Below, piece after piece: positions 1 to 64,000 of a stretch of DNA of 64,000 nucleotides. The stretch is from Actinomycetes bacterium. GTDB taxonomy: Bacteria > Actinomycetota > CALGFH01. Where the stretch lies: the NCBI GenBank assembly GCA_036000965.1, contig DASYUT010000288.1, forward strand, positions 1-64,000, in the 5' to 3' direction. Under the pieces are notes generated by a model. That model did no database searches and was not told where the DNA came from. It saw nothing but the letters and a program-made list of their open reading frames with translations. The translations under genes and the position numbers were made by a program. Position 1 is the first letter of the stretch, and every line of letters begins with the position of its first letter.

Positions 1-256
1 CGGCGCGCCGGGTGTCCAGGTCGCACAGGAAGTCCCCACCGGCCAGCATGCTCTCGGCCAGCGCCATGACCAGCCCGCCGCCGCCAAGCCCGCGCCGGCG
101 CTGCTTGATCTGGCCGATGTGCCGGTCCAGGGTGTCGACCAGGTCCAGGCGCTCGGCGAGCTCGGCGACCAGCAGCAACCCCACGTCGGGCGTCTGGGAC
201 GGGTCATCAAAGCGCAGCTCGACGCGGGCGCGGCCGCGCCGTAGCCTGCTCACCAT
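1..256 (-). CDS. IS1380-type transposase, N-terminal part (runs off the left edge)
   Basis: Read on the minus strand from ATG at 256, this gives about 85 residues beginning MVSRLRRGR. It contains the segment LRFDDPSQTPDVGLLL, then KQRRRGLGGGGLVMALAESM and DFLCDLDTRRA. That is the N-terminal signature I associate with IS1380-family transposases, which excise and reinsert an insertion sequence. A GGAGG lies about seven bases upstream of the ATG, which decides the start. The catalytic DDE part would lie left of position 1, so I cannot say whether the element is intact. No clear terminal inverted repeat was identified. The call rests on recalled family pattern rather than a search. Confidence 0.7.
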   Translation of the reverse strand, partial: MVSRLRRGRARVELRFDDPSQTPDVGLLLVAELAERLDLVDTLDRHIGQIKQRRRGLGGGGLVMALAESMLAGGDFLCDLDTRRA

Positions 257-366
257 CCAGGTGCCCTCCGCCAGGGAGTCTCAACAGGTCTCACAGCCTG
301 ATTCTCCCAGGTCGGAAGGCATCTGTGTTCTCGCTAACCCCGCGAACCAGCCAGCTATCCGCGGAT

Positions 367-882
367 CTAGGTCTGACAGCCCAGCTGGCAGTCGGTGAGG
401 TCTGGGGTGCGGCGGGCGTCGTCGCTGGCGGGTTTGAGGCGGCACTTGGCCTTGGCGGGGTCGAACACGCAGGTCATGCCTTTGGCGGGATAGATCTGCA
501 GGGTGGGGTTGGCGAGCAGGTCGCCTGCTTGGCGGCTGGAGGCGAGCACGCGGCCGGCGAACTGCCGGTTGGCCTGGCGGGTGCGGTCGCGGTAGGTGCG
601 GTCGCGGTAGGTGCGGGCAGCTGGGCCGCTGACGTGCTCGCCGGCGGCGAGCCGCTGTTCGGCGTCGGCGAACTGCTCCAGGCGCAGCAGCCAGGTCTCG
701 AAGGCGTGCTCGTCGGGGAAGCCGGAGGCGTAGGTGCCTAACGGTGACGTCAGATATTGGAACTCTCGGAATGCCTGCCGGTTCGGCGCAGGGAGATGGA
801 CGCCGAGCGTCACCAGGGGTCCACGGGCGCTCGTCTTGGCGTGTCGGCATCGGTCTTTGGCTGAAAGCGCGCATCGCGGCAT
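367..882 (-). pseudogene. Fragment of an actinobacterial integrase-associated protein
   Basis: The convincing part is roughly residues 50-171. It includes FETWLLRLEQFADAEQRL, then RQFAGRVLASSRQAGDLLANP and a cysteine-bearing end with GMTCVFDPAKAKC and PDLTDCQLGC. I recall this C-terminal pattern from large actinobacterial proteins encoded beside tyrosine-recombinase-like genes. It stops at CQT where relatives continue, and its N-terminal 45 residues look unrelated, so I read it as a truncated remnant. A 15-bp in-frame duplication (TYRDR twice) sits at 581-610. A better-preserved relative of the partner integrase lies at 5208-6490. Function is unassigned beyond mobile-element debris. Confidence 0.45.
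581..610 (+). repeat. 15-bp perfect tandem duplication
   Basis: The unit gtgcggtcgcggtag occurs twice head to tail. On the minus strand it duplicates five residues (TYRDR) inside the integrase-associated fragment. The frame is preserved. Confidence 0.9.
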
Positions 883-1041
883 GAGCGGGCGCCACCGTCG
901 ACGGCGATTGGGCGCGGTGATCAGGACCAGAGCACCAAGCGGCCCGTGCGGGCGGCGGCGGTGAACAGGGCGCGAAGGTTCACGGCGACGCCGGCGGTCG
1001 GATCTTGGGGGCGCAGCCGGTCGGGATGGTGGCGGGATGGC

Positions 1042-1644
1042 TCAGGCCGAGGCGGCCTCCTGCGCGACACGCTCCAACCGGCTGCGGTAGCTCTCCCACC
1101 AAGCCTGGTCGCCTGGCGCCATGTTGTCGTTGCCCTCCCGCAGCCCAGCGGCCCCGTCGATGAGTTCCCGGACGATATCGGCGTGGCCAGCATGCCGGTC
1201 GGTCTCGGCGATCATATGCACCAAGATTTGGTGCAGCGTGACCTCGCTACGGTCCTGCGGCCACCATGGCACGTGGCCGATTGCATCCAGCGCCAGCGCG
1301 TCGATCGTGGCGTCCGAGTGCGCCCAGACACGGTGATACAGGTTGACGATCTGCTCCCGCGACTCCTCGGCGGTGGCCCACATGTCGGCGTTTGGTTCGG
1401 CACCGTCGTCCAACCACGGCAGCGGCTCGTCGAACGGCCGGCCGAACGTGTCGCCGAAGTACCCCGCTTCGACGCTGGCCACATGCTTGACCAGTCCCAG
1501 CAGGTTGGTGCCGGTGGGCACCAACGGGCGGCGGACGTCGTACTCCGAGAGCCCCTCCAGCTTCCACAGCAAGGCCTCCCGGGCGGCTTGTAGGTAGCGA
1601 CGGAGGTCCGCCTTCGGATCTGCTCCGGTCATGGTGGAGAGCAT
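1042..1644 (-). CDS. DinB/DUF664-family protein
   Basis: About 200 residues with the four-helix DinB_2/DUF664 pattern: RYLQAAREALLWKLEGLSEY at the N-terminus, GLVKHVASVEAGYFGDTFG, then LHQILVHMIAETDRHAGHAD near the C-terminus. The histidines KH, HQ and HAGH are the likely metal ligands of this thiol-transferase-like or stress-linked superfamily. Actual substrates are mostly unknown. Two in-frame ATGs compete: 1644, with a GGGAGG about 11 bases upstream, and 1632, with no good ribosome site. I chose 1644. It lies between decayed mobile DNA and a methyltransferase on the same strand, and no operon partner is evident. Confidence 0.85.
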   Translation of the reverse strand: MLSTMTGADPKADLRRYLQAAREALLWKLEGLSEYDVRRPLVPTGTNLLGLVKHVASVEAGYFGDTFGRPFDEPLPWLDDGAEPNADMWATAEESREQIVNLYHRVWAHSDATIDALALDAIGHVPWWPQDRSEVTLHQILVHMIAETDRHAGHADIVRELIDGAAGLREGNDNMAPGDQAWWESYRSRLERVAQEAASA

Positions 1645-1707
1645 GGCATCAACGGCCTCCCAGCAACAGCGCGCGGTTCGTGGCACGAGCGGATGACTGA
1701 CTCGCGG

Positions 1708-2448
1708 TTAGCTGGTGGGCTTCTCCCAGATCGAGACATGCTGGCGACTCTCGCTCGTGAAGGACTCCCGCGTCCACCCGTCCCACCGCTCGCGCAGTCG
1801 CAGCCCTGCGAGCTGGGCCATCAGGTCGAGCTCTGCCGGCCACACGTACCGGAAGGGGATCGAGGTGTACTCGCCACGGCCGTCGACGACCTCGACGTAG
1901 TTCGAACTCATCGCCTGCGTGGCGACGTCGTAGACGTCGAACGCCCACCGCGTCGGGCTCACGTGGAACGGCACGACGTTCTGCCCGGCCGGGAGCCTTC
2001 GCAGATCGGGGATCCCGACCTCGATGACGAAGCAGCCGCCGGGTTCAAGGTGAGCCGCGACGTTGCGGAAGCAGGCCACCTGCGCCGCCTGCGTCGTCAG
2101 ATTCATGATCGTGTTGAAGACCAAGTACGCGACGGAGAACGTCCCGTCCACCCTCGTCGTGGCGAAGTCGCCGATCGTCACGCCGATCGCGTCGCCGCCC
2201 GGCTTGGCGCGCAGCCGGGCAACCATCGCCCGAGACAAGTCGATGCCGTAGACCGGGACGCCGCGGCGCGCCAGCGGTAGTGCGATGCGTCCCGTCCCGA
2301 TGCCCAGCTCCAGGGCCCGGCCGCCGCCGGCGAGCCCAGCCAGAACGTCGGCCACCGCGTCCACGACGCCCGGCTCGAACATGTCCGCCGACGACTCGTC
2401 GTACGTCGCCGCGACACGTTCTCCGAAGTAGCCGTCCCCATCGTCCAT
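1708..2448 (-). CDS. Class I SAM-dependent methyltransferase
   Basis: 246 residues. The SAM-binding motif I is ALELGIGTGRIALPLARRG around residues 45-63, followed by the acidic strand VYGIDLSRAM. The post-motif region is LEPGGCFVIEVG. The N-terminal YFGERVAATYDESS resembles cyclopropane/UbiE-like small-molecule methyltransferases. The substrate cannot be inferred from the sequence or its neighbours. The ATG at 2448 has only a weak ribosome site. The gene is 63 bp upstream of the DinB-like gene on the same strand and could be cotranscribed with it. Confidence 0.85.
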   Translation of the reverse strand: MDDGDGYFGERVAATYDESSADMFEPGVVDAVADVLAGLAGGGRALELGIGTGRIALPLARRGVPVYGIDLSRAMVARLRAKPGGDAIGVTIGDFATTRVDGTFSVAYLVFNTIMNLTTQAAQVACFRNVAAHLEPGGCFVIEVGIPDLRRLPAGQNVVPFHVSPTRWAFDVYDVATQAMSSNYVEVVDGRGEYTSIPFRYVWPAELDLMAQLAGLRLRERWDGWTRESFTSESRQHVSIWEKPTS

Positions 2449-2543
2449 CGCCGGACCGTACCGCGGAAGACCTCTGCCGTGCCCGCGAATTCCGCGCCCT
2501 CCGCGGCAGATGAGCGACGGCCGCGCTCGTGCAGACTGCCACT

Positions 2544-2810
2544 ATGGCCGAGATCGTGTTGTCTGTGCCCGGCTACGACCTGGAGCGGGGCGTGTGGCTC
2601 CGGCCGAGGGCGGCACAGTGATCGTCGAGATTGTTGACGGAACAGTGGAGATTTCCGGAGACCCCGCCCGGGCTCCGCGACCTCGCGCGGTGGTGCATGG
2701 CGCTCTCCGATGAGGAAGCGCCCTCTGGAGCACATATCCATCTCGATCCAGGAACCATCCCCCTGGCCCTCGAGTCGGTTTCCTTGATGCTGGCTCGGCA
2801 GCCGGCCTGA
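2544..2810 (+). pseudogene. Imm32-like immunity protein remnant, frameshifted
   Basis: Three reading segments join into one plausible small protein of about 88 residues. The first is MAEIVLSVPGYDLERGVWL in the frame of 2544. The second is TVIVEIVDGTVEISGDPA in the frame of 2618. The third, GLRDLARWCMALSDEEAP followed by GAHIHLDPGTIPL and LMLARQPA, is back in the first frame to the TGA ending at 2810. The second shift falls in a cccgggc tract near 2667-2672 and could be a single extra C. The joined product resembles Imm32-type immunity proteins (GDPxGL, HxHLDPG). No polymorphic toxin is adjacent, so a role against a toxin is only inference. Confidence 0.5.
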
Positions 2811-3194
2811 GCCAGAACCACGAACCTTGATTAATGGTGACGTCAGGTATTCCAGGTGTCTGAATGTCACATGGAACAGCCTCCAGAGGCAGTCCCAGCG
2901 GCGGAAGCTACCGTCGCCGGAGCTCCGCGGCGTGTAGGTACATGGCCTTTCTTGGCCTGCTCGGAGCTGCACCAATGCATGGCCATTGGTGAGTCGAGCG
3001 TGTGCCCATGAAGCTACGTTCCTGCTGCATCGCCTCATGTGCCCTTGCTGCAGTCGACCGCTGCCCTCCTCCTGCCGTATGTCGGGGATCCGGTCTTGGG
3101 GACGAACGGGAACACCGTCGGCACCGGCCTACCGCTCGACATCGGCCTGCTCGGCTTGGCGGCTCCGAAGAGGCGGCCGGACCGATGTCGTGCC
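2811..3194. other. Intergenic stretch without a convincing gene
   Basis: No open frame here has family-like composition. The only structure noticed is ggtgacgtcag at 2836-2846. It recurs at 743-753 inside the integrase-associated fragment, with weaker similarity over about 33 bp. On the minus strand both copies read FR-x-x-x-YLTSPL, suggesting a shared mobile-element scrap. Confidence 0.6.
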
Positions 3195-4846
3195 CTAGCC
3201 GGACAGATATCGCACCCAAACCCTGCTTCTGGACCACACGACGTCCACATCGTCCCCCGTGGCCGAGGCGTACAGCGCCGGGGCGCCCGACGCCGGCGGC
3301 TCATCGGGCGATGTCGCGGTCACCCGCGAGTCCACCCGGGTCACGGCGGCGTCGGTACGCGCGGCGTGCAGCCCGTCCGCTGCGGACCACACCACCCAGA
3401 CCCGGCCTTTGTCATCGGCGGTCGCTGCGACCGACGCTCCGGCGGCGCCGTCCCCACCGTCAACGGTGCCGCGCTGGCGACCCGCCACAGGTAGACCTCA
3501 CCCTGCTTTCCCAGGTAGGCCAGGAACTGCCCGTCCCTGCCGGGCCGGTCGGTGAGTGCGATCGCGCTGGAACCCCAGTTGGGTGCCTCTGTCGGCGGGC
3601 TGGTGTATCCGCTCGGGCGCGCGGTCTGGACGAACACACCGACCGGGTTTCCACCCAGCGGGTTGACAGAGTTGTAGTAGGCGACCACTGCGCCGTCCTT
3701 CGTGGGCGCCACGGCAACGTTGTCCAGGAAGTAGCCCCCGCCACCGACCTGCAGCGGCTCGCCCTGGCCGAACCAGAGCCCTCCAAAGCCCGGCCAGGCG
3801 ACGATCGCACGTCCATCCCCTCCCAGCGTTGCCGTCCCAATCGAATGGATGTACGCATAGAGGTGCACCCTTGTTTGCTGGTAGGCCGACCAGGTTCGCC
3901 CGCCATCGTTGGAAGTGGCGGTCTTGATGTGGGTGAAGTCCGCGGCGTAGCTCTGCGGCGGGGTGCCGCCGAAGAACACCTGCAGTGACCCGTCGCGGCG
4001 GGCGACCAGCGCGGTGGTGGGGTTCAGGCCTCCCCAGCCGTCCGCGATGACATCCAGTGGCCTCGGCCGCCCGTCTTTGACGGCCACGTGCAGCAGCCGG
4101 TGCCCGTCGGCGTCGCGGAACGCCAGGTGCAGCAGCCCGTCAGGGGTCCGGGCCACCCCGGGGGCAACCTGCGACGACGACGTCACGGCCTGCCAGGTCG
4201 ACAGCGTCGGTCCCAGCGGCTGGCGCGCCGCCCCGCCACCGATGCTCAGCGCCGCGCCCACGCTGACCGCCGCGACCTGGTAGGCCAACCTCTGCAGCGG
4301 CTCCTCGAGGGCGTGGGCAAACCGGATCGGCACCACCACGACCACCAGCCACACCACGATCAGCATCGCGGACACCCAACCCAAGGCAAAGAACAGTCCA
4401 GCCACGATCACCAGCGCGATGGCGATGGCCCAGGCCGCGACCAGCAACCACCGCCACCGCCCCACGACGGGTTGCTGCACGCCACGCTGCTGCCCGACCC
4501 GTTCCGGCTCCACCGGTGGCCCGGCGGCCGGACCAGCTCCGACCGAGCGCGCAGCACGGCTGGGCCGCTGGAGCACCAAGGTCAGTCGCCAATACGCCAC
4601 CACCAGCAGCACCGCGATCAGCAGGCGCACCAAGGGATACAGGTCAGCAAACGCATCCGTGATCTCGTTGATGACCACACCCAGGATGACTGGAAGGACA
4701 AGATCGCGGCTCAGCAGGGCCGAACGGGCAGCAGGCTGGCCCTGCGTGCCTGCAGCAGGAGCGGCCGCTGCCGGTGGGGACGGCGAACCCGGGTCCACAG
4801 CCTCTACTCCAGCTGCCAGGCAGCAGGGCAGGTTCCGGTGCCCCAC
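3195..4846 (-). pseudogene. Membrane-anchored sialidase/BNR-like propeller protein, frameshifted
   Basis: From GTG at 4846 the protein has two hydrophobic regions: residues about 47-95, with LVLPVILGVVINEITDAF, and about 125-170, with AIAIALVIVAGLFFALGW. A large extracytoplasmic propeller follows, bearing the BNR/Asp-box SNDGGRTWS and repeated WG- or FG-turns. Near 3455 the frame breaks at a run of G (minus strand gtggggacggc). The shifted frame continues as GDGAAGASVAATADDKGRVW and ends at WVRYLSG. One extra G would restore a single protein of about 550 residues. It is therefore either a pseudogene or an assembly error. BNR propellers bind or cleave glycans, but no catalytic sialidase residues can be assigned. 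No operon partner is seen. Confidence 0.6.
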
Positions 4847-5207
4847 GCGCCTGGGAACATCGAGCAGGGAGTGACGAGCCCGTTAGAGATGCATGTGAGG
4901 GCGACGGGTTCCATGCAGTTCCTCTCCGGGCTGCTCCGCTGCACGCTGTGAGGTCCCCGTATCGTAGCCGACACCGCGAGCCTGCTGAACGGGCAGGACG
5001 GTGCAACTTTGCCCCAACCAGGACGCTAACTCGCATCCTCGCCACCACGAAACCCGGCAGTAGGCATGACGCCCGGGACAGGCCGCCCAAGTTGGAAACT
5101 GGTCCCGGGTCAAGTTGTTCGGCAGACGGTCCAGTCTGCAGGCCTTCCGCCAGTGCCGCGCTCCTTGAGCAGAACCGGCAAAGTGCTCATGGAATCTGCA
5201 CCAAGGG
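4847..5207. other. Intergenic stretch without a convincing gene
   Basis: I see no coherent open frame, hairpin or repeat. It separates the broken propeller gene from the broken integrase-like gene. It may hold the promoter of the former on the minus strand, but no clear promoter elements were found. Confidence 0.5.
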
Positions 5208-6490
5208 TTAGCGCGGGTGTGTGTTGCCGGGCTTTCGGCGGCTGAGCTCGGCGGCGTAGGCGACCCAATCACCGGCGGCGGCCTGCTGCCATTGGACCGC
5301 GACCTTGATGTGGATCCCGAGCATCCGGGCCAGGACCGCGACCGGTAGCTGGGTGGCCAGCGTGAACAGCGCAGCGGAGCGATCCTGCCGCGGGTTGAGA
5401 CCGATGCGTTGGAGACGCTCGCCGAGCCGGTCATCGCCGATCGGCTGCCCGGGTCGGCCCCCGGGGAACAGCCACGGGACGGTGTCAGGGGCACCGATTG
5501 CGGCATGACCACGGCGGCTGGCGACCAGTCCACGGACCAGACCGGCCATCGGTTCGGGCAGGACGACAGGTGCCGTGCCGAGCATGATCGCCGCGTGATC
5601 GGTGCCGATGTGGACGTGGTCGACGGTGAGGTGGCTGATGGTGGCGATGCGCTGGGCATACAGCACCAACAGCAGCCCGGCGACCCGGTCGGCGGTGTGC
5701 AGGGTGTCGTCGCGCAGGAGTCGGCGGGCATCCGCCCAGCGCTTCTCGGTGTCGAGCGGTCCGCGCGGCCCTTGCCAACGGTCGGCGCCGAAGGTCAACC
5801 CGCCGGCGTGACGGTGGGCCACGGCCCAGCGCACGAAATGGCCAGTCTCGCCTCGATGGCTGGCCTTGGGGTCGGTGGCCCAGCGGTCCAGGTCGGCCTG
5901 GGTGCAGGTCGCCAGGGTGCAGCCCTGGCTGGCAAGCCAGTCCAGGAAGTTCGCCGCCGCGGTGCATGGCAGCGCACGTTCAGCGTCTGCAGATGGGTGG
6001 CGTGCGTCCCGACCAGGCGGCGCCGGAGCCGGCGGAGGTGATGCCAGACCGCATAGCCGTGCAGCACCCGCCGGTCGGCCGGGTCCGCTCGGGCCTCGAT
6101 GGCCCCGGCGGTCCAGCGCTCCAGCTTGGCCAACCGCTCGTCACGGTAGGGCAGGGCGCCGGCGACCAGGACGCTGCGGAGGTGGTCGAGCGTCTTGCCG
6201 GCCGGAAGCTCGTCGAGGGTCGGGTAGGTGAGGGGCCGGTGGTCGCGGCTGATCTCGGCCAGGATCGCGCGGACCGCTGGGCGGGCCAGCCAAGTCAGGG
6301 CCGTATGGGGCCGCTCGACGCCGGTCAGGGCATGGCGCAGGGGCGCAAGGTCGGTCCGGACCTGACCGTCCTCCTCGCCCAGGAGCTGGTGGACTCGCTG
6401 GGCAAGGACGCAGCGCTGGCAGGGGCGAGGGCTGAGCTGCCAGGTCGCCTGGCAGGTTGGGCAACGAGCAACACCACTACTGGCCAAAGA
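5208..6490 (-). pseudogene. Actinobacterial tyrosine-recombinase-like gene, frameshifted
   Basis: The upper part (6490 to about 5971) begins with a zinc-finger-like CPTCQ-x9-CQRC. It continues with HTALTWLARPAVRAILAEI and DHLRSVLVAGALPYRDERLA, then VWHHLRRLRRRLVGTHATH. The frame then shifts. The lower part reads AAANFLDWLASQGCTLATCT, VRWAVAHRHAGGLTF, RVAGLLLVLYAQRIATISHL and LGIHIKVAVQWQQAAAGDW. This order matches the integrase/XerD-like proteins I recall from actinobacteria, which recombine DNA. The tyrosine nucleophile could not be placed with confidence. The shift near 5965-5975 and the missing true N-terminus make it non-functional as read. Confidence 0.55.
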
Positions 6491-7048
6491 ACCGTGTCCC
6501 TGGCCGAGCCCCTGCCACTGGCTCGCCGTCACCGCCAGACGCAGGTCGGCCGGCTCGGACCAGGCGCCCAAGGAGACGAGCACCGCCCCGCGCTCCCAGG
6601 CCCGGGCCGACAGGCGACGGGCGTCGGCGGCTCGCAGCCCGGGTGGCGGGCGCACAAGCACGACGTCGATCGCGTCCAGGAGCGCGGCCACCACCGTGAC
6701 CCATGCCCGCGGCCAGGGATGAGGGACGAGTGCGAGGCGCTCCAGGGTGAGCCCGCTCTCCGCGGCGGCCACCACCCCGAGGTCGGGCAGGCCGACGGCC
6801 GCGACCCAGGAGCCGTCGGCCGACGCCCTCGCCACCAGGGCGAGGGCCAGGGAGGCGGACCGGCTCACGGTCACCGTGCTCCCCCGGCGCAGGCCATGAC
6901 CGGGCAGGAGCGGCCGGAAGGCAGCAGGGACGGGCAGCATCCGCTCGGCGGCCAGGGTCAGCGGCCGGGACCGCTGGCCGAGCGCCTCCGCCAGTCGCTC
7001 CCGAGGAGCTCTGCCCCAGCCGCGAGCGGGCGGGTGAGCCATGACCAC
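6491..7048 (-). pseudogene. ImuA'-like mutagenesis-cassette protein, truncated and fused
   Basis: The first 186 residues read from GTG at 7048 include LPVPAAFRPLLPGHGLRRGS, WVAAVGLPDLGVVAAAESGL and ERLALVPHPWPRAWVTVVAA. They end at AVTASQWQGLGQGHG. This is the pattern of the RecA-fold ImuA' protein. ImuA' pairs with ImuB and DnaE2 in SOS-induced translesion synthesis. No imuB or dnaE2 lies nearby. The frame then runs directly into the integrase-like zinc finger at about 6490, so the normal C-terminus is missing. A 39-bp direct repeat brackets the start (6972-7010 and 7048-7086), which suggests the N-terminal end was also rearranged. Confidence 0.55.
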
Positions 7049-7086
7049 GCTGGCCGAGCGCCTCCGCCAGTCGCTCCCGAGGAGCT
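6972..7086 (+). repeat. 39-bp perfect direct repeat, two copies 76 bp apart
   Basis: Copies at 6972-7010 and 7048-7086 are identical, beginning cgctggccgagcgcctccgc. On the minus strand each encodes APRERLAEALGQR. The copies flank the start of the ImuA'-like fragment and look like a recent segmental duplication. Confidence 0.9.
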
Positions 7087-7300
7087 GGCGTGACGCTGCG
7101 CTGGACCGGCATCGTCATACGATCGAACAGACGTTCGCCACTGTCAAGCACTCCGGACCGGGGCGGCAAGCCAGATCGTGTGGCTGATCACAGCAGCCGG
7201 CGCCCGGACAAACGCTCCCTGGTGGCCTACGATACTGAGGTCTCAAGCGCCTACTGAGATCTCTCGAGCGCCAGTTCGGAAGCATCGAAAGGAGTCCTCC

Positions 7301-7762
7301 ATGGCGAAGGTGAAGCCGATCCCCGAGGGGTACCCGCAGGTCACGCCCTACCTGTACGTTGAAGGCGCCAGCGCCGCGATCGAGTTCTACGGCAAGGTGT
7401 TCGGGGCAACCGAGCGGATGCGCATGCCTGGGCCCGACGGCACGATCGGCCATGCCGAGCTCCAGTTCGGCGATTCGCTGGTCATGGTGGCGGACGAGTT
7501 CCCGGAGATGGGCGCCCGCAGCCCCAAGGCCGTCGGCGGCACTCCCGTGACGCTGAGCGTCTACGTGGAGGACGCCGACGGCGTCTTCGACCGGGCCGTC
7601 AAGGCGGGGGCCACAGCCCTGCGCCCGGTCGAGGACCAGTTCTACGGCGACCGGTCAGGCCAGTTCGAGGACCCGTTCGGGCACCGGTGGAGCGTCGCCA
7701 CGCATGTCGAGGACGTGCCGCCTGAGGAGATGGCCAGGCGGGCCGCGGCGATGGGCGGCTGA
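7301..7762 (+). CDS. VOC-family (glyoxalase/PhnB-like) protein
   Basis: 153 residues. Two beta-alpha-beta-beta-beta modules are visible: TPYLYVEGASAAIEFYGKVF near the N-terminus and TLSVYVEDADGVFDRAVKAG mid-protein. It ends in the typical FEDPFGHRWSVATHVEDV. This vicinal-oxygen-chelate pattern covers glyoxalase, bleomycin-resistance and PhnB-like proteins, and the exact reaction is not predictable. The start is decided by AAAGGAG at 7288-7294, seven bases before the ATG. It stands alone between relic regions, and its codon use resembles the intact genes of the window. Confidence 0.88.
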   Translation: MAKVKPIPEGYPQVTPYLYVEGASAAIEFYGKVFGATERMRMPGPDGTIGHAELQFGDSLVMVADEFPEMGARSPKAVGGTPVTLSVYVEDADGVFDRAVKAGATALRPVEDQFYGDRSGQFEDPFGHRWSVATHVEDVPPEEMARRAAAMGG

Positions 7763-7791
7763 GCGCCAGGGCGCCGGATCGCCCACAGAGG

Positions 7792-7908
7792 GTGACAGAC
7801 CAACCGGTCGGCTACGCCGGCACCTCCCTGAGCGACGTGCTGAAGTCGAGCGGCGTCACCAAGGGCGGCTTCTACTTCCGCTTCCCGTCCAAGGAGGCGC
7901 TAAGGTCG
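7792..7908 (+). pseudogene. TetR-family DNA-binding scrap
   Basis: The frame from GTG at 7792 reads VGYAGTSLSDVLKSSGVTKG followed by GFYFRFPSKEAL. That is the helix-turn-helix core of TetR repressors. Nothing resembling the first helix or the ligand-binding domain flanks it. After about 7903 the frame becomes a Pro-rich tail that overlaps the 3' end of the GNAT gene on the other strand. I read it as a decayed regulator, perhaps once controlling the adjacent VOC gene. Confidence 0.6.
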
Positions 7909-8463
7909 ACCCCGCCGCCTGAGCCACCCGGACAGCCCCCGGCTGGCCAGCACCACACGCTTCCCTGGCGGGCGCGCGGCCTCACGCACCTCAGGCAAGG
8001 CGGCCTCACCCACCTCAGGCAAGGTTGAGAGCGGCTCGCGCATGTACTCGAGGAAGTCCATGCCGTGGTAGTAGCGGGGAATGCGGGCGATCCGCACGAA
8101 CCCGTGGCGCTCGTAGAAGCGGCGGTGGCGGTCGGTGTCAGGGCAGCGCAGGAAGCAGCGGCCGGCGCCCAGCGCGGCGGCCCGCTGGCAGAACAGCTCG
8201 ACCAGGCGCCCACCCACCCCGGCGCCCTGGAGGGGCTCGGCCACCAGCACGTCGCTCAGCCGGGCCATGCCGGCGACGACCTCGCCCACGGCCACGCCGA
8301 CCAGCTCCTGGTCCGACCGGGCCTCGACCGCGACCGGGCGGCTCGTCCAGTCCAGCGCGGCGCCGAAGATCCCGCGGTCGGCCACCTTCCACTCGCGGGC
8401 CAGGAACCCGCGCGCCTCGTCGGTCTCCCGCTCCACCGGCCGGCAGACGACCTCAGGCACCAC
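7900..8463 (-). CDS. GNAT-family N-acetyltransferase
   Basis: 187 residues from GTG at 8463. The acetyl-CoA pyrophosphate loop QGAGVGGRLVELFCQRAAAL is at about residues 78-97. The conserved FYERHGFVRIARIP follows. Substrate is unknown. The C-terminus carries a duplicated LPEV-rich segment from a 24-bp tandem repeat, and its last bases overlap the TetR scrap on the other strand. The final 40 residues may be acquired rather than native. Confidence 0.8.
   Translation of the reverse strand: MVPEVVCRPVERETDEARGFLAREWKVADRGIFGAALDWTSRPVAVEARSDQELVGVAVGEVVAGMARLSDVLVAEPLQGAGVGGRLVELFCQRAAALGAGRCFLRCPDTDRHRRFYERHGFVRIARIPRYYHGMDFLEYMREPLSTLPEVGEAALPEVREAARPPGKRVVLASRGLSGWLRRRGRP
7978..8025 (+). repeat. 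24-bp tandem duplication
   Basis: Units at 7978-8001 and 8002-8025 differ at two bases. They encode LPEVREAA and LPEVGEAA in the C-terminal tail of the GNAT gene. Confidence 0.85.
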
Positions 8464-8502
8464 CCGTCGGACCTCCCGTGGTCGACGCCGACATTCCCAC
8501 TA

Positions 8503-8563
8503 TCATCATGACGCGCCGACTCATCATGACGCGGCCCACCCATATCCGGCCTACCCATATCCG
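8503..8563 (+). repeat. Two short duplications in the leader of the split-barrel gene
   Basis: tcatcatgacgcg occurs at 8503-8515 and 8521-8533. cccatatccg occurs at 8539-8548 and 8554-8563. They occupy the divergent promoter region and end just before the ribosome site AAGGGAG (8564-8570). Confidence 0.85.
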
Positions 8564-8575
8564 AAGGGAGATCTG

Positions 8576-9388
8576 TTGGACGTCCGGCTCACCAACGTCT
8601 ACGTCGCCGACGCCAAGCTGGTCGCCGACGGGCTGGCCCAGCCCGAGGACGCGATGGCCGTGTTCGTTGGACGGGCCGGCCGCGGCCGGGTGGCGCCGTT
8701 CACCGTGCAGCGGTCCTACACCGGCGCGGGAGGCTGGTACACCGAGTCGATGGCCCTGCTCGCCGCCAACGGGGACGTGGTCTGGCGCGGGCAGGCCAAG
8801 GCGATCATGCTGCGCGGCTCGAGCAAGATCGACACCTTCACCGAGGAGGTCCACGGGGCCGCCGTGGCCGGCGACGACGACCATGAGCTGGTCTTCCTGA
8901 TCAGCGACGGGCGGTCCCGGATCGACGAGGTGGGCCGGGTCCCGCTGGCCATCCTCGACGAGGACGCGCCCGGCACGACCGCGCAGGAGACCGCGGTGCT
9001 CGACGAGGCCCTGAAGAAGAGCACCGTGGTGTGGGTCGAGGTGCCGGGTGCCGGGGGCACCGACGGCCGGGCGGTCCCGGCCTGGTACGGCACCCTCGAC
9101 GGCCGCGTCTACGTGCTCACCGGCGGGTCCGAGCAGCACGTGCCCGGGCTCGCCGAGGCCGACCAGGTGCTGCTGTCGGCCCGGTCCAAGGAACAGCAGT
9201 CGCTGGTCGCCCGGGTGGAGGCGTCGACCCGGGTCGTGCCCGGCTCGGACCCGCTGTTCGCCAGGGTCGTGGCGGTGCTGCTGCCCCGCCGCCTGAACCT
9301 GCGCGACGGCGAGACCGCGGCCGAACGGTGGCGCAAGGAGTGCACGCTGGTGGAGCTGACCCCGAGCGGCGTCCCGGCCGGGGTCTGA
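8576..9388 (+). CDS. Two-domain protein with a pyridoxamine-phosphate-oxidase-like split barrel
   Basis: 270 residues. The TTG start at 8576 is favoured because AAGGGAG ends five bases upstream; the upstream frame is compositionally unlike it. Residues about 145-270 contain STVVWVEVPG, VPAWYGTLDGRVYVLTGGSE, VLLSARSKEQQSLVARVEAS and LPRRLNLRDGETAAERWRKE. That is the pattern of FMN/F420-binding split-barrel proteins. The first 140 residues, including NVYVADAKLVADGLAQPEDA and GGWYTESMALLAANGDVVWR, match nothing I recognise. It is divergent from the GNAT gene. Cofactor and substrate are open. Confidence 0.78.
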   Translation: MDVRLTNVYVADAKLVADGLAQPEDAMAVFVGRAGRGRVAPFTVQRSYTGAGGWYTESMALLAANGDVVWRGQAKAIMLRGSSKIDTFTEEVHGAAVAGDDDHELVFLISDGRSRIDEVGRVPLAILDEDAPGTTAQETAVLDEALKKSTVVWVEVPGAGGTDGRAVPAWYGTLDGRVYVLTGGSEQHVPGLAEADQVLLSARSKEQQSLVARVEASTRVVPGSDPLFARVVAVLLPRRLNLRDGETAAERWRKECTLVELTPSGVPAGV

Positions 9389-9430
9389 GCGGTCGTTTTG
9401 CTCAACCTGACCTGGGTACGCAGCATGGCG

Positions 9431-9496
9431 GACCTACCGTCCGGGAAGCCAAACCCTGACCTACCATCCAGGAAGCCAACCCTGGAAGCCAACCCT
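9431..9496 (+). repeat. Leader tandem repeat, two and a half units
   Basis: Units at 9431-9457 (gacctaccgtccgggaagcc...) and 9458-9483, plus a half unit at 9484-9496 (ggaagccaaccct), lie directly before the ribosome site and ATG at 9508. Confidence 0.85.
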
Positions 9497-9507
9497 GGAG
9501 GAACCTG

Positions 9508-10176
9508 ATGTTCTCCCGTAAGAGCAGGCTGGCCAAGCGCGAGGACGCCGTTGCCGAGCGAGGCTCGGAGGACGGCGGCGACCTGCGCGAGCACGTCGAC
9601 GACCTGACCGAGGCCCTGGAAGCGGCGCGCGACGCGATCGCCCGGGCCTCCGCCTCCGCCAGCCGCAAGGTGGCCGGGGTGACCACCGAGACCGCCCGCC
9701 AGGCCGCCGAGGCGACCAAGGAGGCGGCCCGGTCGGCGGCCGAGGCGAGCAGGCAGGCGGCCGAGGCGAGCCGCAAGGCGAGCCGGCGCCAGGCCAAGGC
9801 CGCCCGGCAGACGGCCGACCGGCTGTCCGACTCCGACCTGGCCGACGCGACCCGGCGCGCGGCCGGCAAGCTGTTCCCGGAGAAGGCCAAGGAGCGCCGC
9901 AAGGCGCGGCGGAAGCGCAGGCGCGGACTGGCCTTCCGGGCCGCCGGAGTGGCCGGGCTCGGCGCGCTCGTCGGTTGGCTGACCATGTCGAAGCGCGGCC
10001 AGGAGGCCAGGCAGACGCTCAAGCAGCAGGCCACCAAGGCGAGCGAGCGGGGCTGGGAGAAGATGTCGGAGTCCCGAGCCGGGGACGCGGAGGCCACCGA
10101 CGCCAGCACGCCGCCCGCCGGCGTGACCTCGATCCACGACGGTGTCGGCACCCAGCCCCGGACCCCGAGGGACTAG
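9508..10176 (+). CDS. Ala-rich coiled-coil membrane protein of unknown function
   Basis: 222 residues. Residues about 25-115 form a strongly alanine-rich heptad region with LREHVDDLTEALEAARDAI and repeated AAEAS and AAEATKEA, predicting a long coiled coil. A basic cluster KAKERRKARRKRRRG at about 125-140 precedes one hydrophobic segment, FRAAGVAGLGALVGWLTM. A short tail follows. A GGAGG lies before the ATG. It resembles small actinobacterial phasin-like or stress proteins only in composition. Basic residues on the N-terminal side of the helix suggest that side is cytoplasmic. Confidence 0.75.
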   Translation: MFSRKSRLAKREDAVAERGSEDGGDLREHVDDLTEALEAARDAIARASASASRKVAGVTTETARQAAEATKEAARSAAEASRQAAEASRKASRRQAKAARQTADRLSDSDLADATRRAAGKLFPEKAKERRKARRKRRRGLAFRAAGVAGLGALVGWLTMSKRGQEARQTLKQQATKASERGWEKMSESRAGDAEATDASTPPAGVTSIHDGVGTQPRTPRD

Positions 10177-10215
10177 CCTCCTCCGTCGGCCGGGCAGGCG
10201 TTCGGAGGGGAGCCA

Positions 10216-10446
10216 CTAGCCCCCGGGCTCGGACGTCCGGGCCCGGTAGACGCCGGTGCCCTCCTTGACCACGCGGCCCTCCTTGGCCAGGGCCGCGAGG
10301 CTCTTGACGACCGTGCCGCGGACGTTCCGGTCCGTGAACGGGTCGAGCAGGCGCGCCCTGAGCGCCCGGTCGAGCACGACCGTCCAGTGCAGCGCCTCTG
10401 GCTCGGCGTCGCGCAGCACGCGCAGGCAGGCTTCGGTCGGGTCCAT
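10216..10446 (-). CDS. Small hypothetical protein, possible winged helix
   Basis: 76 residues from ATG at 10446. The order is EACLRVLRDAEPEALHWTVV, then a VRGTVVKSLAALAKEGRVVK helix and wing. It ends VYRARTSEPGG. The pattern recalls a minimal winged helix-turn-helix. It is divergent from the metallophosphoesterase gene across 77 bp, so it might regulate it. I know no family by name. Confidence 0.65.
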   Translation of the reverse strand: MDPTEACLRVLRDAEPEALHWTVVLDRALRARLLDPFTDRNVRGTVVKSLAALAKEGRVVKEGTGVYRARTSEPGG

Positions 10447-10523
10447 GACCCGGCCAGGCTACCCGTGCGGAGCGGCCGGGCCAAGGTTCGTCGTCCGCCA
10501 ACCGCATCCGGCAGAATGCCCCC

Positions 10524-11951
10524 ATGATCCTGACGGTTGACCCCTGCCCACTCGACGTCGAGCTGCGTCTGCCCGCGGGCGGTCGCCTGGTCTTCGTGTC
10601 CGACCTGCACCTGACCGAGGGTGGCGTCACCAACGACTTCAACGCCACCAACGAGCTGTGCGAGCTGGTCGAGTCGCTGTACCGGCACCCCGGCGAGGTG
10701 ATCCTCGTGCTCGGAGGCGACGTCCTCGACCTGCTGCAGGTGCAGGCGCCGCGTGAGGAGCGGGCGGCCCGCGCCCTCTCCGGCCAGGACGCGGCCACAC
10801 TCGGGCGCACCTTGTGCCGGCTCGCCGGGCGGCCCGGCGCGACCATCGTCTACCTGGTCGGCAACCACGACTCCACCCTGGCCTGGGACCCGGTCGGGCG
10901 CGAGCTGGTCATGCGGCAGCTCGGCGTCTCCGTGGTCGCGCTGTACGCCCACGTCCGGGTCGAGGGCGAGGGCGGCGGCGAGGTCCAGGTCGTGGCCGAG
11001 CACGGTGACCAGCTCGACCGGTACAACCGGCGCACCGACCCGTTCGACCCGCTCGACGTGCCGCCTGGCGACCACATCGTCACCGAGGTGGTGAACCGGC
11101 TCGAGGCGGCCACCGAGCGCTACCCGGGGCTTGGCCTGGACCAGGTCGACAACGTCCGGCCCGCGCTGATGATCCCCTGGTGGATCGTTTCCAACTTCTT
11201 CTACCGCTACATGGGCCGGGCCGTGCGGAACTTCGCGGTGCCAGTCGTGCTGCTCTGGATCCTCGGGCACCTGCTGGTCGGGCTGCTCGTCGCCAGCGAG
11301 CTCGAGCGGGTCGCCTACCTCGGCGCCCGGGCCGTGCGCTGGACCGCCTCGGTGGTGCTCACCGACCTGCTCCTGCTCTTCCTGGTCTCGCCCGTGCTTG
11401 GCCGCATCTTCCGCCGGGCGGCGGTCGCCTACGGCGTCCCCTCCCCCCACGAGGCCGAGGAGGAGACCGCCACCCGCCGGGCCGGCGTGCCCGCGCTGCT
11501 CGACCGGCGCGACCCGGAGGCCAGCGTGCTGGTGACCGGCCACACCCACGAGCCTGGCCTGCTTCGCTTCCCGGACGGGCGGGTCGCGGTGGACGCCGGC
11601 TGCTGGGTCCGCGGGCTGGTGCCCGTGCCGGCCAGGTGCGGGCTCCCGCCGGTGTTCGTGCCCGCTTACCCGGTGAACTGGGTCGACGTCCAGGCGGTGC
11701 CCGGTGGGGTGGTGGTCGCCCTGTGGTCCCGCCGGCTGGCGGTGGAGCGGCGCCGGCTGGAGGTGCTCGAGTGGCTGGCTGCCAAGCGCCCCCTCCCGTC
11801 GGCCGAGGCCGAGCCGCCACGGGTCGTCGAGGAGGTGGTGGTCGCGCCCAGGCCGGCGGCGTCCCAGGCGGCGTCCCAGGCGGCGTCCCAAGCGGCGTCC
11901 CAGGCGGCGGACCCAGATTCGGACCCGTCGAGGACCCGGGCCGGCTCGTGA
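10524..11951 (+). CDS. Membrane-associated calcineurin-like metallophosphoesterase
   Basis: 475 residues. All metal-binding blocks are present: VSDLHLTEG (D-x-H) at about residue 28, LGGDVLDLL (GD), YLVGNHDS (GNHD) and VLVTGHTHEPG (GHxH) at about 335. Between GNHD and GHTH sit two hydrophobic segments, FAVPVVLLWILGHLLVGLLV and SVVLTDLLLLFLVSPVLG. These should anchor the enzyme in the membrane with the catalytic halves on the same side. The substrate may be a lipid or nucleotide phosphate but is unknown. The C-terminus is padded by four AASQ repeats. It overlaps the next methyltransferase by GTGA, so the two are translationally coupled. Confidence 0.85.
   Translation: MILTVDPCPLDVELRLPAGGRLVFVSDLHLTEGGVTNDFNATNELCELVESLYRHPGEVILVLGGDVLDLLQVQAPREERAARALSGQDAATLGRTLCRLAGRPGATIVYLVGNHDSTLAWDPVGRELVMRQLGVSVVALYAHVRVEGEGGGEVQVVAEHGDQLDRYNRRTDPFDPLDVPPGDHIVTEVVNRLEAATERYPGLGLDQVDNVRPALMIPWWIVSNFFYRYMGRAVRNFAVPVVLLWILGHLLVGLLVASELERVAYLGARAVRWTASVVLTDLLLLFLVSPVLGRIFRRAAVAYGVPSPHEAEEETATRRAGVPALLDRRDPEASVLVTGHTHEPGLLRFPDGRVAVDAGCWVRGLVPVPARCGLPPVFVPAYPVNWVDVQAVPGGVVVALWSRRLAVERRRLEVLEWLAAKRPLPSAEAEPPRVVEEVVVAPRPAASQAASQAASQAASQAADPDSDPSRTRAGS
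11855..11902 (+). repeat. 12-bp in-frame tandem repeat, four units
   Basis: ggcggcgtccca is repeated four times, with one base change in the last unit, adding AASQ units near the C-terminus of the phosphoesterase. Confidence 0.9.
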
Positions 11952-12763
11952 CCGAGCCGGTCGCCGAGGGGACCAGCGCGAGCGGGTCGGTCGCCTTCGA
12001 CCGGGCCGCCGGCTACTACGACGCCACCCGCGGCTTGCCCCCGGATGTCAGCGAGCAGGTCGCCGACCGCATGGAGGCGGTCGCCGGCCCGGACGCCCGG
12101 TTTCTGGAGATCGGCGTGGGCACCGGCCGGATCGCCCTCCCCCTGCACCGCCGCGGCCGCCGCGTCACCGGCGTCGACCTGTCGGTGCCGATGATGGCCG
12201 AGTACCGGCGCAAGGCGGCCGCGGCCGGGCTGGCCGCCCCGCCCCTGGTCCGGGCCGACGTCACCCGCCTCCCCTTCCGCGACGCGAGCGCCGACGTGGT
12301 GGTCGAGGTGCACGTCCTCCACCTGGTCCCCGCCTGGCGCGAGGCGCTGCCGGAGCTGCGCCGGGTGCTCGCGCCTGGCGGCCTGGTCCTGGTCGGCCGG
12401 GGCGGCGGCCACGGCGAGGACCCGAGGAGCCCCCGCGACCTCGTCAGCCGGCGGATGCGCGAGCTTGTCGGGGACCGGCCGCACGTGGGCGCCAGGGACG
12501 ACGAGGAGAAGCTCGAGGCGCTCGCCGCGGTCGGCGGCGCCGTCGAGCAGCTCGAGCCGGTGCGGTGGGACTGCGAGGAGACCTGGGCGGACGCGCTCGC
12601 CGAGATCGAGGGGCGGTGCTACTCCTACTCCTGGGGTGTGCCCGAGCCGGCTTGGGCGGCGGCCGCGCGCCGCCTCCGGGCCGAGGTCGAGGCCGAGCAC
12701 CCCGACCTGCACGCGCCAGTCGGAGTCCCCTCGGTGTTCCGGCTCGCCGCGGTCCGGTTCTGA
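11948..12763 (+). CDS. Class I SAM-dependent methyltransferase (UbiE/Methyltransf_11-like)
   Basis: 271 residues from GTG at 11948, whose first bases overlap the TGA of the phosphoesterase. Motif I is ARFLEIGVGTGRIALPLHRR at about residues 50-69. The acidic strand is VTGVDLSVPM, motif II reads ASADVVVEVHVLHLVPAW, and the post-motif is LAPGGLVLVGRG. The N-terminal AFDRAAGYYDATRGLP is typical of Methyltransf_11 enzymes acting on small molecules or quinones. Coupling to the phosphoesterase suggests a joint role, but the substrate cannot be named. Confidence 0.85.
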   Translation: MTEPVAEGTSASGSVAFDRAAGYYDATRGLPPDVSEQVADRMEAVAGPDARFLEIGVGTGRIALPLHRRGRRVTGVDLSVPMMAEYRRKAAAAGLAAPPLVRADVTRLPFRDASADVVVEVHVLHLVPAWREALPELRRVLAPGGLVLVGRGGGHGEDPRSPRDLVSRRMRELVGDRPHVGARDDEEKLEALAAVGGAVEQLEPVRWDCEETWADALAEIEGRCYSYSWGVPEPAWAAAARRLRAEVEAEHPDLHAPVGVPSVFRLAAVRF

Positions 12764-12844
12764 TCTCGGCCGCAGCGGGGCACCGCCGACGCCAACCCAC
12801 GCGTCGATCCGCTTCCGCCTCCGGGGCGCTCCGCGACCGGCCTG

Positions 12845-14509
12845 CTAGCGGACGGTGACGGTGATGATGGGACTCGAAGCGCGGGCCCAGGCGGCCGAGC
12901 CTCGGTAGCGGACCTGGAACTCGGCGGTGCCGCCGACCCGGCGGTCGTAGGTGATGGCGCCGGCCCCGTCGGTCGTGCGCCTGGCCAGCAGCGCCCACGC
13001 GGTGGTGCCCTTGCGGCGGCCGTACACCTCCACCTGCCGTCCGGCCAGCAGGGCGCGGGTGTCGCTGCGCAGGAGCCGGCCCCCGACGCGGACCGACTGG
13101 CCGTAGCTGATCGTGGCCGGTGCCGCGCTGACGCGCAGGGTGGTGAAGGCGTGGCTGAGCAGGCTCGTGAGCGAGGTCTGGAAGGTGGTGAAGCCGGGGT
13201 AGCTGCCGTGCATCCAGACCACCTGCAGGTCGCCGCCTCGGAGCTGGCGGGGCGACACCGGGCGGAAGTTGCTCTGAGCCGACCCGGACGTCACCGACTC
13301 GGCCGACCAGCCCGCGCCCCCGTCCGGGGTGGTCCAGCGCTGGATCTCCCAGACGGCGCCGACCTTCTTCGACAGGTAGACGACCGACGGGTCCTCGTGG
13401 TCCAGGCTGACCCCGCCCGAGTAGAAGGGCTCGTTGCTCTGCGATGCGATCGACCCGCCGGCGTCGGTGATCTCGTGGTCGTCCCAACCTGTCCCGTTCC
13501 AGCGCGCGTAGCGGTAGCGGTGGTCGGCGGTGGTCGGGAAGGCCGCGTAGACGATCACCGGGTGGCCGTCGGGGTCGACGGCGACGTCATGCACCCAGGA
13601 CGGGGCGCCCCGGGCCACCCCGTCGTAGACCTTGTCGGCCTGGGCCGGGGTGAAGGGGAGCTGCGCCAACGTGGCGATGCGGGTGCCGTCGGCCTTGTGG
13701 AACGCGCCCGCCCGGTACCTGGCGTAGAAGACGCTCGTGTTGCCGCCGCTCTCCCGGGGGTCGGGGTGGGCGTCGGTGAAGGCGACGTCGAACGAGTCGA
13801 CGCCGTTGGCGTGGACCTTCAGGTAGGGCCGCTTGAAGGACGGGCCGGCCAGCAGCGACCGGGCCGGCGTCCAGTGGACGAGGTCGGTGGTGGTGGAGAA
13901 GGCCGGCTTGATGTTGCCGCCCCGCCAGAACAGCCATGTCCGGCCGCCCTCGGCGGCGAGCCGGAACGGGTTGGGGTAGGTGTAGCCGAGCGGCCCGGGC
14001 ACGTTGGTGCCGACCGTGCGCACCGGGCCCCAGCGCAGCACGCTCTCGGGCAGGGCGCCGACGCGGTACTGCATCTGGCTGCCGTTGTGTCCCGACCAGA
14101 AGACGGCCAGCCGGCGGTCGGGCAGCACCAGGATGGCCGGGTTTGAGTGGTCGTCGACCTTGATCCCGGTCTGCAGGACCGCGGTGGTGAACATGTAGGA
14201 GGCGTGGTCGTAGCTGGCCACGTCGATCCGGCCGGACCGGTCGATCCAGCCGATGAACGTCCTCGTGCGCTGGCCGGTCACGGTGACCGCCCGCGGGTCG
14301 GCGAACCAGCACCAGGCGGCGTCGCCAGTGAGCTGCACCGGTCCGGTGGCCGCGGCGGGGTCGCGGCCGACGTCCCGCTGGGCGACCGGCACCCGCTGCC
14401 CGCCGGCGGCCCGGGCCGCCCCGCCGAGTGGGTCGGCCAGCACGGCGCCGACGAGCAGCACCGTGAGCACGACCGCCTTCGGGCTCAACCTGGCCCGCCA
14501 TCCCCCCAT
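12845..14509 (-). CDS. Secreted BNR-repeat (BNR_4-like) protein with Ig-like tail
   Basis: 554 residues from ATG at 14509, where GAGGAGG supports the start better than the GTG ten codons earlier. A signal peptide is evident: MGGWRARLSPKAVVLTVLLV followed by an Ala-rich cleavage region ending near AARAAG. The core begins TGDAAWCWFADPRAVTV, then TFIGWIDRSG and the repeated propeller strands FWSGHNGSQMQYRVGALPES and VVYLSKKVGAVWEIQRWTTP. This is typical of BNR_4 glycan-handling proteins. Residues from about 455 (SAAPATISYGQSVRVGGRLL) form an Ig-like domain. It is probably a secreted carbohydrate-active or glycan-binding protein. It is monocistronic, with a CCGATC repeat tract upstream. Confidence 0.82.
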   Translation of the reverse strand: MGGWRARLSPKAVVLTVLLVGAVLADPLGGAARAAGGQRVPVAQRDVGRDPAAATGPVQLTGDAAWCWFADPRAVTVTGQRTRTFIGWIDRSGRIDVASYDHASYMFTTAVLQTGIKVDDHSNPAILVLPDRRLAVFWSGHNGSQMQYRVGALPESVLRWGPVRTVGTNVPGPLGYTYPNPFRLAAEGGRTWLFWRGGNIKPAFSTTTDLVHWTPARSLLAGPSFKRPYLKVHANGVDSFDVAFTDAHPDPRESGGNTSVFYARYRAGAFHKADGTRIATLAQLPFTPAQADKVYDGVARGAPSWVHDVAVDPDGHPVIVYAAFPTTADHRYRYARWNGTGWDDHEITDAGGSIASQSNEPFYSGGVSLDHEDPSVVYLSKKVGAVWEIQRWTTPDGGAGWSAESVTSGSAQSNFRPVSPRQLRGGDLQVVWMHGSYPGFTTFQTSLTSLLSHAFTTLRVSAAPATISYGQSVRVGGRLLRSDTRALLAGRQVEVYGRRKGTTAWALLARRTTDGAGAITYDRRVGGTAEFQVRYRGSAAWARASSPIITVTVR

Positions 14510-14589
14510 CCGTCCTCCTCGCCGCCGAGCCGGGCTCACAAAGGTGAGCAGCTGACCACAGGCAGTGCAGGCAAGCCATCAGAAACATT

Positions 14590-14692
14590 CCCGATCCCGA
14601 TCCCGATCCCGATCCCGGACGCCGATCGCCGATCCCGATCGCGGACGCCGATCACCAGCGCCGATCACCGATCGCCGACGCCGCCTGGCCGG
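14590..14692 (+). repeat. CCGATC-rich degenerate tandem repeat
   Basis: About 100 bp of ccgatc/ccgatcc hexamers interspersed with gccgatcaccg and gccggacg variants. It lies between the BNR gene start and the stop of the LLM oxidoreductase, both on the minus strand. GATC-rich tracts may bind protein, but it may also be slippage debris. Confidence 0.8.
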
Positions 14693-14704
14693 GCCTGGCG
14701 CGCC

Positions 14705-15703
14705 TCAGGCCAGGGCGGGCAGCACCAGCTCGGCCGCCAGGTCGAGCTGGTCGTCCTCGAACACCGCGAACGGCATCCCCGCGAACGTGCACACCACCTG
14801 CTCGACCCCGAGGGCCTCCCAGCCCCGGAGCTGGTCGAGCACCTCGGCGGGCGTCCCCACCAGCCGGGAGGCGGCCCAGTCGCGCAGCTCGACCCCGTCC
14901 AGCGCGCCCCCGGGCGTCCACGCCTGCAGCCGCCGCCAGCGCTCCACCAGGTCGTCGGCGTCCCGGCCGATCAGGGTGGCCAGGCCGAGCGAGCGGCGCA
15001 CGTCGCCGACCGGCCGGCCCGCCTCGGCGCAGGCGGCCGCGAGCACGTCGAGGCGCTGCTGGTAGCCCTCGGGCGTGGCCGACCAGCAGAAGTTCCAGCC
15101 GTCGGCGGCCCGGGCCACCACCCCGAGCAGGCGGTCGCCCTTGCCGCCGACCCAGAGCGGCGGGCGGGGCCGCTGCACCGGCCCGGGCAGGACCGGTGCG
15201 CCCGCCGCCCGGTAGTAGCGCCCGGTGAAGGAGCCGGGCGTCTCGGCGAGCAGGGCGCGCAGGACGCCGAGGGCCTCCGCGAGCCTCGCCAGGCGCTCCC
15301 CGGGCGGCGGGAACGGAAGCCCGTTCTCGGTGTGCTCCTCCTCGCCCCAGCCGGCGCCGAGCCCGAGGTCGAGCCGCCCGCCGGCGAGCTGGTCGAGCGT
15401 TGCGGCCATCTTGGCCAGCAGCGTGGGCGGCCGGAAGCCGGCCGCCAGGACGAGGCTGCCGAGCCGCACGCGCCCGGTTCGCACGGCCAGGGCGGCCAGC
15501 GTGGTCCAGCACTCCGGCGTTCCCTGCCGCCCGGGGGGGCCGCCGTAGCGCGAGAGGTCGAGCCAGAAGTGGTCCGACACCCAGACCTGGTGCCAACCCT
15601 GGGACTCGGCCCGCTGGGCGTAGCCGGCCACCCGGTCGAACGTGGCCGGTCCCGGACCGGGGAACGAGAAGTCGTAGTGGGGCAGCGCGAGCCCGAGCCT
15701 CAC
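14705..15703 (-). CDS. LLM-class (F420-type) flavin-dependent oxidoreductase
   Basis: 332 residues from GTG at 15703, with GGGAG seven bases upstream. The luciferase-like TIM barrel shows RLGLALPHYDFSF, QVWVSDHFWLDLSRY and RVRLGSLVLAAGFRPPTLLA. It continues with LGLGAGWGEEEHTENGLPFP and PPLWVGGKGDRLLGVVARAA. The GLGAGWGEEEH segment is typical of actinobacterial F420-dependent members such as N5,N10-methylene-H4MPT reductase-like proteins. Substrate is unknown. It is preceded by an 18-bp tandem repeat and lies divergent from pilB. Confidence 0.87.
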   Translation of the reverse strand: MRLGLALPHYDFSFPGPGPATFDRVAGYAQRAESQGWHQVWVSDHFWLDLSRYGGPPGRQGTPECWTTLAALAVRTGRVRLGSLVLAAGFRPPTLLAKMAATLDQLAGGRLDLGLGAGWGEEEHTENGLPFPPPGERLARLAEALGVLRALLAETPGSFTGRYYRAAGAPVLPGPVQRPRPPLWVGGKGDRLLGVVARAADGWNFCWSATPEGYQQRLDVLAAACAEAGRPVGDVRRSLGLATLIGRDADDLVERWRRLQAWTPGGALDGVELRDWAASRLVGTPAEVLDQLRGWEALGVEQVVCTFAGMPFAVFEDDQLDLAAELVLPALA

Positions 15704-15710
15704 CGGCCTG

Positions 15711-15746
15711 CTCCCGGAACCATCACGCCTCCCGGAACCATCACGC
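15711..15746 (+). repeat. 18-bp perfect tandem repeat
   Basis: ctcccggaaccatcacgc occurs twice immediately upstream of the LLM oxidoreductase start and includes its ribosome site on the minus strand. Confidence 0.92.
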
Positions 15747-15867
15747 CTCCTCGATCGACTCGTGGCGGCAGTCTTGCGTCCGAGCGGGGCGCCGTCAACG
15801 AACCAGGGGCGGGTGCCGATACAAGGTGGGTCGTGAGACCGCTCGCGCAGGGACGGAGGCAGACGCA

Positions 15868-17745
15868 ATGGGCAGGCGCTGGGTCGGCGACCGCGCCGGG
15901 ACCTGGACCGGGACCGAGAGGGGCGCGGTTGGCGCCGGCCCGCCCGCCGCCGAGCACGTCGCACCGGGGGGCCGCCGCCGGCTCGGCGAGGTGCTGGTCG
16001 ACGACGGCGTCCTCACCCCGGGGCAGCTCGACGAGGCGCTGCGGGTGCAGCGGGAGGACCGGGAGGGCCGGCGCCGGCTCGGCGAGGTGATCGCCTCCCT
16101 CGGCTTCGCCGACGAGGTCCAGATCGCCCGCGCCCTGTCCGACCAGCTCCGGCTGCCGTTCGTCGACCTCGGCAGCCTGACCGTGGCCCGGTCCACCGTC
16201 GCGGTGCTCCCCCGCCACGTTGCCGTCCGCCATCAGGTGATGCCGGTCACGCTCGCGCATGACGTGCTCACCGTGGCCATGAGCGACCCGACCAACGTCC
16301 TCGTCCTCGACGACGTCCGCATGGCCACCCGCATCTCCCAGGTCCGGGCCACGGTTGCGACCGTCTCCGACCTGCAGGAGGCGGTCAAGCGGTACTACGG
16401 CGGCCAGGGCGGGGCGGCCGGCGCGGCCGACGCCCTGGGCGCGCTCAAGGAGGTCGAGGGCCTGGAGGTCCTGGAGGACACCAGGGAGGAGGACGCCGAC
16501 GTCGAGGTGGCCGACGACGCACCAGTGGTCAGGCTGGTCAACGCGATCATGGGCGAGGCCCTGTACAGCCGGGCCTCCGACGTCCACATCCAGCCGCAGG
16601 ACCGCGAGGTGCGCGTCCGCTTCCGCATCGACGGCCTGCTCCGCCAGATCACCGTGGTGCCAAAGGGGATCCAGGCGCCGCTCGTGTCCCGCATCAAGAT
16701 CCTGTCCGGGATGGACATCTCCGAGCGGCGCAAGCCCCAGGACGGGCGGGGCAAGATCCGCCACGAGGGCCAGGAGGCCGACACCCGGGTGTCCACCATG
16801 CCGACCATGCACGGCGAGACGGTCGTCATCCGCCTGCTGCGCAAGGAGGCCGAGAAGGCGAAGTCGCTGGCCGAGGTGGGCCTGGACGACGACGACCGGG
16901 CCGTGTTCGAGCGCGCCATCGGCGAGCCGCAGGGCCTGATCCTCATCACCGGCCCGACCGGGTCGGGCAAGACCTCCTCCCTCTACGCCGGCCTCGCCTG
17001 CGTGATCAAGCCCGACATCAACGTCATCACGCTCGAGGACCCGGTCGAGTACCAGATGGCAGGGGTCAACCAGGTGCAGATCAACGAGCGGGTCGGCCTG
17101 ACCTTCGCGAGCGGCCTGCGCACGGTGCTGCGGCAGGACCCCGACATCGTGATGGTCGGGGAGGTGCGCGACCCGGAGACGGCCTCGATCGCCATGCAGG
17201 CGTCGATGACCGGTCACCTGGTGCTCTCCACCCTCCACACCAACGACGCCCCGTCGGCGGTGAGCCGGCTGATCGACATGGGCGTCGAGCCCTACCTGAT
17301 CACCTCCGCGCTCACGCTGGTGATGGGCCAGCGGCTGGGCCGGGTGCCCTGCAGCCGCTGCTCGGAGCCTGTTGAGGCCGGCCGGCGCAGCCTCGAGCTG
17401 CTCGGGCTCGACCCGGCCGAGATCGACGCGTCCGGGCTGCGCAAGGGGACGGGCTGCACGGCCTGCGCCGGCAGCGGCTACCAGGGCCGGGTCGGCCTCT
17501 TCGAGGTCATGCCGGTCACCCGTGGCATCCGCGAGCTGGTGGTCGAGCGGGCCGCCGAGAGCGCGCTGCGGGACGCGGCGCTCGCGGCGGGCATGCGCAG
17601 CATGCGCAGCGACGGGCTGCGCAAGGCGCTCGCCGGCCGGACCACGCTCGAGGAGGTCCTCCGCGTCACCCCGCCCGACCCGTCCGCCGGCCGGCGGTCT
17701 CGCGTTCGCGTGGGTGAGATCCGCGAGGCCGAGCCGACCGGCTGA
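15868..17745 (+). CDS. pilB: Type II secretion/type IV pilus assembly ATPase (GspE/PilB)
   Basis: 625 residues from ATG at 15868 (GGAGG nine bases upstream). Residues about 38-110 form an MshEN-type N-terminal domain with LGEVLVDDGVLTPGQLDEAL. The ATPase has Walker A GPTGSGKTSS at about 361, the Asp box with EDPVEYQ, Walker B DIVMVGEVRDPE and the His box LSTLHTNDAPSAVSRL. The tetracysteine zinc site is CSRC at about 494 plus CTAC at about 531. All are features of pilus-extension ATPases that power pilin polymerisation at the inner membrane. No pilC, pilT, pilM or prepilin gene lies nearby, so it is an orphan, next to the polysaccharide locus. Confidence 0.92.
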   Translation: MGRRWVGDRAGTWTGTERGAVGAGPPAAEHVAPGGRRRLGEVLVDDGVLTPGQLDEALRVQREDREGRRRLGEVIASLGFADEVQIARALSDQLRLPFVDLGSLTVARSTVAVLPRHVAVRHQVMPVTLAHDVLTVAMSDPTNVLVLDDVRMATRISQVRATVATVSDLQEAVKRYYGGQGGAAGAADALGALKEVEGLEVLEDTREEDADVEVADDAPVVRLVNAIMGEALYSRASDVHIQPQDREVRVRFRIDGLLRQITVVPKGIQAPLVSRIKILSGMDISERRKPQDGRGKIRHEGQEADTRVSTMPTMHGETVVIRLLRKEAEKAKSLAEVGLDDDDRAVFERAIGEPQGLILITGPTGSGKTSSLYAGLACVIKPDINVITLEDPVEYQMAGVNQVQINERVGLTFASGLRTVLRQDPDIVMVGEVRDPETASIAMQASMTGHLVLSTLHTNDAPSAVSRLIDMGVEPYLITSALTLVMGQRLGRVPCSRCSEPVEAGRRSLELLGLDPAEIDASGLRKGTGCTACAGSGYQGRVGLFEVMPVTRGIRELVVERAAESALRDAALAAGMRSMRSDGLRKALAGRTTLEEVLRVTPPDPSAGRRSRVRVGEIREAEPTG

Positions 17746-17876
17746 CCTCCACTCCCGGCCCGCATGAGCGCTCTCGTCCCCAGCCGCCGCCTCGTCATGC
17801 CCTTCCTCGTCGCTCACTGGCGAGCAAGAAGGAAGCCAACCGGCCCGCCGAGCGGGGATGTGCCACACTGGGCGCC

Positions 17877-19040
17877 GTGCGAATTCTTCAGGTGCACACC
17901 CATTACCGGGAAACCGGCGGCGAGGACGTGGTCGTGCAGGCCGAGGCCGCACTGCTTCGCCGGGCTGGCCACGAGGTCCTGCAGCACCAGGTCGAGAATC
18001 CGCGGAGGGCGCTGGCGGCCACCGCCGCGCTGGCCGCCGCGCCCTGGAATCCCGCAGCCGCGCGCGACCTGCGGCGGACGGCCGAGCGGGTACGGCCGGA
18101 CGTCGTGCACGTCCACAACACCTGGTTTGCCCTGTCACCGGCAGTGCTGCCCGCGTTCGGTCGCGCTGGCGTGCCCGTGGTGATGACGCTGCACAACTAC
18201 CGGCTGCTCTGCGCCAACGGGCTGCTGTTCCGCGATGGACACCCGTGCGAGGACTGCGTGGGCAGCCACCCCTGGCACAGCGTGCGACATGGCTGCTACC
18301 GCGGGTCGGCGGCCCAGTCGATCCCGGTCGCGGCCACCATCGCGCTCCACCGCCGCCGCCACACCTGGGACAGGGACGTCGAGCTGTTCCTGGCCCTCAA
18401 CGAGTTCTCCCGGGCGCTCTTCGTCCGGGGCGGGCTCCCCCCCGACCGGATCCTGGTCAAGCCCAACTTCGTGTCCGACCCGGGGGTGCGAACGGTGCCG
18501 GCCGAGCGGTCCTCCACCGTGCTGGTGGTCGGCCGCCTGGTCGACCAGAAGGGCGTCCACTTGCTGCTCGAGGCCTGGCGGCGGTTCGCCAACCGGTCCC
18601 TCGAGCTCGTCGTCGTGGGCGACGGCCCGGCTCGGGCCGACCTGGAGCGCCTGGGTGTGCCCGGCGTGCGGTTCGCGGGACGGCTCACGCCGGAGCAGGT
18701 GCGCGAGCTCATGTTGGCCGGTCGGGCACTCGCCTTCCCGTCGCGCTCCTATGAGGGGCAGCCCATGGTGGTGCTGGAAGCCCTGGCCGCTGGGCTGCCA
18801 GTGCTCGCCTCCGACCTGGGTGGCCTGCCGGAACTGCTGCGGCCGACCGGTGCGGGCTGGCTCGCCCCGCCTGGGGACGCGGCCGGCTGGACCGGCGCGC
18901 TGCGCGGCCTGACCCAGACTGCGCCGGTCGTCCAGGCAAGCGCCGCGGCGCTTCGGCTCTACCAGCGGGTCTTCACCGAGGAGCGAGCCGCCCGAACGCT
19001 CGAGGACGCCTACGAGCGGGCACGAGCTCGCCAGCTGTAG
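17877..19040 (+). CDS. GT4-family glycosyltransferase, first gene of the polysaccharide locus
   Basis: 387 residues from GTG at 17877. The GT-B N-terminal domain starts RILQVHTHYRETGGEDVVVQ, then VHVHNTWFALSPAVLPAF and TLHNYRLLCANGLLFRDGHP. A Cys-rich stretch, CEDCVGSHPWHSVRHGC, is typical of this subfamily. The C-terminal nucleotide-sugar domain has VLVVGRLVDQKGVHLLLEAW, and its E-x7-E region is FPSRSYEGQPMVVLEALAAG. It transfers a sugar onto a lipid-linked glycan intermediate on the cytoplasmic face; which sugar is unknown. Its position beside wzz- and wzy-like genes supports exopolysaccharide assembly. The ribosome site is weak. Confidence 0.88.
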   Translation: MRILQVHTHYRETGGEDVVVQAEAALLRRAGHEVLQHQVENPRRALAATAALAAAPWNPAAARDLRRTAERVRPDVVHVHNTWFALSPAVLPAFGRAGVPVVMTLHNYRLLCANGLLFRDGHPCEDCVGSHPWHSVRHGCYRGSAAQSIPVAATIALHRRRHTWDRDVELFLALNEFSRALFVRGGLPPDRILVKPNFVSDPGVRTVPAERSSTVLVVGRLVDQKGVHLLLEAWRRFANRSLELVVVGDGPARADLERLGVPGVRFAGRLTPEQVRELMLAGRALAFPSRSYEGQPMVVLEALAAGLPVLASDLGGLPELLRPTGAGWLAPPGDAAGWTGALRGLTQTAPVVQASAAALRLYQRVFTEERAARTLEDAYERARARQL

Positions 19041-19437
19041 GGAAAACGAGCGGCTCCGCCGGCTGCATGCAGACGCGTCCTCCCGGGTTGGCGGTAGCGG
19101 ACTGCTGAACGGGATGGCCGCACGAATACGGCGAACCTGCCATGTCCTGGTGGCCGCGACCCGGCCATGACAGCACGAATTGCGACGATTTCGACTCGCT
19201 GGTCGGGACACCATCGCTCGCGGTTCGGCGGCTGTACGAGGCAAGGAGGTACGGGAACGTGGGGCAGGAGGGTACCATTTTGGTTGGACCGACGGCCTTG
19301 CTGCCGATCGGCGGAGAGGGGGGACTCGGCGATGACACCCAACCATGGACTGCGTCCGGGCGGCGCCGCCATATCATCCTCCAGTCAGGGCCGGGAGCCG
19401 GGCCGATGGCCGTAGCGGCGACGGAGGGAGTGCAGAC
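19041..19437. other. 397-bp leader upstream of the wzz-like gene, no convincing gene
   Basis: A 99-codon frame at 19142-19441 overlaps the next start and has no family-like content, so I do not call it. The region has lower GC patches (cacgaattgcgacgatttcg) and AAGGAGG- and GGAGG-like strings, and may hold the promoter of the wzz-wzy pair. No clear -10/-35 pair or riboswitch was recognised. Confidence 0.5.
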
Positions 19438-21111
19438 GTGAGCGTCTCGACGGCCTGGGACGAGGGCCCCAGCGTGCTTGCCTCCGTCTGGCGATACCGG
19501 TGGCTGCTGCCAGTGGCCGTCCTCTTGGGTGGGCTCGTCGGGTACAGGCTGGCCGCGCTGCAGCCAACGCTCTACGAGGGCGTGTCCCGCGTTTTCGTCG
19601 CCAACCCCGCGAACGCCGGTCAGGATGGATCCTCGACAGCCGTCGCTGCCGCCCGTAACGTCGCCAACCAGGCTGCGTTCATGTCGTCCACGCCGGTCCT
19701 GCAGCGGGCCGCCAGGCGCTACGGCAACGGGATCACCGTGGTCGAGCTGCGCAAATGGCTGACGGTGGAGGCCTCTGCCAACTCTGACGTCATCACCATC
19801 AGGGCGCTCGCTCCGACCCCGAGCGGCGCGGCGAAGCTCGCCGACACCGTCGCGCTCGCCTACAACGATGTGATCGCCGATAACGCCCGACGACGGGCGG
19901 CTGCCACCATCCGTGGGATCCAGGTGGACAGGGCTCGGCTGAGAGCGAGGCTGGACAGGCTCAAGGCCGCCCGCACCCTCAATCCCAGCGATCCGACGCT
20001 GGCCCTGGAGCTGGATGCGACCAACGAAGAGCTCGGGAAACTGATCAACCGGGAGCTTCAGGTCGATCAGGACGTGGACGAGTCTTCGGGGGCGATCGGG
20101 CTGCAGGAGAGCGCGACGGTGCCGGAGAAGCCGGCTCGACCGTCGCGCGCGCGGCTCGCTGCCGTGGGAGCGCTGCTGTTCCTGGCCGGTACCGTGGCGA
20201 TGGCCTGGTGGCGCACCTGGCGGCGACGTACGGTTCTGGCCGCGGCGGAGCCGGCGGCGGCCCACGCGGACCCGGCCATGCTCTCAGCGAACGGTACCCA
20301 GCCGACGGTCGCATCGAAGTCAGCGTCCAACGGCGGACGAGGAGGGGTCGGACGGTTCCGGTTCATACGTTCCGGTCTGACGTCGCCGAACCAGTCGATT
20401 CCAGCCGGGTCTACGAACCCCGCTGCGGACAGGCGGGCTACGGACGACCCGGGACTGGTCCCTGCGTCCACCGTCGGGCATGCCAACGGCGGCCGGTTTA
20501 GTGGACGACCCGCGCCGGATGGACGACCCGCGCCGGAGGTTGCGCAGGCCTCTGCCATGACCCTGACCCCGGAGTCGATCCTCGACTTCCAGCAGCTGGC
20601 CTCGTCCATCGAGCACATCGCCGACAGGATCGGGAAGTACCGGCTCGACCTGTACGACCAGCACCTGCCACAGCTTGAGGCCGAGGAGCTGGCCGACCGG
20701 TTCGATCTTGACCTCGGCGCCATTCTGCTCGACGACGGCGAGGGTCGGCTCAGGGTGGCGGGAGCAACCGGGTTGACCGAGGCGGAGCTCGAGTGTGCGA
20801 TCGACCGCGACGACGTTGCGGAGCTGATCGGGGCCCGTGGTCATGTGGTGCTTGGCGCCGAGCGGGCCCGCCTGCACGAGCTCGGGTGTCCAGGCGTCCA
20901 CGTTGGGACGCTCGTCATCGTGCCGGTGGGGCACGGGGCCCGCTACGGTGTGCTGCTCGCTGGTGTGGACCCCGACGCCGGGAGCGACCGCTCGGCACTG
21001 AACGACCAGGACGTCGAGGAGATCGCCGTGTTCACCCGCGTCATCACTCCCTCCCTGGGCGTCTGGGTGCTCCTGCGGCACCTGCGGCAGCAGCTTCAAG
21101 ACGTCGAGTAG
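19438..21111 (+). CDS. Wzz-type polysaccharide co-polymerase with C-terminal GAF-like domain
   Basis: 557 residues from GTG at 19438 (GGAGGGAG upstream). Residues about 17-40 (YRWLLPVAVLLGGLVGYRLA) are the first membrane helix. The periplasmic Wzz segment includes YEGVSRVFVANPANAG and a long coiled coil, RARLRARLDRLKAARTLNPS. The second helix, ARLAAVGALLFLAGTVAMAW, is at about 240-260, preceded by a PEKPARPSR proline motif. No Walker motifs follow, so it lacks the fused BY-kinase. A long disordered linker leads to residues about 400-557 (FDLDLGAILLDDGEGRLRVA, VLLAGVDPDAGSDRSALNDQ), which look GAF-like. Wzz sets chain length; the cytoplasmic GAF-like tail suggests ligand control. Confidence 0.75.
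   Translation: MSVSTAWDEGPSVLASVWRYRWLLPVAVLLGGLVGYRLAALQPTLYEGVSRVFVANPANAGQDGSSTAVAAARNVANQAAFMSSTPVLQRAARRYGNGITVVELRKWLTVEASANSDVITIRALAPTPSGAAKLADTVALAYNDVIADNARRRAAATIRGIQVDRARLRARLDRLKAARTLNPSDPTLALELDATNEELGKLINRELQVDQDVDESSGAIGLQESATVPEKPARPSRARLAAVGALLFLAGTVAMAWWRTWRRRTVLAAAEPAAAHADPAMLSANGTQPTVASKSASNGGRGGVGRFRFIRSGLTSPNQSIPAGSTNPAADRRATDDPGLVPASTVGHANGGRFSGRPAPDGRPAPEVAQASAMTLTPESILDFQQLASSIEHIADRIGKYRLDLYDQHLPQLEAEELADRFDLDLGAILLDDGEGRLRVAGATGLTEAELECAIDRDDVAELIGARGHVVLGAERARLHELGCPGVHVGTLVIVPVGHGARYGVLLAGVDPDAGSDRSALNDQDVEEIAVFTRVITPSLGVWVLLRHLRQQLQDVE
20503..20537 (+). repeat. 18-bp tandem repeat in the Wzz linker
   Basis: ggacgacccgcgccggat occurs at 20503-20520 and, apart from its last base, at 20521-20537. 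It duplicates six residues (GRPAPD) in the disordered linker. Confidence 0.88.
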
Positions 21112-21118
21112 CCGGTCC

Positions 21119-22372
21119 ATGACAGCCGAGAGGGCGTCCTTGTCCGTCCACGACCAGACGAGCACCTTCCGCGCTTCGGCGGCCGCGCTCTTCCCCGCAC
21201 CAGGTCAACGAGCACGGCTTGTGGTGTACCTCGCGTTCGCTGTCGCGCTCCCCTTGACGTTCTTCGGCAACCAGGTCGGCGGGCTGCTCTTCAGCGGATG
21301 GGCCTGGCTGTTGGCACTGGCAATGATCGGACCATTGACCGTCGTCGATCCGTTGCACCCTAGGGCGGTCGTCGCACTCTGGCCCTATCTGGCCTTCCTC
21401 ATCTACGCCCTGACGAGCCTGGCATGGGCACCTGACCTGGCCAAGGGCGCCCTGACCCTGCTCCAGCTGCTGCTTCCCGCGCTCGCCTATCTCATGGCCT
21501 GGCAGGCGACCAGGGATGTGCGGGGAGTGGTAAACCCGCTCGTCAGGGTCTGCTTCGGCGTGCTCGGTTTCGTGATAACGCTCGTACTGGTGGATCGCAC
21601 GGTCGGGCTAGGACCTCTGGAGCTGTTGGCACGCCCCGTGGGGATCAGCCTCAGCATCGTGTTTACGATCGTGACGATGAACTCCCGGTCGTGGCTGCGC
21701 ACGATGCTGATCGGTTGCATCGCGGTTGCCGTCGCTGTCGCGGTCGGGTCGCGGATGGCCGCCGCCGTGCTGACGCTGCTGCTGCTGTGCAGCCCATCGC
21801 TGGCCCTGCGCGTGCACTGGCGGGTCCTGATCGCGGCACTCTTCTGCATCCTGCTGGTGGAGGCAAGCCATACCGAGGTCTTCAAGGCTCGCTTCTTCTT
21901 CGATCCCAACGCTTCCCTGCTCGACGTCCTCACCTTGAGCGACAAGGTCAATACCGCCGGTCGTCGGGAGTTGTGGCCGCAGCTGCTCCACGCCTGCTCG
22001 CAGAAGGCGACGTTCGGCTACGGCCTGGGGGCCTCGTACGGTCTCAGCACCCGCTTCAGCGGCGGCCCCCTGAGCCATCCGCACAACGACTACCTGCGTA
22101 CGTTGTGTGACGTCGGGCTCACCGGCAGCATCTTCTTCTGGGGCTTCTTCCTCGTCATGGGAGTGCGGTCGCTGGCCCGCGCGCTCAAGCCGACGCCCAA
22201 CCGACGACTCCACGCGGCCGCCAGCATGCTCGTGCTCGCCCTCCTGATCTTCGCGATCACGGACAACCCGATGGTCTACACCGCGCACTTCATGATCCCG
22301 CTGGCGCTCGTGCTCGGCCTGTCCGACGGTAGCTATGACCAGTGGCGCACCCGCACCCTCGTCAACGGGTGA
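21119..22372 (+). CDS. O-antigen polymerase/ligase-like membrane protein (Wzy/WaaL)
   Basis: 417 residues with about ten hydrophobic helices, for example LVVYLAFAVALPLTFFGNQV and LIGCIAVAVAVAVGSRMAAA. The hallmark large loop carries RRELWPQLLHACSQKATFGY then a GxGxG-like GYGLGASYG, and HPHNDYLRTLCDVGLTGSIF. HNxYL is the conserved Wzy_C/O-antigen ligase motif. It should polymerise or ligate undecaprenyl-linked oligosaccharide outside the membrane. It starts seven bases after the wzz-like stop, so the pair is cotranscribed. Confidence 0.88.
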   Translation: MTAERASLSVHDQTSTFRASAAALFPAPGQRARLVVYLAFAVALPLTFFGNQVGGLLFSGWAWLLALAMIGPLTVVDPLHPRAVVALWPYLAFLIYALTSLAWAPDLAKGALTLLQLLLPALAYLMAWQATRDVRGVVNPLVRVCFGVLGFVITLVLVDRTVGLGPLELLARPVGISLSIVFTIVTMNSRSWLRTMLIGCIAVAVAVAVGSRMAAAVLTLLLLCSPSLALRVHWRVLIAALFCILLVEASHTEVFKARFFFDPNASLLDVLTLSDKVNTAGRRELWPQLLHACSQKATFGYGLGASYGLSTRFSGGPLSHPHNDYLRTLCDVGLTGSIFFWGFFLVMGVRSLARALKPTPNRRLHAAASMLVLALLIFAITDNPMVYTAHFMIPLALVLGLSDGSYDQWRTRTLVNG

Positions 22373-22423
22373 GCGGCACGAGACGGGATCCTGGCCGGCT
22401 CACCTCTCCCTGCTCCGAGCTGT

Positions 22424-23413
22424 TCACCGACCACTCGACCAGTCCAGCGCGTCGGCGTGCTGGACCGTGTGCTGCCAGAACGCGTGGTACCGGCTGGCGA
22501 CCGGCGATACGCCTCGTGCCAGCAGGCCGGTTACGTAGTTTGCCCAGCAGGCGACGAACAGCGGCGTCAGCAGCGGCCGCGCCAGCCGGGACCTGTCCGC
22601 GTAGTCCACGACCAGCGGTCGAGCCCAGGCTCCGGGGACGATGAAGGCGTTGTGGAAGGCCGCCACCTGATCCTTGAGTCGCCGGGCCCGAGCGGTTGCG
22701 GTGGCGAAGTACGCCAGGAAGAAGCAGAGGTCATGGGCTGGCAGCCCATGCCGCTCGGAGAGCTCCCAGTCGACGACCCCGACCCGACCGTCTTCGAGCC
22801 ACAGCAGGTTGGGGTCGCTCAGGTCACCATGCTGGACCACGAGCGGCAGCTCGCCATGCCGCAACGGCTCGGTCAGCTCCAGCGTGCGCTCCACGAGTGG
22901 TGACCCTCCCTCGAGGAGACCGCCGGCGGCGGCCTGCTGGAGCGGTCGTTCGAGCAGCGTCTCGTACCAGTCGGGTCTTCGACCGGATGCCGGGGCCCAG
23001 GGCAGCTCGAGGAGCCAACTGCTCACGGCTTCGAGGCACCTGGCCGGCTCCCTGCGGATCGCGTACTGGTCCATCGGCCGGCCAGCCAGAGCAGTCTCCA
23101 GCAGCATGGGCCGTCCAGCGACGAGCTCGAGGGCGACGACCCTGGGAACGCTGCCGACGCTGACCCCCACACGCTCGAGGTGCTGGAGGTTGGCCGCTTC
23201 CCGCTCGACGCCACCTCCGTCGCCACTGCGACGAGGCAGCTTGGCCACCAGGCAGGGAGCTCCCGTCCCAGACGCCAGGACCAGCACGACGACATGTCGT
23301 GAAGCCGAGAACCACGGTGTGAGCATGAGGCACGACGGTGTGCCATCCACACCGTGGCAGTCCAACCCGAGCCTGCTCGCGTTGGAGACCAGGAAGTTCT
23401 GGACGAGCCTCAA
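22424..23413 (-). CDS. Aminoglycoside-phosphotransferase-like (APH/choline kinase fold) kinase
   Basis: 329 residues. The proposed start is a TTG at 23413 whose bases overlap the TGA of the preceding gene (TTGA). The catalytic loop reads VVQHGDLSDPNLLWLEDG (HGD-x4-N) and the metal site is VGVVDWELSERHGLPAHDL. The N-lobe has LVAKLPRRSG (ATP lysine) and VEREAANLQHL (glutamate). These residues indicate an active small-molecule or sugar kinase. As the third gene of a coupled kinase/methyltransferase-like cassette inside an exopolysaccharide locus, it more likely phosphorylates a sugar or lipid carrier than an antibiotic. It ends convergent with the wzy-like gene. Confidence 0.8.
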   Translation of the reverse strand: MRLVQNFLVSNASRLGLDCHGVDGTPSCLMLTPWFSASRHVVVLVLASGTGAPCLVAKLPRRSGDGGGVEREAANLQHLERVGVSVGSVPRVVALELVAGRPMLLETALAGRPMDQYAIRREPARCLEAVSSWLLELPWAPASGRRPDWYETLLERPLQQAAAGGLLEGGSPLVERTLELTEPLRHGELPLVVQHGDLSDPNLLWLEDGRVGVVDWELSERHGLPAHDLCFFLAYFATATARARRLKDQVAAFHNAFIVPGAWARPLVVDYADRSRLARPLLTPLFVACWANYVTGLLARGVSPVASRYHAFWQHTVQHADALDWSSGR

Positions 23414-24021
23414 CCGGTGCCCCCGCTGCGGCCGGCTGGCCGGTGGGCGATGATGCTGACCGCCGGCGCGAATGTCGCCAGCAGATGAACCCGGAGCAGG
23501 AGCCTGCCGAGCATCTCGAGCAGGCGGATCCACACGCCTCCGCGATGCCGTTCCAGCGCCCGCCGCACGACGGTCGGGTCATCGAGCGGCACGATCCACT
23601 TCGACATGGCGAAACTTGGCCAGTGCCAGTGCAACGCCACGTTGTCGAACCCGTGCAGGCGGAGCGTGGCCCGGTGCGCCCGGGCCCGGCGCAGCCGCCC
23701 ACCGATGCGCCCGCGTACCGAGAAGGCCCCTTGCAGCTCGAGGTAGAGCCAGCCGCCGGGACGCAGGAGCGGTATGAGCCCGACCAGCTCGGCCCGGGTC
23801 GGCGCAGCCAGCACGATGACGTCGCACGTCGCCTCGGCCGACGTCGTCCCGGCTCGGTCGACGGTGCGCACGGGGCCAGCCGCGGCATCGAGCGCCTGCA
23901 GCAACGCCGCATCGAGTCTGCCGGCACACCCCACTCGACCCAGCTCAGGACTGGGGAGCAGGAAGCGCCAGTCCAGCCGGCGGGCGGCGTCCAGCGAAAG
24001 GTGTCGGTCCACGGTCTTCAC
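23410..24021 (-). CDS. Methyltransferase-like Rossmann protein lacking motif I
   Basis: 203 residues from GTG at 24021, overlapping the previous stop as GTGA. The segments LDAALLQALDAAAG, ATCDVIVLAAPTRAELVGLI and PLLRPGGWLYLELQGAFS correspond to the second half of a class I methyltransferase fold. The glycine-rich motif I (GxGxG) is missing; only LGRVGCAGRL occupies that place. The C-terminal half, FDNVALHWHWPSFAMSKWIV and GVWIRLLEMLGRLLLRVHLL, is cassette-specific as far as I know. It may bind SAM weakly or be a non-catalytic partner of the flanking kinases. Both start and stop overlap its neighbours. Confidence 0.7.
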   Translation of the reverse strand: MKTVDRHLSLDAARRLDWRFLLPSPELGRVGCAGRLDAALLQALDAAAGPVRTVDRAGTTSAEATCDVIVLAAPTRAELVGLIPLLRPGGWLYLELQGAFSVRGRIGGRLRRARAHRATLRLHGFDNVALHWHWPSFAMSKWIVPLDDPTVVRRALERHRGGVWIRLLEMLGRLLLRVHLLATFAPAVSIIAHRPAGRSGGTG

Positions 24022-25310
24022 CGCCGGGGAGCCTGGCCCCGGGCTCCCCGCGGGGAGTAGCAGTCCCAGACTATCGCCGTCACCGTCCGGCGCACCTGTT
24101 CGGGATCCCTGCTTGCATCCACGACATGCCATCCTGCGAACTGGCGGGCCAGATCGAGGTACTGACGACGGCGCTCAGCCAACCACGCGAGCGTGTGCTC
24201 GCTCTTCCGCTGGGCGGCGACCTCGGCCGGCACGTCCAGCAGCACCACGACGTCCACGGCCGGAAGGGCATGGCGCAGCACCCAGTGGCTGGTCCTGGTC
24301 CGGAGACTGGCATGGCCGGGAGGAGGGAGCAGCACGTCGAGCACGTACCGGTCCAGGACCACGAGCCGCCCTCGGGTCTTGTGGTAGGCGACGGCGGCCG
24401 ACCGGCTCCACAACCGCAGCAGGCGCAGCGTCAGCCCCAACCCGGGCACGTGCTGGGAGGCCCCGAAGCTGCTCGCCGGGTAGGGACCCATGTACAGGGA
24501 GCGGGTGGGGACGGGGAACGAGTCCCGCAGCCCCTTGGCCAGCGTGGATTTGCCGGCCCCGTCCAGTCCGAGGAGGGTGACGCTGATGCCAGGACGGCCT
24601 CCGGTCGTCGTCCCGCGGTGACGGCGGGCGCGTCGAAGCAGGATGCTGCTCGACGCCGCGACGAGATGTCGCCGCAGCCAGCGCGCTCGGAGCTGGCGGC
24701 CCAGCGTCGCGAGGACGGGCCATTCCGCCCTTCGGACATGACCGAGGATCCGGGCTGGGCTCCAGCCGGACGGCAGGTACGGCGCGATCACCCCGGCGAT
24801 CGGCCCACCACCGTCGGCCTCGACGACGAGCTCGAGCAGCCGCTCCGCGTCCTGCGGCGGTACGCTCCGGCGGTCGAGCAGACGGTGGAGCAGGAGGTAC
24901 CAGAACGCGTCGTCGGGAGCGAGCAGGTAGACCGCTCCGACCCGCCGGCGCCGGGTCAGGCAGCCTGCGGCCGCTACCGTCGGGAGGCTCTGGGACGGGA
25001 AGGACAGTTCGGAGACGAGGCTCAGCATGGACCAACTGTCCTCGCGCGGCTCGTATGCCAGGAAGTGCCGCGCCCGGTCACGTCCGGTGGGCATGGCGGC
25101 GTAGCCCAGGGACGAGAGCGCGGAGCGGGCGCGGCGCAGATGTGGAGGGGACACGAGCAGCGCCATGGCATGCTCGGATTGGCACGGGTCCCGCTCCCCA
25201 CCGAGGAGGCACCAATCCACCGCTGCGTCGTCGAGGGCGCGCAACGCCGCCTCGGCCAGCGGACCGGGGCGCGACGCGGTCGCGAAGCTCTTTGCATGGC
25301 TGTCGGACAT
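24018..25310 (-). CDS. Fusion of a degenerate nucleotidyltransferase-like domain and a thymidylate-kinase-like P-loop kinase
   Basis: 430 residues from ATG at 25310. Residues about 15-150 (ALRALDDAAVDWCLLGGERD, YLLAPDDAFWYLLLHRLLDR) resemble the nucleotidyltransferase-like regions fused to sugar kinases. No canonical GS-x10-D-x-D is visible. Residues about 240-425 are a P-loop kinase: Walker A VTLLGLDGAGKSTLAKGL, a LVVLDRYVLDVLL DRY motif and a VVVLLDVPAEVAAQRKSEH lid. This is the thymidylate-kinase fold, but the nucleotide-specific residues differ, so dTMP is not assumed. It is the first gene of a three-gene cassette joined by GTGA and TTGA overlaps, divergent from a glycosyltransferase. Confidence 0.78.
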   Translation of the reverse strand: MSDSHAKSFATASRPGPLAEAALRALDDAAVDWCLLGGERDPCQSEHAMALLVSPPHLRRARSALSSLGYAAMPTGRDRARHFLAYEPREDSWSMLSLVSELSFPSQSLPTVAAAGCLTRRRRVGAVYLLAPDDAFWYLLLHRLLDRRSVPPQDAERLLELVVEADGGGPIAGVIAPYLPSGWSPARILGHVRRAEWPVLATLGRQLRARWLRRHLVAASSSILLRRARRHRGTTTGGRPGISVTLLGLDGAGKSTLAKGLRDSFPVPTRSLYMGPYPASSFGASQHVPGLGLTLRLLRLWSRSAAVAYHKTRGRLVVLDRYVLDVLLPPPGHASLRTRTSHWVLRHALPAVDVVVLLDVPAEVAAQRKSEHTLAWLAERRRQYLDLARQFAGWHVVDASRDPEQVRRTVTAIVWDCYSPRGARGQAPRR

Positions 25311-25461
25311 ATCCTAGACTGCACCCTACCATGCGGCGCGGCGCAGGTTCGTCCCTAGGTTCGTCCCATGGTGATCGGGGGGGTCGTAACCTCTCTACTG
25401 GTCCGGACCGGTCCAACGGCAATTAGCTGCAGCTCTCTTTTCCAGGCGAGAGGGTATATTG
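25311..25461. promoter_or_regulatory. Divergent promoter region between the kinase cassette and a glycosyltransferase
   Basis: 151 bp separate the two outward-facing genes. It contains an 11-bp direct repeat aggttcgtccc (25345-25355 and 25357-25367) and a nested palindrome ggtccggaccggtcc at about 25401-25415, either of which could bind a regulator. No confident -10/-35 boxes were assigned. A GAGAGG precedes the ATG at 25462. Confidence 0.5.
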
Positions 25462-26670
25462 ATGCGTGTTCTGTTGTGTGCGCTCGAAGCGCCTCTTCCC
25501 CCGCTCAACAACGGGCAGCGGCTCGTGGTCGGAGCCTTGCTGCGGCACTTGCGCGAGCGGCACGACGTGCGTGTCCTCGCCTACCGCGCCTCCGATCAAG
25601 TTGTCGAACGCGACGGGACGCCGATGCGGTTGTTGTCGCACCCCGTTCCCACCTCACCATTCCCTCGACGCCTCAGCCGGGCTGCCGCGTTCGCCTCTGG
25701 CATGCTGCACGACCGTCCGCAGCGAGTGGACGCCCTTTCGGAACGGTTGCGCCGGCCCCTCCAGGAAGAGCTGGAACGGTTCCAGCCCGACGTCGTCCAC
25801 GTCTGCTGGGGGATGCTCGCCCCATTGGGGCGGGATCTCGCCGGCCGGGCGACCGTCCTCGGTCTCCTGAACGCCTGGCATCTCGACATGGAGGCACAGG
25901 CGGAGGCTGCCACCGGTCTCTACCGGCGTCTCTACCATGGCGTGGTCCAACGCGTCCGCCGCTTCGAAGCCACCGAGTACCGCTCGTTCGGTCGTGTCGT
26001 CGTCGTCACGCAGGAGGATTGTGACGCAATTGTTGCCCTGGATCCAAAGGTTCGGGCGGCGGTCATCCCAAACGGGGTCGACATTGAGTTCTACGGCGCG
26101 GCGGTCCCGACCGTTCGTGACCCCGATCGGATCGTGTTCCACGGCGTGATGGATTATCCGCCGAATATCAATGCCGCGGAGTTCCTGGCCAGGCAGGTGA
26201 TGCCCCGGGTCCGCGCCATCCGCCCGCAGGCGAAGCTCGCCCTCGTCGGTCGGGCGCCAACCGCCAGGATCCGGGCTCTGGCGCGTCAACCCGGCGTCGA
26301 GGTCACGGGAGAGGTGCCGGATCTCCGGCCTTGGCTGCAAGGCAGCAGGGTTGGCATCTGCCCGATGCTGATCGGGACGGGCATCAAGAACAAGCTGCTC
26401 GAGGCGATGGCAAGCGGCCTCCCCTGCGTCGCCACGACGCTGTCGGTCCGGGGCCTGCAGGCCGCCGACGGGCGGGAGCTGTTCGTCGCCGACGACGCGG
26501 AAGCGCTCGCGGCCCACCTCGTGCGCCTGCTCGACGACGATGCCCTGGCCGCCTCGATCGGAGCCGCCGGCCGGGCCTACGTCCGCGCGCACCATGGCTG
26601 GGACCGTGCCGTGCAGAGTTACGAAGCGGTGTACCAGGAAGTACGGGCGGCTACACCAGCTTCCACCTGA
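25462..26670 (+). CDS. GT4-family glycosyltransferase
   Basis: 402 residues from ATG at 25462; a TTG one codon upstream is less likely. The N-terminal GT-B domain reads VLLCALEAPLPPLNNGQRLV and VVHVCWGMLAPLGRDLAG. The linker has AAVIPNGVDIEFYG. The C-terminal domain has RIVFHGVMDYPPNINAAEFL, PWLQGSRVGICPMLIGTGIK and KLLEAMASGLPCVATTLSVR. FHGxMDYxPNxxA is typical of the TIGR03087-like PEP-CTERM/exopolysaccharide glycosyltransferases I recall. It is the only plus-strand gene in a minus-strand stretch, and its 3' end overlaps the next gene by 20 bp tail to tail. Confidence 0.87.
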   Translation: MRVLLCALEAPLPPLNNGQRLVVGALLRHLRERHDVRVLAYRASDQVVERDGTPMRLLSHPVPTSPFPRRLSRAAAFASGMLHDRPQRVDALSERLRRPLQEELERFQPDVVHVCWGMLAPLGRDLAGRATVLGLLNAWHLDMEAQAEAATGLYRRLYHGVVQRVRRFEATEYRSFGRVVVVTQEDCDAIVALDPKVRAAVIPNGVDIEFYGAAVPTVRDPDRIVFHGVMDYPPNINAAEFLARQVMPRVRAIRPQAKLALVGRAPTARIRALARQPGVEVTGEVPDLRPWLQGSRVGICPMLIGTGIKNKLLEAMASGLPCVATTLSVRGLQAADGRELFVADDAEALAAHLVRLLDDDALAASIGAAGRAYVRAHHGWDRAVQSYEAVYQEVRAATPAST

Positions 26671-27718
26671 ATCGCCCGATGCGGCTCTTGACGTACGGGT
26701 AGGCGAAGCTGGCCGCGGACAGCGCGGTCCGCGCGACCACCCCTCGGGTGAGCGCGATGGTCTCCACCCCGGCGTCCTCGTCCGCGAACCTGTACTTGTA
26801 GGCGTCACGGCCGTGCAGGAACCGGTACTCGGCCACGCCGTCCTCGAACGCCTGGCGGATGGAGTGAACCAGGAGGACGAACCCGACCGATCGGTGATCC
26901 CAGACCGGATCCCGACCAGCCTGGTAGTAGCACTCCGCGTCAGCGAACCGCAGACCGTACCAAGCCGCCACCGTCTGGCCGTCGAGGTCGAGCAGCCACA
27001 GTCGGAGCCACCCCCGGTCCAGCGCGGTCGCGGCGAACGCCCGGTGGAAGGCCGCCCGGGGGATGAAGCCCGAGCTGCCATTCGACCACCGGAGGCTGTG
27101 AAGATGGAACAGCGTGTCGAGGGCGGCCGGGAGCGCCTCCGGGTCCTGGACGAGCCGGAACGCCACGTCATGATGGCGCGCCAGGTTCCGCTCCCGGCGC
27201 CCCACCTGCTGGCGGAAGTTCGAACTTCTCCGGGCGAGGAAAGCGCTCCAGCCGCCATCCGGATTACGGAGCAGCGGGCTGCCGTCCCGTGCGAGGATCT
27301 TCCCGCCCAGCGCGGCGGTCCACGACGCGTTCCCGGGAAGGTTGTCGGCGACGAAGATCTCCCATCGCATCCGTGCCAGGGCCTGCTGCGTGGCTCGGGC
27401 CACCGAGGGGAGGTCTTCGGGAGCATGGATGGGTCCGAGCTGGTCGCCGGCTCCGTGGCCGATGAAGCGCAGGATGCGCAGTGGACCCGACGACCATCGG
27501 TAGAACGGGAGGATGCCGACGAGGGTACCGTCACCCGCGCGGCAGGTCGTGACCAGTGGGCGATGGCCGCCACCGAAATGACGCCACCAGGTCGAAGCCC
27601 ATTCATAGGTGGCGAAGACGTTGCGGCTCCGTAGGGCCAGTGGCGTCCACTCGTCTTGCAGGGTCTCGAGCTCCTCCACCTCGAGCCGGACAGGAGCCGG
27701 GGACGCTTCCGGCCTCAT
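26651..27718 (-). CDS. FemAB/BioF2-like GNAT-fold transferase
   Basis: 355 residues from ATG at 27718, overlapping the deacetylase stop (ATGA). The acyltransferase signature is FATYEWASTWWRHFGGG near the N-terminus, then LRILRFIGHGAGDQLGPIHA and SNFRQQVGRRERNLARHHDV. The end carries LLDLDGQTVAAWYGLRFADA and YRFLHGRDAYKYRFADED. This is the BioF2/CelD (Acetyltransf_6) pattern found in capsule and cellulose loci, where it probably adds acyl or aminoacyl groups to the glycan. It is the last gene of a four-gene coupled operon. Confidence 0.84.
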   Translation of the reverse strand: MRPEASPAPVRLEVEELETLQDEWTPLALRSRNVFATYEWASTWWRHFGGGHRPLVTTCRAGDGTLVGILPFYRWSSGPLRILRFIGHGAGDQLGPIHAPEDLPSVARATQQALARMRWEIFVADNLPGNASWTAALGGKILARDGSPLLRNPDGGWSAFLARRSSNFRQQVGRRERNLARHHDVAFRLVQDPEALPAALDTLFHLHSLRWSNGSSGFIPRAAFHRAFAATALDRGWLRLWLLDLDGQTVAAWYGLRFADAECYYQAGRDPVWDHRSVGFVLLVHSIRQAFEDGVAEYRFLHGRDAYKYRFADEDAGVETIALTRGVVARTALSAASFAYPYVKSRIGRFRWKLV

Positions 27719-28656
27719 CCCAGGGTCTCCACCAGCCGTTGTCGCGTGACCCGGACCAGCTTCCCGGTGACACGACGCACGGCCGCCTGCCAGACCCTCT
27801 CGTCGGGAGCAAGCACCACACGACGGCCCTCATGAGCCGGCGTGGAGCTGTTGTTCAACCCTGGGCGCACCGTGAGGGAATGCGTATACCCGGCACGCTC
27901 GGCGGCCAGCAGCGTGCCGGCATCGTAGTCGCCTCGGGCTCCGTTCGGGTAGGCCAGTAACCGCACGCGGACATCGAGCTCGCGCTCCAGCAGTTGCCTG
28001 GACGCCGCCAGGTCCTCCACCTGGCGATCGACCTCCTCCCGGCTCAAGATCGAGTGGTACATCGAGTGTGAGCCCACCGAGAAGCCTCGCCGCACGAGCT
28101 CCCGGGCCCCTGCCCAATCAAGGAAGAGGCGGTCGGAATCGAACGTTCCCTCGGGTGCGAGCAGCTCGCAGAGCTCGGCCACCATCCGGTCGCGGTCGGC
28201 GCGGTCGAGCTGCTTCAACCGCTCGGCGACCAACCGGCGGGAGCGACGTCCGGGCTCGGCGCCGGTGCGCAGCGCCATTCCGCTCCACTCCACCACTGTG
28301 CGGCTGCTGCGGGCGAACGCCCATCCTAGAACCTCCCACCACGGCCGTACCTCCTGGGACAGGATGCCTGGGACCAGGAAGAACGTCGCCGGGAGGCCGA
28401 GACGCTCTAGGAGCGGGACGCCGAGGTCGAGGTTGTCCCGGTAGCCGTCGTCGAAGGTGAGCGCGACCGCGCGAGGCGGTAATGGCCGTCCTGCATGCAG
28501 GTCATCCAGGCTGGAGTCGAGCGGCACCACGTTGGCGACGCGGTGGAGCCATCGAAGCTGGCGCGCGAACCCGCGCGAGCCCGCGCCCGGCTGGCAGGGG
28601 TACTCCCATGTCCTGTCGACGGCGTGCCAGGCGAGTACGAGCAGCCGGTCAGCCAT
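27715..28656 (-). CDS. Polysaccharide deacetylase (NodB homology)
   Basis: 313 residues from ATG at 28656. The NodB motifs are ALTFDDGYRDNLDLGVPLLE (metal-binding TFDDG, about residue 66), VGSHSMYHSILSREEVDRQV (HSxxH) and LLAYPNGARGDYD (motif 3 region). No signal peptide is obvious, so it probably acts at the cytoplasmic face or by an atypical route. It should remove N- or O-acetyl groups from the exopolysaccharide. It overlaps genes on both sides, by 8 bp and 4 bp, in the cupin - FemAB - deacetylase - FemAB operon. Confidence 0.88.
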   Translation of the reverse strand: MADRLLVLAWHAVDRTWEYPCQPGAGSRGFARQLRWLHRVANVVPLDSSLDDLHAGRPLPPRAVALTFDDGYRDNLDLGVPLLERLGLPATFFLVPGILSQEVRPWWEVLGWAFARSSRTVVEWSGMALRTGAEPGRRSRRLVAERLKQLDRADRDRMVAELCELLAPEGTFDSDRLFLDWAGARELVRRGFSVGSHSMYHSILSREEVDRQVEDLAASRQLLERELDVRVRLLAYPNGARGDYDAGTLLAAERAGYTHSLTVRPGLNNSSTPAHEGRRVVLAPDERVWQAAVRRVTGKLVRVTRQRLVETLG

Positions 28657-29845
28657 CGCTCGTCCTGTTCTCCGACCGATGTGCGAGCAACGCCAGCGTC
28701 CGCTTGGCCACCGGGCGTCCGTACGCGAACGCGAGCCAGTGGGCGTACCCCATCGACATCGACGGCGCGAACGCCTGGAAGCGGACGAGATCCTCGGTGG
28801 TCTTCGTGAAGGTCAGCTTGTACATCTCGTCTCCTCCGAGGAGCGCCAAGCGCCTGATCTGCGAGGAGAATGCATGCCTGAACAGCGTCTCCAGCAGCAC
28901 CATGCCAGGGGAGAAGTCCCGGAACCCGGGATTGTATCCTCCCTTCAACATGTAGAGGACGTTGCCCTCCTCGATCAGATATTGGGCCGCAAGGGGGCGA
29001 CCGTCGAGCCGCAGGAAGGCGATCCGGAGCCAGCCCCGTGCCGCGGCCCATTTGGCGACCTCGCGGTAGAAGGATTGCGTCTCAGGCCGGGACAGGATCG
29101 CGCTGCCCTTGGCCCCCTTCCACCCGGATGCCTCGACCCGGAAGAACTCTTCGACCGATTCCTCCATGCGCTCGCCGTCTTTTTCGATATCGAGCTCGAG
29201 CCGGCCCTTATGCTCGAGCCGTTGACGGCAGCGACGGAGCTGCCTGCGACGGTTCCTGCTCAGACGTTGCTGCGCGTAGTCGTCCCACGTGCCTTCGACG
29301 ACAACGTAGGGCGACCGCTCCAGGGTCCATTCGAGGATCCGATAGCCCACCTGGGCGGCTGCGGCACGACATGGCGCGAGCTCATCCGTGTCGACGAAGC
29401 CCAGGGAGACCTGCACCGGCCGGTCCCTGAAGAGCGCAGCGGCCAGCCCGAAGGCGGCGGCCTCGTCCTCGGCGAGGATACCGAACTGGTTCGAATGCCA
29501 GTTGCTCGTCGACCAGACGCGTCTGCGCCTCCGGTGGAGGGGGATCACCGCTGCGAGACGGGCTGCCCGCCGAAGGGTGATGATCTCGAGGCGGCCGGTG
29601 CCAAAGGCACGCCACCACGCGTCGATCCAGCCTGGCCGCAGGAAGGGGGTGGCACCTAGCCGGTCGGCGAGCGCGTCCCACTCCACGGCCACGGGTGCAA
29701 TGGATCCGTGCACCTCGAGCCGGAACGGCTCGAGGTCCTGACCAGGAGGCCGAGCGGTCGTTCCGCTCGGCTGTGTGCCGGTTGCTGTCGAGTGGTTGCG
29801 ACCCGGCAATTGCGACGGCAGCTTCCTCCCCCGCCGTTCAGACAC
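28649..29845 (-). CDS. FemAB/BioF2-like GNAT-fold transferase, second copy
   Basis: 398 residues if the GTG at 29845 is used; that GTG overlaps the cupin stop. Typical segments are GATPFLRPGWIDAWWRAFGT near the N-terminus, STSNWHSNQFGILAEDEAAA, QQRLSRNRRRQLRRCRQRLE and LEEFFRVEASGWKG-like helices (here VEEFFRVEASGWKGAKGSAI). It ends with RLDGRPLAAQYLIEEGNVLY and LALLGGDEMYKLTF. The EASGWKG and YK motifs mark Acetyltransf_6/FemAB-like enzymes of polysaccharide loci. It is a paralogue of the 26651-27718 product at low identity. Start choice is moderately uncertain because the ribosome site is weak. Confidence 0.82.
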   Translation of the reverse strand: MSERRGRKLPSQLPGRNHSTATGTQPSGTTARPPGQDLEPFRLEVHGSIAPVAVEWDALADRLGATPFLRPGWIDAWWRAFGTGRLEIITLRRAARLAAVIPLHRRRRRVWSTSNWHSNQFGILAEDEAAAFGLAAALFRDRPVQVSLGFVDTDELAPCRAAAAQVGYRILEWTLERSPYVVVEGTWDDYAQQRLSRNRRRQLRRCRQRLEHKGRLELDIEKDGERMEESVEEFFRVEASGWKGAKGSAILSRPETQSFYREVAKWAAARGWLRIAFLRLDGRPLAAQYLIEEGNVLYMLKGGYNPGFRDFSPGMVLLETLFRHAFSSQIRRLALLGGDEMYKLTFTKTTEDLVRFQAFAPSMSMGYAHWLAFAYGRPVAKRTLALLAHRSENRTSDG

Positions 29846-30707
29846 GTTGGTTGAGCTCTGCCTTCCTGCCGGCGACACGCCCTCGGAGCCGGTTGTAGGA
29901 GGCCACCACGGCCGATTTCGCCAGGTCAGCCGTTCGGGAGCGGCCGGACGGTCGGGTCTGCTGGATGTGGAGCCGGCGGCGCATGTTCGAATTGAACACG
30001 TGCACGTTCTCGGCGCGCTCGCTGGCCCTGGTGCGGAAGGTGATCGAGAGTGACACTGAGACCGCCGGGCCGTTCTTGACGAAGTGCGGCGCGAACGAGG
30101 GGACATAGGTCCCGTCGCCGGGATCCATGTCGAAGCCCTGCACCTCGACCGGCATGCCTTCCAGGTTGCGGTGGCCGCCGTCGTAGTACCGATCCAGCTC
30201 CCGCTGCCGCTCGGCATCGTCCGGGAAGCGTCCTACGTTCATCGATTTGGTGCCGCGGATCTGCAGCAGGAAGTTGTGTTCAGGATCGAAATGGACCGGC
30301 GTTGTCGCATTCGGGGCGGACAGAAACAGGAACGCCTGGCGGTTTCGCATGCCGCCCTCGCGCCTGCCGACAAAGTGCTCGGCCTCGTCGAGAATCGCGT
30401 CGAGCAGCGCCTTGTACTCATGGGCCTGTTCGATGTTCCACAGCACCATCCAGCAACCGTTGGTCTCGATTCCGCGCACGGTGTCGGATGGAGGGCCCTC
30501 CACCTCGGGCGCCCCGCCCGGCATGACGAGCGGCAGGTCTGCCTGGTGTCGCTCGATGGCCGCGTAGGGCAGCCGGTCGGCCAGAGCGGCAATGGCATCG
30601 GGCGCAAGGAGCGGGTGGTTCACAAGGGAGTGGCGCACCGCGAAGGGACGGCGCGTGAACGCTTCGGCGAATCTGTGGGGGTCGAGCTGCAACAAGGTAT
30701 CGGTCAC
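29838..30707 (-). CDS. Cupin/JmjC-like (Cupin_8) protein, probable Fe(II)-dependent oxygenase
   Basis: 289 residues from GTG at 30707, chosen because AAAGGAG lies eight bases upstream; a TTG six codons earlier is the alternative. The metal site is seen in ATTPVHFDPEHNFLLQIRG (H-x-D at about residue 138) with a second histidine in YVPSFAPHFVKNG. The fold segment QIRGTKSMNVGRFPDD and the final SITFRTRASERAENVHVFN fit JmjC/asparaginyl-hydroxylase-like cupins seen beside FemAB genes in exopolysaccharide clusters. It may hydroxylate a sugar, lipid or peptide substituent. It is the first gene of the decoration operon, downstream of the diverged noncoding repeat at 30835-31040. Confidence 0.8.
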   Translation of the reverse strand: MTDTLLQLDPHRFAEAFTRRPFAVRHSLVNHPLLAPDAIAALADRLPYAAIERHQADLPLVMPGGAPEVEGPPSDTVRGIETNGCWMVLWNIEQAHEYKALLDAILDEAEHFVGRREGGMRNRQAFLFLSAPNATTPVHFDPEHNFLLQIRGTKSMNVGRFPDDAERQRELDRYYDGGHRNLEGMPVEVQGFDMDPGDGTYVPSFAPHFVKNGPAVSVSLSITFRTRASERAENVHVFNSNMRRRLHIQQTRPSGRSRTADLAKSAVVASYNRLRGRVAGRKAELNQRV

Positions 30708-31616
30708 GTTCCTCGCTCCTTTCAACTCCAGATCGGACCTCGCCGTCAGATGTTTTGCCAGATGACAGGACGCTCCAGACGACCCTCACCGAGGACATCT
30801 CGACAGCGAAACGGATTGCCCTACGAGCCCGGTGGCCTGCACGCAGCAACGGACCAAGGCCCACGTCGCAACGTCCAGCGTGAACACCCCCCCTGTCACC
30901 TCCGCTCGTCCGTGCCGGGCACCGATGGCGTTGCCAATGCCACGGCCTCGAACGCTCCGCCCCAGCAAGAAGGCCTGTTCGCGGCGGTGTCGGGCATCAG
31001 GACCAGCATGATACCCCTCGACCCGGCAGAACCGGGCGGTCTCCGTAGAAACGGTATGGGACAGGCCGGTGGGCTGCAAGTACCGATAACTACACAGACA
31101 GGCAACACAACAGACACCCATGAGCTGAGATGTCAAGCTGCGGCTTGCTCGGTGTGCTTGGCCCGGCGATCGCTTCGTCGTAGAGGGTGCGGCTGGCAAA
31201 GACAGCCGTGGCTGCTTGGTGCGGCCGGTGTCGGGACGCGCCGGGCAGCAGCGCGCCCGTGCACCGCTCCCAGGCCCGGCGTTTGGGTGCCGCTGGCCCG
31301 GCAGCTGGGTCGCGGTCGGGCCGATGGTGTCGGCCTTGGCCCGGACCAGGTAGTCGCGTGGGGTGACGTGGTCACCGGCGAGCGCGGTGGTGACCTTGGT
31401 CGGCGAACCGCTCGGGCCAGCCGTGGCGAGCGGGTGGGTGAAGGCGACCAGCTCCTGGCACGAGGTGGCGCCCAGCGCATCGCGGGTCGGTCAGGTTTGC
31501 AGCAACCGCAGCATGGTGGGCGCCGAGGCCGTCCCCGGCGACCTGCAGCGCGGCCGGGAACGTGGACACAGGTCCTGGCGGAGCCGGTTTAGTCTATTGC
31601 TTGATTTAATAGCTAG
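30708..31616. other. 909-bp stretch without a confident gene
   Basis: It holds the left copy of a diverged intergenic repeat (30835-31040). From about 31140 to 31580 there is GC-rich sequence in which all minus-strand frames are short or shifted (for example KVTTALAGDHVTPRDYLVRA). This may be decayed coding DNA of unknown family. An AT-rich patch, tctattgcttgatttaatag, at 31593-31612 lies just past the stop of the next gene. A 137-codon minus-strand frame (30786-31199) is not supported, because the repeat copy at 44 kb does not preserve its frame. Confidence 0.55.
30835..31040 (-). repeat. Diverged intergenic repeat, copy A (upstream of the cupin operon)
   Basis: It aligns with 44188-44400. 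Shared blocks are gcctgcacgcagc (13/13), acgtcgc..gtccagcgtga with ccccccctgtc, aagaaggYctgttcgcggcg and its extension (24/25, at 30967-30991), and cggcagaaccg. One- and two-base gaps between blocks argue against a conserved protein. Read on the minus strand, it ends about 128 bp before the cupin start, where a promoter or 5' leader would lie. Confidence 0.75.
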
Positions 31617-33380
31617 CTAGAACGGAGCTACCACGCGGAACTGGCCCAGTGGAACGCTCGCCAGCGACGGCCAGTCGGCATCGGTGCCCCAATACCCTCC
31701 GGCAAATGGGTTGCCGGTAGCCGGAGTGTTGTCCTTGACGTCCTCCTGATAGATGGTCAAGGCATGCACGGGACTCGTGTCCATCAGGATGATCCCGTAC
31801 TTCTGTGCGGTCTTGCAGTAAGCCCGCACACCCCGTACAGAGATGGCCTCACAGTTGAAGGAAGGATTCAGTTGGAGCCGGGAGCCCTGCGGTATCGCGC
31901 TGGGACTGGTATCAGGACCGTCACTGCTGGTGGCTGGGCTCACCCACCGCCCTTTGGCGCCGTACATCGATGACCCCTGCAGCGCGTGACCATAGGTTCC
32001 GTCGGTGTCCAGGTGCGTGGCGTCGTAGGCACGGAGCAACCCGGCAAGAGAGCTGGTGCTGGCGCCGGTCGGTGCTTTTTCGCCATTGATGCCCGGGGCC
32101 CCATCACTGGCAGTCGTCAAAGACTCGATGACCCCGTAACCCTGGTACCCCCACTTGGTGCAGTCGAGTCCGGCGACGTCGGCCCCCCAGATGTCGTAGA
32201 CGAGTTTCGTGCTCGCGTCGATCACGATGTACTTGTGGTCGGAGCTCGCCCCCGGTCCCTCGGCCTCATGCGAGCCCGGCGGGATCGGTACCTGCTTGCC
32301 GCTGATAGGACCACAATGTGAACCCCAGGTGTAGCGCGGCGTGCTGGCATCTGCGTAGAACACCGGAGCTCCAAACCGTCCCCAGGCTCCAGAGGTTACG
32401 TTGTAGTGGCCTCCGCTGGACAAGCGCTGGATCATGCCGGCCGAGTTGGGGGCAAGTGTGGCATTGGCGGGGATGGCGCGGTTCCAGGCCGAGGATGCCG
32501 GGAACGGGCGCTCAGGGGTTCCGTACGTAAGCGTGCTCGTCGGTGCCGGCGCACTCGTGGTGCTCGTCGGTGCCGGCGCACTCGTGGTGCTCATCGGTGC
32601 CGGCGCACTCGTCGTACTCGTCGTTGTCGGTGTACTCGTCGTTCTCGGCGTGCTCGTCGGTGACGATGGGAGTGTCGTGGTGGCGGCCGTCGTGGTCGTG
32701 GCCCGACTCGAGGTCGTGGCCGCGACCGTCTCCACGACCAGCTGGGGGGCGGTCAGACCGGTCTCCCGACTCGCATACAGGCCGGCGGACCTGTCGTCGG
32801 CGGTCAGCACGAAGTCGATCACGCCGTCGCCGTGGACCAGCGCGGTGACGTCGACGCTCGTCCAACTGTCGCGCGCAACAGGACCCGAGGTGGCCACAAC
32901 CGGTCCGGGCGTCGGTGCAGTGGCATAGGTGATCTTGTCCTCGGTCCAGTCCTTGCCCGCGACCGTGCGAACGGCGTAGCCGGTCCGGCTCGCGGTCTCC
33001 GCGTAGAGCCGCAGCCTGGCTGCGGTGACCGCGCCGGCGAGCTGTGCGACGGCGAAGCGCAGGTAGCTGCGCTCAGACCTCGGGAAGGCGTCGGTACGCA
33101 ACGCAGGGGTGCTGCTGAAGTTGCGGTCTGGCCTTGCCTGGCTCACGTAGGCGTCGGCGGCCGGGGTGAAGCGGAACGTCGCACGGGTCGCCGTCGCGTG
33201 CGGAAGCGACGCGAGCACACCGGCCAGGACAGCCGAGCACGCCAAGACCACGGCGACCCGTAGGTGCGTGCGCTGGCTCGGGTGCGCTCGGCGATGCCGC
33301 CCGCGGCGCCGGGCGTGCAGCCCTGTGCGCACCGTCGAGGCGGGATGGCTGGCGTGGCGGCCACGATACTGTCCGGCCAT
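31617..33380 (-). CDS. Secreted CBM96/DNRLRE-domain protein with Ser/Thr-rich repeat linker
   Basis: 587 residues. A basic N-terminus (GRHRRAHPSQRTHLR) precedes a signal-like helix, VAVVLACSAVLAGVLASLPH, around residues 43-62. Residues about 65-215 resemble the DNRLRE/CBM96 carbohydrate-binding fold: FTPAADAYVSQARPDRNFSS, RSYLRFAVAQLAGAVTAARL and SWTSVDVTALVHGDGVIDFV. A Thr/Ser/Pro linker with 9-residue repeats (TSTTSAPAP) spans about 220-285. The C-terminal 300 residues (TYGTPERPFPASSAWNRAIP, YIVIDASTKLVYDIWGADVA, ILMDTSPVHALTIYQEDV) are a domain I recall only as uncharacterised in secreted actinobacterial proteins. It probably binds polysaccharide at the cell surface. Confidence 0.75.
   Translation of the reverse strand: MAGQYRGRHASHPASTVRTGLHARRRGRHRRAHPSQRTHLRVAVVLACSAVLAGVLASLPHATATRATFRFTPAADAYVSQARPDRNFSSTPALRTDAFPRSERSYLRFAVAQLAGAVTAARLRLYAETASRTGYAVRTVAGKDWTEDKITYATAPTPGPVVATSGPVARDSWTSVDVTALVHGDGVIDFVLTADDRSAGLYASRETGLTAPQLVVETVAATTSSRATTTTAATTTLPSSPTSTPRTTSTPTTTSTTSAPAPMSTTSAPAPTSTTSAPAPTSTLTYGTPERPFPASSAWNRAIPANATLAPNSAGMIQRLSSGGHYNVTSGAWGRFGAPVFYADASTPRYTWGSHCGPISGKQVPIPPGSHEAEGPGASSDHKYIVIDASTKLVYDIWGADVAGLDCTKWGYQGYGVIESLTTASDGAPGINGEKAPTGASTSSLAGLLRAYDATHLDTDGTYGHALQGSSMYGAKGRWVSPATSSDGPDTSPSAIPQGSRLQLNPSFNCEAISVRGVRAYCKTAQKYGIILMDTSPVHALTIYQEDVKDNTPATGNPFAGGYWGTDADWPSLASVPLGQFRVVAPF
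32533..32640 (+). repeat. 27-bp in-frame tandem repeat, about four units
   Basis: Units at 32533-32559, 32560-32586 and 32587-32613 are near identical. A diverged fourth follows at 32614-32640. Each encodes a nine-residue Ser/Thr/Pro/Ala block of the linker in the secreted CBM96-like protein. Confidence 0.9.
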
Positions 33381-33548
33381 GGCGTATCCTCACTGGCCCC
33401 GGCGGCACGAGGACATGGGGACAGCCGCCGGAAGCAGGCTTGGGGTCGGTCTTGGGGGAGAGGCCGACACATATGGCAGGCTTTTATCACCACTTGCCAC
33501 TTCGAGCAACCTGGCCGCGAGACCTCCGCGAGGACAGTCGCCGTCCGC

Positions 33549-34868
33549 TCAGCGCCCCCGACCCTCAAACCCACCCGGGCCGCGGCCTTCCTCCAGCTCG
33601 CTCAGGGGGGTGCTCGACGACCGCCTCCGTGTGGTCGAGGAGCCAGCCAGCAGGCGGTCGTAGGCGGCCAGCAGCACGGGCGCGGAGTACTCCCAGGCCA
33701 GCTCGGTGCGGACCCGGTGCTGGCCGGCCGCGCCCATCTCCTGCCGGCGGGCCGGGTCGTCGAGCAGCGCGTCGATCTGCTTGGCCAGGTCGCGCTCGGA
33801 GTTGGCCTCGGCGTAGACGGCCGCCGACCGGGCGGAGACGCGGGTCTCGGTCAGGTCGTAGGCCACGACCGGCAGGCCGAAGAACATGTACTCCATGATC
33901 TTGTTCATGGTCGACTTGTCCGACCAGTCGTTCCTGGGGTCGGGATCGACTCCGAGGTCGGCGGTTGACAGCACGCGGCACAGCTCCTCGTCGCTGACCC
34001 GGCCGGTGAACGTGCACAGGTCGGCGACGCCGGTCTCCTCCGCGTAGGCCTTGATCGCGGGCTGGTGCGGGCCGCCCCCGACCAGCACACAGTGGACGTC
34101 GTCGCGGCCGAGCTCGTCGCGCAGCAGCTTCACGGCGCGCACGAGGTGGTCGACGCCGTCCTGCTTGCAGATCTCCCCGAGGTAGGCGAGCAGGTGGCGC
34201 TTGCCGTTGCGCCAGGCCGGGTCGGGTGGGAACACGGTGAGCCGGCCGAGGTCGGGGCCGGAGCGCACGACGTACACGTCGCCGGGCGCCACCCCTCCAC
34301 GCTCCTCGGCGATCCGCTTGTGGCTCTCGTTGGTGGTGATGACGAGGTCGGCCGTGCGGAAGGTCATCCGCTCGAGGAACCTGAGCCCGGCGAGGGCGGG
34401 GCCGCCCGAGCCCCCGAACTTCGCCTGGTACATCTCGGGCGAGAGGTCGTGGTGGTCGAACAGGAACCGCTTGCCGAGGCGCTTCCAGAGCCAGCCGAGC
34501 GGCCAGTAGGTCTCCGGCGGGTTGCAGACGTGGAGGACGTCGAAGCCGCGGCCGCGCAGCGCGACCCGTACCGTCTTCATGGCCGTGCGCAGGAAGCACC
34601 AGGCGAACTCGGTGACGAAGCCGAGCGCGCCCTGGGCGTCGACGGGCAGCCGGTAGCGGTAGACGTGGACGTCCTCGAGCACCTCGAACGACTCGTCGAA
34701 GCCCTTGGCCTTGGGGCAGATCACGCTGACCTGCCAGCCCGCCCGGGCCAGGGTGGTGGCCTCCAGCCAGACCCGCCGGTCGAAGGGGACGGGCAGGTTC
34801 TGCACCACGATGCAGGCGCGACGCGGCCGGCCCGCCTTCGGCCTACCAGCAGATGCCATCGTAGCCAT
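33549..34868 (-). CDS. GT4-family glycosyltransferase
   Basis: 439 residues from ATG at 34868 (an ATG three codons later is also possible). N-terminal features are CIVVQNLPVPFDRRVWLEAT, VSVICPKAKGFDESFEVLED and VLHVCNPPETYWPLGW. The middle has FLFDHHDLSPEMYQAKFGG and LVITTNESHKRIAEERGGV. The C-terminal donor domain has YLGEICKQDGVDHLVRAV and STADLGVDPDPRNDWSDKST followed by KIMEYMFFGLPVVAYDLTET. The VQNLPVPFDRRVWLE and NDWSDKSTMNKIMEYM patterns mark the EPS GT4 subfamily common in actinobacteria. Its 5' end overlaps the dehydrogenase by 26 bp, and it is the last gene of the six-gene wcaJ operon. Confidence 0.9.
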   Translation of the reverse strand: MATMASAGRPKAGRPRRACIVVQNLPVPFDRRVWLEATTLARAGWQVSVICPKAKGFDESFEVLEDVHVYRYRLPVDAQGALGFVTEFAWCFLRTAMKTVRVALRGRGFDVLHVCNPPETYWPLGWLWKRLGKRFLFDHHDLSPEMYQAKFGGSGGPALAGLRFLERMTFRTADLVITTNESHKRIAEERGGVAPGDVYVVRSGPDLGRLTVFPPDPAWRNGKRHLLAYLGEICKQDGVDHLVRAVKLLRDELGRDDVHCVLVGGGPHQPAIKAYAEETGVADLCTFTGRVSDEELCRVLSTADLGVDPDPRNDWSDKSTMNKIMEYMFFGLPVVAYDLTETRVSARSAAVYAEANSERDLAKQIDALLDDPARRQEMGAAGQHRVRTELAWEYSAPVLLAAYDRLLAGSSTTRRRSSSTPLSELEEGRGPGGFEGRGR

Positions 34869-36156
34869 CCCTGCCGTCCGGCTCGTCGACGATCCGGACC
34901 AGGTCGACGACCCGCTGGCCGGCCCGGACGCGCTCCAGGGCCGCGCGGAACGCCGTGTCGGCGGTGCCGACCACCACCGTCTGGGCGTGGTCGAGGAGCT
35001 CGTCGACCGTGGCCACCATCAGGTTCGAGATGTGGGGGATCTGGTTGAGGATGTAGTCGCGGTTGGCGCCCACCAGCTTGGCGAGGTTGACGTTGCCGTC
35101 GTAGACCCGGAGGTCGTAGCCCTTGCCGAGCAGACGCTCGACCAGGTCGACCATGGGGCTCTCGCGGAGGTCGTCGGTGCCGGCCTTGAAGGAGAGGCCG
35201 AGCACGCCGATCCTGCGGTGGTCGGCGTCGACGACGAGCTGGAACGCCCGCTCGAGCTGCTGCCGGTTGCTGGGCAGGACCGCGTTCAGCAGCGGCAGGT
35301 CGAGGTCGAGGCTGCGGCCCTCGTAGGCGAGCGCGCGGACGTCCTTGGGCAGGCAGGAGCCGCCAAAGGCGAACCCGGGCTTCAGGTACGCCGACGACAG
35401 GTTCAGCTTCTGGTCGGCGCAGAACACGTCCATGACGCGCCGCCCGTCGAGCCCCTGGGCCTTGGCCAGGCTGCCGATCTCGTTGGCGAACGCGACCTTG
35501 AGCGCGTGCCAGGCGTTGTCGGCGTACTTCACCATCTCCGCGAGCCGCACCTCGGTCTGGATCGTGGGCGCCTCGGGCCGCTCGGCGACGGGGGTGAGCA
35601 GGCGCCGGCTGCGCTCGTCGGAGGCGCCGATCACCACCTTCGGGGGATGGTGGAAGTCGTGCACGGCGCTGCCCTCGCGGAGGAACTCCGGGTTCGTGCA
35701 GACCCCGAAGTCGCGGCCGGCCCGCTTGCCCGAGGCGCGCTCCAGGATGGGCACGAGCACCTCCTGGGTCGTGCCCGGCAGCACGGTCGAGCGCAGGACG
35801 ACGACGAAGAAGCCGTCCCGCTCGCGCAGGGCGGCGCCGATGTCCTGGCCGACCCGGCGGAGGTGGGTGAGGTCGAGGCTGCCGTTGGCCTGGCTCGGCG
35901 TGCCGACGCAGACGAAGCCGAGCTCGGTGTCGCGCACCGCCTCGGGGCAGGCGACGGTCGCGCGCAGGCGACCGGCTGCCACACCGGCCCCGACCAGCTC
36001 GGTGAGGCCCTCCTCGATGACCGGGGACTGCCCCCGGTTGAGCAGGCCCACCTTGACCGGCTGGGGATCCACGCCGGTGACGTCGTGGCCGTCGCCGGCC
36101 AGGCAGGCGGCCGACACCGCGCCGACGTACCCCAGCCCGAACACGCTGATCCTCAT
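34843..36156 (-). CDS. UDP-glucose/GDP-mannose 6-dehydrogenase
   Basis: 437 residues. The NAD-binding start RISVFGLGYVGAVSAACLAG is at residues 2-21. The conserved FGVCTNPEFLREGSAVHDFH follows, and the catalytic cysteine sits in FAFGGSCLPKDVRAL at about 265. The C-terminal domain begins near VLGLSFKAGTDDLRESPMVD. These mark the UDPGDH/GDP-mannose dehydrogenase family, which oxidises a nucleotide sugar twice to the uronic acid, using two NAD+. The product would supply an acidic sugar for the exopolysaccharide, fitting the heparinase-like lyase encoded nine bases upstream. Whether the substrate is UDP-glucose or GDP-mannose is not certain; the FLREGSAVHDF segment leans to the AlgD type. Confidence 0.92.
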   Translation of the reverse strand: MRISVFGLGYVGAVSAACLAGDGHDVTGVDPQPVKVGLLNRGQSPVIEEGLTELVGAGVAAGRLRATVACPEAVRDTELGFVCVGTPSQANGSLDLTHLRRVGQDIGAALRERDGFFVVVLRSTVLPGTTQEVLVPILERASGKRAGRDFGVCTNPEFLREGSAVHDFHHPPKVVIGASDERSRRLLTPVAERPEAPTIQTEVRLAEMVKYADNAWHALKVAFANEIGSLAKAQGLDGRRVMDVFCADQKLNLSSAYLKPGFAFGGSCLPKDVRALAYEGRSLDLDLPLLNAVLPSNRQQLERAFQLVVDADHRRIGVLGLSFKAGTDDLRESPMVDLVERLLGKGYDLRVYDGNVNLAKLVGANRDYILNQIPHISNLMVATVDELLDHAQTVVVGTADTAFRAALERVRAGQRVVDLVRIVDEPDGRDGYDGICW

Positions 36157-36165
36157 GGCGAGCCC

Positions 36166-38226
36166 CTACGGACGGCCGGGTTGCTGGAAGGACGCACGTC
36201 GCACCCCTGATGGCTCGTGTGATGGTTGGTGAGGCCGGGCAGGGTCGAGCTGCACGACGGTGAGCAGGGGCCGGCCGTGGCCGCTGCGCCCGGCGCCGAG
36301 CAGCGTCACGGTCGGCACGCGGACGTCGAACGCCGGCGAGTACCAGCCGGCGGGCGGGTCGGTCCGCCCTTCGAGACGCTCCCAGGCCAGTGCTTCCGGG
36401 AGTGCGACGGTGGCGGTCCCTTCCTCGTCCCCGGCAGGCCAGGCCAGCTCGGCGAGGCTGCCGCGCAGCGTGCAGGCGACGCCGGGGCCGAGGTGGAGTG
36501 CGAGGCGGCAGTCGTGCTCGCCCAGGGTGTCGAGCCGGTCTTCGATCACCAGGCGGCGCTCCTCGCGGAGCAGACGGATCGTGCGACGGTGCACGGCGGC
36601 CGGGCGGAGCCGGTCGTAGCCGTGGTGGGCGGCCCGCACCTCGGCGACCGGGCCGCCGTCGAGCCCCTGGGCGTGCTCCAGCTCGCTGCGCGCGTGGCGG
36701 GTCCACAGGAACGGGCCGCCCGAGACCGACTGGTCGGCCTGGCCGACCTCGAGGGTGTTGTGGCCGGCGGTGGAGCGGAAGTACGCGCGCCACCCTGGCT
36801 CGCCGTGGTAGCAGTAGGTCCCGGGGTCGGCCAGGACCTCCGCCCCGCCGACCCGCAGCTCCACCGCGAGCGCGTCGGCGTGGGCGTGGGCCGCGATGCC
36901 GAGGTACCCGTGCGGGCCGTGGTCGACCCGGCACCAGATCTCCTCGAGCCCGTGCCCGTCACGCAGCAGCGTCGTGCCCGCGTCGGGGAACAGCGACGGC
37001 CGCCGCCCCGGGCGGGGGCCGCCCACGGGCAGGGGTGCCCGCGCCAGGCCGGTCCACAGGGGCGTGCGCGCGTCCTCCCGCGGCACGGGCGGCCACCAGT
37101 CCAGCGGGCCGAACAGGACCGCCCCGGTCGCCAGCAGGGACGCCCAGCGCTGGAAGCCGGGCGCGTCGAGCAGCAGGCCCCATCCCTCGTCGTCGTCGCC
37201 CTGGCGGGGCGGGCGCAGGCGCACGTCCACCACCGCGGCGAGCGCGTCGACCATGCGCCGCAGGGCGTCCCAGACCTCGCCGCCGAGCGGGTGCCCGGCC
37301 GTCTCGCCTTCGAGCGCGGCGGCCAGGCCCAGCTCGAGCACGAACCCGTGGTAGGCGGTTGCCAGCTCCCGGTTGAGGCCGTCGGGGAAGGTCTGGCGGG
37401 GCAGCTCCCGGCGCAGTGTGGCCGCCGCGTGCTCGCGCCAGCCGGGCGACTCCGGGAACCAGGGGAAGGCGCAGGCCGCCGCGAACTGCCCGGCCGCCTC
37501 GGCGAGCACGTGGTTGTTGGCCGACGAGCCGCGGCTCGGCAGCGTGGCCAGGTACTGCTGGTGGTGGTGGAGCTGGCGCAGGAAGGCCGGGTCGCCCTCG
37601 AACAGCGGGGCGGCACCGTCCCACCCGTCGAGCAGCCGCCTGGCCCAGGTCCAGGAGACGAGCCGCACCCCGACCTCGATCGCGCTCGTCCAGTGGATGC
37701 CGGAGAGGAACGGGTTGGCCGCCCACCAGGAGCGGAGCTGCCTGGCGGCCGCCCGGGCGTAGCGTTCGTCGCCCGTCAGCCTGAAGGCGGCAGCGAGCAG
37801 CGTGACGTGCTGGTGGCGGGACGGCTCCCACACGTACTTGACGTTGCCGGCCGCTGCCTCGTCGCGGTGGTCGACGTCGAAGCAGTAGGCGTCGCTCGGC
37901 GCCCGCCGGCCGGTGCGCGGGTCGGCGAACCAGTCCGCCTCGGCAGCGTCCCAGACCCGGTCGAAGACCGGCCAGCGGCCGGCGAGCAGCTGGCCGGCCG
38001 CCTCGACCACGCGGACTCGCGCGCCCGCGGGCACACCCTCGGCCGCCGCAGGGACCAGCGGGGTGGCGAACGGCGGGACCGCCCCAGGCACGGGCAGCGG
38101 GTCGGCCTGGCCCTGGCGCACCTGGCGCCGGCGCCAGCGCCGCTTCACCAGCTCGTCGCGTGCGCGCCCGACGATCTCCCCGGGCGACATGCGTGCCAGC
38201 CGCCGCGCGTACCACACGGGGTTCAT
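36166..38226 (-). CDS. Heparinase II/III-like polysaccharide lyase
   Basis: 686 residues from ATG at 38226, overlapping the previous stop (ATGA). The N-terminal alpha/alpha toroid includes WYARRLARMSPGEIVGRARD, WEPSRHQHVTLLAAAFRLTG, WTSAIEVGVRLVSWTWARRL and SRGSSANNHVLAEAAGQFAA. NNH is the conserved active-site asparagine/histidine region. The C-terminal Hepar_II_III beta domain has GYLGIAAHAHADALAVELRV followed by ADPGTYCYHGEPGWRAYFRS and GHNTLEVGQADQS. No signal peptide is seen, which is usual for this subgroup in EPS operons. It probably cleaves uronic-acid-containing polymer during assembly or turnover. Confidence 0.88.
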   Translation of the reverse strand: MNPVWYARRLARMSPGEIVGRARDELVKRRWRRRQVRQGQADPLPVPGAVPPFATPLVPAAAEGVPAGARVRVVEAAGQLLAGRWPVFDRVWDAAEADWFADPRTGRRAPSDAYCFDVDHRDEAAAGNVKYVWEPSRHQHVTLLAAAFRLTGDERYARAAARQLRSWWAANPFLSGIHWTSAIEVGVRLVSWTWARRLLDGWDGAAPLFEGDPAFLRQLHHHQQYLATLPSRGSSANNHVLAEAAGQFAAACAFPWFPESPGWREHAAATLRRELPRQTFPDGLNRELATAYHGFVLELGLAAALEGETAGHPLGGEVWDALRRMVDALAAVVDVRLRPPRQGDDDEGWGLLLDAPGFQRWASLLATGAVLFGPLDWWPPVPREDARTPLWTGLARAPLPVGGPRPGRRPSLFPDAGTTLLRDGHGLEEIWCRVDHGPHGYLGIAAHAHADALAVELRVGGAEVLADPGTYCYHGEPGWRAYFRSTAGHNTLEVGQADQSVSGGPFLWTRHARSELEHAQGLDGGPVAEVRAAHHGYDRLRPAAVHRRTIRLLREERRLVIEDRLDTLGEHDCRLALHLGPGVACTLRGSLAELAWPAGDEEGTATVALPEALAWERLEGRTDPPAGWYSPAFDVRVPTVTLLGAGRSGHGRPLLTVVQLDPARPHQPSHEPSGVRRASFQQPGRP

Positions 38227-40457
38227 CCGGCCGGGACGCCTTCCCGCTCCGTCGGTGCGGCCCCGGTGCCGCCCGGGGCCGCCGGCGCCACCGGCTCGGC
38301 GCGGCCACTGGCCACGCTGCGGCTGGCCGCGAAGGTGGTCCGGGTGGTGGCCACGAGCGACGCCAGCTCGATCGGCATGGGCAGGCCCTCGGCCACGGCG
38401 CGGACGAAGGCGTCCATCTCCTGCCGCTGGCCCTTGTCGATCCCCGACCGCGACCGCTTCGCCTGGCGCTTGCCGCCCCGCCAGTGCTCGGACCGCTGGA
38501 AGTTGTGGAGCTTGGCCACCTGGCCCTGGCCGAAGACCTGCACGACCTCCTTGGGATAGCGGCCGTCGCCCCGGGTGAGGTAGGAGATCGTCGCCACCGA
38601 CCCGTCGGCGTACCTGATCGTGCTCACGGTGTCGTCGGGGTCGCCCGGGGTGCTGGCCGCGAACACCTCGACCGGCTCGCTGCCGATCCACCACGACGCG
38701 GTGTCGACGAAGTGGCAGCCCTCGCCGACCAGGCGGGCGCCCTCCTCGGGGCGGGCGTACCAGCTCCCGGCGGCGAGCGGCCCGGCGTTCACGTCGTAGC
38801 GGAGGTGGACCGGTCCGGTACGCGCCCCCCAGGACTGCTTGAGCTGGGTGAGCAGCGGCGCGAAGCGGCGGTTGAACCCGACCGTCAGCCGGTCGTTGCC
38901 GGTCTCGGCGACCACGGCCAGGATCTCGTCGAGCTGCTCGGGCGTGACCGCCAGGGGCTTCTCGACGAACACCGCCTTGCCGGCCCGCAGCGCCTCGCAG
39001 ACCATCCGGGCGTGGGCGTGGTGGCGGGTGGCGATGAGCACTGCGGTGACGTCGGCGGCGGCCAGCAGGCCCTGGTAGTCGGTGGAGACCCGCTCGAAGC
39101 CGAAGCGGCGCCTGGCGTTGGCCGCCGACAGGGCCGTGGCCGTGGCCACCTCGACCAGCCGGACGTCGTCGCGCCCCCGCAGGTGCGGCAGCAGCATCGA
39201 GGTGGCGTAGCTGCCCGCCCCGACCACGCCGAGCCGCACCTCCGGCTGGGCGGGTGCCTGGTCGACCCGGGCGCGGGGCTGCGGCAACGCGGCCCTCCCC
39301 TCCAGCCGGTGCGCCAGGGGTGCGTCGGCCGGGTACTGGAACAGGATGCCGACGCCGCGCTGCTCGCCGGCCAGGATGCGCTCGTAGGCGCCGACCGCGT
39401 CGGTGAACGGCAGCACCGCCGACACCAGCGGCCCGAGGTCGACCCGGCCGCCGTCGAGCAGGTCGAGGAAGCAGGCCAGGTTGCGCCGCTCGGTCCACCT
39501 CACGTAGCCGATCGGGTAGTCGACGCCCTGCTCCTCGTAGACCGGGTCGTAGCGGCCGGGCCCGTAGGAGCGCGAGAAGCGGACGTCCAGCTCCTTCTCG
39601 TAGTAGTCCTTCCAGGGCAGGTCGAGCCGGCACCTGCCGATGTCCACCACCCGGGCGCGGTCCCTGGCCAGCTCGGCGGCCAGCTCGACGGGCTGGTTGG
39701 TGTCGCCCCCGGCGGTGAGGAAGACGTGGTCGGCGCCGGCCCCGTCGGTCAGCTCGGCCAGCTTCGCCACCACCGCCTGGAGCGAGGCGCCCTCGGGGGC
39801 GCCGCAGGCGGTGACGCCCATCCGCTCGGCCAGCCGGCAGCGCTCCACCGACGGGTCGAGCCCGAGCACGCCGACGCCGGCGGCCCGGAGGATCTGCACC
39901 AGCAGCTGGCCGACCAGCCCGAGGCCGACAACCAGCGCGGTCTCGCCCAGCCCGGCCTCGGACTGCCGGTAGCCCTGCATGGCGATGGCGCCGACGGTGG
40001 TGAACGCGGCGTGCTCGCCCTTGACCCCGTCGGGCACGGCCACGCAGAGGTTGCGCGGGACCCAGTTGTACTCGGCGTGCAGCGCGTAGAGGTTGCCGGC
40101 GCAGGCGACCAGCTGGCCGACCGAGAGCCCCTCGACCCCGGCGCCGACCTCGACGACCTCGCCGCAGAGCGAGTAGCCGAGCGGCGTCCAGGCGTCGAGC
40201 TGGGTGGTGACCTTCCGGTAGGTGGCGGCCAGCCCCTGCTGGGAGACCGCCTGCACGACCTTCCTGACCTGGTCGGGCCTGGCCCGGGCCTTGCCGACCA
40301 GCGACAGCTTGCTCTCGCTGATCTTCATCATCTCGGTGCCCACGGAGATGAGGGAGTACTGCGAGCGGACCAGCACGCCTCCCGGCCGGCAGGTGGGCGC
40401 GGGCACGTCCACCAGCGACAGCTCGCCCGACTTGTAGTTCTGCACGATCTGCTTCAT
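38223..40457 (-). CDS. Bi-domain oxidoreductase: zinc-type MDR dehydrogenase fused to Gfo/Idh/MocA
   Basis: 744 residues from ATG at 40457. Residues about 1-355 are a medium-chain dehydrogenase/reductase domain (GVLVRSQYSLISVGTEMMKI, PLGYSLCGEVVEVGAGVEGL, ALVVGLGLVGQLLVQILRAA). Residues about 385-720 are a Gfo/Idh/MocA domain (VRLGVVGAGSYATSMLLPHL, VFVEKPLAVTPEQLDEILAV, TVGFNRRFAPLLTQLKQSW). EKPLA carries the catalytic lysine. Such bi-domain oxidoreductases occur in exopolysaccharide and aminosugar loci and may channel a keto-sugar between two redox steps. It is encoded directly upstream of the heparinase-like gene with a 4-bp overlap. Confidence 0.88.
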   Translation of the reverse strand: MKQIVQNYKSGELSLVDVPAPTCRPGGVLVRSQYSLISVGTEMMKISESKLSLVGKARARPDQVRKVVQAVSQQGLAATYRKVTTQLDAWTPLGYSLCGEVVEVGAGVEGLSVGQLVACAGNLYALHAEYNWVPRNLCVAVPDGVKGEHAAFTTVGAIAMQGYRQSEAGLGETALVVGLGLVGQLLVQILRAAGVGVLGLDPSVERCRLAERMGVTACGAPEGASLQAVVAKLAELTDGAGADHVFLTAGGDTNQPVELAAELARDRARVVDIGRCRLDLPWKDYYEKELDVRFSRSYGPGRYDPVYEEQGVDYPIGYVRWTERRNLACFLDLLDGGRVDLGPLVSAVLPFTDAVGAYERILAGEQRGVGILFQYPADAPLAHRLEGRAALPQPRARVDQAPAQPEVRLGVVGAGSYATSMLLPHLRGRDDVRLVEVATATALSAANARRRFGFERVSTDYQGLLAAADVTAVLIATRHHAHARMVCEALRAGKAVFVEKPLAVTPEQLDEILAVVAETGNDRLTVGFNRRFAPLLTQLKQSWGARTGPVHLRYDVNAGPLAAGSWYARPEEGARLVGEGCHFVDTASWWIGSEPVEVFAASTPGDPDDTVSTIRYADGSVATISYLTRGDGRYPKEVVQVFGQGQVAKLHNFQRSEHWRGGKRQAKRSRSGIDKGQRQEMDAFVRAVAEGLPMPIELASLVATTRTTFAASRSVASGRAEPVAPAAPGGTGAAPTEREGVPAG

Positions 40458-40500
40458 GCGCCACCACTGCTCACGGTCGGTCGCCCTGGGACGGGACGGG

Positions 40501-42402
40501 TCACTGGGACTGCTGGCGGTGCCAGAGCTCGAGGGTCAGGAGCTGCCAGATCTCCTTGGACCGGTCCGCGACGCCCGAGCGGTCGTCGTCGATCAGGGCG
40601 CGCACGGCGGTCTTGTCGAGCATCCCGGAGGTGACCAGGTTCCCGCCGGCCACCAGGTCCTCGACCATGTCCTGCAGGTCGCGGCGGATCCAGGCCCGCA
40701 GCGGCGCGCTGAACAGGCCCTTGGGACGGTAGACGATCTCGCGGGGCAGCCAGGGCTCGGCGGCCTGCTTGAGGATGGCCTTGCGCTCGGTGCGGACGAT
40801 CTTGGCCGCTCCCGGGATCGCGAACGCCGCGGCGACCACGTCCTTGTCGACGTAGGGCACTCGCACCTCGGTCGAGACCGCCATGCTGACCCGGTCGGTG
40901 TAGGCCAGGTTCAGGCCGGGCAGGAACATCCGGGTGTCGGTGTAGCACATGCGGTTGACCTGGTCGTGGTCGGGACCTTCGGCATAGACGGCCGCGTGCT
41001 CGGCCACGAGCCGGTCCACGTGGGGCCACAGCTCGGGGTCGAGCAGCTCGTGGAACTCGGCCACGTCGTAATGGGTGTAGCTGCGCCGGAACGCGGCCTC
41101 CTCGGGGAGGCCGGCGAACGCCACGAACCGCTTGGCGAAGCGCACGGAGCGGTAGCCGCGCCGCCGGCTGGCCACCGGGAGCCGGTGCACGACCGGTTCG
41201 ATCAGCCCGTTGCGCAGGATCCCGGGCAGGCGGCGGTACCTGGAGGCGAGCAGGCCCGCGTAGTGCTTGCGGTAGCCGCCGAACAGCTCGTCGGCGCCCA
41301 TGCCGGAGAGCAGCACCTTGACCCCGGCCTCCCGGGCGGCCTGGCAGATCAGGAAGGCGTTGATCGCGGCGGCGTCGCCGATCGGCTCGTCGAGGGTGTG
41401 CACCATCCGGGGGAGCAGGTCGGCGACGTCGGGCGCCAGCTCGACCTCGTGGAGCCGGATGCCGTGCCTGCCGGCCAGCTTGCGGGCATAGGCGAGGTCG
41501 TCGGGCATCGCCTCGAAGCGCTGGTCCTCGGCCCGGAACGAGATCGTGTAGCTGTCGATGTCGCGGTTGTGGCGCGCCGCGAGCACAGTGAGCAGGCTCG
41601 AGTCGAGCCCGCCCGACAGGAACGTCGAGATCGGCACGTCGGCGACCAGGTGGGCGGCGACCGACTCCTCGAGCACGGTCCGCAGCGCGTGGACGTCGAC
41701 CTCGCGCTCGGGCGGCGCGGTCAGCGCCGTGCGCGGGTCCCAGTAGCGCCGCAGGCGGTGCGACCCGTCCGGGGCCACCTCGAGCCAGGAGCCGGGAGGG
41801 AGCTTGGCAACGCCCCGGTAGACGCAGTGCTCCTCCGGTACCCAGTAGTACATCAGCGAGGCGACGAGCGCGCACGGGTCGACCTCGGGGCGCTCGCCCA
41901 GGACCGGCCGCAGGGCCTTCAGCTCCGAGCCGAACGCGACCCCTGAGTCCAGCAGCGCGTAGAACAGGGGCTTGATGCCGAAGTGGTCGCGGGCGAGGAC
42001 GAGCGCGCCGGTCCGCTCGTCGTAGAGCGCGAACGCGAACATGCCACGGACGCGGTCGAGGCAGCCCGGGCCCCAGTGCCGCCACGCCTCGAGCAGCACC
42101 TCGGTGTCCGAGCTGGTCCGGAAACGGGCACCGGCCGCCGCCAGCTCGCGCCGAAGCGCCTGGTAGTTGTAGATCTCGCCGTTGAACACCAGGACGAGCC
42201 CGTCCTTGGCGAACGGCTGGTTGGCCGCCTCGGACAGGTCGATGATGGACAGGCGCCGGTGACCGAGCCAGACGTGACGGCCGTCCTCGTCGTGGGTCCA
42301 GGAGCCCTCGGCGTCCGGCCCCCGGTGCGCGATCGCCCGTGACATCGCGGCCAGCTGCCCGGCCGTGGCGGGCACGTTGTAGACCCCCGCTATCCCGCAC
42401 AT
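40501..42402 (-). CDS. asnB: Asparagine synthase-type glutamine amidotransferase
   Basis: 633 residues with the start fixed at ATG 42402, because Cys2 (MCGIAGVYN) must be N-terminal after Met removal. The class II glutaminase domain has AIAHRGPDAEGSW, LVFNGEIYNYQALRRELAAA and FRTSSDTEVLLEAWRHWGPG. The synthetase domain carries the PP-loop DVPISTFLSGGLDSSLLTVL at about 250, then LSGMGADELFGGYRKHYAGL. In polysaccharide loci such AsnB homologues more often amidate a glycan uronic acid or peptide than make asparagine. Its placement between the initiating transferase and the bi-domain dehydrogenase fits that, as does the nearby uronate-forming dehydrogenase. Confidence 0.92.
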   Translation of the reverse strand: MCGIAGVYNVPATAGQLAAMSRAIAHRGPDAEGSWTHDEDGRHVWLGHRRLSIIDLSEAANQPFAKDGLVLVFNGEIYNYQALRRELAAAGARFRTSSDTEVLLEAWRHWGPGCLDRVRGMFAFALYDERTGALVLARDHFGIKPLFYALLDSGVAFGSELKALRPVLGERPEVDPCALVASLMYYWVPEEHCVYRGVAKLPPGSWLEVAPDGSHRLRRYWDPRTALTAPPEREVDVHALRTVLEESVAAHLVADVPISTFLSGGLDSSLLTVLAARHNRDIDSYTISFRAEDQRFEAMPDDLAYARKLAGRHGIRLHEVELAPDVADLLPRMVHTLDEPIGDAAAINAFLICQAAREAGVKVLLSGMGADELFGGYRKHYAGLLASRYRRLPGILRNGLIEPVVHRLPVASRRRGYRSVRFAKRFVAFAGLPEEAAFRRSYTHYDVAEFHELLDPELWPHVDRLVAEHAAVYAEGPDHDQVNRMCYTDTRMFLPGLNLAYTDRVSMAVSTEVRVPYVDKDVVAAAFAIPGAAKIVRTERKAILKQAAEPWLPREIVYRPKGLFSAPLRAWIRRDLQDMVEDLVAGGNLVTSGMLDKTAVRALIDDDRSGVADRSKEIWQLLTLELWHRQQSQ

Positions 42403-42421
42403 GGCAGCGCTCCGAACCTGG

Positions 42422-43972
42422 TCAAAAGGCACCACTGCGGCCCAGGACCGCGCTGAAGGTCTTGACCAGGATGTAGAGGTCCAGCGTGAGGGACCAGTTC
42501 TCGATGTAGAACAGGTCCAGCCGCAGGGCCTCCTCCGGGGTCACCCGGCTGCGGCCCTTGATCTGCCACCAGCCGGTCACCCCGGCCGGCACCTCCTGGC
42601 GGGGGCTGAGCAGCTCGAGGTTGGCGGCCACCTGGTCGGCCGGGAGCGGCCGGGGCCCGACGATGCTCATCTCGCCCTTGAGGACGTTCCAGAACTGGGG
42701 TAGCTCGTCGAGGCTGGCGCGGCGGATGAACGCCCCGACCCTGGTGAGCCGCGGGTCGGCGTCGAGCTTGAAGAACGGCTTGGTGGTGTCGGCGTCGACG
42801 TCCACGCCGGTCCGCATGGAGCGGAACTTGTGCATCAGGAAGACGCGGCCCCCCTTGGTCACCCGTTCCTGGTGGAAGAGGACCGGGCCGCGCGAGGTGA
42901 GGCGGATCGCGGCGGCGATCAGCCCCCACAGGGGGAAGCTCACCACCAGCGCGGCCGACGCAGCGAGGATGTCGAAAGCGCGCTTCATCGCGGCCTGCCG
43001 GCCGCTGAGCAGGACGGGCCGCATCGCGAGCGCCACGGCCGGGCCGACCGTCTGCAGCGACAGCCGCGAGGTGAGAGTCTGGGGCAGGTTCGACGAGACC
43101 CGCACCTCGACGCCCTCCAGGCGCGCGGCCTGGGCGACCCGGGACATGTCGTCGACGGTGACGGCGGTCGAGGCGACGAACAGGCAGTCCGCGGCGTGCT
43201 CGCGGATCAGCAGGCGGAGGTCGCCGATCTCGCCGAGCACGGGCAGGGAGTTGGCCGAGAGCGTCGGGGCGGAGGCCAGCACGTAGCCGAGCGGCGTGTA
43301 GCCGGACTCCGGGTCACGCAGGATCTCCACCAGGCGTCCCGCCTCCGGGGTGCCCCCGACGACCAGCGTGCGGAAGCGGAGGCGGCCGGCCCGCCGCTGG
43401 TGCCACAGGTACGCCCGCCAGCCACGCCGCACCACGAGCTCGAGGGCGAGCGCGAGCACCCAGGCCAGCGCCACCCAGGAGCGGGAGAACGACGACTTCG
43501 ACCAGTAGCTCGCCATCACCAGCAGGACGATCCCGAGGCTGGTGGCGCCGATGGTGCGGCGGAGCTCCTCGTGGCCGGAGAGGTGCTGGGGCCGGTACAG
43601 GTCGAAGGCGTGGAAGACCCCGACCCAGAGGAGCGGGGCGAGCACCACGACGGCGGTCTCCCCAGCCGGCATGGGCCGCACCGGCCACGGGTAGCGGAGG
43701 TAGTACGACACCACCAGCGCGGCCACCACGCAGAGCGCGTCGGAGACGGCCAGGCCGAGGCTGATCCGCCGGTAACGGCGGAGCGTCCCGCTGTCGCGGG
43801 CGAGGGACAGTGCCGCCGCTCCCCTCGGCTCCCCCGGGGCGGTCTCGCCGGCCCAGACGAGCGTGAGGTCCTCGCTGGCGACGGGCGCACCCGACCGGGG
43901 CGGCTCGTGGGACCCGTTGGCGGCGGTGGTCTGGGCGTGGGTCGCGGCGGTCTGGAGGTGCCTACGAGCCAC
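42422..43972 (-). CDS. Polyprenyl-phosphate glycosyl-1-phosphate transferase (WbaP/WcaJ type)
   Basis: 516 residues from GTG at 43972. Four to five hydrophobic helices occupy about residues 70-185 (ISLGLAVSDALCVVAALVVS and AVVVLAPLLWVGVFHAFDLY). A Rossmann-like CoA-binding segment follows (RTLVVGGTPEAGRLVEILRD). The C-terminal catalytic domain starts at MKRAFDILAASAALVVSFPL and contains LFHQERVTKGGRVFLMHKFR, RRASLDELPQFWNVLKGEMS and IVGPRPLPADQVAANLELLS. This enzyme moves a sugar-1-phosphate onto undecaprenyl phosphate and so initiates the repeat unit. It is the first gene of a six-gene minus-strand operon and is preceded by the diverged noncoding repeat. Confidence 0.92.
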   Translation of the reverse strand: MARRHLQTAATHAQTTAANGSHEPPRSGAPVASEDLTLVWAGETAPGEPRGAAALSLARDSGTLRRYRRISLGLAVSDALCVVAALVVSYYLRYPWPVRPMPAGETAVVVLAPLLWVGVFHAFDLYRPQHLSGHEELRRTIGATSLGIVLLVMASYWSKSSFSRSWVALAWVLALALELVVRRGWRAYLWHQRRAGRLRFRTLVVGGTPEAGRLVEILRDPESGYTPLGYVLASAPTLSANSLPVLGEIGDLRLLIREHAADCLFVASTAVTVDDMSRVAQAARLEGVEVRVSSNLPQTLTSRLSLQTVGPAVALAMRPVLLSGRQAAMKRAFDILAASAALVVSFPLWGLIAAAIRLTSRGPVLFHQERVTKGGRVFLMHKFRSMRTGVDVDADTTKPFFKLDADPRLTRVGAFIRRASLDELPQFWNVLKGEMSIVGPRPLPADQVAANLELLSPRQEVPAGVTGWWQIKGRSRVTPEEALRLDLFYIENWSLTLDLYILVKTFSAVLGRSGAF

Positions 43973-44550
43973 GGCTGGCTGTCCGCTTCATGATGATCAT
44001 CCCCCTCGATGGACCGGTGCTCCTGCCAACAGCGCCAGGCACAAGGCGGCCTGACAGCGCCAGGCGCCAGGCGGGGCGCGCGGACTCGTCAACGGGTTGG
44101 ACGATCCACCTCTGGTCTCGCCCAGCCCGAAGCGGCCAGTGGCCGGTCGGCGGGCGACGGCGAAGCGGTCGTGTGCCGGCTCGGGCTGCCTGCACGCAGC
44201 CGCCAAGCCATGACCGTACGTCGCGATGTCCAGCGTGAAGCCCCCCCTGTCGCACCTCCGCCCGTCGTCACCATGGCGTGCGAGCACGCCACAGCTTCGA
44301 GGCTGAACCCTCCTCCTCCCCCAAGAAGGTCTGTTCGCGGCGGTGTCAAGGCGTCAAGGACCGGCGTGACACCCCACCGGACCGGCAGAACCGACCGGTG
44401 CCCGTCAAAACCTATGTGACGTGCCGTCTGGTCGCAAGTCCTAATTTTTCTACGCATCCAGGTGAACAGCCAGCAACGTCGTGGAAACGAGGGTGTTCGC
44501 AACGCAGGCGTAAAGGTGAGAAATACCAACTTCCGGGCAGAATCCGGCGG
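43973..44550. other. 578-bp leader of the wcaJ operon, no convincing gene
   Basis: The stretch lies between the start of the initiating transferase and the stop of the HxlR regulator. It holds copy B of the diverged repeat (44188-44400). Upstream of that is a lower-GC patch with aagtcctaatttttctacgc around 44436-44456, a plausible promoter zone on the minus strand. Minus-strand open frames here do not match those in copy A. Confidence 0.6.
44188..44400 (-). repeat. Diverged intergenic repeat, copy B (upstream of the wcaJ operon)
   Basis: Partner of 30835-31040. The best core, 44323-44347 (aagaaggtctgttcgcggcg and onward), matches copy A at 24 of 25 bases, and several blocks align in the same order with small gaps. 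On the minus strand its downstream end lies about 216 bp before the wcaJ-type start, mirroring the placement of copy A before the cupin operon. Confidence 0.75.
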
Positions 44551-44976
44551 CTAGACGTAGTGCAGGTCATCCGCCTCGTGGTCGGCGACCATGCGGGCGC
44601 AGGTGGGGCAGTACCAGCGTGCCTCCATCGCCGTGCCGCACTCCGCGTGGCGGAGCGCCTCGCCGTCCCCGGCTCGCTGGGCGCCCCATTGGGCGAGCAG
44701 GCGCAGGGCGCCGGCCAGCTCGAGCCCGGACGCGCTGAGTTCGTAGGCGAACCGGGGCGGCCGCCTGGAATAGAGCCGGCTCACCACGACCGCCTCGCGC
44801 TCGAGATGCTTCAGCCGCTGCGACAGCACGTTCGGGGCGATGCCTGGGAGCTCCTCCTGCAGGTCGTTGAAGCGCCGGGTCCCACCCAGCAGCGCCTGCA
44901 CGATCAGCAGCGTCCAGCGGTCGCCCACCCGGGCGACCGCCTCGTCCAGGGGCGAAGGCTCTTGGGTCCGCGGCAT
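44551..44976 (-). CDS. HxlR-family transcriptional regulator
   Basis: 141 residues from ATG at 44976. The winged helix is DRWTLLIVQALLGGTRRFND, IAPNVLSQRLKHLEREAVVV and YSRRPPRFAYELSASGLELA, a classic HxlR pattern. The C-terminus adds a CxxC-type tail, HAECGTAMEARWYCPTCARM, which could bind zinc. It is divergent from the trypsin/PDZ protease gene across 96 bp that hold an inverted repeat (45026-45047), so autoregulation and control of the protease are likely. The effector is unknown. Confidence 0.88.
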   Translation of the reverse strand: MPRTQEPSPLDEAVARVGDRWTLLIVQALLGGTRRFNDLQEELPGIAPNVLSQRLKHLEREAVVVSRLYSRRPPRFAYELSASGLELAGALRLLAQWGAQRAGDGEALRHAECGTAMEARWYCPTCARMVADHEADDLHYV

Positions 44977-45025
44977 GGGGCCATCGTACGGGCCGTGGCC
45001 TACCTCTTGCACTCCTCGCTTGCAG

Positions 45026-45047
45026 CTAGTAACTTGCAATCCACTAG
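45026..45047. promoter_or_regulatory. Candidate HxlR operator
   Basis: Inverted repeat ctagt-N12-actag in the divergent region between the HxlR gene and the protease gene. The same patch also shows ctagtaactt and ctagtgactt as direct repeats and is clearly less GC-rich than its surroundings. HxlR-type regulators commonly bind such dyads; assignment here is by position only. Confidence 0.5.
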
Positions 45048-45072
45048 TGACTTCAGGTGAAGGGAGCTGGAC

Positions 45073-45984
45073 ATGCTCGAAGAGCTGGAGCAGGCCGTCG
45101 GCAGGGTGGCGCAGCAGGTGGGCGGCTCGGTTGTCGGCATCGGTCGCGGTCCCGGCCGCGGCTCGGGCGTGGTCGTGGCCGAGGGCTCGGTGGCGACCAA
45201 CGCCCACAACATCCGCGGCGAGGAGACGACCGTGGTCTTCGCCGACGGCCGCAGCGCGGTCGGGCGGGTCCAAGGAGTCGACGTCGACGCCGACCTCGCC
45301 GTCGTCTCGGTCGACACCCAGGGTGCCGCGCCGGTCGCCTGGGCCGGCGAGGGGGAGGCGGCCCGGATCGGCACGGCCGTACTCGGCCTGGCCAACCCGG
45401 GCGGCCGCCTGCGGATCACGTTCGGGCTGGTCTCGGCGGTGAACCGGGCGTTCCGCGGCCCGCGCGGCCGCCGCATCACCGGCAGCCTCGAGCACACCGC
45501 CCCGATGGGCAGGGGCTCCTCCGGCGGCCCGGTGGTCAACGCGGCCGGGCGGCTGCTCGGCCTCAACACCAACCGCCTCGGCGACGGCTTCTACCTGGCC
45601 CTCCCGGCCGACGCGGACCTGCGCGGGCGGCTCGACGCACTCGCCAGGGGCGAGGCGCCGTCCCGGCCGCGCCTGGGCGTCGGCCTGGCCCCGGTCCGGG
45701 TCGCGAGGCAGCTCCGGCGTGCGGTCGGCCTGCCCGAGCGGGACGGCCTCCTGGTCCGCGCGGTCGACGAGAGCGGCCCGGCCGGCCGGGCCGGCATCCG
45801 CACCGGCGACCTGATCGTGGCGGCGGGCGGCCGCGAGCTGGCCGACGCCGACGAGCTGCACGACGTGCTCGACGGGCTGGCCGACGACGCGACCCTGGCC
45901 CTGTTGGTCGTCCGCGGCACCGAGGAGCTGACCGTCAACGTCACCTTCGGCGACGCCGAGTCCCAGGACGTCGGCTCGGCCTGA
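45073..45984 (+). CDS. Trypsin-like serine protease with PDZ domain (DegP/HtrA-like, no anchor)
   Basis: 303 residues from ATG at 45073 with AAGGGAG upstream. Catalytic triad candidates are His45 in ATNAHNIRG, Asp74 in DVDADLAVVSV and Ser150 in GRGSSGGPVVNAAG. Residues about 215-300 are a PDZ domain (GLLVRAVDESGPAGRAGIRT, GDLIVAAGGRELADADELHD). There is no signal peptide or membrane helix, so it appears cytoplasmic, unlike the anchored HtrA at 58181-59494. It begins LEELEQAVGRVAQQVGGSVV. Control by the divergent HxlR gene is likely. Its last codons form the first unit of a 36-bp tandem repeat. Confidence 0.86.
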   Translation: MLEELEQAVGRVAQQVGGSVVGIGRGPGRGSGVVVAEGSVATNAHNIRGEETTVVFADGRSAVGRVQGVDVDADLAVVSVDTQGAAPVAWAGEGEAARIGTAVLGLANPGGRLRITFGLVSAVNRAFRGPRGRRITGSLEHTAPMGRGSSGGPVVNAAGRLLGLNTNRLGDGFYLALPADADLRGRLDALARGEAPSRPRLGVGLAPVRVARQLRRAVGLPERDGLLVRAVDESGPAGRAGIRTGDLIVAAGGRELADADELHDVLDGLADDATLALLVVRGTEELTVNVTFGDAESQDVGSA

Positions 45985-46142
45985 ACCCACCCCACCCGGC
46001 AGGACACCGACTCGGCCTGAACCCACCCCGCCGGCTCGGTCTGGACCAGACCGTCCGGCAGGACGTCGGCTCGGCTGGACCCCGCCCCGCCCGGCAGGAC
46101 GTCGGCTCGGCCTGAACCCGCCCCGCCGGGCAGGACGCCGAC
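45964..46142 (+). repeat. 36-bp imperfect tandem repeats after the protease gene
   Basis: Units starting caggac..cgg..tcgg begin at 45964, 46000, 46059, 46095 and 46131 (steps 36, 59, 36, 36; one unit carries a 23-bp insertion). The first unit includes the last codons and stop of the protease gene. Confidence 0.85.
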
Positions 46143-46143
46143 A

Positions 46144-46176
46144 CCCGTGCCCACCCCTCGCCAGGGTGGGCACGGG
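46144..46176 (+). terminator. 13-bp perfect hairpin
   Basis: cccgtgcccaccc pairs perfectly with gggtgggcacggg around a seven-base loop. It lies downstream of the protease gene and its repeats. No U-tract follows, as is common for hairpins in high-GC actinobacteria. Confidence 0.7.
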
Positions 46177-46190
46177 CGCTCCAGGGTCCT

Positions 46191-46227
46191 CCGGACCGGG
46201 TTCGAGCAGCCGCCGAACCCGGTCCGG
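46191..46227 (+). terminator. 14-bp perfect hairpin, second in tandem
   Basis: ccggaccgggttcg pairs perfectly with cgaacccggtccgg around nine bases, 14 bp after the previous hairpin. Together they could insulate the protease unit from the lipoprotein gene. Confidence 0.65.
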
Positions 46228-46333
46228 GCTTGGAACGGTCATCTGGTGGCGACTGGAGGAACGTGGCGATTTCGGGTTCAGTATCCCAGGCGAGCGCCTC
46301 GCCGCCCGAGTGCCGCCACCCGACCGCGAGGAG

Positions 46334-46933
46334 ATGACCGTGAAGCGTTCCTCCGGCCCTGCCGCCCTGGGTGCCGTCGTCCTGCTGGCCGTGCTCGGCG
46401 TGGGCGCGACCGGATGCTCCGGGTCGAAGGAGGCGTCCCCAGGGACGGTGGCTACCACCGGGGCGACGGCCAGCACCCGGGCGACCGCCGGTCCCGGGGC
46501 GACCGCCGGCACCGGGGCGACGGCCACCACCGGGGCGCGGGCGCGCGAGGCCGCGGTCCTGTCCGACGGACGCCACGCGGTCTTCATCGTGTCGGTCGAC
46601 GACGGCAAGCGGACGATGGTCGTGGACGTGGTGCAGTTCCTCACCGGGGCGGCCGCCGCCAAAGCGGCGGCCGAGGACGGCAAGGAGTCCCCGCCCCCGA
46701 ACGACTACTACATCCGCAACCAGAACCCGAGGAAGCGGACCGTCCCGGTGGCCCCGAACGCCCGTATCACGGTCAACACCCTGACCGCCGAGGAGACCGG
46801 GTCCGCGACCCAGAACGTCCCCCTCGACCTGACCGAGCTCGCTTCGTACTTCCCGAACCCGGAAAACCCCCTGTTCTGGGTCACGGTGCGGGGCGGCCGG
46901 GCCCAGCGGGTCGAGCAGCAGTTCCTTCCCTGA
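46334..46933 (+). CDS. Predicted lipoprotein of unknown function
   Basis: 199 residues from ATG at 46334 (GAGGA just upstream). The N-terminus MTVKRSSGPAALGAVVLLAV leads to a lipobox-like GVGATGC with Cys28. A Thr/Ala/Gly-rich spacer with repeated GAT and TAG units follows. The globular part has AVFIVSVDDGKRTMVVDVVQ, PPPNDYYIRNQNPRKRTVPV and ELASYFPNPENPLFWVTVRG. The pattern recalls small secreted actinobacterial proteins without assigned function. It is convergent with the ABC operon end. Lipid attachment is inferred because the -3 position is Ala rather than the usual Leu. Confidence 0.72.
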   Translation: MTVKRSSGPAALGAVVLLAVLGVGATGCSGSKEASPGTVATTGATASTRATAGPGATAGTGATATTGARAREAAVLSDGRHAVFIVSVDDGKRTMVVDVVQFLTGAAAAKAAAEDGKESPPPNDYYIRNQNPRKRTVPVAPNARITVNTLTAEETGSATQNVPLDLTELASYFPNPENPLFWVTVRGGRAQRVEQQFLP

Positions 46934-46952
46934 GCCGGCAAGCCCAGCATCC

Positions 46953-47672
46953 TCAAGGGCCGGCCAGGGCGTGCGGGTCGGCGCGGGTCGCGCGGCCGTC
47001 GACCAGGCGGACCACCTCGTCGCAGCACTCGACCACCTCCGGGTCGTGGGTTGCCACGACCACGCAGGCGCCCCGGTCGGCGGCGTCGCGCAGCAGGCCG
47101 ACGACCCGGCCGCGGTTGTCCTCGTCGAGCTCGGCGGTGGGCTCGTCCACGAGCAGGACGTCCGCGCCCGAGGCGAGCGCGCGGGCCAGGGCGACCCGCT
47201 GCTGCTCGCCGCCTGACAGCTCGTCGGTGCGGTGGTCGGCCCGGCCGGCCAGCCCGAGGAGGCCGAGCCACTGCTCGGCGGCGGCGGCCGCTGCGGCCGG
47301 GTCGCGCCTGGCCACCCGGTGGGGAAGCTCCACGTTCTCGCGGGCGGTGAGCAGCGCCAGCAGCCCGTAGCCCTGGAAGACGACCGCGATCCGGTCGCGG
47401 CGCAGCGCCCGCCGCCCCGCCTCGCCGAGCCGGGCCAGGTCGCGTCCCTCGAAGCGGACGACACCGGCGTCGGGCAGCTCGAGGCCGGCGAGCAGGATGA
47501 GCAGGGTCGACTTGCCCGAGCCGGACGGACCGACCACGCCGAGCACCTGGCCGGCGGTGGCCGTCAGCGACACCCCGTCCACGACGTTGCGCCCGCCGCG
47601 GACGGCGACCACCGCCTCGGTGGCGAGCAGCGGGCGCCGGTCCCCGGCCTGCCCGGTCACCGCCAGGCCCAT
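46953..47672 (-). CDS. ABC transporter ATPase (LolD/MacB-type), second of the operon
   Basis: 239 residues from ATG at 47672. Walker A is VVGPSGSGKSTLLILLAGLE, the Q-loop FQGYGLLALLTARENVELPH, the signature LSGGEQQRVALARALASGAD, Walker B VLLVDEPTAELDEDNRGRVV and the H-loop VVVATHDPEVVECCDEV. The motifs are complete, so it should hydrolyse ATP. It is the last gene of an operon with one FtsX-like permease and a second ATPase, so the two ATPases may form a heterodimer or serve two permeases. The start could be further upstream; the ribosome site is weak. Confidence 0.9.
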   Translation of the reverse strand: MGLAVTGQAGDRRPLLATEAVVAVRGGRNVVDGVSLTATAGQVLGVVGPSGSGKSTLLILLAGLELPDAGVVRFEGRDLARLGEAGRRALRRDRIAVVFQGYGLLALLTARENVELPHRVARRDPAAAAAAAEQWLGLLGLAGRADHRTDELSGGEQQRVALARALASGADVLLVDEPTAELDEDNRGRVVGLLRDAADRGACVVVATHDPEVVECCDEVVRLVDGRATRADPHALAGP

Positions 47673-47769
47673 CTGCCGCGTCCTGGTCGATTGGGACCCC
47701 CGTCCCCGGCCCGCCCGGGAGTTGGCGCCCCTCCGGCCCGCATGCCCTCTGGGGTTGCGCCCGCCGTGG

Positions 47770-48720
47770 TCACCGGCGCTCCTTGTCCACGTCATGGCCC
47801 GGGGCGGCCTGCCCGCCTGCCCCGCCGGCCGGGCCGGCGTCGACCGGCCGGAGCACGACCCGGTCGCCCTCGACCTCGACCACGGCCCGGGCACCGGGGG
47901 GGAGCACCTCGAGCGCGTGCGCGGGCAGGTGGAGGGAGCCGGTCGGCCCGACCACCGCGTGCTCCACCCCGGCCCGGCCCTCGGCGCCGACCCGCCCGTC
48001 GCGGATCGTGACGGTCCGGTCCATCCTGTCCGCGACCTCGGGGTCGTGGGTGACCACCACGACGGTGGTGCCGAGCTCCTCCCTGGCCGTGTGGAGGATC
48101 TCCACCACCCGGGCGACGTTGGCGCGGTCGAGCTGGCTCGTCGGCTCGTCGGCGAGCAGGAGGGGCGGGTTGTTGGCCAGGGCGACGGCCACGGCCAGGC
48201 GCTGCTGCTCGCCGCCGGACAGGGCTCGGACCTGCTTGCCGCCCACGCCGTCGAGGTCGACCGCGCCGAGCAGCACCTGGGCCCGGCGCCGGCGCCGGGC
48301 GGCCGGAAGCCGGGCCAGGGTCATGGGCAGCTCGAGGTTCTCCGCGGCCGACGCGTGCGGCAACAGGTTGCGGGCAGGCACCTGCCAGACGAAGCCGACC
48401 CGGCGGCGGCGGAAGGCGGTCAGCGCGGTCTCGGGTAGCTTGGCGAGATCCTGGCTCTCGACCAGCACCCGGCCGGCCGACGGCCGTTCCAGGCCGCCGA
48501 GGATCGAGAGCAGGGTGGACTTCCCCGACCCCGACGGCCCGAGCAGGGCCAGCATCTCGCCCCGGTCGACCGCCAGGTCGACCCCTTGCAGCGAGACCAC
48601 CTCCTGTCCGGCCAGCCGGTAGATGTGGAACAGCTGCTCGCAGGTTGCCAGCCGCTCCCCCGCCCGGGCCCGGCGCTCCTCCAGCACGCCACCAGCCACA
48701 CGCTCCAGGGCGACGCTCAC
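47770..48720 (-). CDS. ABC transporter ATPase with AbrB-like C-terminal extension
   Basis: 316 residues from GTG at 48720. Core motifs are LLGPSGSGKSTLLSILGGLE (Walker A), GFVWQVPARNLLPHASAAEN (Q-loop), ALSGGEQQRLAVAVALANNP (signature), LLLADEPTSQLDRANVARVV (Walker B) and VVVTHDPEVADRMDRTVTIR (H-loop). After residue about 255 a tail reads AVVGPTGSLHLPAHALEVLP followed by AVVEVEGDRVVLRPVDAG. It looks like a swapped-hairpin AbrB/MazE-type fold, unusual on such ATPases. A duplicated EGAPV segment upstream could hold an alternative start. It lies between the permease and the second ATPase gene. Confidence 0.85.
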   Translation of the reverse strand: MSVALERVAGGVLEERRARAGERLATCEQLFHIYRLAGQEVVSLQGVDLAVDRGEMLALLGPSGSGKSTLLSILGGLERPSAGRVLVESQDLAKLPETALTAFRRRRVGFVWQVPARNLLPHASAAENLELPMTLARLPAARRRRRAQVLLGAVDLDGVGGKQVRALSGGEQQRLAVAVALANNPPLLLADEPTSQLDRANVARVVEILHTAREELGTTVVVVTHDPEVADRMDRTVTIRDGRVGAEGRAGVEHAVVGPTGSLHLPAHALEVLPPGARAVVEVEGDRVVLRPVDAGPAGGAGGQAAPGHDVDKERR

Positions 48721-48814
48721 TGGCGCCCCCTCCCTTCGCGCACGGTCTCGGGTGCGCCCGCACGCAACTGGCGCCCCCTCCCCACGCGCACGGCCCCGCA
48801 TGCGCCCGCCCGCA

Positions 48815-51800
48815 TCACGCTTCCTCCTCCCGGAGCAGCTCGGGGCGGGCCTTGCGGACCAGGCCGGCCACGACCGCGGCGAGGCCGAGGGCGACGACCA
48901 CGAGCGCGAGACCCAGGGCGCCCCCGAGCGCGAGCCAGTCCGGGGTGTAGATCGGCGGTGGCACCTCAGGGCGGTCGAGGAACTGCGGGATGGCCGGCAG
49001 CGCGACCAGTGCCGCTGCCAGGCCGACGGCCCCGCCGACCAGCACGCCGTAGCCGACGAGCGACCCTTGCTCGACCGCGACCGGCGCCCACAGGTCGCGG
49101 CGGCGGGCACCGAGCGCGTCGAGCACGGCCAGCTCGAAGCCGCGCCGCCGGCCGGTGAGGTACAGGTGGAGCATGACCCCGCCGGTGGCCAGCACCGCCC
49201 CGGCCGCGGCGCCCACCATCAGCAGCAGCAGCGCCAGGGAGGGTGCCTCGCGGGCGAGCGCCCGCTCCCGGTCGGCGGCGGCGGTGACCGCCTCCACCTC
49301 GACCCCCCTGGCCCGCAGCCGGTCCAGCACGCCGTCGGCGGCCCGGCCACCGCTGGTCCAGACCTGGTTGGCGGACACCTGGGCGTTGGGGTTGCGCAGG
49401 GCCTGGGCGAGCAGCCCGTCCAGGTCGACCAGGGCGGCGACCTCGGCCCCGCCGGTGCCCGGCAGCACCTCGGCCACGCCGGTCACCCGGAGCGCGATGT
49501 CGCCCTCGGTCGGCGACCCCACCCGCACGACCTGGCCGACCCGGGCCGACTCGGCGCTCAGGAACCCGGGGGTGACCACCGCAGGCACCGCCCTCGGCAC
49601 CGACGCGTGGACGAGCCCGATGCCGGTCGCGAACGACGGCGCCTCCACCTTGACCGTGGTCGCCCTGCCCTCGTCGCCGGCGTCGCTGCCCAGCTCGTCG
49701 GCTGGGGTGTAGTCGCCGTCGTTCACGGGGTTCCAGCGCGCCGGGTCGTCGAAGCTCTCGACCACCCGCCACACCCCGGCCTGCTGCACGCGGACCGAGT
49801 CGAACCGGAAGGTCGCGCTCACCGAGAAGAACCGGCCCACGCCGCGGTCGAGGTAGAGGCGGCGGAGCTGGTAGGGCCCGTCGCTCCTGAGCACGGCCGG
49901 GTCGAGCCCGGCCCGGTAAGGACGGATGGGGCCGTCCTGGAGCCGACCGAGCAGCACCGGGCCCCCGCTGCCGTCGGCCCCGCGGACGTCGGCGACCAGG
50001 GTGACCGGCCCGGCCGCGCGCAGGTCGTCCACGCCGAGGTCGACCTCGAGGCCGGTGGCCGGGCCGAGCTCGAGCGGGGGAATGGGCGTCCGGCGCAAGG
50101 GCGCGAGCAGGCGGCCCAGCCGCTCGGCGGCGAAGTCCCCCCGCCAGAAGCCGATCCCCTGGTAGCGGTCGGCCTGCACCCCGAGCACGGTCGCCTCCCG
50201 GCCGGAGGACGCAAGCGAGCCGGTGTACCGGAACGCGGCCATCGCGGTCCGGCCCGAGGGGTCGGCCGCCCGCACCTGCTCCGGTCCGAGGCTGCCGGCC
50301 GGGAAGCCGACGTCGGCGCGGCGGGCCGCCCCCGTCTCGGTCATGGCCCGGTCGTGCCGGTTGCGGGACATGTCCTGGCGGACGGTGACCGCGAACGCGA
50401 CCAGGCCGAAGGCGGCGGCCAGGGCCACCACCACCCGCAGGGCGGCTCCGCCCCGCCGCGCGACCTGGCGGGCGCCGATGAACGGGGCCAGCCGCCGGGA
50501 GCGGGCGGTGACGCGGACCAGGACCGACGCCACGAATGGCAGCACCCGGCCGGCCACCAGCGCCCCGGCCAGGACCACCAGCGCGGGGGCGAGCACGGCG
50601 AGCGGGTCGTAGGTGCCTGCCGGGCGGGCCCCGCCGGTGCGCAGGTTGGCCAGGGCAGCGGCCGCGACCGCGAGGAGCACGACCTCGACCAGGAGCGAGC
50701 GCCGCCCGACCCGGTCCGAGCGGGCCTGCCGCCACTGGTCCAGTACCCGCCGGCGCACGGCCCCGAGGCCGGCCGCGGCCGCCGCGGCCAGGGCAACGGC
50801 CCCCGCGGCCAGGGCGGCCGCGACCGCCAGGGGGGTGACGACCACGGGCACGCCGGGCACGAGCTGGGCCCTGGCGATCAGGCCGGTCCCGAGCCAGCCG
50901 AGGGCGAGGCCGCCCGGGACGGCGGCGACCGCGACCAGGGCGAGCTCCAGGGTGGCCAGGCCGAACGCCTGCCCGGTGGTGGCGCCCCTGACCTTGGCCA
51001 GGGCGACCTCCCCGGCGCGCGCCTCGGCGGCCATGGCGGCGACCACGACGAGGATCAGCAGCCCGAGCGCGACGAGCTGGACGGTGGCCAGGAGCACGGG
51101 CACGGTCAGGGCCTGCCGGCCCTCCTCGGCCCGCTCGACCAGGGAGGGCAGGCCGGTCTGGAGGGCCGCCTGCGGGTAGGCCTCGGCGAGCTTGCCGCGG
51201 AAGTCGCCCACGGCCAGGGCCAGGCCCGGGGCGTCGCGGAGCCGCACCCGGCGCGCCTCCAGCGGGAAGTCCCACCTGGCCGTCACGTCGGCGGCACCGC
51301 CGACCACGGCCTGCATGGCGCTGTCGTCGAGCAGGACCGCGTCCAGGGGGGCGTCCCGTACCTCGGTGTCCTTGGCCGGGTTGTAGAACAGGTCGTGCCC
51401 CCACCACCAGGGATCCTCCTGGGTGGGCCGGTACACGGCGACCACCTTGGCCTCCCTGGCGACGCCGTTGGCCCCGAGGACCAGGCCTGCGTCGAGCCGG
51501 TCCCCCACGCCCATGTGGAGCTTGGCCGCGGCCCGGTCGGAGATGGCCGCCTCTGCCGGGGCGTCCAGCGCCGTCGGGCCCGGGCAGCGGCCCCGCAGCA
51601 CGACCAGGTGCTGGCAGAGCCCGGACCGGCTGGCCAGCTTGGCCGTTGGCCGCTCCTCGCCTGGCACGTCCGCGCCGGGCCGGGCGAGCGCGGTCGGCTC
51701 GGTCGTGTCGAAGCCGGTCACCGGCGGCTCCAGGGCCGGAAGGGCGGGCATCGCGGCCCGGACGGTGCGGTCGAGCCCGCGCACCTCCCGCCTGCCGGCG

Positions 51801-52000
51801 ACCCGCTGGGCAACCGCGACCCCCGACGCGGACGGCGGCGCGGAGCGGAGCGCGTCCTGCAGCACCGACTCGCCCGCCGCCCGCAGGTACATGGCGCCGG
51901 CGCTGGCCACCGCGACGGCGAACGACGTCACCGCGAGCAGCGACACGGTGAGCCCGACCCGGGCCGCCAGCCCCCGGAGGGCGAGGCGGAGACTGATCAC
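48815..52000 (-). CDS. FtsX/MacB-type ABC transporter permease, large two-unit form
   Basis: 1061 residues from GTG at 52000 with GGGAGG upstream; an ATG at 52069 would run through the preceding stop region and is less likely. The first helix is VGLTVSLLAVTSFAVAVASA. A periplasmic region (PVTGFDTTEPTALARPGADV) follows, then FtsX core helices LVALGLLILVVVAAMAAEAR and LELALVAVAAVPGGLALGWL. A middle group is at about 430-530, then a second extracytoplasmic domain (VTLVADVRGADGSGGPVLLG). The last FtsX unit has LALLLLMVGAAAGAVLATGG and FELAVLDALGARRRDLWAPV. This doubled architecture is typical of actinobacterial MacB/LolE-like permeases that move or extract envelope components. Confidence 0.88.
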   Translation of the reverse strand: MISLRLALRGLAARVGLTVSLLAVTSFAVAVASAGAMYLRAAGESVLQDALRSAPPSASGVAVAQRVAGRREVRGLDRTVRAAMPALPALEPPVTGFDTTEPTALARPGADVPGEERPTAKLASRSGLCQHLVVLRGRCPGPTALDAPAEAAISDRAAAKLHMGVGDRLDAGLVLGANGVAREAKVVAVYRPTQEDPWWWGHDLFYNPAKDTEVRDAPLDAVLLDDSAMQAVVGGAADVTARWDFPLEARRVRLRDAPGLALAVGDFRGKLAEAYPQAALQTGLPSLVERAEEGRQALTVPVLLATVQLVALGLLILVVVAAMAAEARAGEVALAKVRGATTGQAFGLATLELALVAVAAVPGGLALGWLGTGLIARAQLVPGVPVVVTPLAVAAALAAGAVALAAAAAAGLGAVRRRVLDQWRQARSDRVGRRSLLVEVVLLAVAAAALANLRTGGARPAGTYDPLAVLAPALVVLAGALVAGRVLPFVASVLVRVTARSRRLAPFIGARQVARRGGAALRVVVALAAAFGLVAFAVTVRQDMSRNRHDRAMTETGAARRADVGFPAGSLGPEQVRAADPSGRTAMAAFRYTGSLASSGREATVLGVQADRYQGIGFWRGDFAAERLGRLLAPLRRTPIPPLELGPATGLEVDLGVDDLRAAGPVTLVADVRGADGSGGPVLLGRLQDGPIRPYRAGLDPAVLRSDGPYQLRRLYLDRGVGRFFSVSATFRFDSVRVQQAGVWRVVESFDDPARWNPVNDGDYTPADELGSDAGDEGRATTVKVEAPSFATGIGLVHASVPRAVPAVVTPGFLSAESARVGQVVRVGSPTEGDIALRVTGVAEVLPGTGGAEVAALVDLDGLLAQALRNPNAQVSANQVWTSGGRAADGVLDRLRARGVEVEAVTAAADRERALAREAPSLALLLLMVGAAAGAVLATGGVMLHLYLTGRRRGFELAVLDALGARRRDLWAPVAVEQGSLVGYGVLVGGAVGLAAALVALPAIPQFLDRPEVPPPIYTPDWLALGGALGLALVVVALGLAAVVAGLVRKARPELLREEEA

Positions 52001-52016
52001 CGGCGCCCCTCCCGCA

Positions 52017-53360
52017 TCATCGGCTTCCCTTGCCGGGGAGCCAGCCGACGAAGTCGCCGGGCGCCGCATAGCTGACCCGGGTCGACGGGTCGTCGACCCG
52101 GACGAAGGTCCAGTTGCCGCTGTCCGGGAACAGCAGCCAGTCGCCGTCAGGGCTGAACTCGATGCGGAGGTTGTCGTGCCTGCGCCCCGCCTCGAGCAGC
52201 ACCGGCCGCCCCTTGGCGGGGACGTAGGAGACCGTCGGGCGCCCGGTCACCCGGAACGTCCCGGTCTCGAAGGTCTGCGCGTAGGCGTACCCGCCCGCCG
52301 GTCCCCAGACGACCGGGTACGCGCCGGGCAGCTCGACCGGGATCGCCTGCCACCGTCGGCTGCTGAGGTCGACCAGCAGCAGAGCTGCTCCCTGGCGCCA
52401 GAAGACGTCCTGCGACTGCCGGTGCATCTTGGGGTGGATGCTGACCAGGGCCTGCCTGCCGTCTGGCGAGAGCCAGGCGTTGCCGACGGCGAAGTCGCCG
52501 GGGTCGGCGTCGAACTCCACCGTGCGGGCGGCGGCGGCCACCGCGTCGGCGCCGAGGACGTTCCGGTACCCGCCCGAGCGGTGCCAGAGCCGCAGCCCGC
52601 GGTCCGCGCCGCCGGCCTCTGGCACCAGTGCCGCCTGGCCGTCCCTGGCCAGGTCGAGGGCGCAGTCGGGCAGGCTGGCGAGCTGGCGCCCGCCCGGGTC
52701 GAGCAGGGTGGTCTCCCCGCCCCCGGTGGGGCCGGGCCCGGTCGAGCGTGCAGCCTCCCCGGTTGCACGCTCGACCCGGCCCGGCCCGCTGCCTGGCTCG
52801 CCGGCGCAGACCGCGACCATGGCGCCATCGGCCGACTGGCGGGTCGGCGCGGCGGCGACCGTGCCGGGTGGGGACAGCCGGCGCACCTGGCCCTCGACCA
52901 GGCGCACGGCCACGGGGCTCCCGTCGGCGAGGTAGCCGTAGACGATGGCGCCGTCCGGGCTCATCATGGCCCGGCCCTGGCCGCTGGCGGAGCTCGGGTT
53001 GGTCTCCGGGTCGGCGGTGAGCTGGTCGGCCCGCCCGAGGGTGCGCTGGGCCCGGCCGTCCGACGTGACCGCCCGCACCACGCCCCCGTCGTCCATCCAG
53101 GCTAGCTCGCCGAGTCCCCTGAGCTGCTCGATCGGTCCTTCGGCGCCGCTGACCGCGAGCGGCGGCGGCGCGGGCGGAGTGGGGGCTCGGACCGTCCGGC
53201 CGGTGACCGACCGCCACCCGGTGACGCCCCCGGCCGCGAGCCCCAGGAGCAGCAGGACGACCGGGACCACCACCGCGGCCCGGTGCCCGCCGGGCACGCC
53301 CGCGGGCGCTGCGCGCTCCCGCTGCCGGCCCGGGCGGAACCGCGTCCGGACGCTGGTCAT
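52017..53360 (-). CDS. Membrane-anchored WD40-like propeller protein
   Basis: 447 residues from ATG at 53360, overlapping the preceding stop by four bases. One helix, HRAAVVVPVVLLLLGLAAGG, at about residues 26-45 leaves a short basic cytoplasmic tail and a large outer domain. Propeller-like turns include ELAWMDDGGVVRAVTSDGRA, RAMMSPDGAIVYGYLADGSP, AVGNAWLSPDGRQALVSIHP and RIEFSPDGDWLLFPDSGNWT. SPDG turns mark TolB/WD40-like propellers. A 24-bp-arm inverted repeat lies inside the gene. It is probably a cofactor of the ABC permease encoded 16 bp downstream. Confidence 0.78.
   Translation of the reverse strand: MTSVRTRFRPGRQRERAAPAGVPGGHRAAVVVPVVLLLLGLAAGGVTGWRSVTGRTVRAPTPPAPPPLAVSGAEGPIEQLRGLGELAWMDDGGVVRAVTSDGRAQRTLGRADQLTADPETNPSSASGQGRAMMSPDGAIVYGYLADGSPVAVRLVEGQVRRLSPPGTVAAAPTRQSADGAMVAVCAGEPGSGPGRVERATGEAARSTGPGPTGGGETTLLDPGGRQLASLPDCALDLARDGQAALVPEAGGADRGLRLWHRSGGYRNVLGADAVAAAARTVEFDADPGDFAVGNAWLSPDGRQALVSIHPKMHRQSQDVFWRQGAALLLVDLSSRRWQAIPVELPGAYPVVWGPAGGYAYAQTFETGTFRVTGRPTVSYVPAKGRPVLLEAGRRHDNLRIEFSPDGDWLLFPDSGNWTFVRVDDPSTRVSYAAPGDFVGWLPGKGSR
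52729..52787. repeat. Long inverted repeat inside the propeller gene
   Basis: Arms 52729-52752 and 52764-52787 pair at 23 of 24 positions (one C-C mismatch) around an 11-base loop. The inner arm is ggtcgagcgtgca. It is fully inside the coding frame (around GRVERATGEAARS) and is much longer than expected by chance. Confidence 0.9.
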
Positions 53361-54619
53361 GGGGCCGTCCCTGGCCAGGCGAGCAGCGTGCCGGTGACCG
53401 GCACGGTGCTTCGCTCCGACGGCTCCGCGGTCCGCAGCAGGGTCCAGCCGCCCGGTGACGAGACCGCGAGGAACTGCCCGTCGGGCGAGAACGCGAAGCC
53501 GTCGGCGCGTTCCATGGCCGGCCCGGCCAGGATCGTGGCGGCCACGCCGGTGCGCTCGTCCCAGCCGAGCACGTACCCGCCGCCCCTCCGCGAGGCCAGG
53601 CTCGCCTCGCCCAGACCGCCGCGGCGGTCCACGGCGACCATGGCGAGGCGGCGCTCCTGGGGGTCCTGGCCGATCCAGGAGAGCCAGACCGTCTCGTACC
53701 CGGGCACGAGCTCGACCCGCTTGACCGGGCCGGTGGCGACCGGCACGAGCAGCAGGGCCCAGCGCCCTCCAGGGGCGCCGGCGGCCACCGCGACCGTCTT
53801 GCCGTCGGGGCTCACGGCCACGGCCCCGACGGAGGCGCCCCGGCCGGTGGCCGACTCGAGCCGGCGGCGGTCCAGGAGGGTGCGGAGCGGTCCGCCCGCA
53901 CGGCCGACCAGCACCGAGCTTCCCCGCGTGGTGCGCCGGTAGGGCACCTGCGGCCCGCCCGCCCCGGCTACCACGGGGGTGCCAGCCGCCCAGCTCACCG
54001 GACAGCCGAGGCCCACCTCGACGGCCTTGCCGCCCTTGACGGGCAGCAGCAGGGCAGGAGCGGCCGCGGTCTCGTCCCTGCCGGCCGCCCGTGCGGCCCG
54101 GCGCTCCTGGTCGGGCAGGGGGCGCCGGCCACAGGCGAGCACCCGGTCGCCCGGGCCGGCGATGCCGCCGGCCCGGAAGTCGACCTTGGTCAGCGCGGCG
54201 GCCGTGCCGTTCCGGTCGATGGTCAGCACCGCGTTGCCGCCGAGCGCGACCGCCGGCGTCCCGCCCCGGGCCGGAAGCACGGCCACCGGGGCGAACTCGG
54301 AGCTGAGCGCGCGGCGCCCGGTGCCGTCCAGCTTGACCTCGTCCACCCGGCCCAGCCCGGCCACCACCATCGGGCCGGCGAGCGCGGCCTGCTGCATCAC
54401 CTCGCCACCGTGGGGCAGCACGGACCCTTCGGCGTCGGCGGCCGGGGTCGGCGGCAGCGACACGACCGGGGCCGGCGGGGCTGGGCGGGGCGCCACCGCC
54501 CAGCCGATCGCGAGACCGGCCAGCAGCCCGGCAACGGCCAGGACGAGCCCACGGCGCAGCGGCCGCGGCGGCGCCGGCGTGTCGTCCCAGACGTCGGCGT
54601 CGCCAAGCAGGTTCCCCAC
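53357..54619 (-). CDS. Membrane-anchored propeller protein, first gene of the ABC operon
   Basis: 420 residues from GTG at 54619 (GAGGTGAT upstream). A short N-terminus, GNLLGDADVWDDTPAPPRPL, precedes one helix, GLVLAVAGLLAGLAIGWAV, at about 24-43. A Pro-rich stalk and a propeller follow, with GDRVLACGRRPLPDQERR, AVAVSPDGKTVAVAAGAPGG, VWLSWIGQDPQERRLAMVAV and GFAFSPDGQFLAVSSPGGWT. Its C-terminal SxPGGWTLLRT parallels SGNWTFVRV in the next gene, so the two are probably paralogues by duplication. Overlap with the next gene is ATGA. It is likely an outer-side sensor or chaperone for the exporter. Confidence 0.76.
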   Translation of the reverse strand: MGNLLGDADVWDDTPAPPRPLRRGLVLAVAGLLAGLAIGWAVAPRPAPPAPVVSLPPTPAADAEGSVLPHGGEVMQQAALAGPMVVAGLGRVDEVKLDGTGRRALSSEFAPVAVLPARGGTPAVALGGNAVLTIDRNGTAAALTKVDFRAGGIAGPGDRVLACGRRPLPDQERRAARAAGRDETAAAPALLLPVKGGKAVEVGLGCPVSWAAGTPVVAGAGGPQVPYRRTTRGSSVLVGRAGGPLRTLLDRRRLESATGRGASVGAVAVSPDGKTVAVAAGAPGGRWALLLVPVATGPVKRVELVPGYETVWLSWIGQDPQERRLAMVAVDRRGGLGEASLASRRGGGYVLGWDERTGVAATILAGPAMERADGFAFSPDGQFLAVSSPGGWTLLRTAEPSERSTVPVTGTLLAWPGTAP

Positions 54620-54710
54620 CCGATCACCTCGCTGGTGGTGACGTACTGAGCAATGTAGGCACGGTTGCTGAGAACTTGCTGAGCTGGGAGACCCGGCCGG
54701 CGGTGCCGCC

Positions 54711-54831
54711 CGACCCCACCGGCCGGCCGTCCCGACCCCACCGGCCGGCCGGACCGACCCGCCAGCCGGCCGGACCGACCCCGCCAGCCGGCCGGACCGA
54801 CCCCGCCAGCCGGCCGGACCCCGCCGGCCGG
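54711..54831 (+). repeat. 22-bp tandem repeats, five or more units
   Basis: Units of the form cgaccccgccagccggccgga (first two with cac for cgc) run from 54711 to about 54831, directly abutting the stop codon of the FAD oxidoreductase gene. They lie between it and the ABC operon. Confidence 0.88.
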
Positions 54832-56460
54832 TCAGCCCGACCGCCGCCACGCGGCGGTGCCGGCCGCGAGCAGGCCGGCGCCGGCGGCCAGACCGGCCAG
54901 GACCGCCGGGCGGCGGCGGTCGGCCAGGGCTTGCCGGGCGGCCAGGTCGCCAGCGGCGCCGTGCACCCCGCCCCCGGGCGGCACGCCGGCGCCGCCCAGG
55001 TAAAGCCCCTTGAGCGGGGTGCCCCAGCGCCACCAGGAGGGGCCGGGGCGGAAGACGAGCTGCTGGTCGATGGCGAACGACCCGGCGGTGATGTCGCCAC
55101 CGACGAGCGCCGGGTCGGCCGCCTCGAGGTCGGCGGGCGTCCAGACCCGCCGGGCGGCTACCCGCTCGCTGAAGCCAGGCGCCTTGGCCTCGATCTCCGC
55201 CTCGATCCGGTCCAGGAACGGCCCGGCAGAGCGGGCCCAGCCGCCCTTGGCCCGCGGCCGCAGGGCGTCCCCGGCCGGCACCGCCGGCACGTGTGCGTAC
55301 CCCCAGAGGGTGTGCCTGCCGGCCGGGGCCCGGCTCGGGTCGGCCAGGGACTGCTGGCCGAGGATGAGGGTGGGGCGGCCGGGCAGGAGCCCGTAGGACG
55401 CCTCCCAGGCGGCCCTGCTCATCGCCTGGACCGAGTCGCCGACGTGGACGACCGCGGCCCGCCGGCACTCCTCGGCCGCCCACGGCACAGGCCCGTCCAA
55501 GGCCCAGTCGACCTTGAACGTGCCCAGCCCAGGCCGGAACCGCCGCACCTCCTCCAGGGCGGCGGGCGGGAACGCGTCGGGGCCGGCCAGCCGGATCGCC
55601 GTGCCGGTGTCGATCGCGGCGATGACCGCGCGCCGGGCCGAGAGGCTCACGCCCCCGGCCTCCACACCAGCGGCCCGCCCTCGTTCCACTACGATGCGGT
55701 CGACCCGGGCCCCGGTCACGATCACGCCGCCAGCGGCGCGGAGCGCCGAGGCCAGCGCGGCGCTGATCGCCCCGCTGCCCCCTTCGGCCACCGGCATGCC
55801 GAAGCGCTCGCCGAGCAGGTGGAGCAGCAGCGCGTACACACCGGTCCCGGGCGCCTCGGGCTGCAGGTCGGCGTGCATGGCCGGGGCGACCAGGAAGGCG
55901 CGGGCCTCGGCCGACTCGAACCGCTCGGCGACCGCGCTGGCGCCCTGGACCACGATCCGGGCGAACTCGAGCGCGCTCGCGACCCCGCCGAGGCGCCGCG
56001 CGAGCTGGGCCCCGGCGGCGACGGGCCAGCGCACCATCTGGGCGCGCAGGAAGGGGACGAGGGCGTCCCCGAACGTGTCGTCCAGCGCCTTCCAGGCGGC
56101 GCCGTCGCCGAGATGGACCTTGTCGATCGAGGCGGCCGTCTCCTCCCCGGAGCGGCCCAGGGCGATGGCCCGGTTGCCGGGGAAAGGGTGGGCGGCGGGC
56201 AGCGGGGCGTGCAGGAACCGCAGCCCGTGGGCGCCGAGGTCGCGCTCGGCGATGGCCGGGGCGACCCCGACCAGCGGGAAGAAGGCGGCCCCGAAGTCGT
56301 GCCTGAAGCCGGGCAGGGTGCACTCGAGGGTGCGCGCCGCCCCGCCCACGTCGGCGTTCGCCTCGACCAGGCAGACCGACCACCCGGCCTCGGCCAGGCG
56401 CAGGGCAGCGGCCAGCCCGTTGGGCCCCCCGCCAGCGACGATCGCGTCATAGTCGGCCAT
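54832..56460 (-). CDS. CrtI/phytoene-dehydrogenase-like FAD-dependent oxidoreductase
   Basis: 542 residues from ATG at 56460, supported by AAAGGTG upstream. The FAD dinucleotide-binding start is DAIVAGGGPNGLAAALRLAE, followed by VCLVEANADVGGAARTLEC. Mid-protein strands include GMPVAEGGSGAISAALASAL and VIVTGARVDRIVVERGRAAG. The C-terminal FAD/membrane region is LKGLYLGGAGVPPGGGVHGA. The family includes carotenoid desaturases and the all-trans-retinol saturase-like enzymes; no carotenoid genes are adjacent, so the substrate is open. A final hydrophobic segment, LAGLAAGAGLLAAGTAAW, could tether the enzyme. It is divergent from mrp. Confidence 0.87.
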   Translation of the reverse strand: MADYDAIVAGGGPNGLAAALRLAEAGWSVCLVEANADVGGAARTLECTLPGFRHDFGAAFFPLVGVAPAIAERDLGAHGLRFLHAPLPAAHPFPGNRAIALGRSGEETAASIDKVHLGDGAAWKALDDTFGDALVPFLRAQMVRWPVAAGAQLARRLGGVASALEFARIVVQGASAVAERFESAEARAFLVAPAMHADLQPEAPGTGVYALLLHLLGERFGMPVAEGGSGAISAALASALRAAGGVIVTGARVDRIVVERGRAAGVEAGGVSLSARRAVIAAIDTGTAIRLAGPDAFPPAALEEVRRFRPGLGTFKVDWALDGPVPWAAEECRRAAVVHVGDSVQAMSRAAWEASYGLLPGRPTLILGQQSLADPSRAPAGRHTLWGYAHVPAVPAGDALRPRAKGGWARSAGPFLDRIEAEIEAKAPGFSERVAARRVWTPADLEAADPALVGGDITAGSFAIDQQLVFRPGPSWWRWGTPLKGLYLGGAGVPPGGGVHGAAGDLAARQALADRRRPAVLAGLAAGAGLLAAGTAAWRRSG

Positions 56461-56590
56461 CGGGCACCTTTCCGGGAACAGTCTTGGGCGGCGGGCGGCC
56501 GGGCGTCGCCCGTTTGCTACAGTGCGATGGTAGGGCGGTTTCCCCGCCAGCTCTTCCCGGCGCGCCGCGCCCACCGAGGTGAACGCTCCC

Positions 56591-57700
56591 ATGGTCACGC
56601 AGGACGAGGTCCACGCCGCGCTCGGGCAGGTCATGGACCCCGAGATCCACAAGCCCATCACCGAGCTCGACATGGTCAAGAGCATCTCGATCGACGGGGC
56701 CGGCGTGGTCACCGTCGAGGTGCTGCTGACCATCCCAGGGTGCCCCCTGAAGGACCGCATCACCAAGGACGTGACCGCGGCCGTGTCGCCGCTGCCCGGC
56801 GTCCGGGGGGTGGTGGTCGAGCTCGGCACGATGACCGAGGAGCAGCGCCAGGCCATGGTGACCCGGCTGCGCGGCCCAGGCGCGGCCCAGGAGAAGAAGG
56901 TCTCGTTCTGGGGCGAGGAGTCCTCGACCCGGGTCCTCGCGGTCGCCTCGGGCAAGGGCGGCGTGGGCAAGTCGTCGGTGACCGTCAACCTGGCCGCCGC
57001 GCTCGCCGCCCAGGGCCGCCGGGTCGCGGTGGTGGACTGCGACATCTACGGCTTCTCGGTCCCCCGCATGCTGGGCGCGACCGGCCGCCCCGTCGGCTTC
57101 AACGGCATGATCATGCCGCTCGAGGCGCACGGGGTGAAGGTCATCTCGATCGGCTTCTTCATCGACGCGGACAAGCCGGTGATGTGGCGCGGGCCGATGC
57201 TGCACCGGGCCGTGCAGCAGTTCCTCACCGACGTGTACTGGGGCGACCTCGACTACGTGCTCGCCGACCTCCCGCCCGGCACCGGCGACGTGTCCATCTC
57301 GCTGGCGCAGATGCTCCCCGGGGCCGAGATGCTGCTGGTGACCACGCCCCAGGAGGCAGCCGAGCGGGTCGCGATCCTGGCCGGCAAGTTCGCCCTGGCC
57401 AACCAGATGCGGATCGCCGGCGTGATCGAGAACATGAGCTACTTCATCTGCCCGGGCTGCGACGAGCGCCACCAGATCTTCGGCCAGGGCGGCGGCGAGA
57501 TACTCGCCCGCGACCTGGGCACGCGCGTCCTCGGCCGGATCCCGATCGACACCCGGCTGCGCGAGGGCGGCGACACCGGCAAGCCGCTGGTCGTCTCCGA
57601 CCCGGACGCGCCGGCCAGCCAGGAGCTGCTCAAGGTGGCCGCGGCCCTCCCGCCGAACCCCCGCTCCCTGGTGGGCAAGCGCCTCACCCTGCTCACCTGA
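56591..57700 (+). CDS. mrp: Mrp/NBP35-family iron-sulfur carrier ATPase
   Basis: 369 residues. The ATG at 56591 is preferred to the GTG at 56579 because GAGGTGA precedes it by eight bases. Residues about 1-100 are a MIP18/DUF59 domain (QVMDPEIHKPITELDMVKSI, VLLTIPGCPLKDRITKDVTA). The deviant Walker A is LAVASGKGGVGKSSVTVNLA at about residue 115, and the motif LADLPPGTGDVSISLAQML is typical. The CPGC near ENMSYFICPGCDERHQIFG should hold a shared Fe-S cluster. It delivers Fe-S clusters to apoproteins in the cytoplasm. It is convergent with tatB, as in the mycobacterial mrp neighbourhood. Confidence 0.94.
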   Translation: MVTQDEVHAALGQVMDPEIHKPITELDMVKSISIDGAGVVTVEVLLTIPGCPLKDRITKDVTAAVSPLPGVRGVVVELGTMTEEQRQAMVTRLRGPGAAQEKKVSFWGEESSTRVLAVASGKGGVGKSSVTVNLAAALAAQGRRVAVVDCDIYGFSVPRMLGATGRPVGFNGMIMPLEAHGVKVISIGFFIDADKPVMWRGPMLHRAVQQFLTDVYWGDLDYVLADLPPGTGDVSISLAQMLPGAEMLLVTTPQEAAERVAILAGKFALANQMRIAGVIENMSYFICPGCDERHQIFGQGGGEILARDLGTRVLGRIPIDTRLREGGDTGKPLVVSDPDAPASQELLKVAAALPPNPRSLVGKRLTLLT

Positions 57701-57701
57701 C

Positions 57702-57741
57702 GGGCCGTGCGGCGCCGCAACGGCGCCGCGCCGCACGGCCC
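57702..57741. terminator. 14-bp perfect hairpin after mrp
   Basis: gggccgtgcggcgc pairs with gcgccgcacggccc around 12 bases, starting one base after the mrp stop. It is a likely Rho-independent-like stop between the convergent genes mrp and tatB. Confidence 0.75.
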
Positions 57742-57772
57742 GGAGTCGCCTGCGGCGACGTCCATCAGATGC

Positions 57773-57811
57773 TGACCAAGTTCGACCCAAAAAGCGGGTC
57801 GAACTTGGTCA
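57773..57811. terminator. 16-bp perfect hairpin overlapping the tatB stop
   Basis: tgaccaagttcgaccc pairs with gggtcgaacttggtca around the loop aaaaagc. On the minus strand the hairpin begins exactly at the TGA of tatB and has a short T-run in its loop. It is a probable terminator for the htrA-tatB operon. Confidence 0.75.
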
Positions 57812-58171
57812 CGTCGCCTCCAGGTCCACCGGGGGTGGGCCGGTCTCGGGGGGGTTGGCCGCGGTGGCTTCGGTGGGGCCGTCGCCGTTGGCGGCCCGCC
57901 GCAGCTCCTCCATCTGCCCTTCGATGTCCATCAGGTCGCGCACGTAGCCGCGCGCCTGTTCGCGCAGCGAGCCGACCCGCAGGTCGGGCAGGTTCAGGTC
58001 CGACAGCTCGGCCTCGTCCTTGAGCTGGTCGAGGGCGTTCTGGGTGGTGAGCCGGAGCTTGCCGAGGAAGCGGCCGGCCTGCCTGGCCATCTCGGGGAGC
58101 CGCTCGGGGCCGAACACGACGAGGCAGACGAGGACGATGACGAAGATCTCGCCCAGGCCGACGTTGAACAC
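57809..58171 (-). CDS. tatB: Sec-independent translocase protein TatB
   Basis: 120 residues from ATG at 58171. The N-terminus MFNVGLGEIFVIVLVCLVVF is one membrane helix, followed by GPERLPEMARQAGRFLGKLR, the conserved hinge and amphipathic helix of TatA/TatB. A glutamate (GLGEIFV) sits at residue 8, as in TatB proteins. The acidic C-terminal half, with EAELSDLNLPDLRVG, is TatB-like rather than TatA-like. It binds twin-arginine substrates with TatC at the membrane; tatC is not in the window. It starts nine bases after htrA ends, so the two are cotranscribed. Confidence 0.9.
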   Translation of the reverse strand: MFNVGLGEIFVIVLVCLVVFGPERLPEMARQAGRFLGKLRLTTQNALDQLKDEAELSDLNLPDLRVGSLREQARGYVRDLMDIEGQMEELRRAANGDGPTEATAANPPETGPPPVDLEAT

Positions 58172-58180
58172 CGCGCGCTC

Positions 58181-59494
58181 CTACCTCGACGCCGACTGGT
58201 CGATGGGCGTGATGCTGAGGATGAACTCGTCGCCGCCCCGGACGACCACGATGGGGATGGTCTGGCCGACCTCGACCTTCCGGACGGCCACCTTCAGCTC
58301 GTCCCAGCCCCGCACGGGCCGGGCGTTGACCCGCACGACGAGGTCGCCCCCGCGCAGGCCGGCCCGGGCCGCCGGGCTGCCCGGGAGCACGCTCTGGACG
58401 AGCGCACCGGTCCGCCCCCGGAGCTGATACCGGTCGGCGACCTCGGGGCTCAGGTCAGCGACCGCCTGCACGCCGAGGAAGGGGACCCGGACCTTGCGGC
58501 CGGCGATGAGCTGCCTGGCCACGTCGAGGGCCTCGTCGATCGGGATCGCGAAGCCGACCCCCGCGTTGGCCTCGGTCTCGCCGTTGGTGGCGATGGCGGT
58601 GTTGATGCCCACGACCTGCCCCCTGGCGTTGGCGAGGGCCCCGCCCGAGTTCCCCGGGTTGATGGCCGCGTCGGTCTGGATGGCGTCGACCAGGTCCTCC
58701 TCGCGCGCGCTGTCCCCCGGGACCTGCACGACCCGGTGCAGGGCCGAGACGATGCCGGTGGTCACCGAGCCCTGCAGCCCGAACGGGCTGCCCACGGCGA
58801 CGGCGAGCTCGCCCACCCGCAGGTCGGCCGACCTGCCGAAGGTCGCGACGGGCAGGCCGGAGCGGTTCACCTTGATGACCGCGAGGTCGTTGGCCGGGTC
58901 GCGTCCGACCAGGCGTGCCTTGAGCGTCTCGGCCGTCGGCAGGGTCACCTGGATCCGGTCGGCGCCCGCGACCACGTGGCTGTTGGTCAGCATGTACCCG
59001 TCCTGGCGCATGATGACCGCCGACCCGGTGGCCCGGTTCGTTCCGGACTTGGTCTCGATCTGCACCACGACCGGCAGCAGCGCCCCGGCGACGGCCTGGA
59101 CCTGGCCGCCCGACGCCCGGCTGGGCGTGAAGACCTGGGTGACTGCCGGGCTGGGCTCGGCCACCCGCGGCTGGGAGTGGCCGCCGGTCAGGGCGGCCCC
59201 CACCCCGCCGCCGATCAGGCCGGACAGCAGGGCGACGGCGACGACCCAGAGCAGGGCGGGCATCCCTGGTCTCCGGCTGGCCCGGCGGGCCGGCGGCAAG
59301 GTCAGGCCCGGCGCGGCGGGCGGGGCCGGCGGCGCGGCGGCCCCCGTCGGCGGCGCGGCCGGCGATTCGGCCGGCGGGGCCGCTGGCGCCAGCCAGGCTC
59401 CCAGGTCCGGGTGCGTCGAAGGGCCCCACGGGGGCCAGGCATCGGCCGGTCCGGCAGCCGGCGGGTGGCGCAGCGGTTCAGTGGGTCGGTCCAA
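58181..59494 (-). CDS. htrA: HtrA/DegP-type membrane-anchored serine protease with PDZ domain
   Basis: 437 residues if the TTG at 59494 (GAGGAG upstream) is the start. A Pro/Ala-rich cytoplasmic region of about 75 residues precedes one helix, MPALLWVVAVALLSGLIGGG. The protease triad is His173 (LTNSHVVAG), Asp203 (DPANDLAVIKV) and Ser283 (INPGNSGGALANA). A PDZ domain follows (ALVQSVLPGSPAARAGLRGG). It degrades misfolded envelope proteins. A second frame, from GTG 59616 (MTGWPTEPSGAYPEWRTDGV, TRGEELA), has HtrA-like N-terminal composition. It would join by a frameshift near 59495-59510, so the true N-terminus may be longer and the sequence there may hold an error. Confidence 0.9.
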   Translation of the reverse strand: MDRPTEPLRHPPAAGPADAWPPWGPSTHPDLGAWLAPAAPPAESPAAPPTGAAAPPAPPAAPGLTLPPARRASRRPGMPALLWVVAVALLSGLIGGGVGAALTGGHSQPRVAEPSPAVTQVFTPSRASGGQVQAVAGALLPVVVQIETKSGTNRATGSAVIMRQDGYMLTNSHVVAGADRIQVTLPTAETLKARLVGRDPANDLAVIKVNRSGLPVATFGRSADLRVGELAVAVGSPFGLQGSVTTGIVSALHRVVQVPGDSAREEDLVDAIQTDAAINPGNSGGALANARGQVVGINTAIATNGETEANAGVGFAIPIDEALDVARQLIAGRKVRVPFLGVQAVADLSPEVADRYQLRGRTGALVQSVLPGSPAARAGLRGGDLVVRVNARPVRGWDELKVAVRKVEVGQTIPIVVVRGGDEFILSITPIDQSASR

Positions 59495-59766
59495 GCAGCG
59501 AGCTCCTCGCCCCGCGTCGGCGGCACCGGCTCCGGCTTGCCGCCCGGCGGGTACTCGACACCGTCGGTGCGCCACTCAGGGTAAGCCCCGCTCGGCTCGG
59601 TCGGCCACCCAGTCACGGACCGCAGCGAGGAACGCGTACCACTCCCGCGGCATGGACGCTAGGCTGCCGGTACCGGAACTGACCCATGCGACAGGAGAGC
59701 CCGCGAGCGCGCCCGCGCGACCCGCAGCCATCTGTACGAGACCTCGAGAGAAAGAAGGAGCCGACC

Positions 59767-60420
59767 GTGGTCGTCCAGGCCAACAACGCCATTGCCACCT
59801 ACCTGAGCGAGCTGACCGCCGTCGAGGACGACGCCCTGCGCACGGCGCGCGAGCGGGCCTCGACGGGCGGCATGCCGCCCGTCTCGGCCGACACCGGCGC
59901 GTTCCTGCGCCTGGCCGCCCGCTGGACCGGCGCCCAGGCGGCCGTCGAGATCGGCTCGGGCGCCGGCTACTCCGGCATCTGGATCGCGCGCGGCCTGGCC
60001 GACAAGGGGATCCTGACCACCATCGAGGCCGACCCCGAGCACCAGCGGCTGGCCAAGGCCTCCTACGAGGACGCCGGCATCCCGAGCCGGGTCCGCTCGA
60101 TCCTCGGCCGGGCCCTGGACGTGCTGCCGAGGCTCGCCGACGGCGGCTACGACCTCGCGTTCCTGGACGCGGTCAAGGCCGAGTACCCGGAGTACCTCCA
60201 GCACGCTCTGCGCCTGGTACGCCCTGGCGGCGTGATCCTGGCCGACAACGTGCTCTGGTCGGGGCGGGTCGCCGACCGCAAGGCCACCGACCCCGACACC
60301 GAGGGCCTGCGCACCTACGCCAGACGGATCGCCGAGGACGAGCGGCTGGACTCCGTCATCCTCACGATCGGCGACGGCCTGGCTGTGTCCAGGGTGCGCC
60401 TGCCCGGCGAGACGGCGTGA
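59767..60420 (+). CDS. Class I O-methyltransferase (Methyltransf_3, Rv1220c-like)
   Basis: 217 residues from GTG at 59767, where AAGGAG lies six bases upstream; the longer in-frame start is compositionally poor. The N-terminus carries IATYLSELTAVEDDALRTAR and GMPPVSADTGAFLRLAARWT. Motif I is AAVEIGSGAGYSGIWIARGL, the ligand strand TTIEADPEHQRLAKASYEDA, and the metal-site region DLAFLDAVKAEYPEYLQHAL with VILADNVLWSGRVAD. This is the caffeoyl-CoA/catechol O-methyltransferase family. Its divergence from htrA matches Rv1220c, which lies beside sigE in mycobacteria, but here no sigE intervenes. Confidence 0.9.
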   Translation: MVVQANNAIATYLSELTAVEDDALRTARERASTGGMPPVSADTGAFLRLAARWTGAQAAVEIGSGAGYSGIWIARGLADKGILTTIEADPEHQRLAKASYEDAGIPSRVRSILGRALDVLPRLADGGYDLAFLDAVKAEYPEYLQHALRLVRPGGVILADNVLWSGRVADRKATDPDTEGLRTYARRIAEDERLDSVILTIGDGLAVSRVRLPGETA

Positions 60421-60442
60421 GGCAGCGCCGGGACCGCCAGCG

Positions 60443-61498
60443 ATGGACCGACCGCGCAGGGATCTGGCCAGGACGGCCGGCGTGGCCGCCGCCGCCCTGC
60501 TCGCGCTGCTGGTCGCCGGTCGGCTGACCCGTTCTGGACTGGCGCCGGCCGGACCGGAGACCCCGGCGGCCAGCGCGACGACCGCGACGACGGCGGCGCA
60601 GCGGAGCCCGGTGGTCGCCTCCGTCGACGTGGGCCCGGGCCCGCCAGGACGGCTCGCGTTCGGGGCCGGCGCGGTCTGGGCCGTGGGCGACGCGGGCACG
60701 GTGGCGAGGATCGACCCGGCCACCAACCGGGTGGCCACGACGATCCGGGTCGCCGGGCGGGCCGCCGGGGCCAGGTCGGTCACGGTCGGCGCCGGCGCGG
60801 TATGGGTGGCGGTGGCCAGCCCGGGCATGCTGGTGCGGGTCGACCCGGCCACCAACCAGGTGACCGCCACCGTCCCGCTGGGGCGGCCCCTGCACGACCC
60901 GGTCGGGGTGGTGACGGCCGGCGGGGCGGTCTGGGTGGTCTGCTGCGGGCAGGAGGCGGCCGGGCGGCCGGGCGGCAAGCTGCTCCGCGTCGACCCGGGC
61001 ACCTTGCGGGTCACCCCGGTGGCGCTGCCCAGGGAGCCGCTCGGGATCGCCGCCGACGACCGCCAGGTGTGGGTCTCGGCCACCGACGGCAGCGTGGTCC
61101 TGATCGACCCGACCGCCGGCCGGGTGGTCCGCGTCGACCAGGACCAGCGTGAAGGGGGCGCGGCCCAGGGCGTCGCCGTCGGCGCCGGCGCCGTCTGGCT
61201 TGCCTATCCGGGCGGCGGCCTGGTGGCCCGGGTCGACCCCGAGGCCCCGGCGGAGGGCAGGGCCGTCCCGGTCGACGCAGCCACGATCGTGACCGTCGGC
61301 GGCGGCATGGTCTGGGTGGTGGCAGGCAACGACCAGGGCGTCGTCGCGATCGACCCTGGCACCCCGGCCGTGGTGCGGGGCTTCCCGCTCACCGCCGTGC
61401 GTGACGTGCGCGCGCTGGTCTACGGGGCCGGGTCGCTCTGGGCCGCTCAGGGCTCGAGCCGGGTCCTGCGTGTAGACCCCAGCCGCCTGGAGCCGTGA
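60443..61498 (+). CDS. Exported YncE/NHL-like beta-propeller protein
   Basis: 351 residues from ATG at 60443, 22 bp after the O-methyltransferase. The N-terminus RRDLARTAGVAAAALLALLV is a signal anchor. The rest is a seven-bladed propeller visible as repeated AVGAGAVW-type strands: LAFGAGAVWAVGDAGTVARI, VTVGAGAVWVAVASPGMLVR, VVTAGGAVWVVCCGQEAAG and VAVGAGAVWLAYPGGGLVAR. Each is followed by a (R/L)VDP turn such as RVDPATNQV. There is no catalytic motif. Such Vgb/YncE-like proteins are often binding scaffolds in the envelope. It is probably cotranscribed with the methyltransferase. Confidence 0.8.
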   Translation: MDRPRRDLARTAGVAAAALLALLVAGRLTRSGLAPAGPETPAASATTATTAAQRSPVVASVDVGPGPPGRLAFGAGAVWAVGDAGTVARIDPATNRVATTIRVAGRAAGARSVTVGAGAVWVAVASPGMLVRVDPATNQVTATVPLGRPLHDPVGVVTAGGAVWVVCCGQEAAGRPGGKLLRVDPGTLRVTPVALPREPLGIAADDRQVWVSATDGSVVLIDPTAGRVVRVDQDQREGGAAQGVAVGAGAVWLAYPGGGLVARVDPEAPAEGRAVPVDAATIVTVGGGMVWVVAGNDQGVVAIDPGTPAVVRGFPLTAVRDVRALVYGAGSLWAAQGSSRVLRVDPSRLEP

Positions 61499-61504
61499 CG
61501 CTGG

Positions 61505-62230
61505 TCAGAAGCGGCGGCCGCGGATCCGTTCGATGTCGAAGCGGGCCGTGCTGGCAACGGCCATCACGGTCATCACCCCCGCCTGCACGGGGTCGGTGAC
61601 CACGAGGTCGGCGTGGGCGGGGACCGAGCCGGCCATGTTCAGCGAGACGACCAGGATGCCGCGGGCCCTCACCTGGTCCACGGCCTCGGTCACCTCCCCG
61701 CCCATCAGCGACCCGGCCAGCACCAGGGCCACCGCCCGGGGGAGCCTGGCCACCGCCCGCGCCGCGTTGGCCAGGTTCTCCTCGCCCACGACCGGGATCG
61801 TGTCCACGCTGATCTTCTCGCCCCGGATGTTGTGCCGGTCGGCCTCGCCGATGGCGCCGATGGCGACCTGGCCGACCTGCGCGCCCGCGCCGACCACGAT
61901 GATCCGCTTGCCGTAGACCTGGAACATGCTCGGCAGCCGGCTGACCGACGCGACGACGTCGATGGCCAGGAACGCCCGTTCCAGGCTCTCGGGGTCCCGT
62001 ACGGCGTCCAGCTCCCAGTAGACCGCGCTGCGGACGCCCCGCTCCACGATCTCGACCGAGAGGATGTCGCCACCGTGACGCAGGATCGCCGCGGTCATGT
62101 CGTGGAGCAACCCCTTGCGGTCGCCGCCCTCCACGAGCACGGCGAGCTGGGGCGGACGCCGCAGCGGCGCCTCCTCCCGGCCCGGTCCGCCCGTCGTCGT
62201 CACGGGCGAGAGGCTACCAGGCTCACCCAC
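61505..62230 (-). CDS. ACT-domain protein with DUF5612-type C-terminus
   Basis: 241 residues from GTG at 62230. Residues about 27-95 are an ACT domain, LAVLVEGGDRKGLLHDMTAA and ILSVEIVERGVRSAVYWELD. The rest matches the DUF5612 pattern I recall from methanogen and a few bacterial ACT proteins: KRIIVVGAGAQVGQVAIGAI, SEADRHNIRGE-like (here GEADRHNIRGEKISVDTIPV), ALVLAGSLMGGEVTEAVDQV and VTDPVQAGVMTVMAVASTA. ACT domains bind amino acids allosterically; the function of the C-terminal domain is unknown. It is convergent with the propeller gene six bases away. Confidence 0.8.
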   Translation of the reverse strand: MGEPGSLSPVTTTGGPGREEAPLRRPPQLAVLVEGGDRKGLLHDMTAAILRHGGDILSVEIVERGVRSAVYWELDAVRDPESLERAFLAIDVVASVSRLPSMFQVYGKRIIVVGAGAQVGQVAIGAIGEADRHNIRGEKISVDTIPVVGEENLANAARAVARLPRAVALVLAGSLMGGEVTEAVDQVRARGILVVSLNMAGSVPAHADLVVTDPVQAGVMTVMAVASTARFDIERIRGRRF

Positions 62231-62282
62231 GGCCTCGGCCGACTAGGGGTGTTGGAATGTTGGTAGTGTCCCGGTATGGCAC

Positions 62283-62969
62283 GAGATACCCCTGCTTGAC
62301 CCGCGGCTGGCGCGCATCTCCGGCTACGCTGCCGGACTGGGTATCGGGCTGGTCTATTTCGTCGGGTTCACCGGCATCTGGCTGGTGTTCGCGCTGTTCT
62401 TCCAGACCGGGCTGGGCTACTCGCCGCTGCGTTCCGGGTTGGCTGTGACCCCCTTCGCACTGGGCGTGGCGGTCTCCGCGGTGATCGCCGGCCGGCTGGT
62501 GGCCCGGCTGGGGCGCTGGCTGACCGTGTTCGGGCTGGCCGCGGTCGCTGTCGGGCTGACCGCCGCCGCGCTGGTGCTGCGGCAGGTTGGTGGGGACGCG
62601 GCGGCGTGGGCGGCGGCGGGACCGCTGCTGGTGGGCGGGCTTGGCGGCGGCATGGTCACCTCGCCCAACATCACGCTGACCCTGGCGTCGGTGCCGGTCC
62701 AGCTGGCGGGCGTCGCCGGCGGCGCGCTGCAGACCGGCCAGCGGATCGGCTCGGCCATCGGCACCGCGGCGCTGGCCGGCGTCTTCTACGCGGTGCTCGC
62801 CGGTACCGGCCGCGACTACTCGGCGGCGGTGTCCGACACACTGCTGTGCGCGGCCGTGGTCATGCTGTTGGCGCTGCTGCTGGCAGTGGTGGAGTTGGCC
62901 CGGCGGCGATCCCTCGGCGAGCAGCCCGCACCGACCCCGCGCCCCGAACACCACCTGCACCACATCTGA
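62283..62969 (+). pseudogene. MFS (DHA2-type) transporter, N-terminally truncated
   Basis: The open frame begins upstream of 62283 without a suitable start and reads IPLLDPRLARISGYAAGLGI, then a series of helices: LVYFVGFTGIWLVFALFFQT, LAVTPFALGVAVSAVIAGRL, LTVFGLAAVAVGLTAAALVL and LLCAAVVMLLALLLAVVELA. The segment GGMVTSPNITLTLASVPVQL and the spacing fit the second half of 14-helix drug exporters. The first half is missing, so it is almost certainly non-functional. An ATG at 62385 alone would give five or six helices. Confidence 0.7.
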
Positions 62970-63072
62970 CGGGCCGAGGAGGGTCCCGGCGACGGCATGC
63001 AGGCCCGTGGCGCCGCCGCGCAGCCACGGAGCATGCCGACCTGCGGCAACAGGCATCCCGGAGGGTTCCCAG

Positions 63073-63096
63073 GGGTCCCCGGTAGCCTGGGGACCC
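63073..63096. terminator. Short hairpin between convergent genes
   Basis: gggtcccc pairs with ggggaccc around eight bases, just past the stop of the cation transporter (minus strand) and downstream of the MFS remnant. Confidence 0.5.
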
Positions 63097-63102
63097 GTCA
63101 GC

Positions 63103-64000
63103 TCAGTTGGCCCGCTCGACGGGCGTGATCTCCACCGCGGCGATCGCGGGCACCGACAGCAGCCTGTGGCGCAGCCGGCCGACGCTCGCGGTCAGCTCGG
63201 CACCGTCGACCGGCACGACGTGGGCGAGCACCAGCAGCTGCTTGGGGCCGATGTACACCGCGGTCAGCTCGGCCACCTCGGCCACCCATGGCTCCTGGGC
63301 CACCGCCTGCCGCAGCCGCTCGCGGACGTCGGCCGGGGCCGCCTCGTCGATCAGCAGCGCGCCGTTGCGGCGCATCAGCAGGTACGCCACCACGACCAGC
63401 AGCAGCCCGATGAGCAGGCTCGCCGCGCCGTCCCACACCGCCGACCCCGTCATGAGGTGGAGCACCAGCGCAGAAAGGGCCAGCGCGAGGCCGACCAGCG
63501 CGGCCGAGTCCTCCAGGAACACCGCCGTTGGCGTCGGATCCGACGAGGTGGCCAGGTACTCGCCGAGGTCGAGGTGGCGGGCGGCGGCCTCCGCGCGCAG
63601 CTGCCGACGCGCCGTGCGCCACGACAGGCCCTCCAACCCGGCGGAGACCAGCAGCACGGCCACGCCGACCGGCACGTTGGTGACCGGCTCGGGGTGGCGC
63701 AGGGTCTGGACGCCGTCGGCGATGGCGAACAGCCCGCCGACGACGAAGATGCCAACGGCCGCCAGCAACGACCAGTAGTAGCGGGCCTGCCCGTAGCCGA
63801 AGGGGTGGTGGTCGTCGGCGGGACGGGCGCCGTGGCGCACGCCGACGTACAGCAGCACCTCATTGAAGGTGTCCGCGATCGAGTGGGTTGTCTCGGCGAG
63901 CATCGCCGCCGAGCCCGTGAGCACCGCGGCGATGGCTTTGGCCACGGCGACCAGCAGGTTCGCGGCGACCGCGACGACCACGGTCCGGACGCTGGCGTCC
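63103..64000 (-). CDS. Cation diffusion facilitator (CDF) transporter, N-terminus beyond the right edge
   Basis: 299 residues are visible. The frame is open to the end of the window, beginning DASVRTVVVAVAANLLVAVA. Helix 2 carries AMLAETTHSIADTFNEVLL with the HxxxD metal site, and helix 5 has VFLEDSAALVGLALALSALV. YGVRHGARPADDHHPFGYGQ-like (here VGVRHGARPADDHHPFGYGQ) is the conserved histidine loop. The C-terminal cytoplasmic domain begins near LLIDEAAPADVRERLRQAV and includes VEITPVERAN at the end. It exports Zn, Co or similar divalent cations using proton exchange. A GTG at 63981 is a possible start, but relatives usually have a few more residues. Confidence 0.9.
   Translation of the reverse strand, partial: DASVRTVVVAVAANLLVAVAKAIAAVLTGSAAMLAETTHSIADTFNEVLLYVGVRHGARPADDHHPFGYGQARYYWSLLAAVGIFVVGGLFAIADGVQTLRHPEPVTNVPVGVAVLLVSAGLEGLSWRTARRQLRAEAAARHLDLGEYLATSSDPTPTAVFLEDSAALVGLALALSALVLHLMTGSAVWDGAASLLIGLLLVVVAYLLMRRNGALLIDEAAPADVRERLRQAVAQEPWVAEVAELTAVYIGPKQLLVLAHVVPVDGAELTASVGRLRHRLLSVPAIAAVEITPVERAN

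Follow-up and report, generated by a model that had tools for sequence, protein, structure and literature searches.

Three chained genes within a glycan locus

The window, i.e. the stretch of 64,000 nucleotides analysed here, carries three minus-strand genes, P0001, P0002 and P0003, which belong to the families that we call NT-TMK, MT2 and APH2, respectively (Table 1). A preliminary description of the sequence had reported them as chained by GTGA and TTGA junctions, and both the coordinates and the four-nucleotide overlaps were as it gave them. In addition to the tabulated neighbours, FemAB-like GNATs, a UDP-glucose dehydrogenase and a heparinase are encoded around the trio. The stp1-type glycosyltransferase that diverges from P0001 is a recurrent companion, since cluster maps of other genomes place its family next to NT-TMK or APH2.

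Table 1 Features of the trio and of its glycan surroundings in the window.
Feature	Positions	Strand	Details
P0001 (NT-TMK)	24018-25310	minus	430 aa, ATG start; nucleotidyltransferase (NT)-like N-terminus and thymidylate-kinase-like P-loop kinase
P0002 (MT2)	23410-24021	minus	203 aa, GTG start; class I methyltransferase-like, without SAM motif I
P0003 (APH2)	22424-23413	minus	329 aa, TTG start; APH-family kinase, catalytic residues kept
GTGA overlap, P0001 stop / P0002 start	24018-24021	minus	4 nt, context GGTGAAG
TTGA overlap, P0002 stop / P0003 start	23410-23413	minus	4 nt, context GGTTGAGG
stp1-type family 4 glycosyltransferase, divergent neighbour of the trio	25459-26670	plus	TIGR03087, 208 bits, below cut-off
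Polysaccharide deacetylase	27715-28656	minus	Pfam Polysacc_deac_1, 73.7 bits
Wzy-type polymerase / O-antigen ligase	21119-22372	plus	Pfam Wzy_C, 35.6 bits
Wzz-like chain-length protein (weak)	19345-21111, start possibly 19438	plus	TIGR03007, 21 bits, far below cut-off
Family 4 glycosyltransferase	17877-19040	plus	Pfam Glyco_trans_1_4, 111.7 bits
Initiating polyprenyl-phosphate sugar transferase, same glycan region	42422-43972	minus	Pfam Bac_transf, 211 bits

Relatives of the trio lie with a Wzx/Wzy set composed of a flippase, a polymerase, glycosyltransferases and an initiating sugar transferase, and the window holds the same set minus the flippase. The trio itself is not beside Wzx, since the flippase of the window genome lies on another contig (C332), where it follows a second NT-TMK gene whose product is ~50% identical to P0001.

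P0001 is a thymidylate-kinase-like protein distinct from ordinary dTMP kinase

The C-terminal part of P0001 matched Pfam Thymidylate_kin (PF02223) with 34.1 bits (cut-off 27), while its N-terminus reached 16.3 bits against NTP_transf_5 (PF14907), below the cut-off of 31.2. Its kinase motifs are intact, with the P-loop GLDGAGKST and a DRY conforming to the dTMP-kinase patterns GxDGxGKS/T and DR[YHF]. Foldseek comparison of the AlphaFold2 model (pLDDT 86.8; like the other predicted structures used here, it rests on few sequences) retrieved the thymidylate kinase 2pbr as best match (E 1.5e-7, TM 0.66 by target), and the best thymidylate kinases aligned over the C-terminal half with TM 0.66-0.70 by target. 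P0001 thus shares fold, P-loop and DR[YHF] with thymidylate kinases (PF02223, TIGR00041), but differs from them in its additional NT-like domain, in its score against the TIGR00041 dTMP-kinase equivalog model (28.4 bits, below the cut-off of 83.25) and in the region that follows DRY. In thymidylate kinase, AYQ after DRY is the thymine-pocket motif; the Aquifex enzyme reads DRFVLSTIAYQ at this place, whereas the NT-TMK family reads DRYxYDALLPP, with DALLPP in place of AYQ. An ordinary dTMP kinase, against which the preliminary description had wished P0001 to be checked, is ruled out by the TIGR00041 score together with the AYQ replacement.

An active-site comparison of 32 relatives showed that the family acidic motif x-[DE]-x-[DE]-hLV is replaced by HAMALLV in P0001 and KLD by MLS, so that the earlier label of a degenerate nucleotidyltransferase-like domain fits this protein. 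P0001 is unlike most of its relatives in this loss of acidic residues: where it has HAMALLV and MLSLV, its paralogue on C332 keeps GDVDLLV and KLDIV. The two copies pair in the tree (SH-aLRT 99), and the acidic residues of P0001 were thus lost after the copies had parted. The P-loop and DR[YHF] are retained by all aligned NT-TMK proteins, with the exception of the P-loops of first tandem copies at two loci (L034 and L037), in which a copy devoid of P-loop is followed by an intact one and by an APH kinase; partly inactivated members therefore recur in the system.

P0002 belongs to a family that has lost the SAM-binding motif

P0002 had no match in Pfam or NCBIfam. Its AlphaFold2 model (pLDDT 81.5, pTM 0.79) displays a class I methyltransferase-like order of strands and helices, and methyltransferases headed the Foldseek matches (best E 9.4e-6, probability 1.00), with TM 0.4-0.5 making the likeness a remote one; RebM is one of the matches. 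A weak Foldseek match to the pseudo-methyltransferase of human fatty-acid synthase (8eyi, 6nna; TM 0.38-0.39) may rest on the adjacent ketoreductase domain. This human domain is a methyltransferase fold retained without activity, in a pathway unrelated to that of the trio.

Alignments A3 and A6 (17 rows) defined a signature of the MT2 family, formed by RRLDWRFLLPdP near the N-terminus, an LYxE strand and HWHWPdF. The glycine-rich SAM motif I is absent from P0002 and from all 17 aligned rows, and one invariant glycine stands at its site. A methyltransferase that decayed in this genome alone is ruled out by this absence across aligned relatives, and MT2 is thus a pseudo-methyltransferase conserved as such, not a gene in decay. 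The preliminary description had noted a methyltransferase core lacking motif I and had raised the idea of a non-catalytic partner; the core and its missing motif were confirmed, and the idea gains strength from a loss that characterizes the whole family. Argued from motif loss alone, the best reading is that MT2 would be such a partner.

The same trait was found in a second protein, an MT-APH fusion (no. 1) encoded in the larger cluster described below. Its methyltransferase domain is homologous to that of MT2 (hhalign probability 98.8, E 9e-17), and motif I is also missing from the N-terminal half of every aligned member. Two paralogous pseudo-methyltransferase forms are thus partners of APH kinases.

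P0003 keeps the APH catalytic residues and its gene is coupled to MT2

P0003 scored 76.3 bits against Pfam APH (PF01636; cut-off 23.2), and the catalytic residues with which it had been credited (Lys58, Glu72, His195/Asp197, Asn202 and Asp215 in P0003 numbering) turned out to be invariant in the APH2 family. It is far from every resistance or sugar kinase subfamily of NCBIfam; an aminoglycoside resistance kinase is ruled out by the curated cut-off for APH(3') (30.9 bits against 205), and a mobile cassette was rejected in view of the lack of any plasmid match for P0003. When the APH2 profile was compared with solved structures, matches were weak, the best being aminoglycoside and macrolide kinases, with none to hexosamine kinase. 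We infer that both APH2 and NT-TMK are active kinases.

While APH2 shares its fold and all catalytic residues with the APH family (PF01636), it differs from other members in its regular association with MT2: APH2 was the next gene, or the C-terminal half of a fusion, for all strong MT2 matches. The MT2-APH2 junction is ATGA in four loci (L070, L074, L078, L129) and TGATG in two (L132, L139), and both parts form a single fused gene in six others (L053, with a product of 582 aa, L063, L067, L086, L137, L140). Since MT2 and APH2 overlap, abut or are fused in other phyla too, the overlap between P0002 and P0003 goes beyond chance.

The trio is a subset of a larger cluster conserved across phyla

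When named genomes were scanned with alignment A1 and a P-loop pattern, the latter favouring intact kinases, 40 NT-TMK loci were obtained, from which family profiles were then built; an earlier contig scan with P0001 alone as query had given no match, and the searches at family, order and class level covered three genomes. The loci revealed a cluster of ~10 genes, up to five of which encode kinase-type proteins, in the recurrent order NT-TMK, Wzx, MT-APH fusion no. 1, HprK-like protein, MT2, APH2, stp1-type glycosyltransferase, short TMK, ATP-grasp and deacetylase. P0002 and P0003 correspond to the MT2 and APH2 of this cluster (alignments A3 and A4). It was found whole or in large part in seven loci and is fullest in L053 (Chloroflexi GWC2_73_18), L063 (Acidimicrobiales) and L067, in all of which the deacetylase is the last gene; in three Anaerolineae (L070, L074, L078) it is split into two divergent operons, and in L083 (KSB1) its order is rearranged. 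The hosts are Chloroflexota, Actinomycetota, KSB1-group bacteria and some others, and parts of the cluster are present in the strains Amnibacterium sp. CER49 (MT2-APH2 and HprK) and Catellatospora bangladeshensis (NT-TMK with an APH neighbour). Wzx lies in the same locus for most uncut NT-TMK loci, usually adjoining the MT-APH fusion, and the HprK-like protein is present in most full clusters. A probably secreted protein bearing KPxSKLWW also recurs near NT-TMK cluster loci.

Of these families, NT-TMK, MT2, APH2, the stp1 glycosyltransferase and a deacetylase are retained in the window. In the 358-contig draft of the window genome, HprK was not found (in a search run without a positive control), nor was a separate MT-APH fusion no. 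1, for which the query matched P0003 only; the system of the window may thus act more narrowly.

Matches to MT2 of at least 97 bits were obtained by whole-genome search in 19 of 30 NT-TMK genomes (the lowest of the 19 scoring 110 bits with the profile of that search and 97 bits with an earlier one), and in 10 of 21 once the genomes that had supplied seed sequences were left out. Among other sampled Chloroflexota, MT2 was detected in 5/399 genomes at E < 1e-9 and in 12/399 at E 0.001, and the corresponding Fisher p-values for NT-TMK carriers against Chloroflexota (2e-11 and 4e-9, respectively) are indicative rather than exact, since the carriers come from several phyla and are related by descent. 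In 396 other Actinomycetota genomes there was one clear match (G197), and G267 gave 29 bits over 42 positions; at E 0.001, 53 genomes of this phylum were retrieved including that of the window, the rest mainly through short matches to the common methyltransferase LRPGG stretch. P0001 itself had matches at E 0.001 or better in 24/397 sampled Actinomycetota genomes, more than half of them in the kinase domain only. Conversely, a search for NT-TMK in five MT2-positive Chloroflexota genomes had a mixed outcome, with a strong match in one (G464) and a moderate match in another (G617), while none of 18 controls exceeded 41 bits. Two loci (L202, L203) hold MT-APH pairs without a full NT-TMK, so that such pairs often, but not always, go together with NT-TMK.

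The co-occurrence of the three families that the preliminary description had proposed to look for is therefore present in other genomes, and the glycan setting that it described is strongly supported by the conserved flippase, glycosyltransferase, polymerase and deacetylase neighbours. Its dedicated kinase trio stands in part: the kinases are likely to form a system linked to glycans, but it is the larger cluster that is the natural unit. Pfam names alone would imply a chance grouping of housekeeping and resistance genes, i.e. a dTMP kinase and an aminoglycoside phosphotransferase. With scores far under the curated dTMP kinase and APH(3') cut-offs, a neighbourhood conserved across phyla and a P0003 devoid of plasmid matches, we give this explanation next to no credence. 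An anti-phage defence system was also ruled out, as PADLOC models gave weak P-loop matches only.

A putative role in glycan phosphorylation

The existence of the cluster is well supported. As to its function, we tentatively propose, as a reading that may well hold although we stop short of favouring it outright, that the trio represents a pared-down version of a kinase-rich cluster for Wzx/Wzy-type glycan assembly, which would phosphorylate a lipid-linked glycan with MT2 as pseudo-methyltransferase partner. MT2 and APH2 would act as one unit, in which an active APH-type kinase works on an acceptor held or positioned by MT2, as suggested by their being held together by overlap or fusion. P0001 would be a second kinase, of the TMK type, whose NT domain is here without catalytic residues. 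On the cytoplasmic side, these ATP-dependent kinases would add phosphate to particular hydroxyls of the undecaprenyl-linked repeat oligosaccharide, or of its end, before Wzx flips it, giving rise to a phosphate-bearing exopolysaccharide; the usual adjacency of flippase and MT-APH fusion points to phosphorylation at this stage.

The coupling of a methyltransferase fold to a glycan kinase, and hence the glycan-kinase model, has a precedent in WbdD of Escherichia coli O9a, a kinase and methyltransferase that ends the O-antigen chain and whose nearest structures include RebM (PMC3482155). Like MT2-APH2, it has the methyltransferase-fold domain first and the kinase second, and acts in glycan assembly. 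This order and fold class, together with the appearance of RebM both near WbdD and among the P0002 matches, would suit a scenario in which MT2 remains catalytic through an unusual way of using its cofactor, and the MT-APH protein phosphorylates and then methylates the glycan end, thus capping the chain. WbdD differs, however, in its active SAM-binding domain, eukaryotic-type kinase, coiled coil and dependence on an ABC-transporter pathway, whereas the trio combines an APH-type kinase with a Wzx/Wzy setting and gave no sequence match to WbdD. Motif I being eroded in every aligned MT2 and first MT-APH fusion, we regard capping as quite improbable.

The presence of an NT-like domain in the same operon, and of anomeric sugar kinases among APH-fold enzymes, raises the alternative of sugar salvage, in which APH2 would phosphorylate sugars at the anomeric position and the nucleotide sugar for the glycosyltransferases of the locus would be made by NT-TMK or a partner. 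The AmgK-MurU pair, a sugar kinase and a nucleotide-sugar maker, is a precedent for such salvage. Yet the acidic triad of the P0001 NT domain is gone although the operon is kept, the weak structure matches of APH2 are headed by aminoglycoside and macrolide kinases and include no hexosamine kinase, and salvage would leave both the presence of five kinase-type proteins in one cluster and the conserved pseudo-methyltransferase unexplained; we consider it rather unlikely.

Alternatively, the kinases could target a protein or peptide, such as a partner that is secreted or a regulator of the cluster, in the way that HPr and lasso peptide precursors are phosphorylated by HprK-type kinases, and the nucleotidyltransferase would attach a sugar to this phosphate. 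The kinase PsmK and the nucleotidyltransferase PsmN, which produce the phosphorylated and hexosylated lasso peptide pseudomycoidin (PMC9266682), provide a precedent, and the cluster resembles both this pair and the uncharacterised nucleotidyltransferase NTP_transf_5 in having an NT-like domain alongside kinases, including the HprK-like protein of most full clusters; the KPxSKLWW protein would be a candidate secreted partner. P0001 differs from these systems in its sub-cut-off domain, its TMK fusion, the loss of its acidic triad and its location in a glycan locus rather than a lasso peptide one. No precursor peptide, PqqD-like or cyclase genes were seen in the packed L053 cluster, the HprK search of the window genome (run without a positive control) was negative, and the APH2 and TMK folds are mostly those of small-molecule kinases, so that a protein target appears improbable.

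A candidate phosphoglycan pathway

The component folds of the cluster are already known, but its arrangement and its pseudo-methyltransferase family are unnamed in the libraries searched, in which neither MT2 nor the gene set falls under a curated family; nor was a published account of the cluster found in the open-access literature. Beyond the glycan-phosphorylation reading of the trio, we put forward, as a possible though more doubtful generalization, a phosphoglycan pathway of Chloroflexota, Actinomycetota and KSB1-group bacteria in which dead methyltransferases would bind the acceptor for APH-type kinases, and several kinases of different folds would write a phosphate pattern on a lipid-linked glycan before export. 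RRLDWRFLLP and HWHWPdF can be used as signatures for genome screening. MT2 would neatly exemplify a methyltransferase fold that persists in several phyla although its cofactor site is gone, and the conserved order and pairing suggest that the glycans of large uncultured bacterial groups may bear a phosphate pattern laid down by dedicated kinases.

Variants and neighbours of the NT-TMK cluster

The window genome carries a second copy of NT-TMK (nucleotidyltransferase-like domain fused to a thymidylate-kinase-like domain) with both nucleotidyltransferase residues and kinase intact, directly followed by a Wzx-type flippase. In the tandems of two other loci, L034 and L037, the first NT-TMK has lost its P-loop (PALKGV and PAAKAA, respectively), the second is intact and an APH kinase gene follows; the two genes are likely a pseudo-kinase and kinase pair.

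A recurrent sub-module found away from the full cluster consists of a short gene of TMK-like or NT-TMK-like type with an ATP-grasp gene close to or adjoining it (L039, L041, L045, L048, L050, L051); at L039 and L041 HprK is present as well. L202, L203 and L204 each hold glycosyltransferases and two differing MT-APH fusions (methyltransferase-like plus APH-type kinase). Of these three loci, L204 alone carries NT-TMK, which lies immediately before one of the fusions; the window shows the same placement.

The long open frame of the window probably spans two genes, one for heparinase II/III at 36166-38226 and, upstream of it and read in a different frame, a second at 38223-40457.

Large proteins close to NT-TMK or short-TMK loci share a KPxSKLWW stretch, within a part that had no Pfam match and is followed in some by PKD, Ig-like or CBM96 domains; these proteins may serve the glycan as a secreted partner.

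Coordinates of features, by locus
Locus	Feature	Positions
L005 (G000:C332, window genome)	Second NT-TMK	10457-12025
L005	Wzx-type flippase	8892-10505
L034	Tandem NT-TMK genes	8200-11400
L037	Tandem NT-TMK genes	5714-8611
Window	Single open frame, 1433 codons	36166-40467
L005	Large KPxSKLWW protein	6671-8824
L036	Large KPxSKLWW protein	10081-12276
L053 (Chloroflexi GWC2_73_18)	Large KPxSKLWW protein	3624-7871
L042, L043, L046, L059, L061, L077, L084, L086	Large KPxSKLWW proteins

Follow-up and report, generated by a model that had tools for sequence, protein, structure and literature searches.

A probable shared control module upstream of two units of an actinobacterial polysaccharide cluster

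Why are two units of one actinobacterial polysaccharide cluster preceded by the same diverged stretch of noncoding DNA? The locus lies in a 64-kb window (the whole stretch of DNA analyzed), and the ten WhiB-type genes of the genome assign it to the Actinomycetota. A sequence-only reading of the window had offered three identities for the repeat, namely a shared promoter module, a structured 5′ leader RNA, or a regulator-binding region. Our analysis inclines us, by a modest degree, toward a lineage-specific promoter-leader module that co-controls two units of a single polysaccharide cluster and whose transcribed core would act as a cis-regulatory RNA. As such, the repeat is probably a control element, so far undescribed, that the two units share for the production of sugar polymers.

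Two noncoding copies in one polysaccharide cluster

In a whole-genome blast (6.47 Mb), copy A retrieves copy B on the same strand with 73% identity over ~250 bp (E 2.5e-26), and copy B is the sole above-chance match, the next match having an E value of 0.08. The local alignment of the two copies scores 162, whereas 1000 dinucleotide shuffles reach at most 33 and ~1000 random window pairs at most 52. The segment coordinates and the core of 24 identities in 25 bases (30967-30991 and 44323-44347) given in the sequence-only reading are correct on re-examination, as are the distances of 128 bp to the cupin GTG (30707) and 216 bp to the wcaJ GTG (43972). The two segments are indeed homologous, but their similarity reaches slightly further than claimed, to 31081 and 44439, and its upstream limit lies 2 bp upstream of the -35 box described below. 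The G+C content of the copies is 67-68%, and that of the window 73%.

The repeat is noncoding, as originally proposed. Its gaps, mostly of one or two bases with one larger exception, break every reading frame, the overlapping frames have no Pfam match, and the small leader frames are not conserved; a protein-coding origin was thus rejected. A leader-peptide attenuator was likewise discarded, given that frames beginning at the aligned WTG are interrupted by indels and agree in neither sequence nor length.

All relevant genes at both copies lie on the minus strand. Downstream of copy B lie genes for a wcaJ-type initiating sugar transferase, an amidotransferase of the asnB type, a two-domain oxidoreductase, a protein resembling heparinase II/III, UDP-glucose dehydrogenase (ugd), a GT4 glycosyltransferase, and a DNRLRE/CBM96 protein. 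Operon A begins with genes for a cupin, a FemAB/GNAT-like protein, and a polysaccharide deacetylase, and continues with more genes. Described beforehand as two separate operons, both are preceded by a copy of the repeat, but they form adjacent transcription units of one ~20 kb minus-strand polysaccharide cluster.

Within this cluster, wcaJ, the asnB-type gene, the oxidoreductase gene (a zinc-dehydrogenase fused to a Gfo-Idh-MocA domain), and the heparinase-like gene are consecutive in 36166-43972 (-), and the amidotransferase is related to an XrtA/PEP-CTERM model. At 43972-44005 (-), a 12-codon frame (MIIMKRTASRGS) following GAGGGGG overlaps the assumed GTG of wcaJ, and the true wcaJ start is uncertain. 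A small gene for an HxlR-type winged-helix regulator (44551-44980, -) ends just upstream of copy B and might regulate the wcaJ promoter locally. Tandem repeats of 27 bp occupy 32506-32667 within the DNRLRE/CBM96 gene, and a G+C-rich tandem array of 21-22-bp units, with six overlapping copies in the repeat table, lies at 54671-54842.

Table 1. Positions in the window of the two modules, their candidate elements, and the first genes downstream.
Feature	Position	Strand	Basis
Module A: promoter and predicted 5′ leader of the cupin-FemAB-deacetylase operon	30708..31081 (shared with B, 30835-31081)	-	blast to B; shuffles
Module B: promoter and initial portion of the predicted 5′ leader of the wcaJ operon	44188..44439 (leader runs on to 43973)	-	A-B alignment; homolog before wcaJ ortholog in another genus
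A -35 box, TTGCAG	31074..31079	-	17-bp spacer to -10
A -10 box, TACCGT; predicted start ~31044	31051..31056	-	pattern scan
B -35 box, TTGCGA	44432..44437	-	17-bp spacer
B -10 box, TAGGTT; predicted start ~44402	44409..44414	-	pattern scan
A hairpin candidate Ha, CCCGG-UUCUG-CCGGG	31022..31036	-	GTTCTGCC unchanged in A, B, and C; pair counts
B hairpin candidate Ha, CACCGGUCGG-UUCUG-CCGGUCCGGUG	44375..44400	-	pair counts
A hairpin candidate Hb, GGUAUCA-N9-UGAUGCC	30993..31015	-	compensatory A-U versus G-C; pattern at the three modules only
B hairpin candidate Hb, GGUGUCA-N10-UGACGCC	44350..44373	-	pair counts; pattern search
A most conserved block, GACACCGCCGCGAACAGGCCTTCTTG (contains the 25-base core)	30966..30991	-	25/26 identical to B; ACAGRCCTTCWTG retained in C
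B most conserved block, GACACCGCCGCGAACAGACCTTCTTG	44322..44347	-	alignment to A and C
Variable hairpin, A TGGCATTGGCAACGCCA; B counterpart TGGCGTGCTCGCACGCCA	A 30926..30942; B 44274-44291	-	read from sequence
Distal block common to A and B only	A 30863..30907; B 44218-44263	-	alignment; unrecognizable in C
Cupin (JmjC_2-like), first gene of operon A; GTG start preceded by AAAGGAG	29838..30707	-	Pfam PF08007
wcaJ-type initiating sugar transferase, first gene of operon B	42422..43972	-	TIGR03025

A third copy in another genus and the promoter boxes

Local alignment reveals a diverged third copy, C (L037, ~978-1106), between an acetate kinase gene and the ortholog of wcaJ (70% identical at the protein level) in a different genus of the same family. 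The intergenic alignment of B with C scores 71 (shuffle maximum 32) and that of A with C 51 (shuffle maximum 36). A sequence model built from the two window copies has one match at E ≤ 1 in that genome, namely copy C (E 1.3e-6); since this model contained A and B only, its result and the shuffle comparison together indicate that copy C is no artefact of selection. The genes that follow wcaJ at copy C differ (WecG/TagA-type and GtrA), so the module travels with wcaJ and not with the remainder of the operon.

The searched set holds only three genomes of the class, and in G001, the second genome of the other genus, the closest wcaJ is truncated by a contig end, such that this genome cannot be judged for the module. 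Across 397 genomes of the phylum, model R1 finds two weak matches only, one inside a transaldolase gene and one spanning the end of dnaJ and the start of the next gene, and 395 further genomes of one other class yield no homolog of the module. The core pattern has eight matches in GTDB r220, all in unrelated taxa and the best-scoring one within a coding gene, which we regard as chance. The three strongest candidates outside the family lie in or across coding genes. Among the few genomes of the class available for comparison, the module seems private to the family. Other polysaccharide paralogs in its own genome (on C175 and C106) have no module copy; a second polysaccharide-type locus (G000:C175, 35298-47230; L040, L045) encodes a wcaJ-like protein (35%) and a cupin paralog (42%) and lacks the module.

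At the homologous position, copies A, B, and C all carry TTGnnn-N17-TAnnnT, with the spacing exactly 17 bp in each case; the boxes of copy C read TTGAAT and TACCGT. This arrangement agrees with a SigA/sigma-70-type promoter (-35 TTGnnn, 16-18 bp spacer, -10 TAnnnT), and TANNNT is the preferred SigA -10 element in Mycobacterium smegmatis (PMC6448022). A strict E. coli sigma-70 consensus scan does not flag the promoter of the modules. Sites of the form TTGnnn-TAnnnT with 16-18 spacing number only five in both strands of the window, two of them being those of A and B, and shuffled versions of each region hold one such site in 6-7% of cases. At the level of sequence, we consider the promoter part of the module well supported.

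With the start placed ~7 bp after the -10 box, the predicted 5′ leaders extend to the start codons over ~337 (A), ~430 (B), and ~365 nt (C). Because the boxes precede the conserved block, the block would be transcribed as a 5′ leader, and the shared core would occupy approximately +8 to +95 of the predicted transcript.

Leader RNA, DNA operator, or remnant

Common to the three copies are the promoter boxes and ~95 nt past the predicted start, a segment interrupted by 1-3-nt indels and containing two hairpin candidates. The first, Ha, includes the invariant stretch GUUCUGCC and the loop UUCUG; the second, Hb, is formed in copy C by GGUGUCA and UGACACC around a loop of 8. Pair counts find 97% of the Ha and Hb cells paired, versus 35-52% in slid controls, with three pairs changed on both sides. 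Compared with column shuffles of the three sequences, Hb reaches p ~0.06 for the stem alone and ~0.02 for the stem plus the double change. The RNAalifold energy of the whole core is no better than that of column shuffles (sense p 0.38, antisense p 0.07; three sequences), and single-sequence folding is ordinary, with z values of 0.42 (A), -1.22 (B), and -1.11 (C). The single-sequence folding of B skips Hb, and GGUGUCA pairs instead with a second UGACACC just downstream. Of the three identities suggested at the outset, then, the promoter and a conserved block downstream of it are borne out, while the recommended covariation check yields one stem, weakly. RNA structure in the leader is plausible from these sequences, and the indications favoring an RNA-level action of the leader over a DNA operator are suggestive only.

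A DNA operator is the strongest rival, because the core contains three TGACACC-like heptamers and a gene for an HxlR-type regulator adjoins copy B. Here, the promoter would be conserved and the downstream 95 bp would hold repressor or activator sites, for example dimer sites of the TGACACC heptamer, inverted upstream and with two direct copies downstream. At the DNA level, a single heptamer is arrayed in GGTGTCA...TGACGCC..TGACACC, RNA folding of the whole core is not significant, and the HxlR-type gene ends at 44551. The spacer between the inverted arms, however, measures 8, 9, or 10 bp across copies, a variation that a rigid dimer would tolerate poorly, and ~95 bp of near-continuous conservation make a long stretch for an operator. 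Copy A has a compensatory arm change, and in the other genus the gene preceding the module encodes acetate kinase, not an HxlR-type regulator. Moreover, the Hb pattern GGURUCA-N8..10-UGAYRCC has three sites in the ~16.6 Mb of three class genomes, namely the three modules themselves, and this confinement counts against a general operator with other targets. We assign the operator an appreciable chance of being correct, though we think it unlikely.

It is also conceivable, although we doubt it and put it forward only tentatively, that the module represents a new class of cis-regulatory RNA restricted to one deep actinobacterial family. Polysaccharide initiation would then be controlled by a fold able to switch: GGURUCA, the 5′ arm, could pair with one or the other of two partners in tandem (UGAYRCC or YGACACC/G), and the conserved block GRACAGRCC is complementary to the hairpin loops (GUUC, GGUY).

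Were the repeat instead a plain duplicated promoter, an old duplication of promoter and flank, its downstream similarity would reflect descent and its function would be limited to promoter strength. The distal block shared by A and B is unrecognizable in C, as in an aging duplication. From the -35 box to the end of the core, however, identity (gaps excluded) is ~83% between A and B and, across genera, still ~82% between B and C and ~75% between A and C, whereas the surrounding intergenic DNA cannot be aligned. We consequently give little credence to this explanation. Least credible is an origin as a mobile-element remnant, or as a separate small RNA gene lying before both operons by chance. 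That one genome has two noncoding segments of 250 bp so alike might suggest as much, but the IS remnant envisaged in the sequence-only reading as a refutation, like a MITE, plasmid, or phage remnant, is not supported, with only two copies in the genome and no match in plasmid and phage collections. The overlapping frames contain no transposase family, the module has no terminator after it, and a copy holds the same position before the ortholog in another genus.

Proposed action of the module and known polysaccharide leaders

In the promoter-leader reading that we favor, each copy would comprise a SigA-like, housekeeping-type promoter followed directly by a conserved 5′ leader. Such a module would drive operons A and B such that both respond together, and its placement before both units would allow the initiating transferase and the tailoring enzymes to be made together. 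The first ~95 nt of the transcript would most likely be a cis-regulatory RNA composed of two 5′ hairpins and a conserved, mostly unpaired block; folding of this RNA, or its binding of a ligand or protein, would decide the passage of RNA polymerase through the long untranslated leader. Terminator scans of the leaders find no intrinsic terminator between module and gene, and G outnumbers C in the leaders overall and in most of their 60-nt stretches, so an attenuation step is not visible. We infer the transcription start, the action as RNA, the signal, and attenuation as the output step from the sequences.

To our knowledge, cis-acting leaders of polysaccharide operons are known from Bacillales, Gammaproteobacteria, Bacteroides, and cyanobacteria. 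A promoter-bearing module in an actinobacterium, placed before two cluster units and kept across genera, would add a lineage to such leaders, and we view it as a new lineage-specific example of this known kind, its presumed function being read from sequence. Provided that the module works in this manner, the leader may be the point at which capsule or exopolysaccharide output is set, with no specialized NusG paralog involved. The module also offers a compact reporter target that is easily tested.

An Rfam cmscan of the window gives no matches and relaxed scans of copies B and C give only unrelated sub-threshold ones, in keeping with the earlier failure to recognize a riboswitch class. The epsC motif, or EAR (RF01735), of Bacillales is an RNA in the 5′ UTR of exopolysaccharide operons with reported antitermination activity (PMC2864571). 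The modules resemble it in their predicted 5′ UTR position before polysaccharide genes, but belong to another phylum, do not match its Rfam model, and show no terminators to be read through. JUMPstart/ops with RfaH, and other specialized NusG paralogs (LoaP, UpxY), similarly involve a short element early in the leader of polysaccharide operons, one that acts on elongation (PMC2864571, PMC7819879). The modules would share this early placement but have no Rfam match, and each of the three genomes, which are fragmented assemblies, has one NusG-domain gene, presumably NusG itself, rendering RfaH/LoaP/UpxY-like processive antitermination unlikely. The wcaG motif of cyanobacteria and cyanophages is likewise a 5′ UTR RNA before exopolysaccharide genes (PMC2864571), a position that the modules would share, although they lack an Rfam match to it and occur in different taxa. 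Finally, the modules resemble an actinobacterial SigA-type promoter in the TAnnnT -10 box of all three copies and the TTGnnn 17 bp upstream (PMC6448022), and differ from ordinary promoters in adding a conserved downstream block that would be transcribed.
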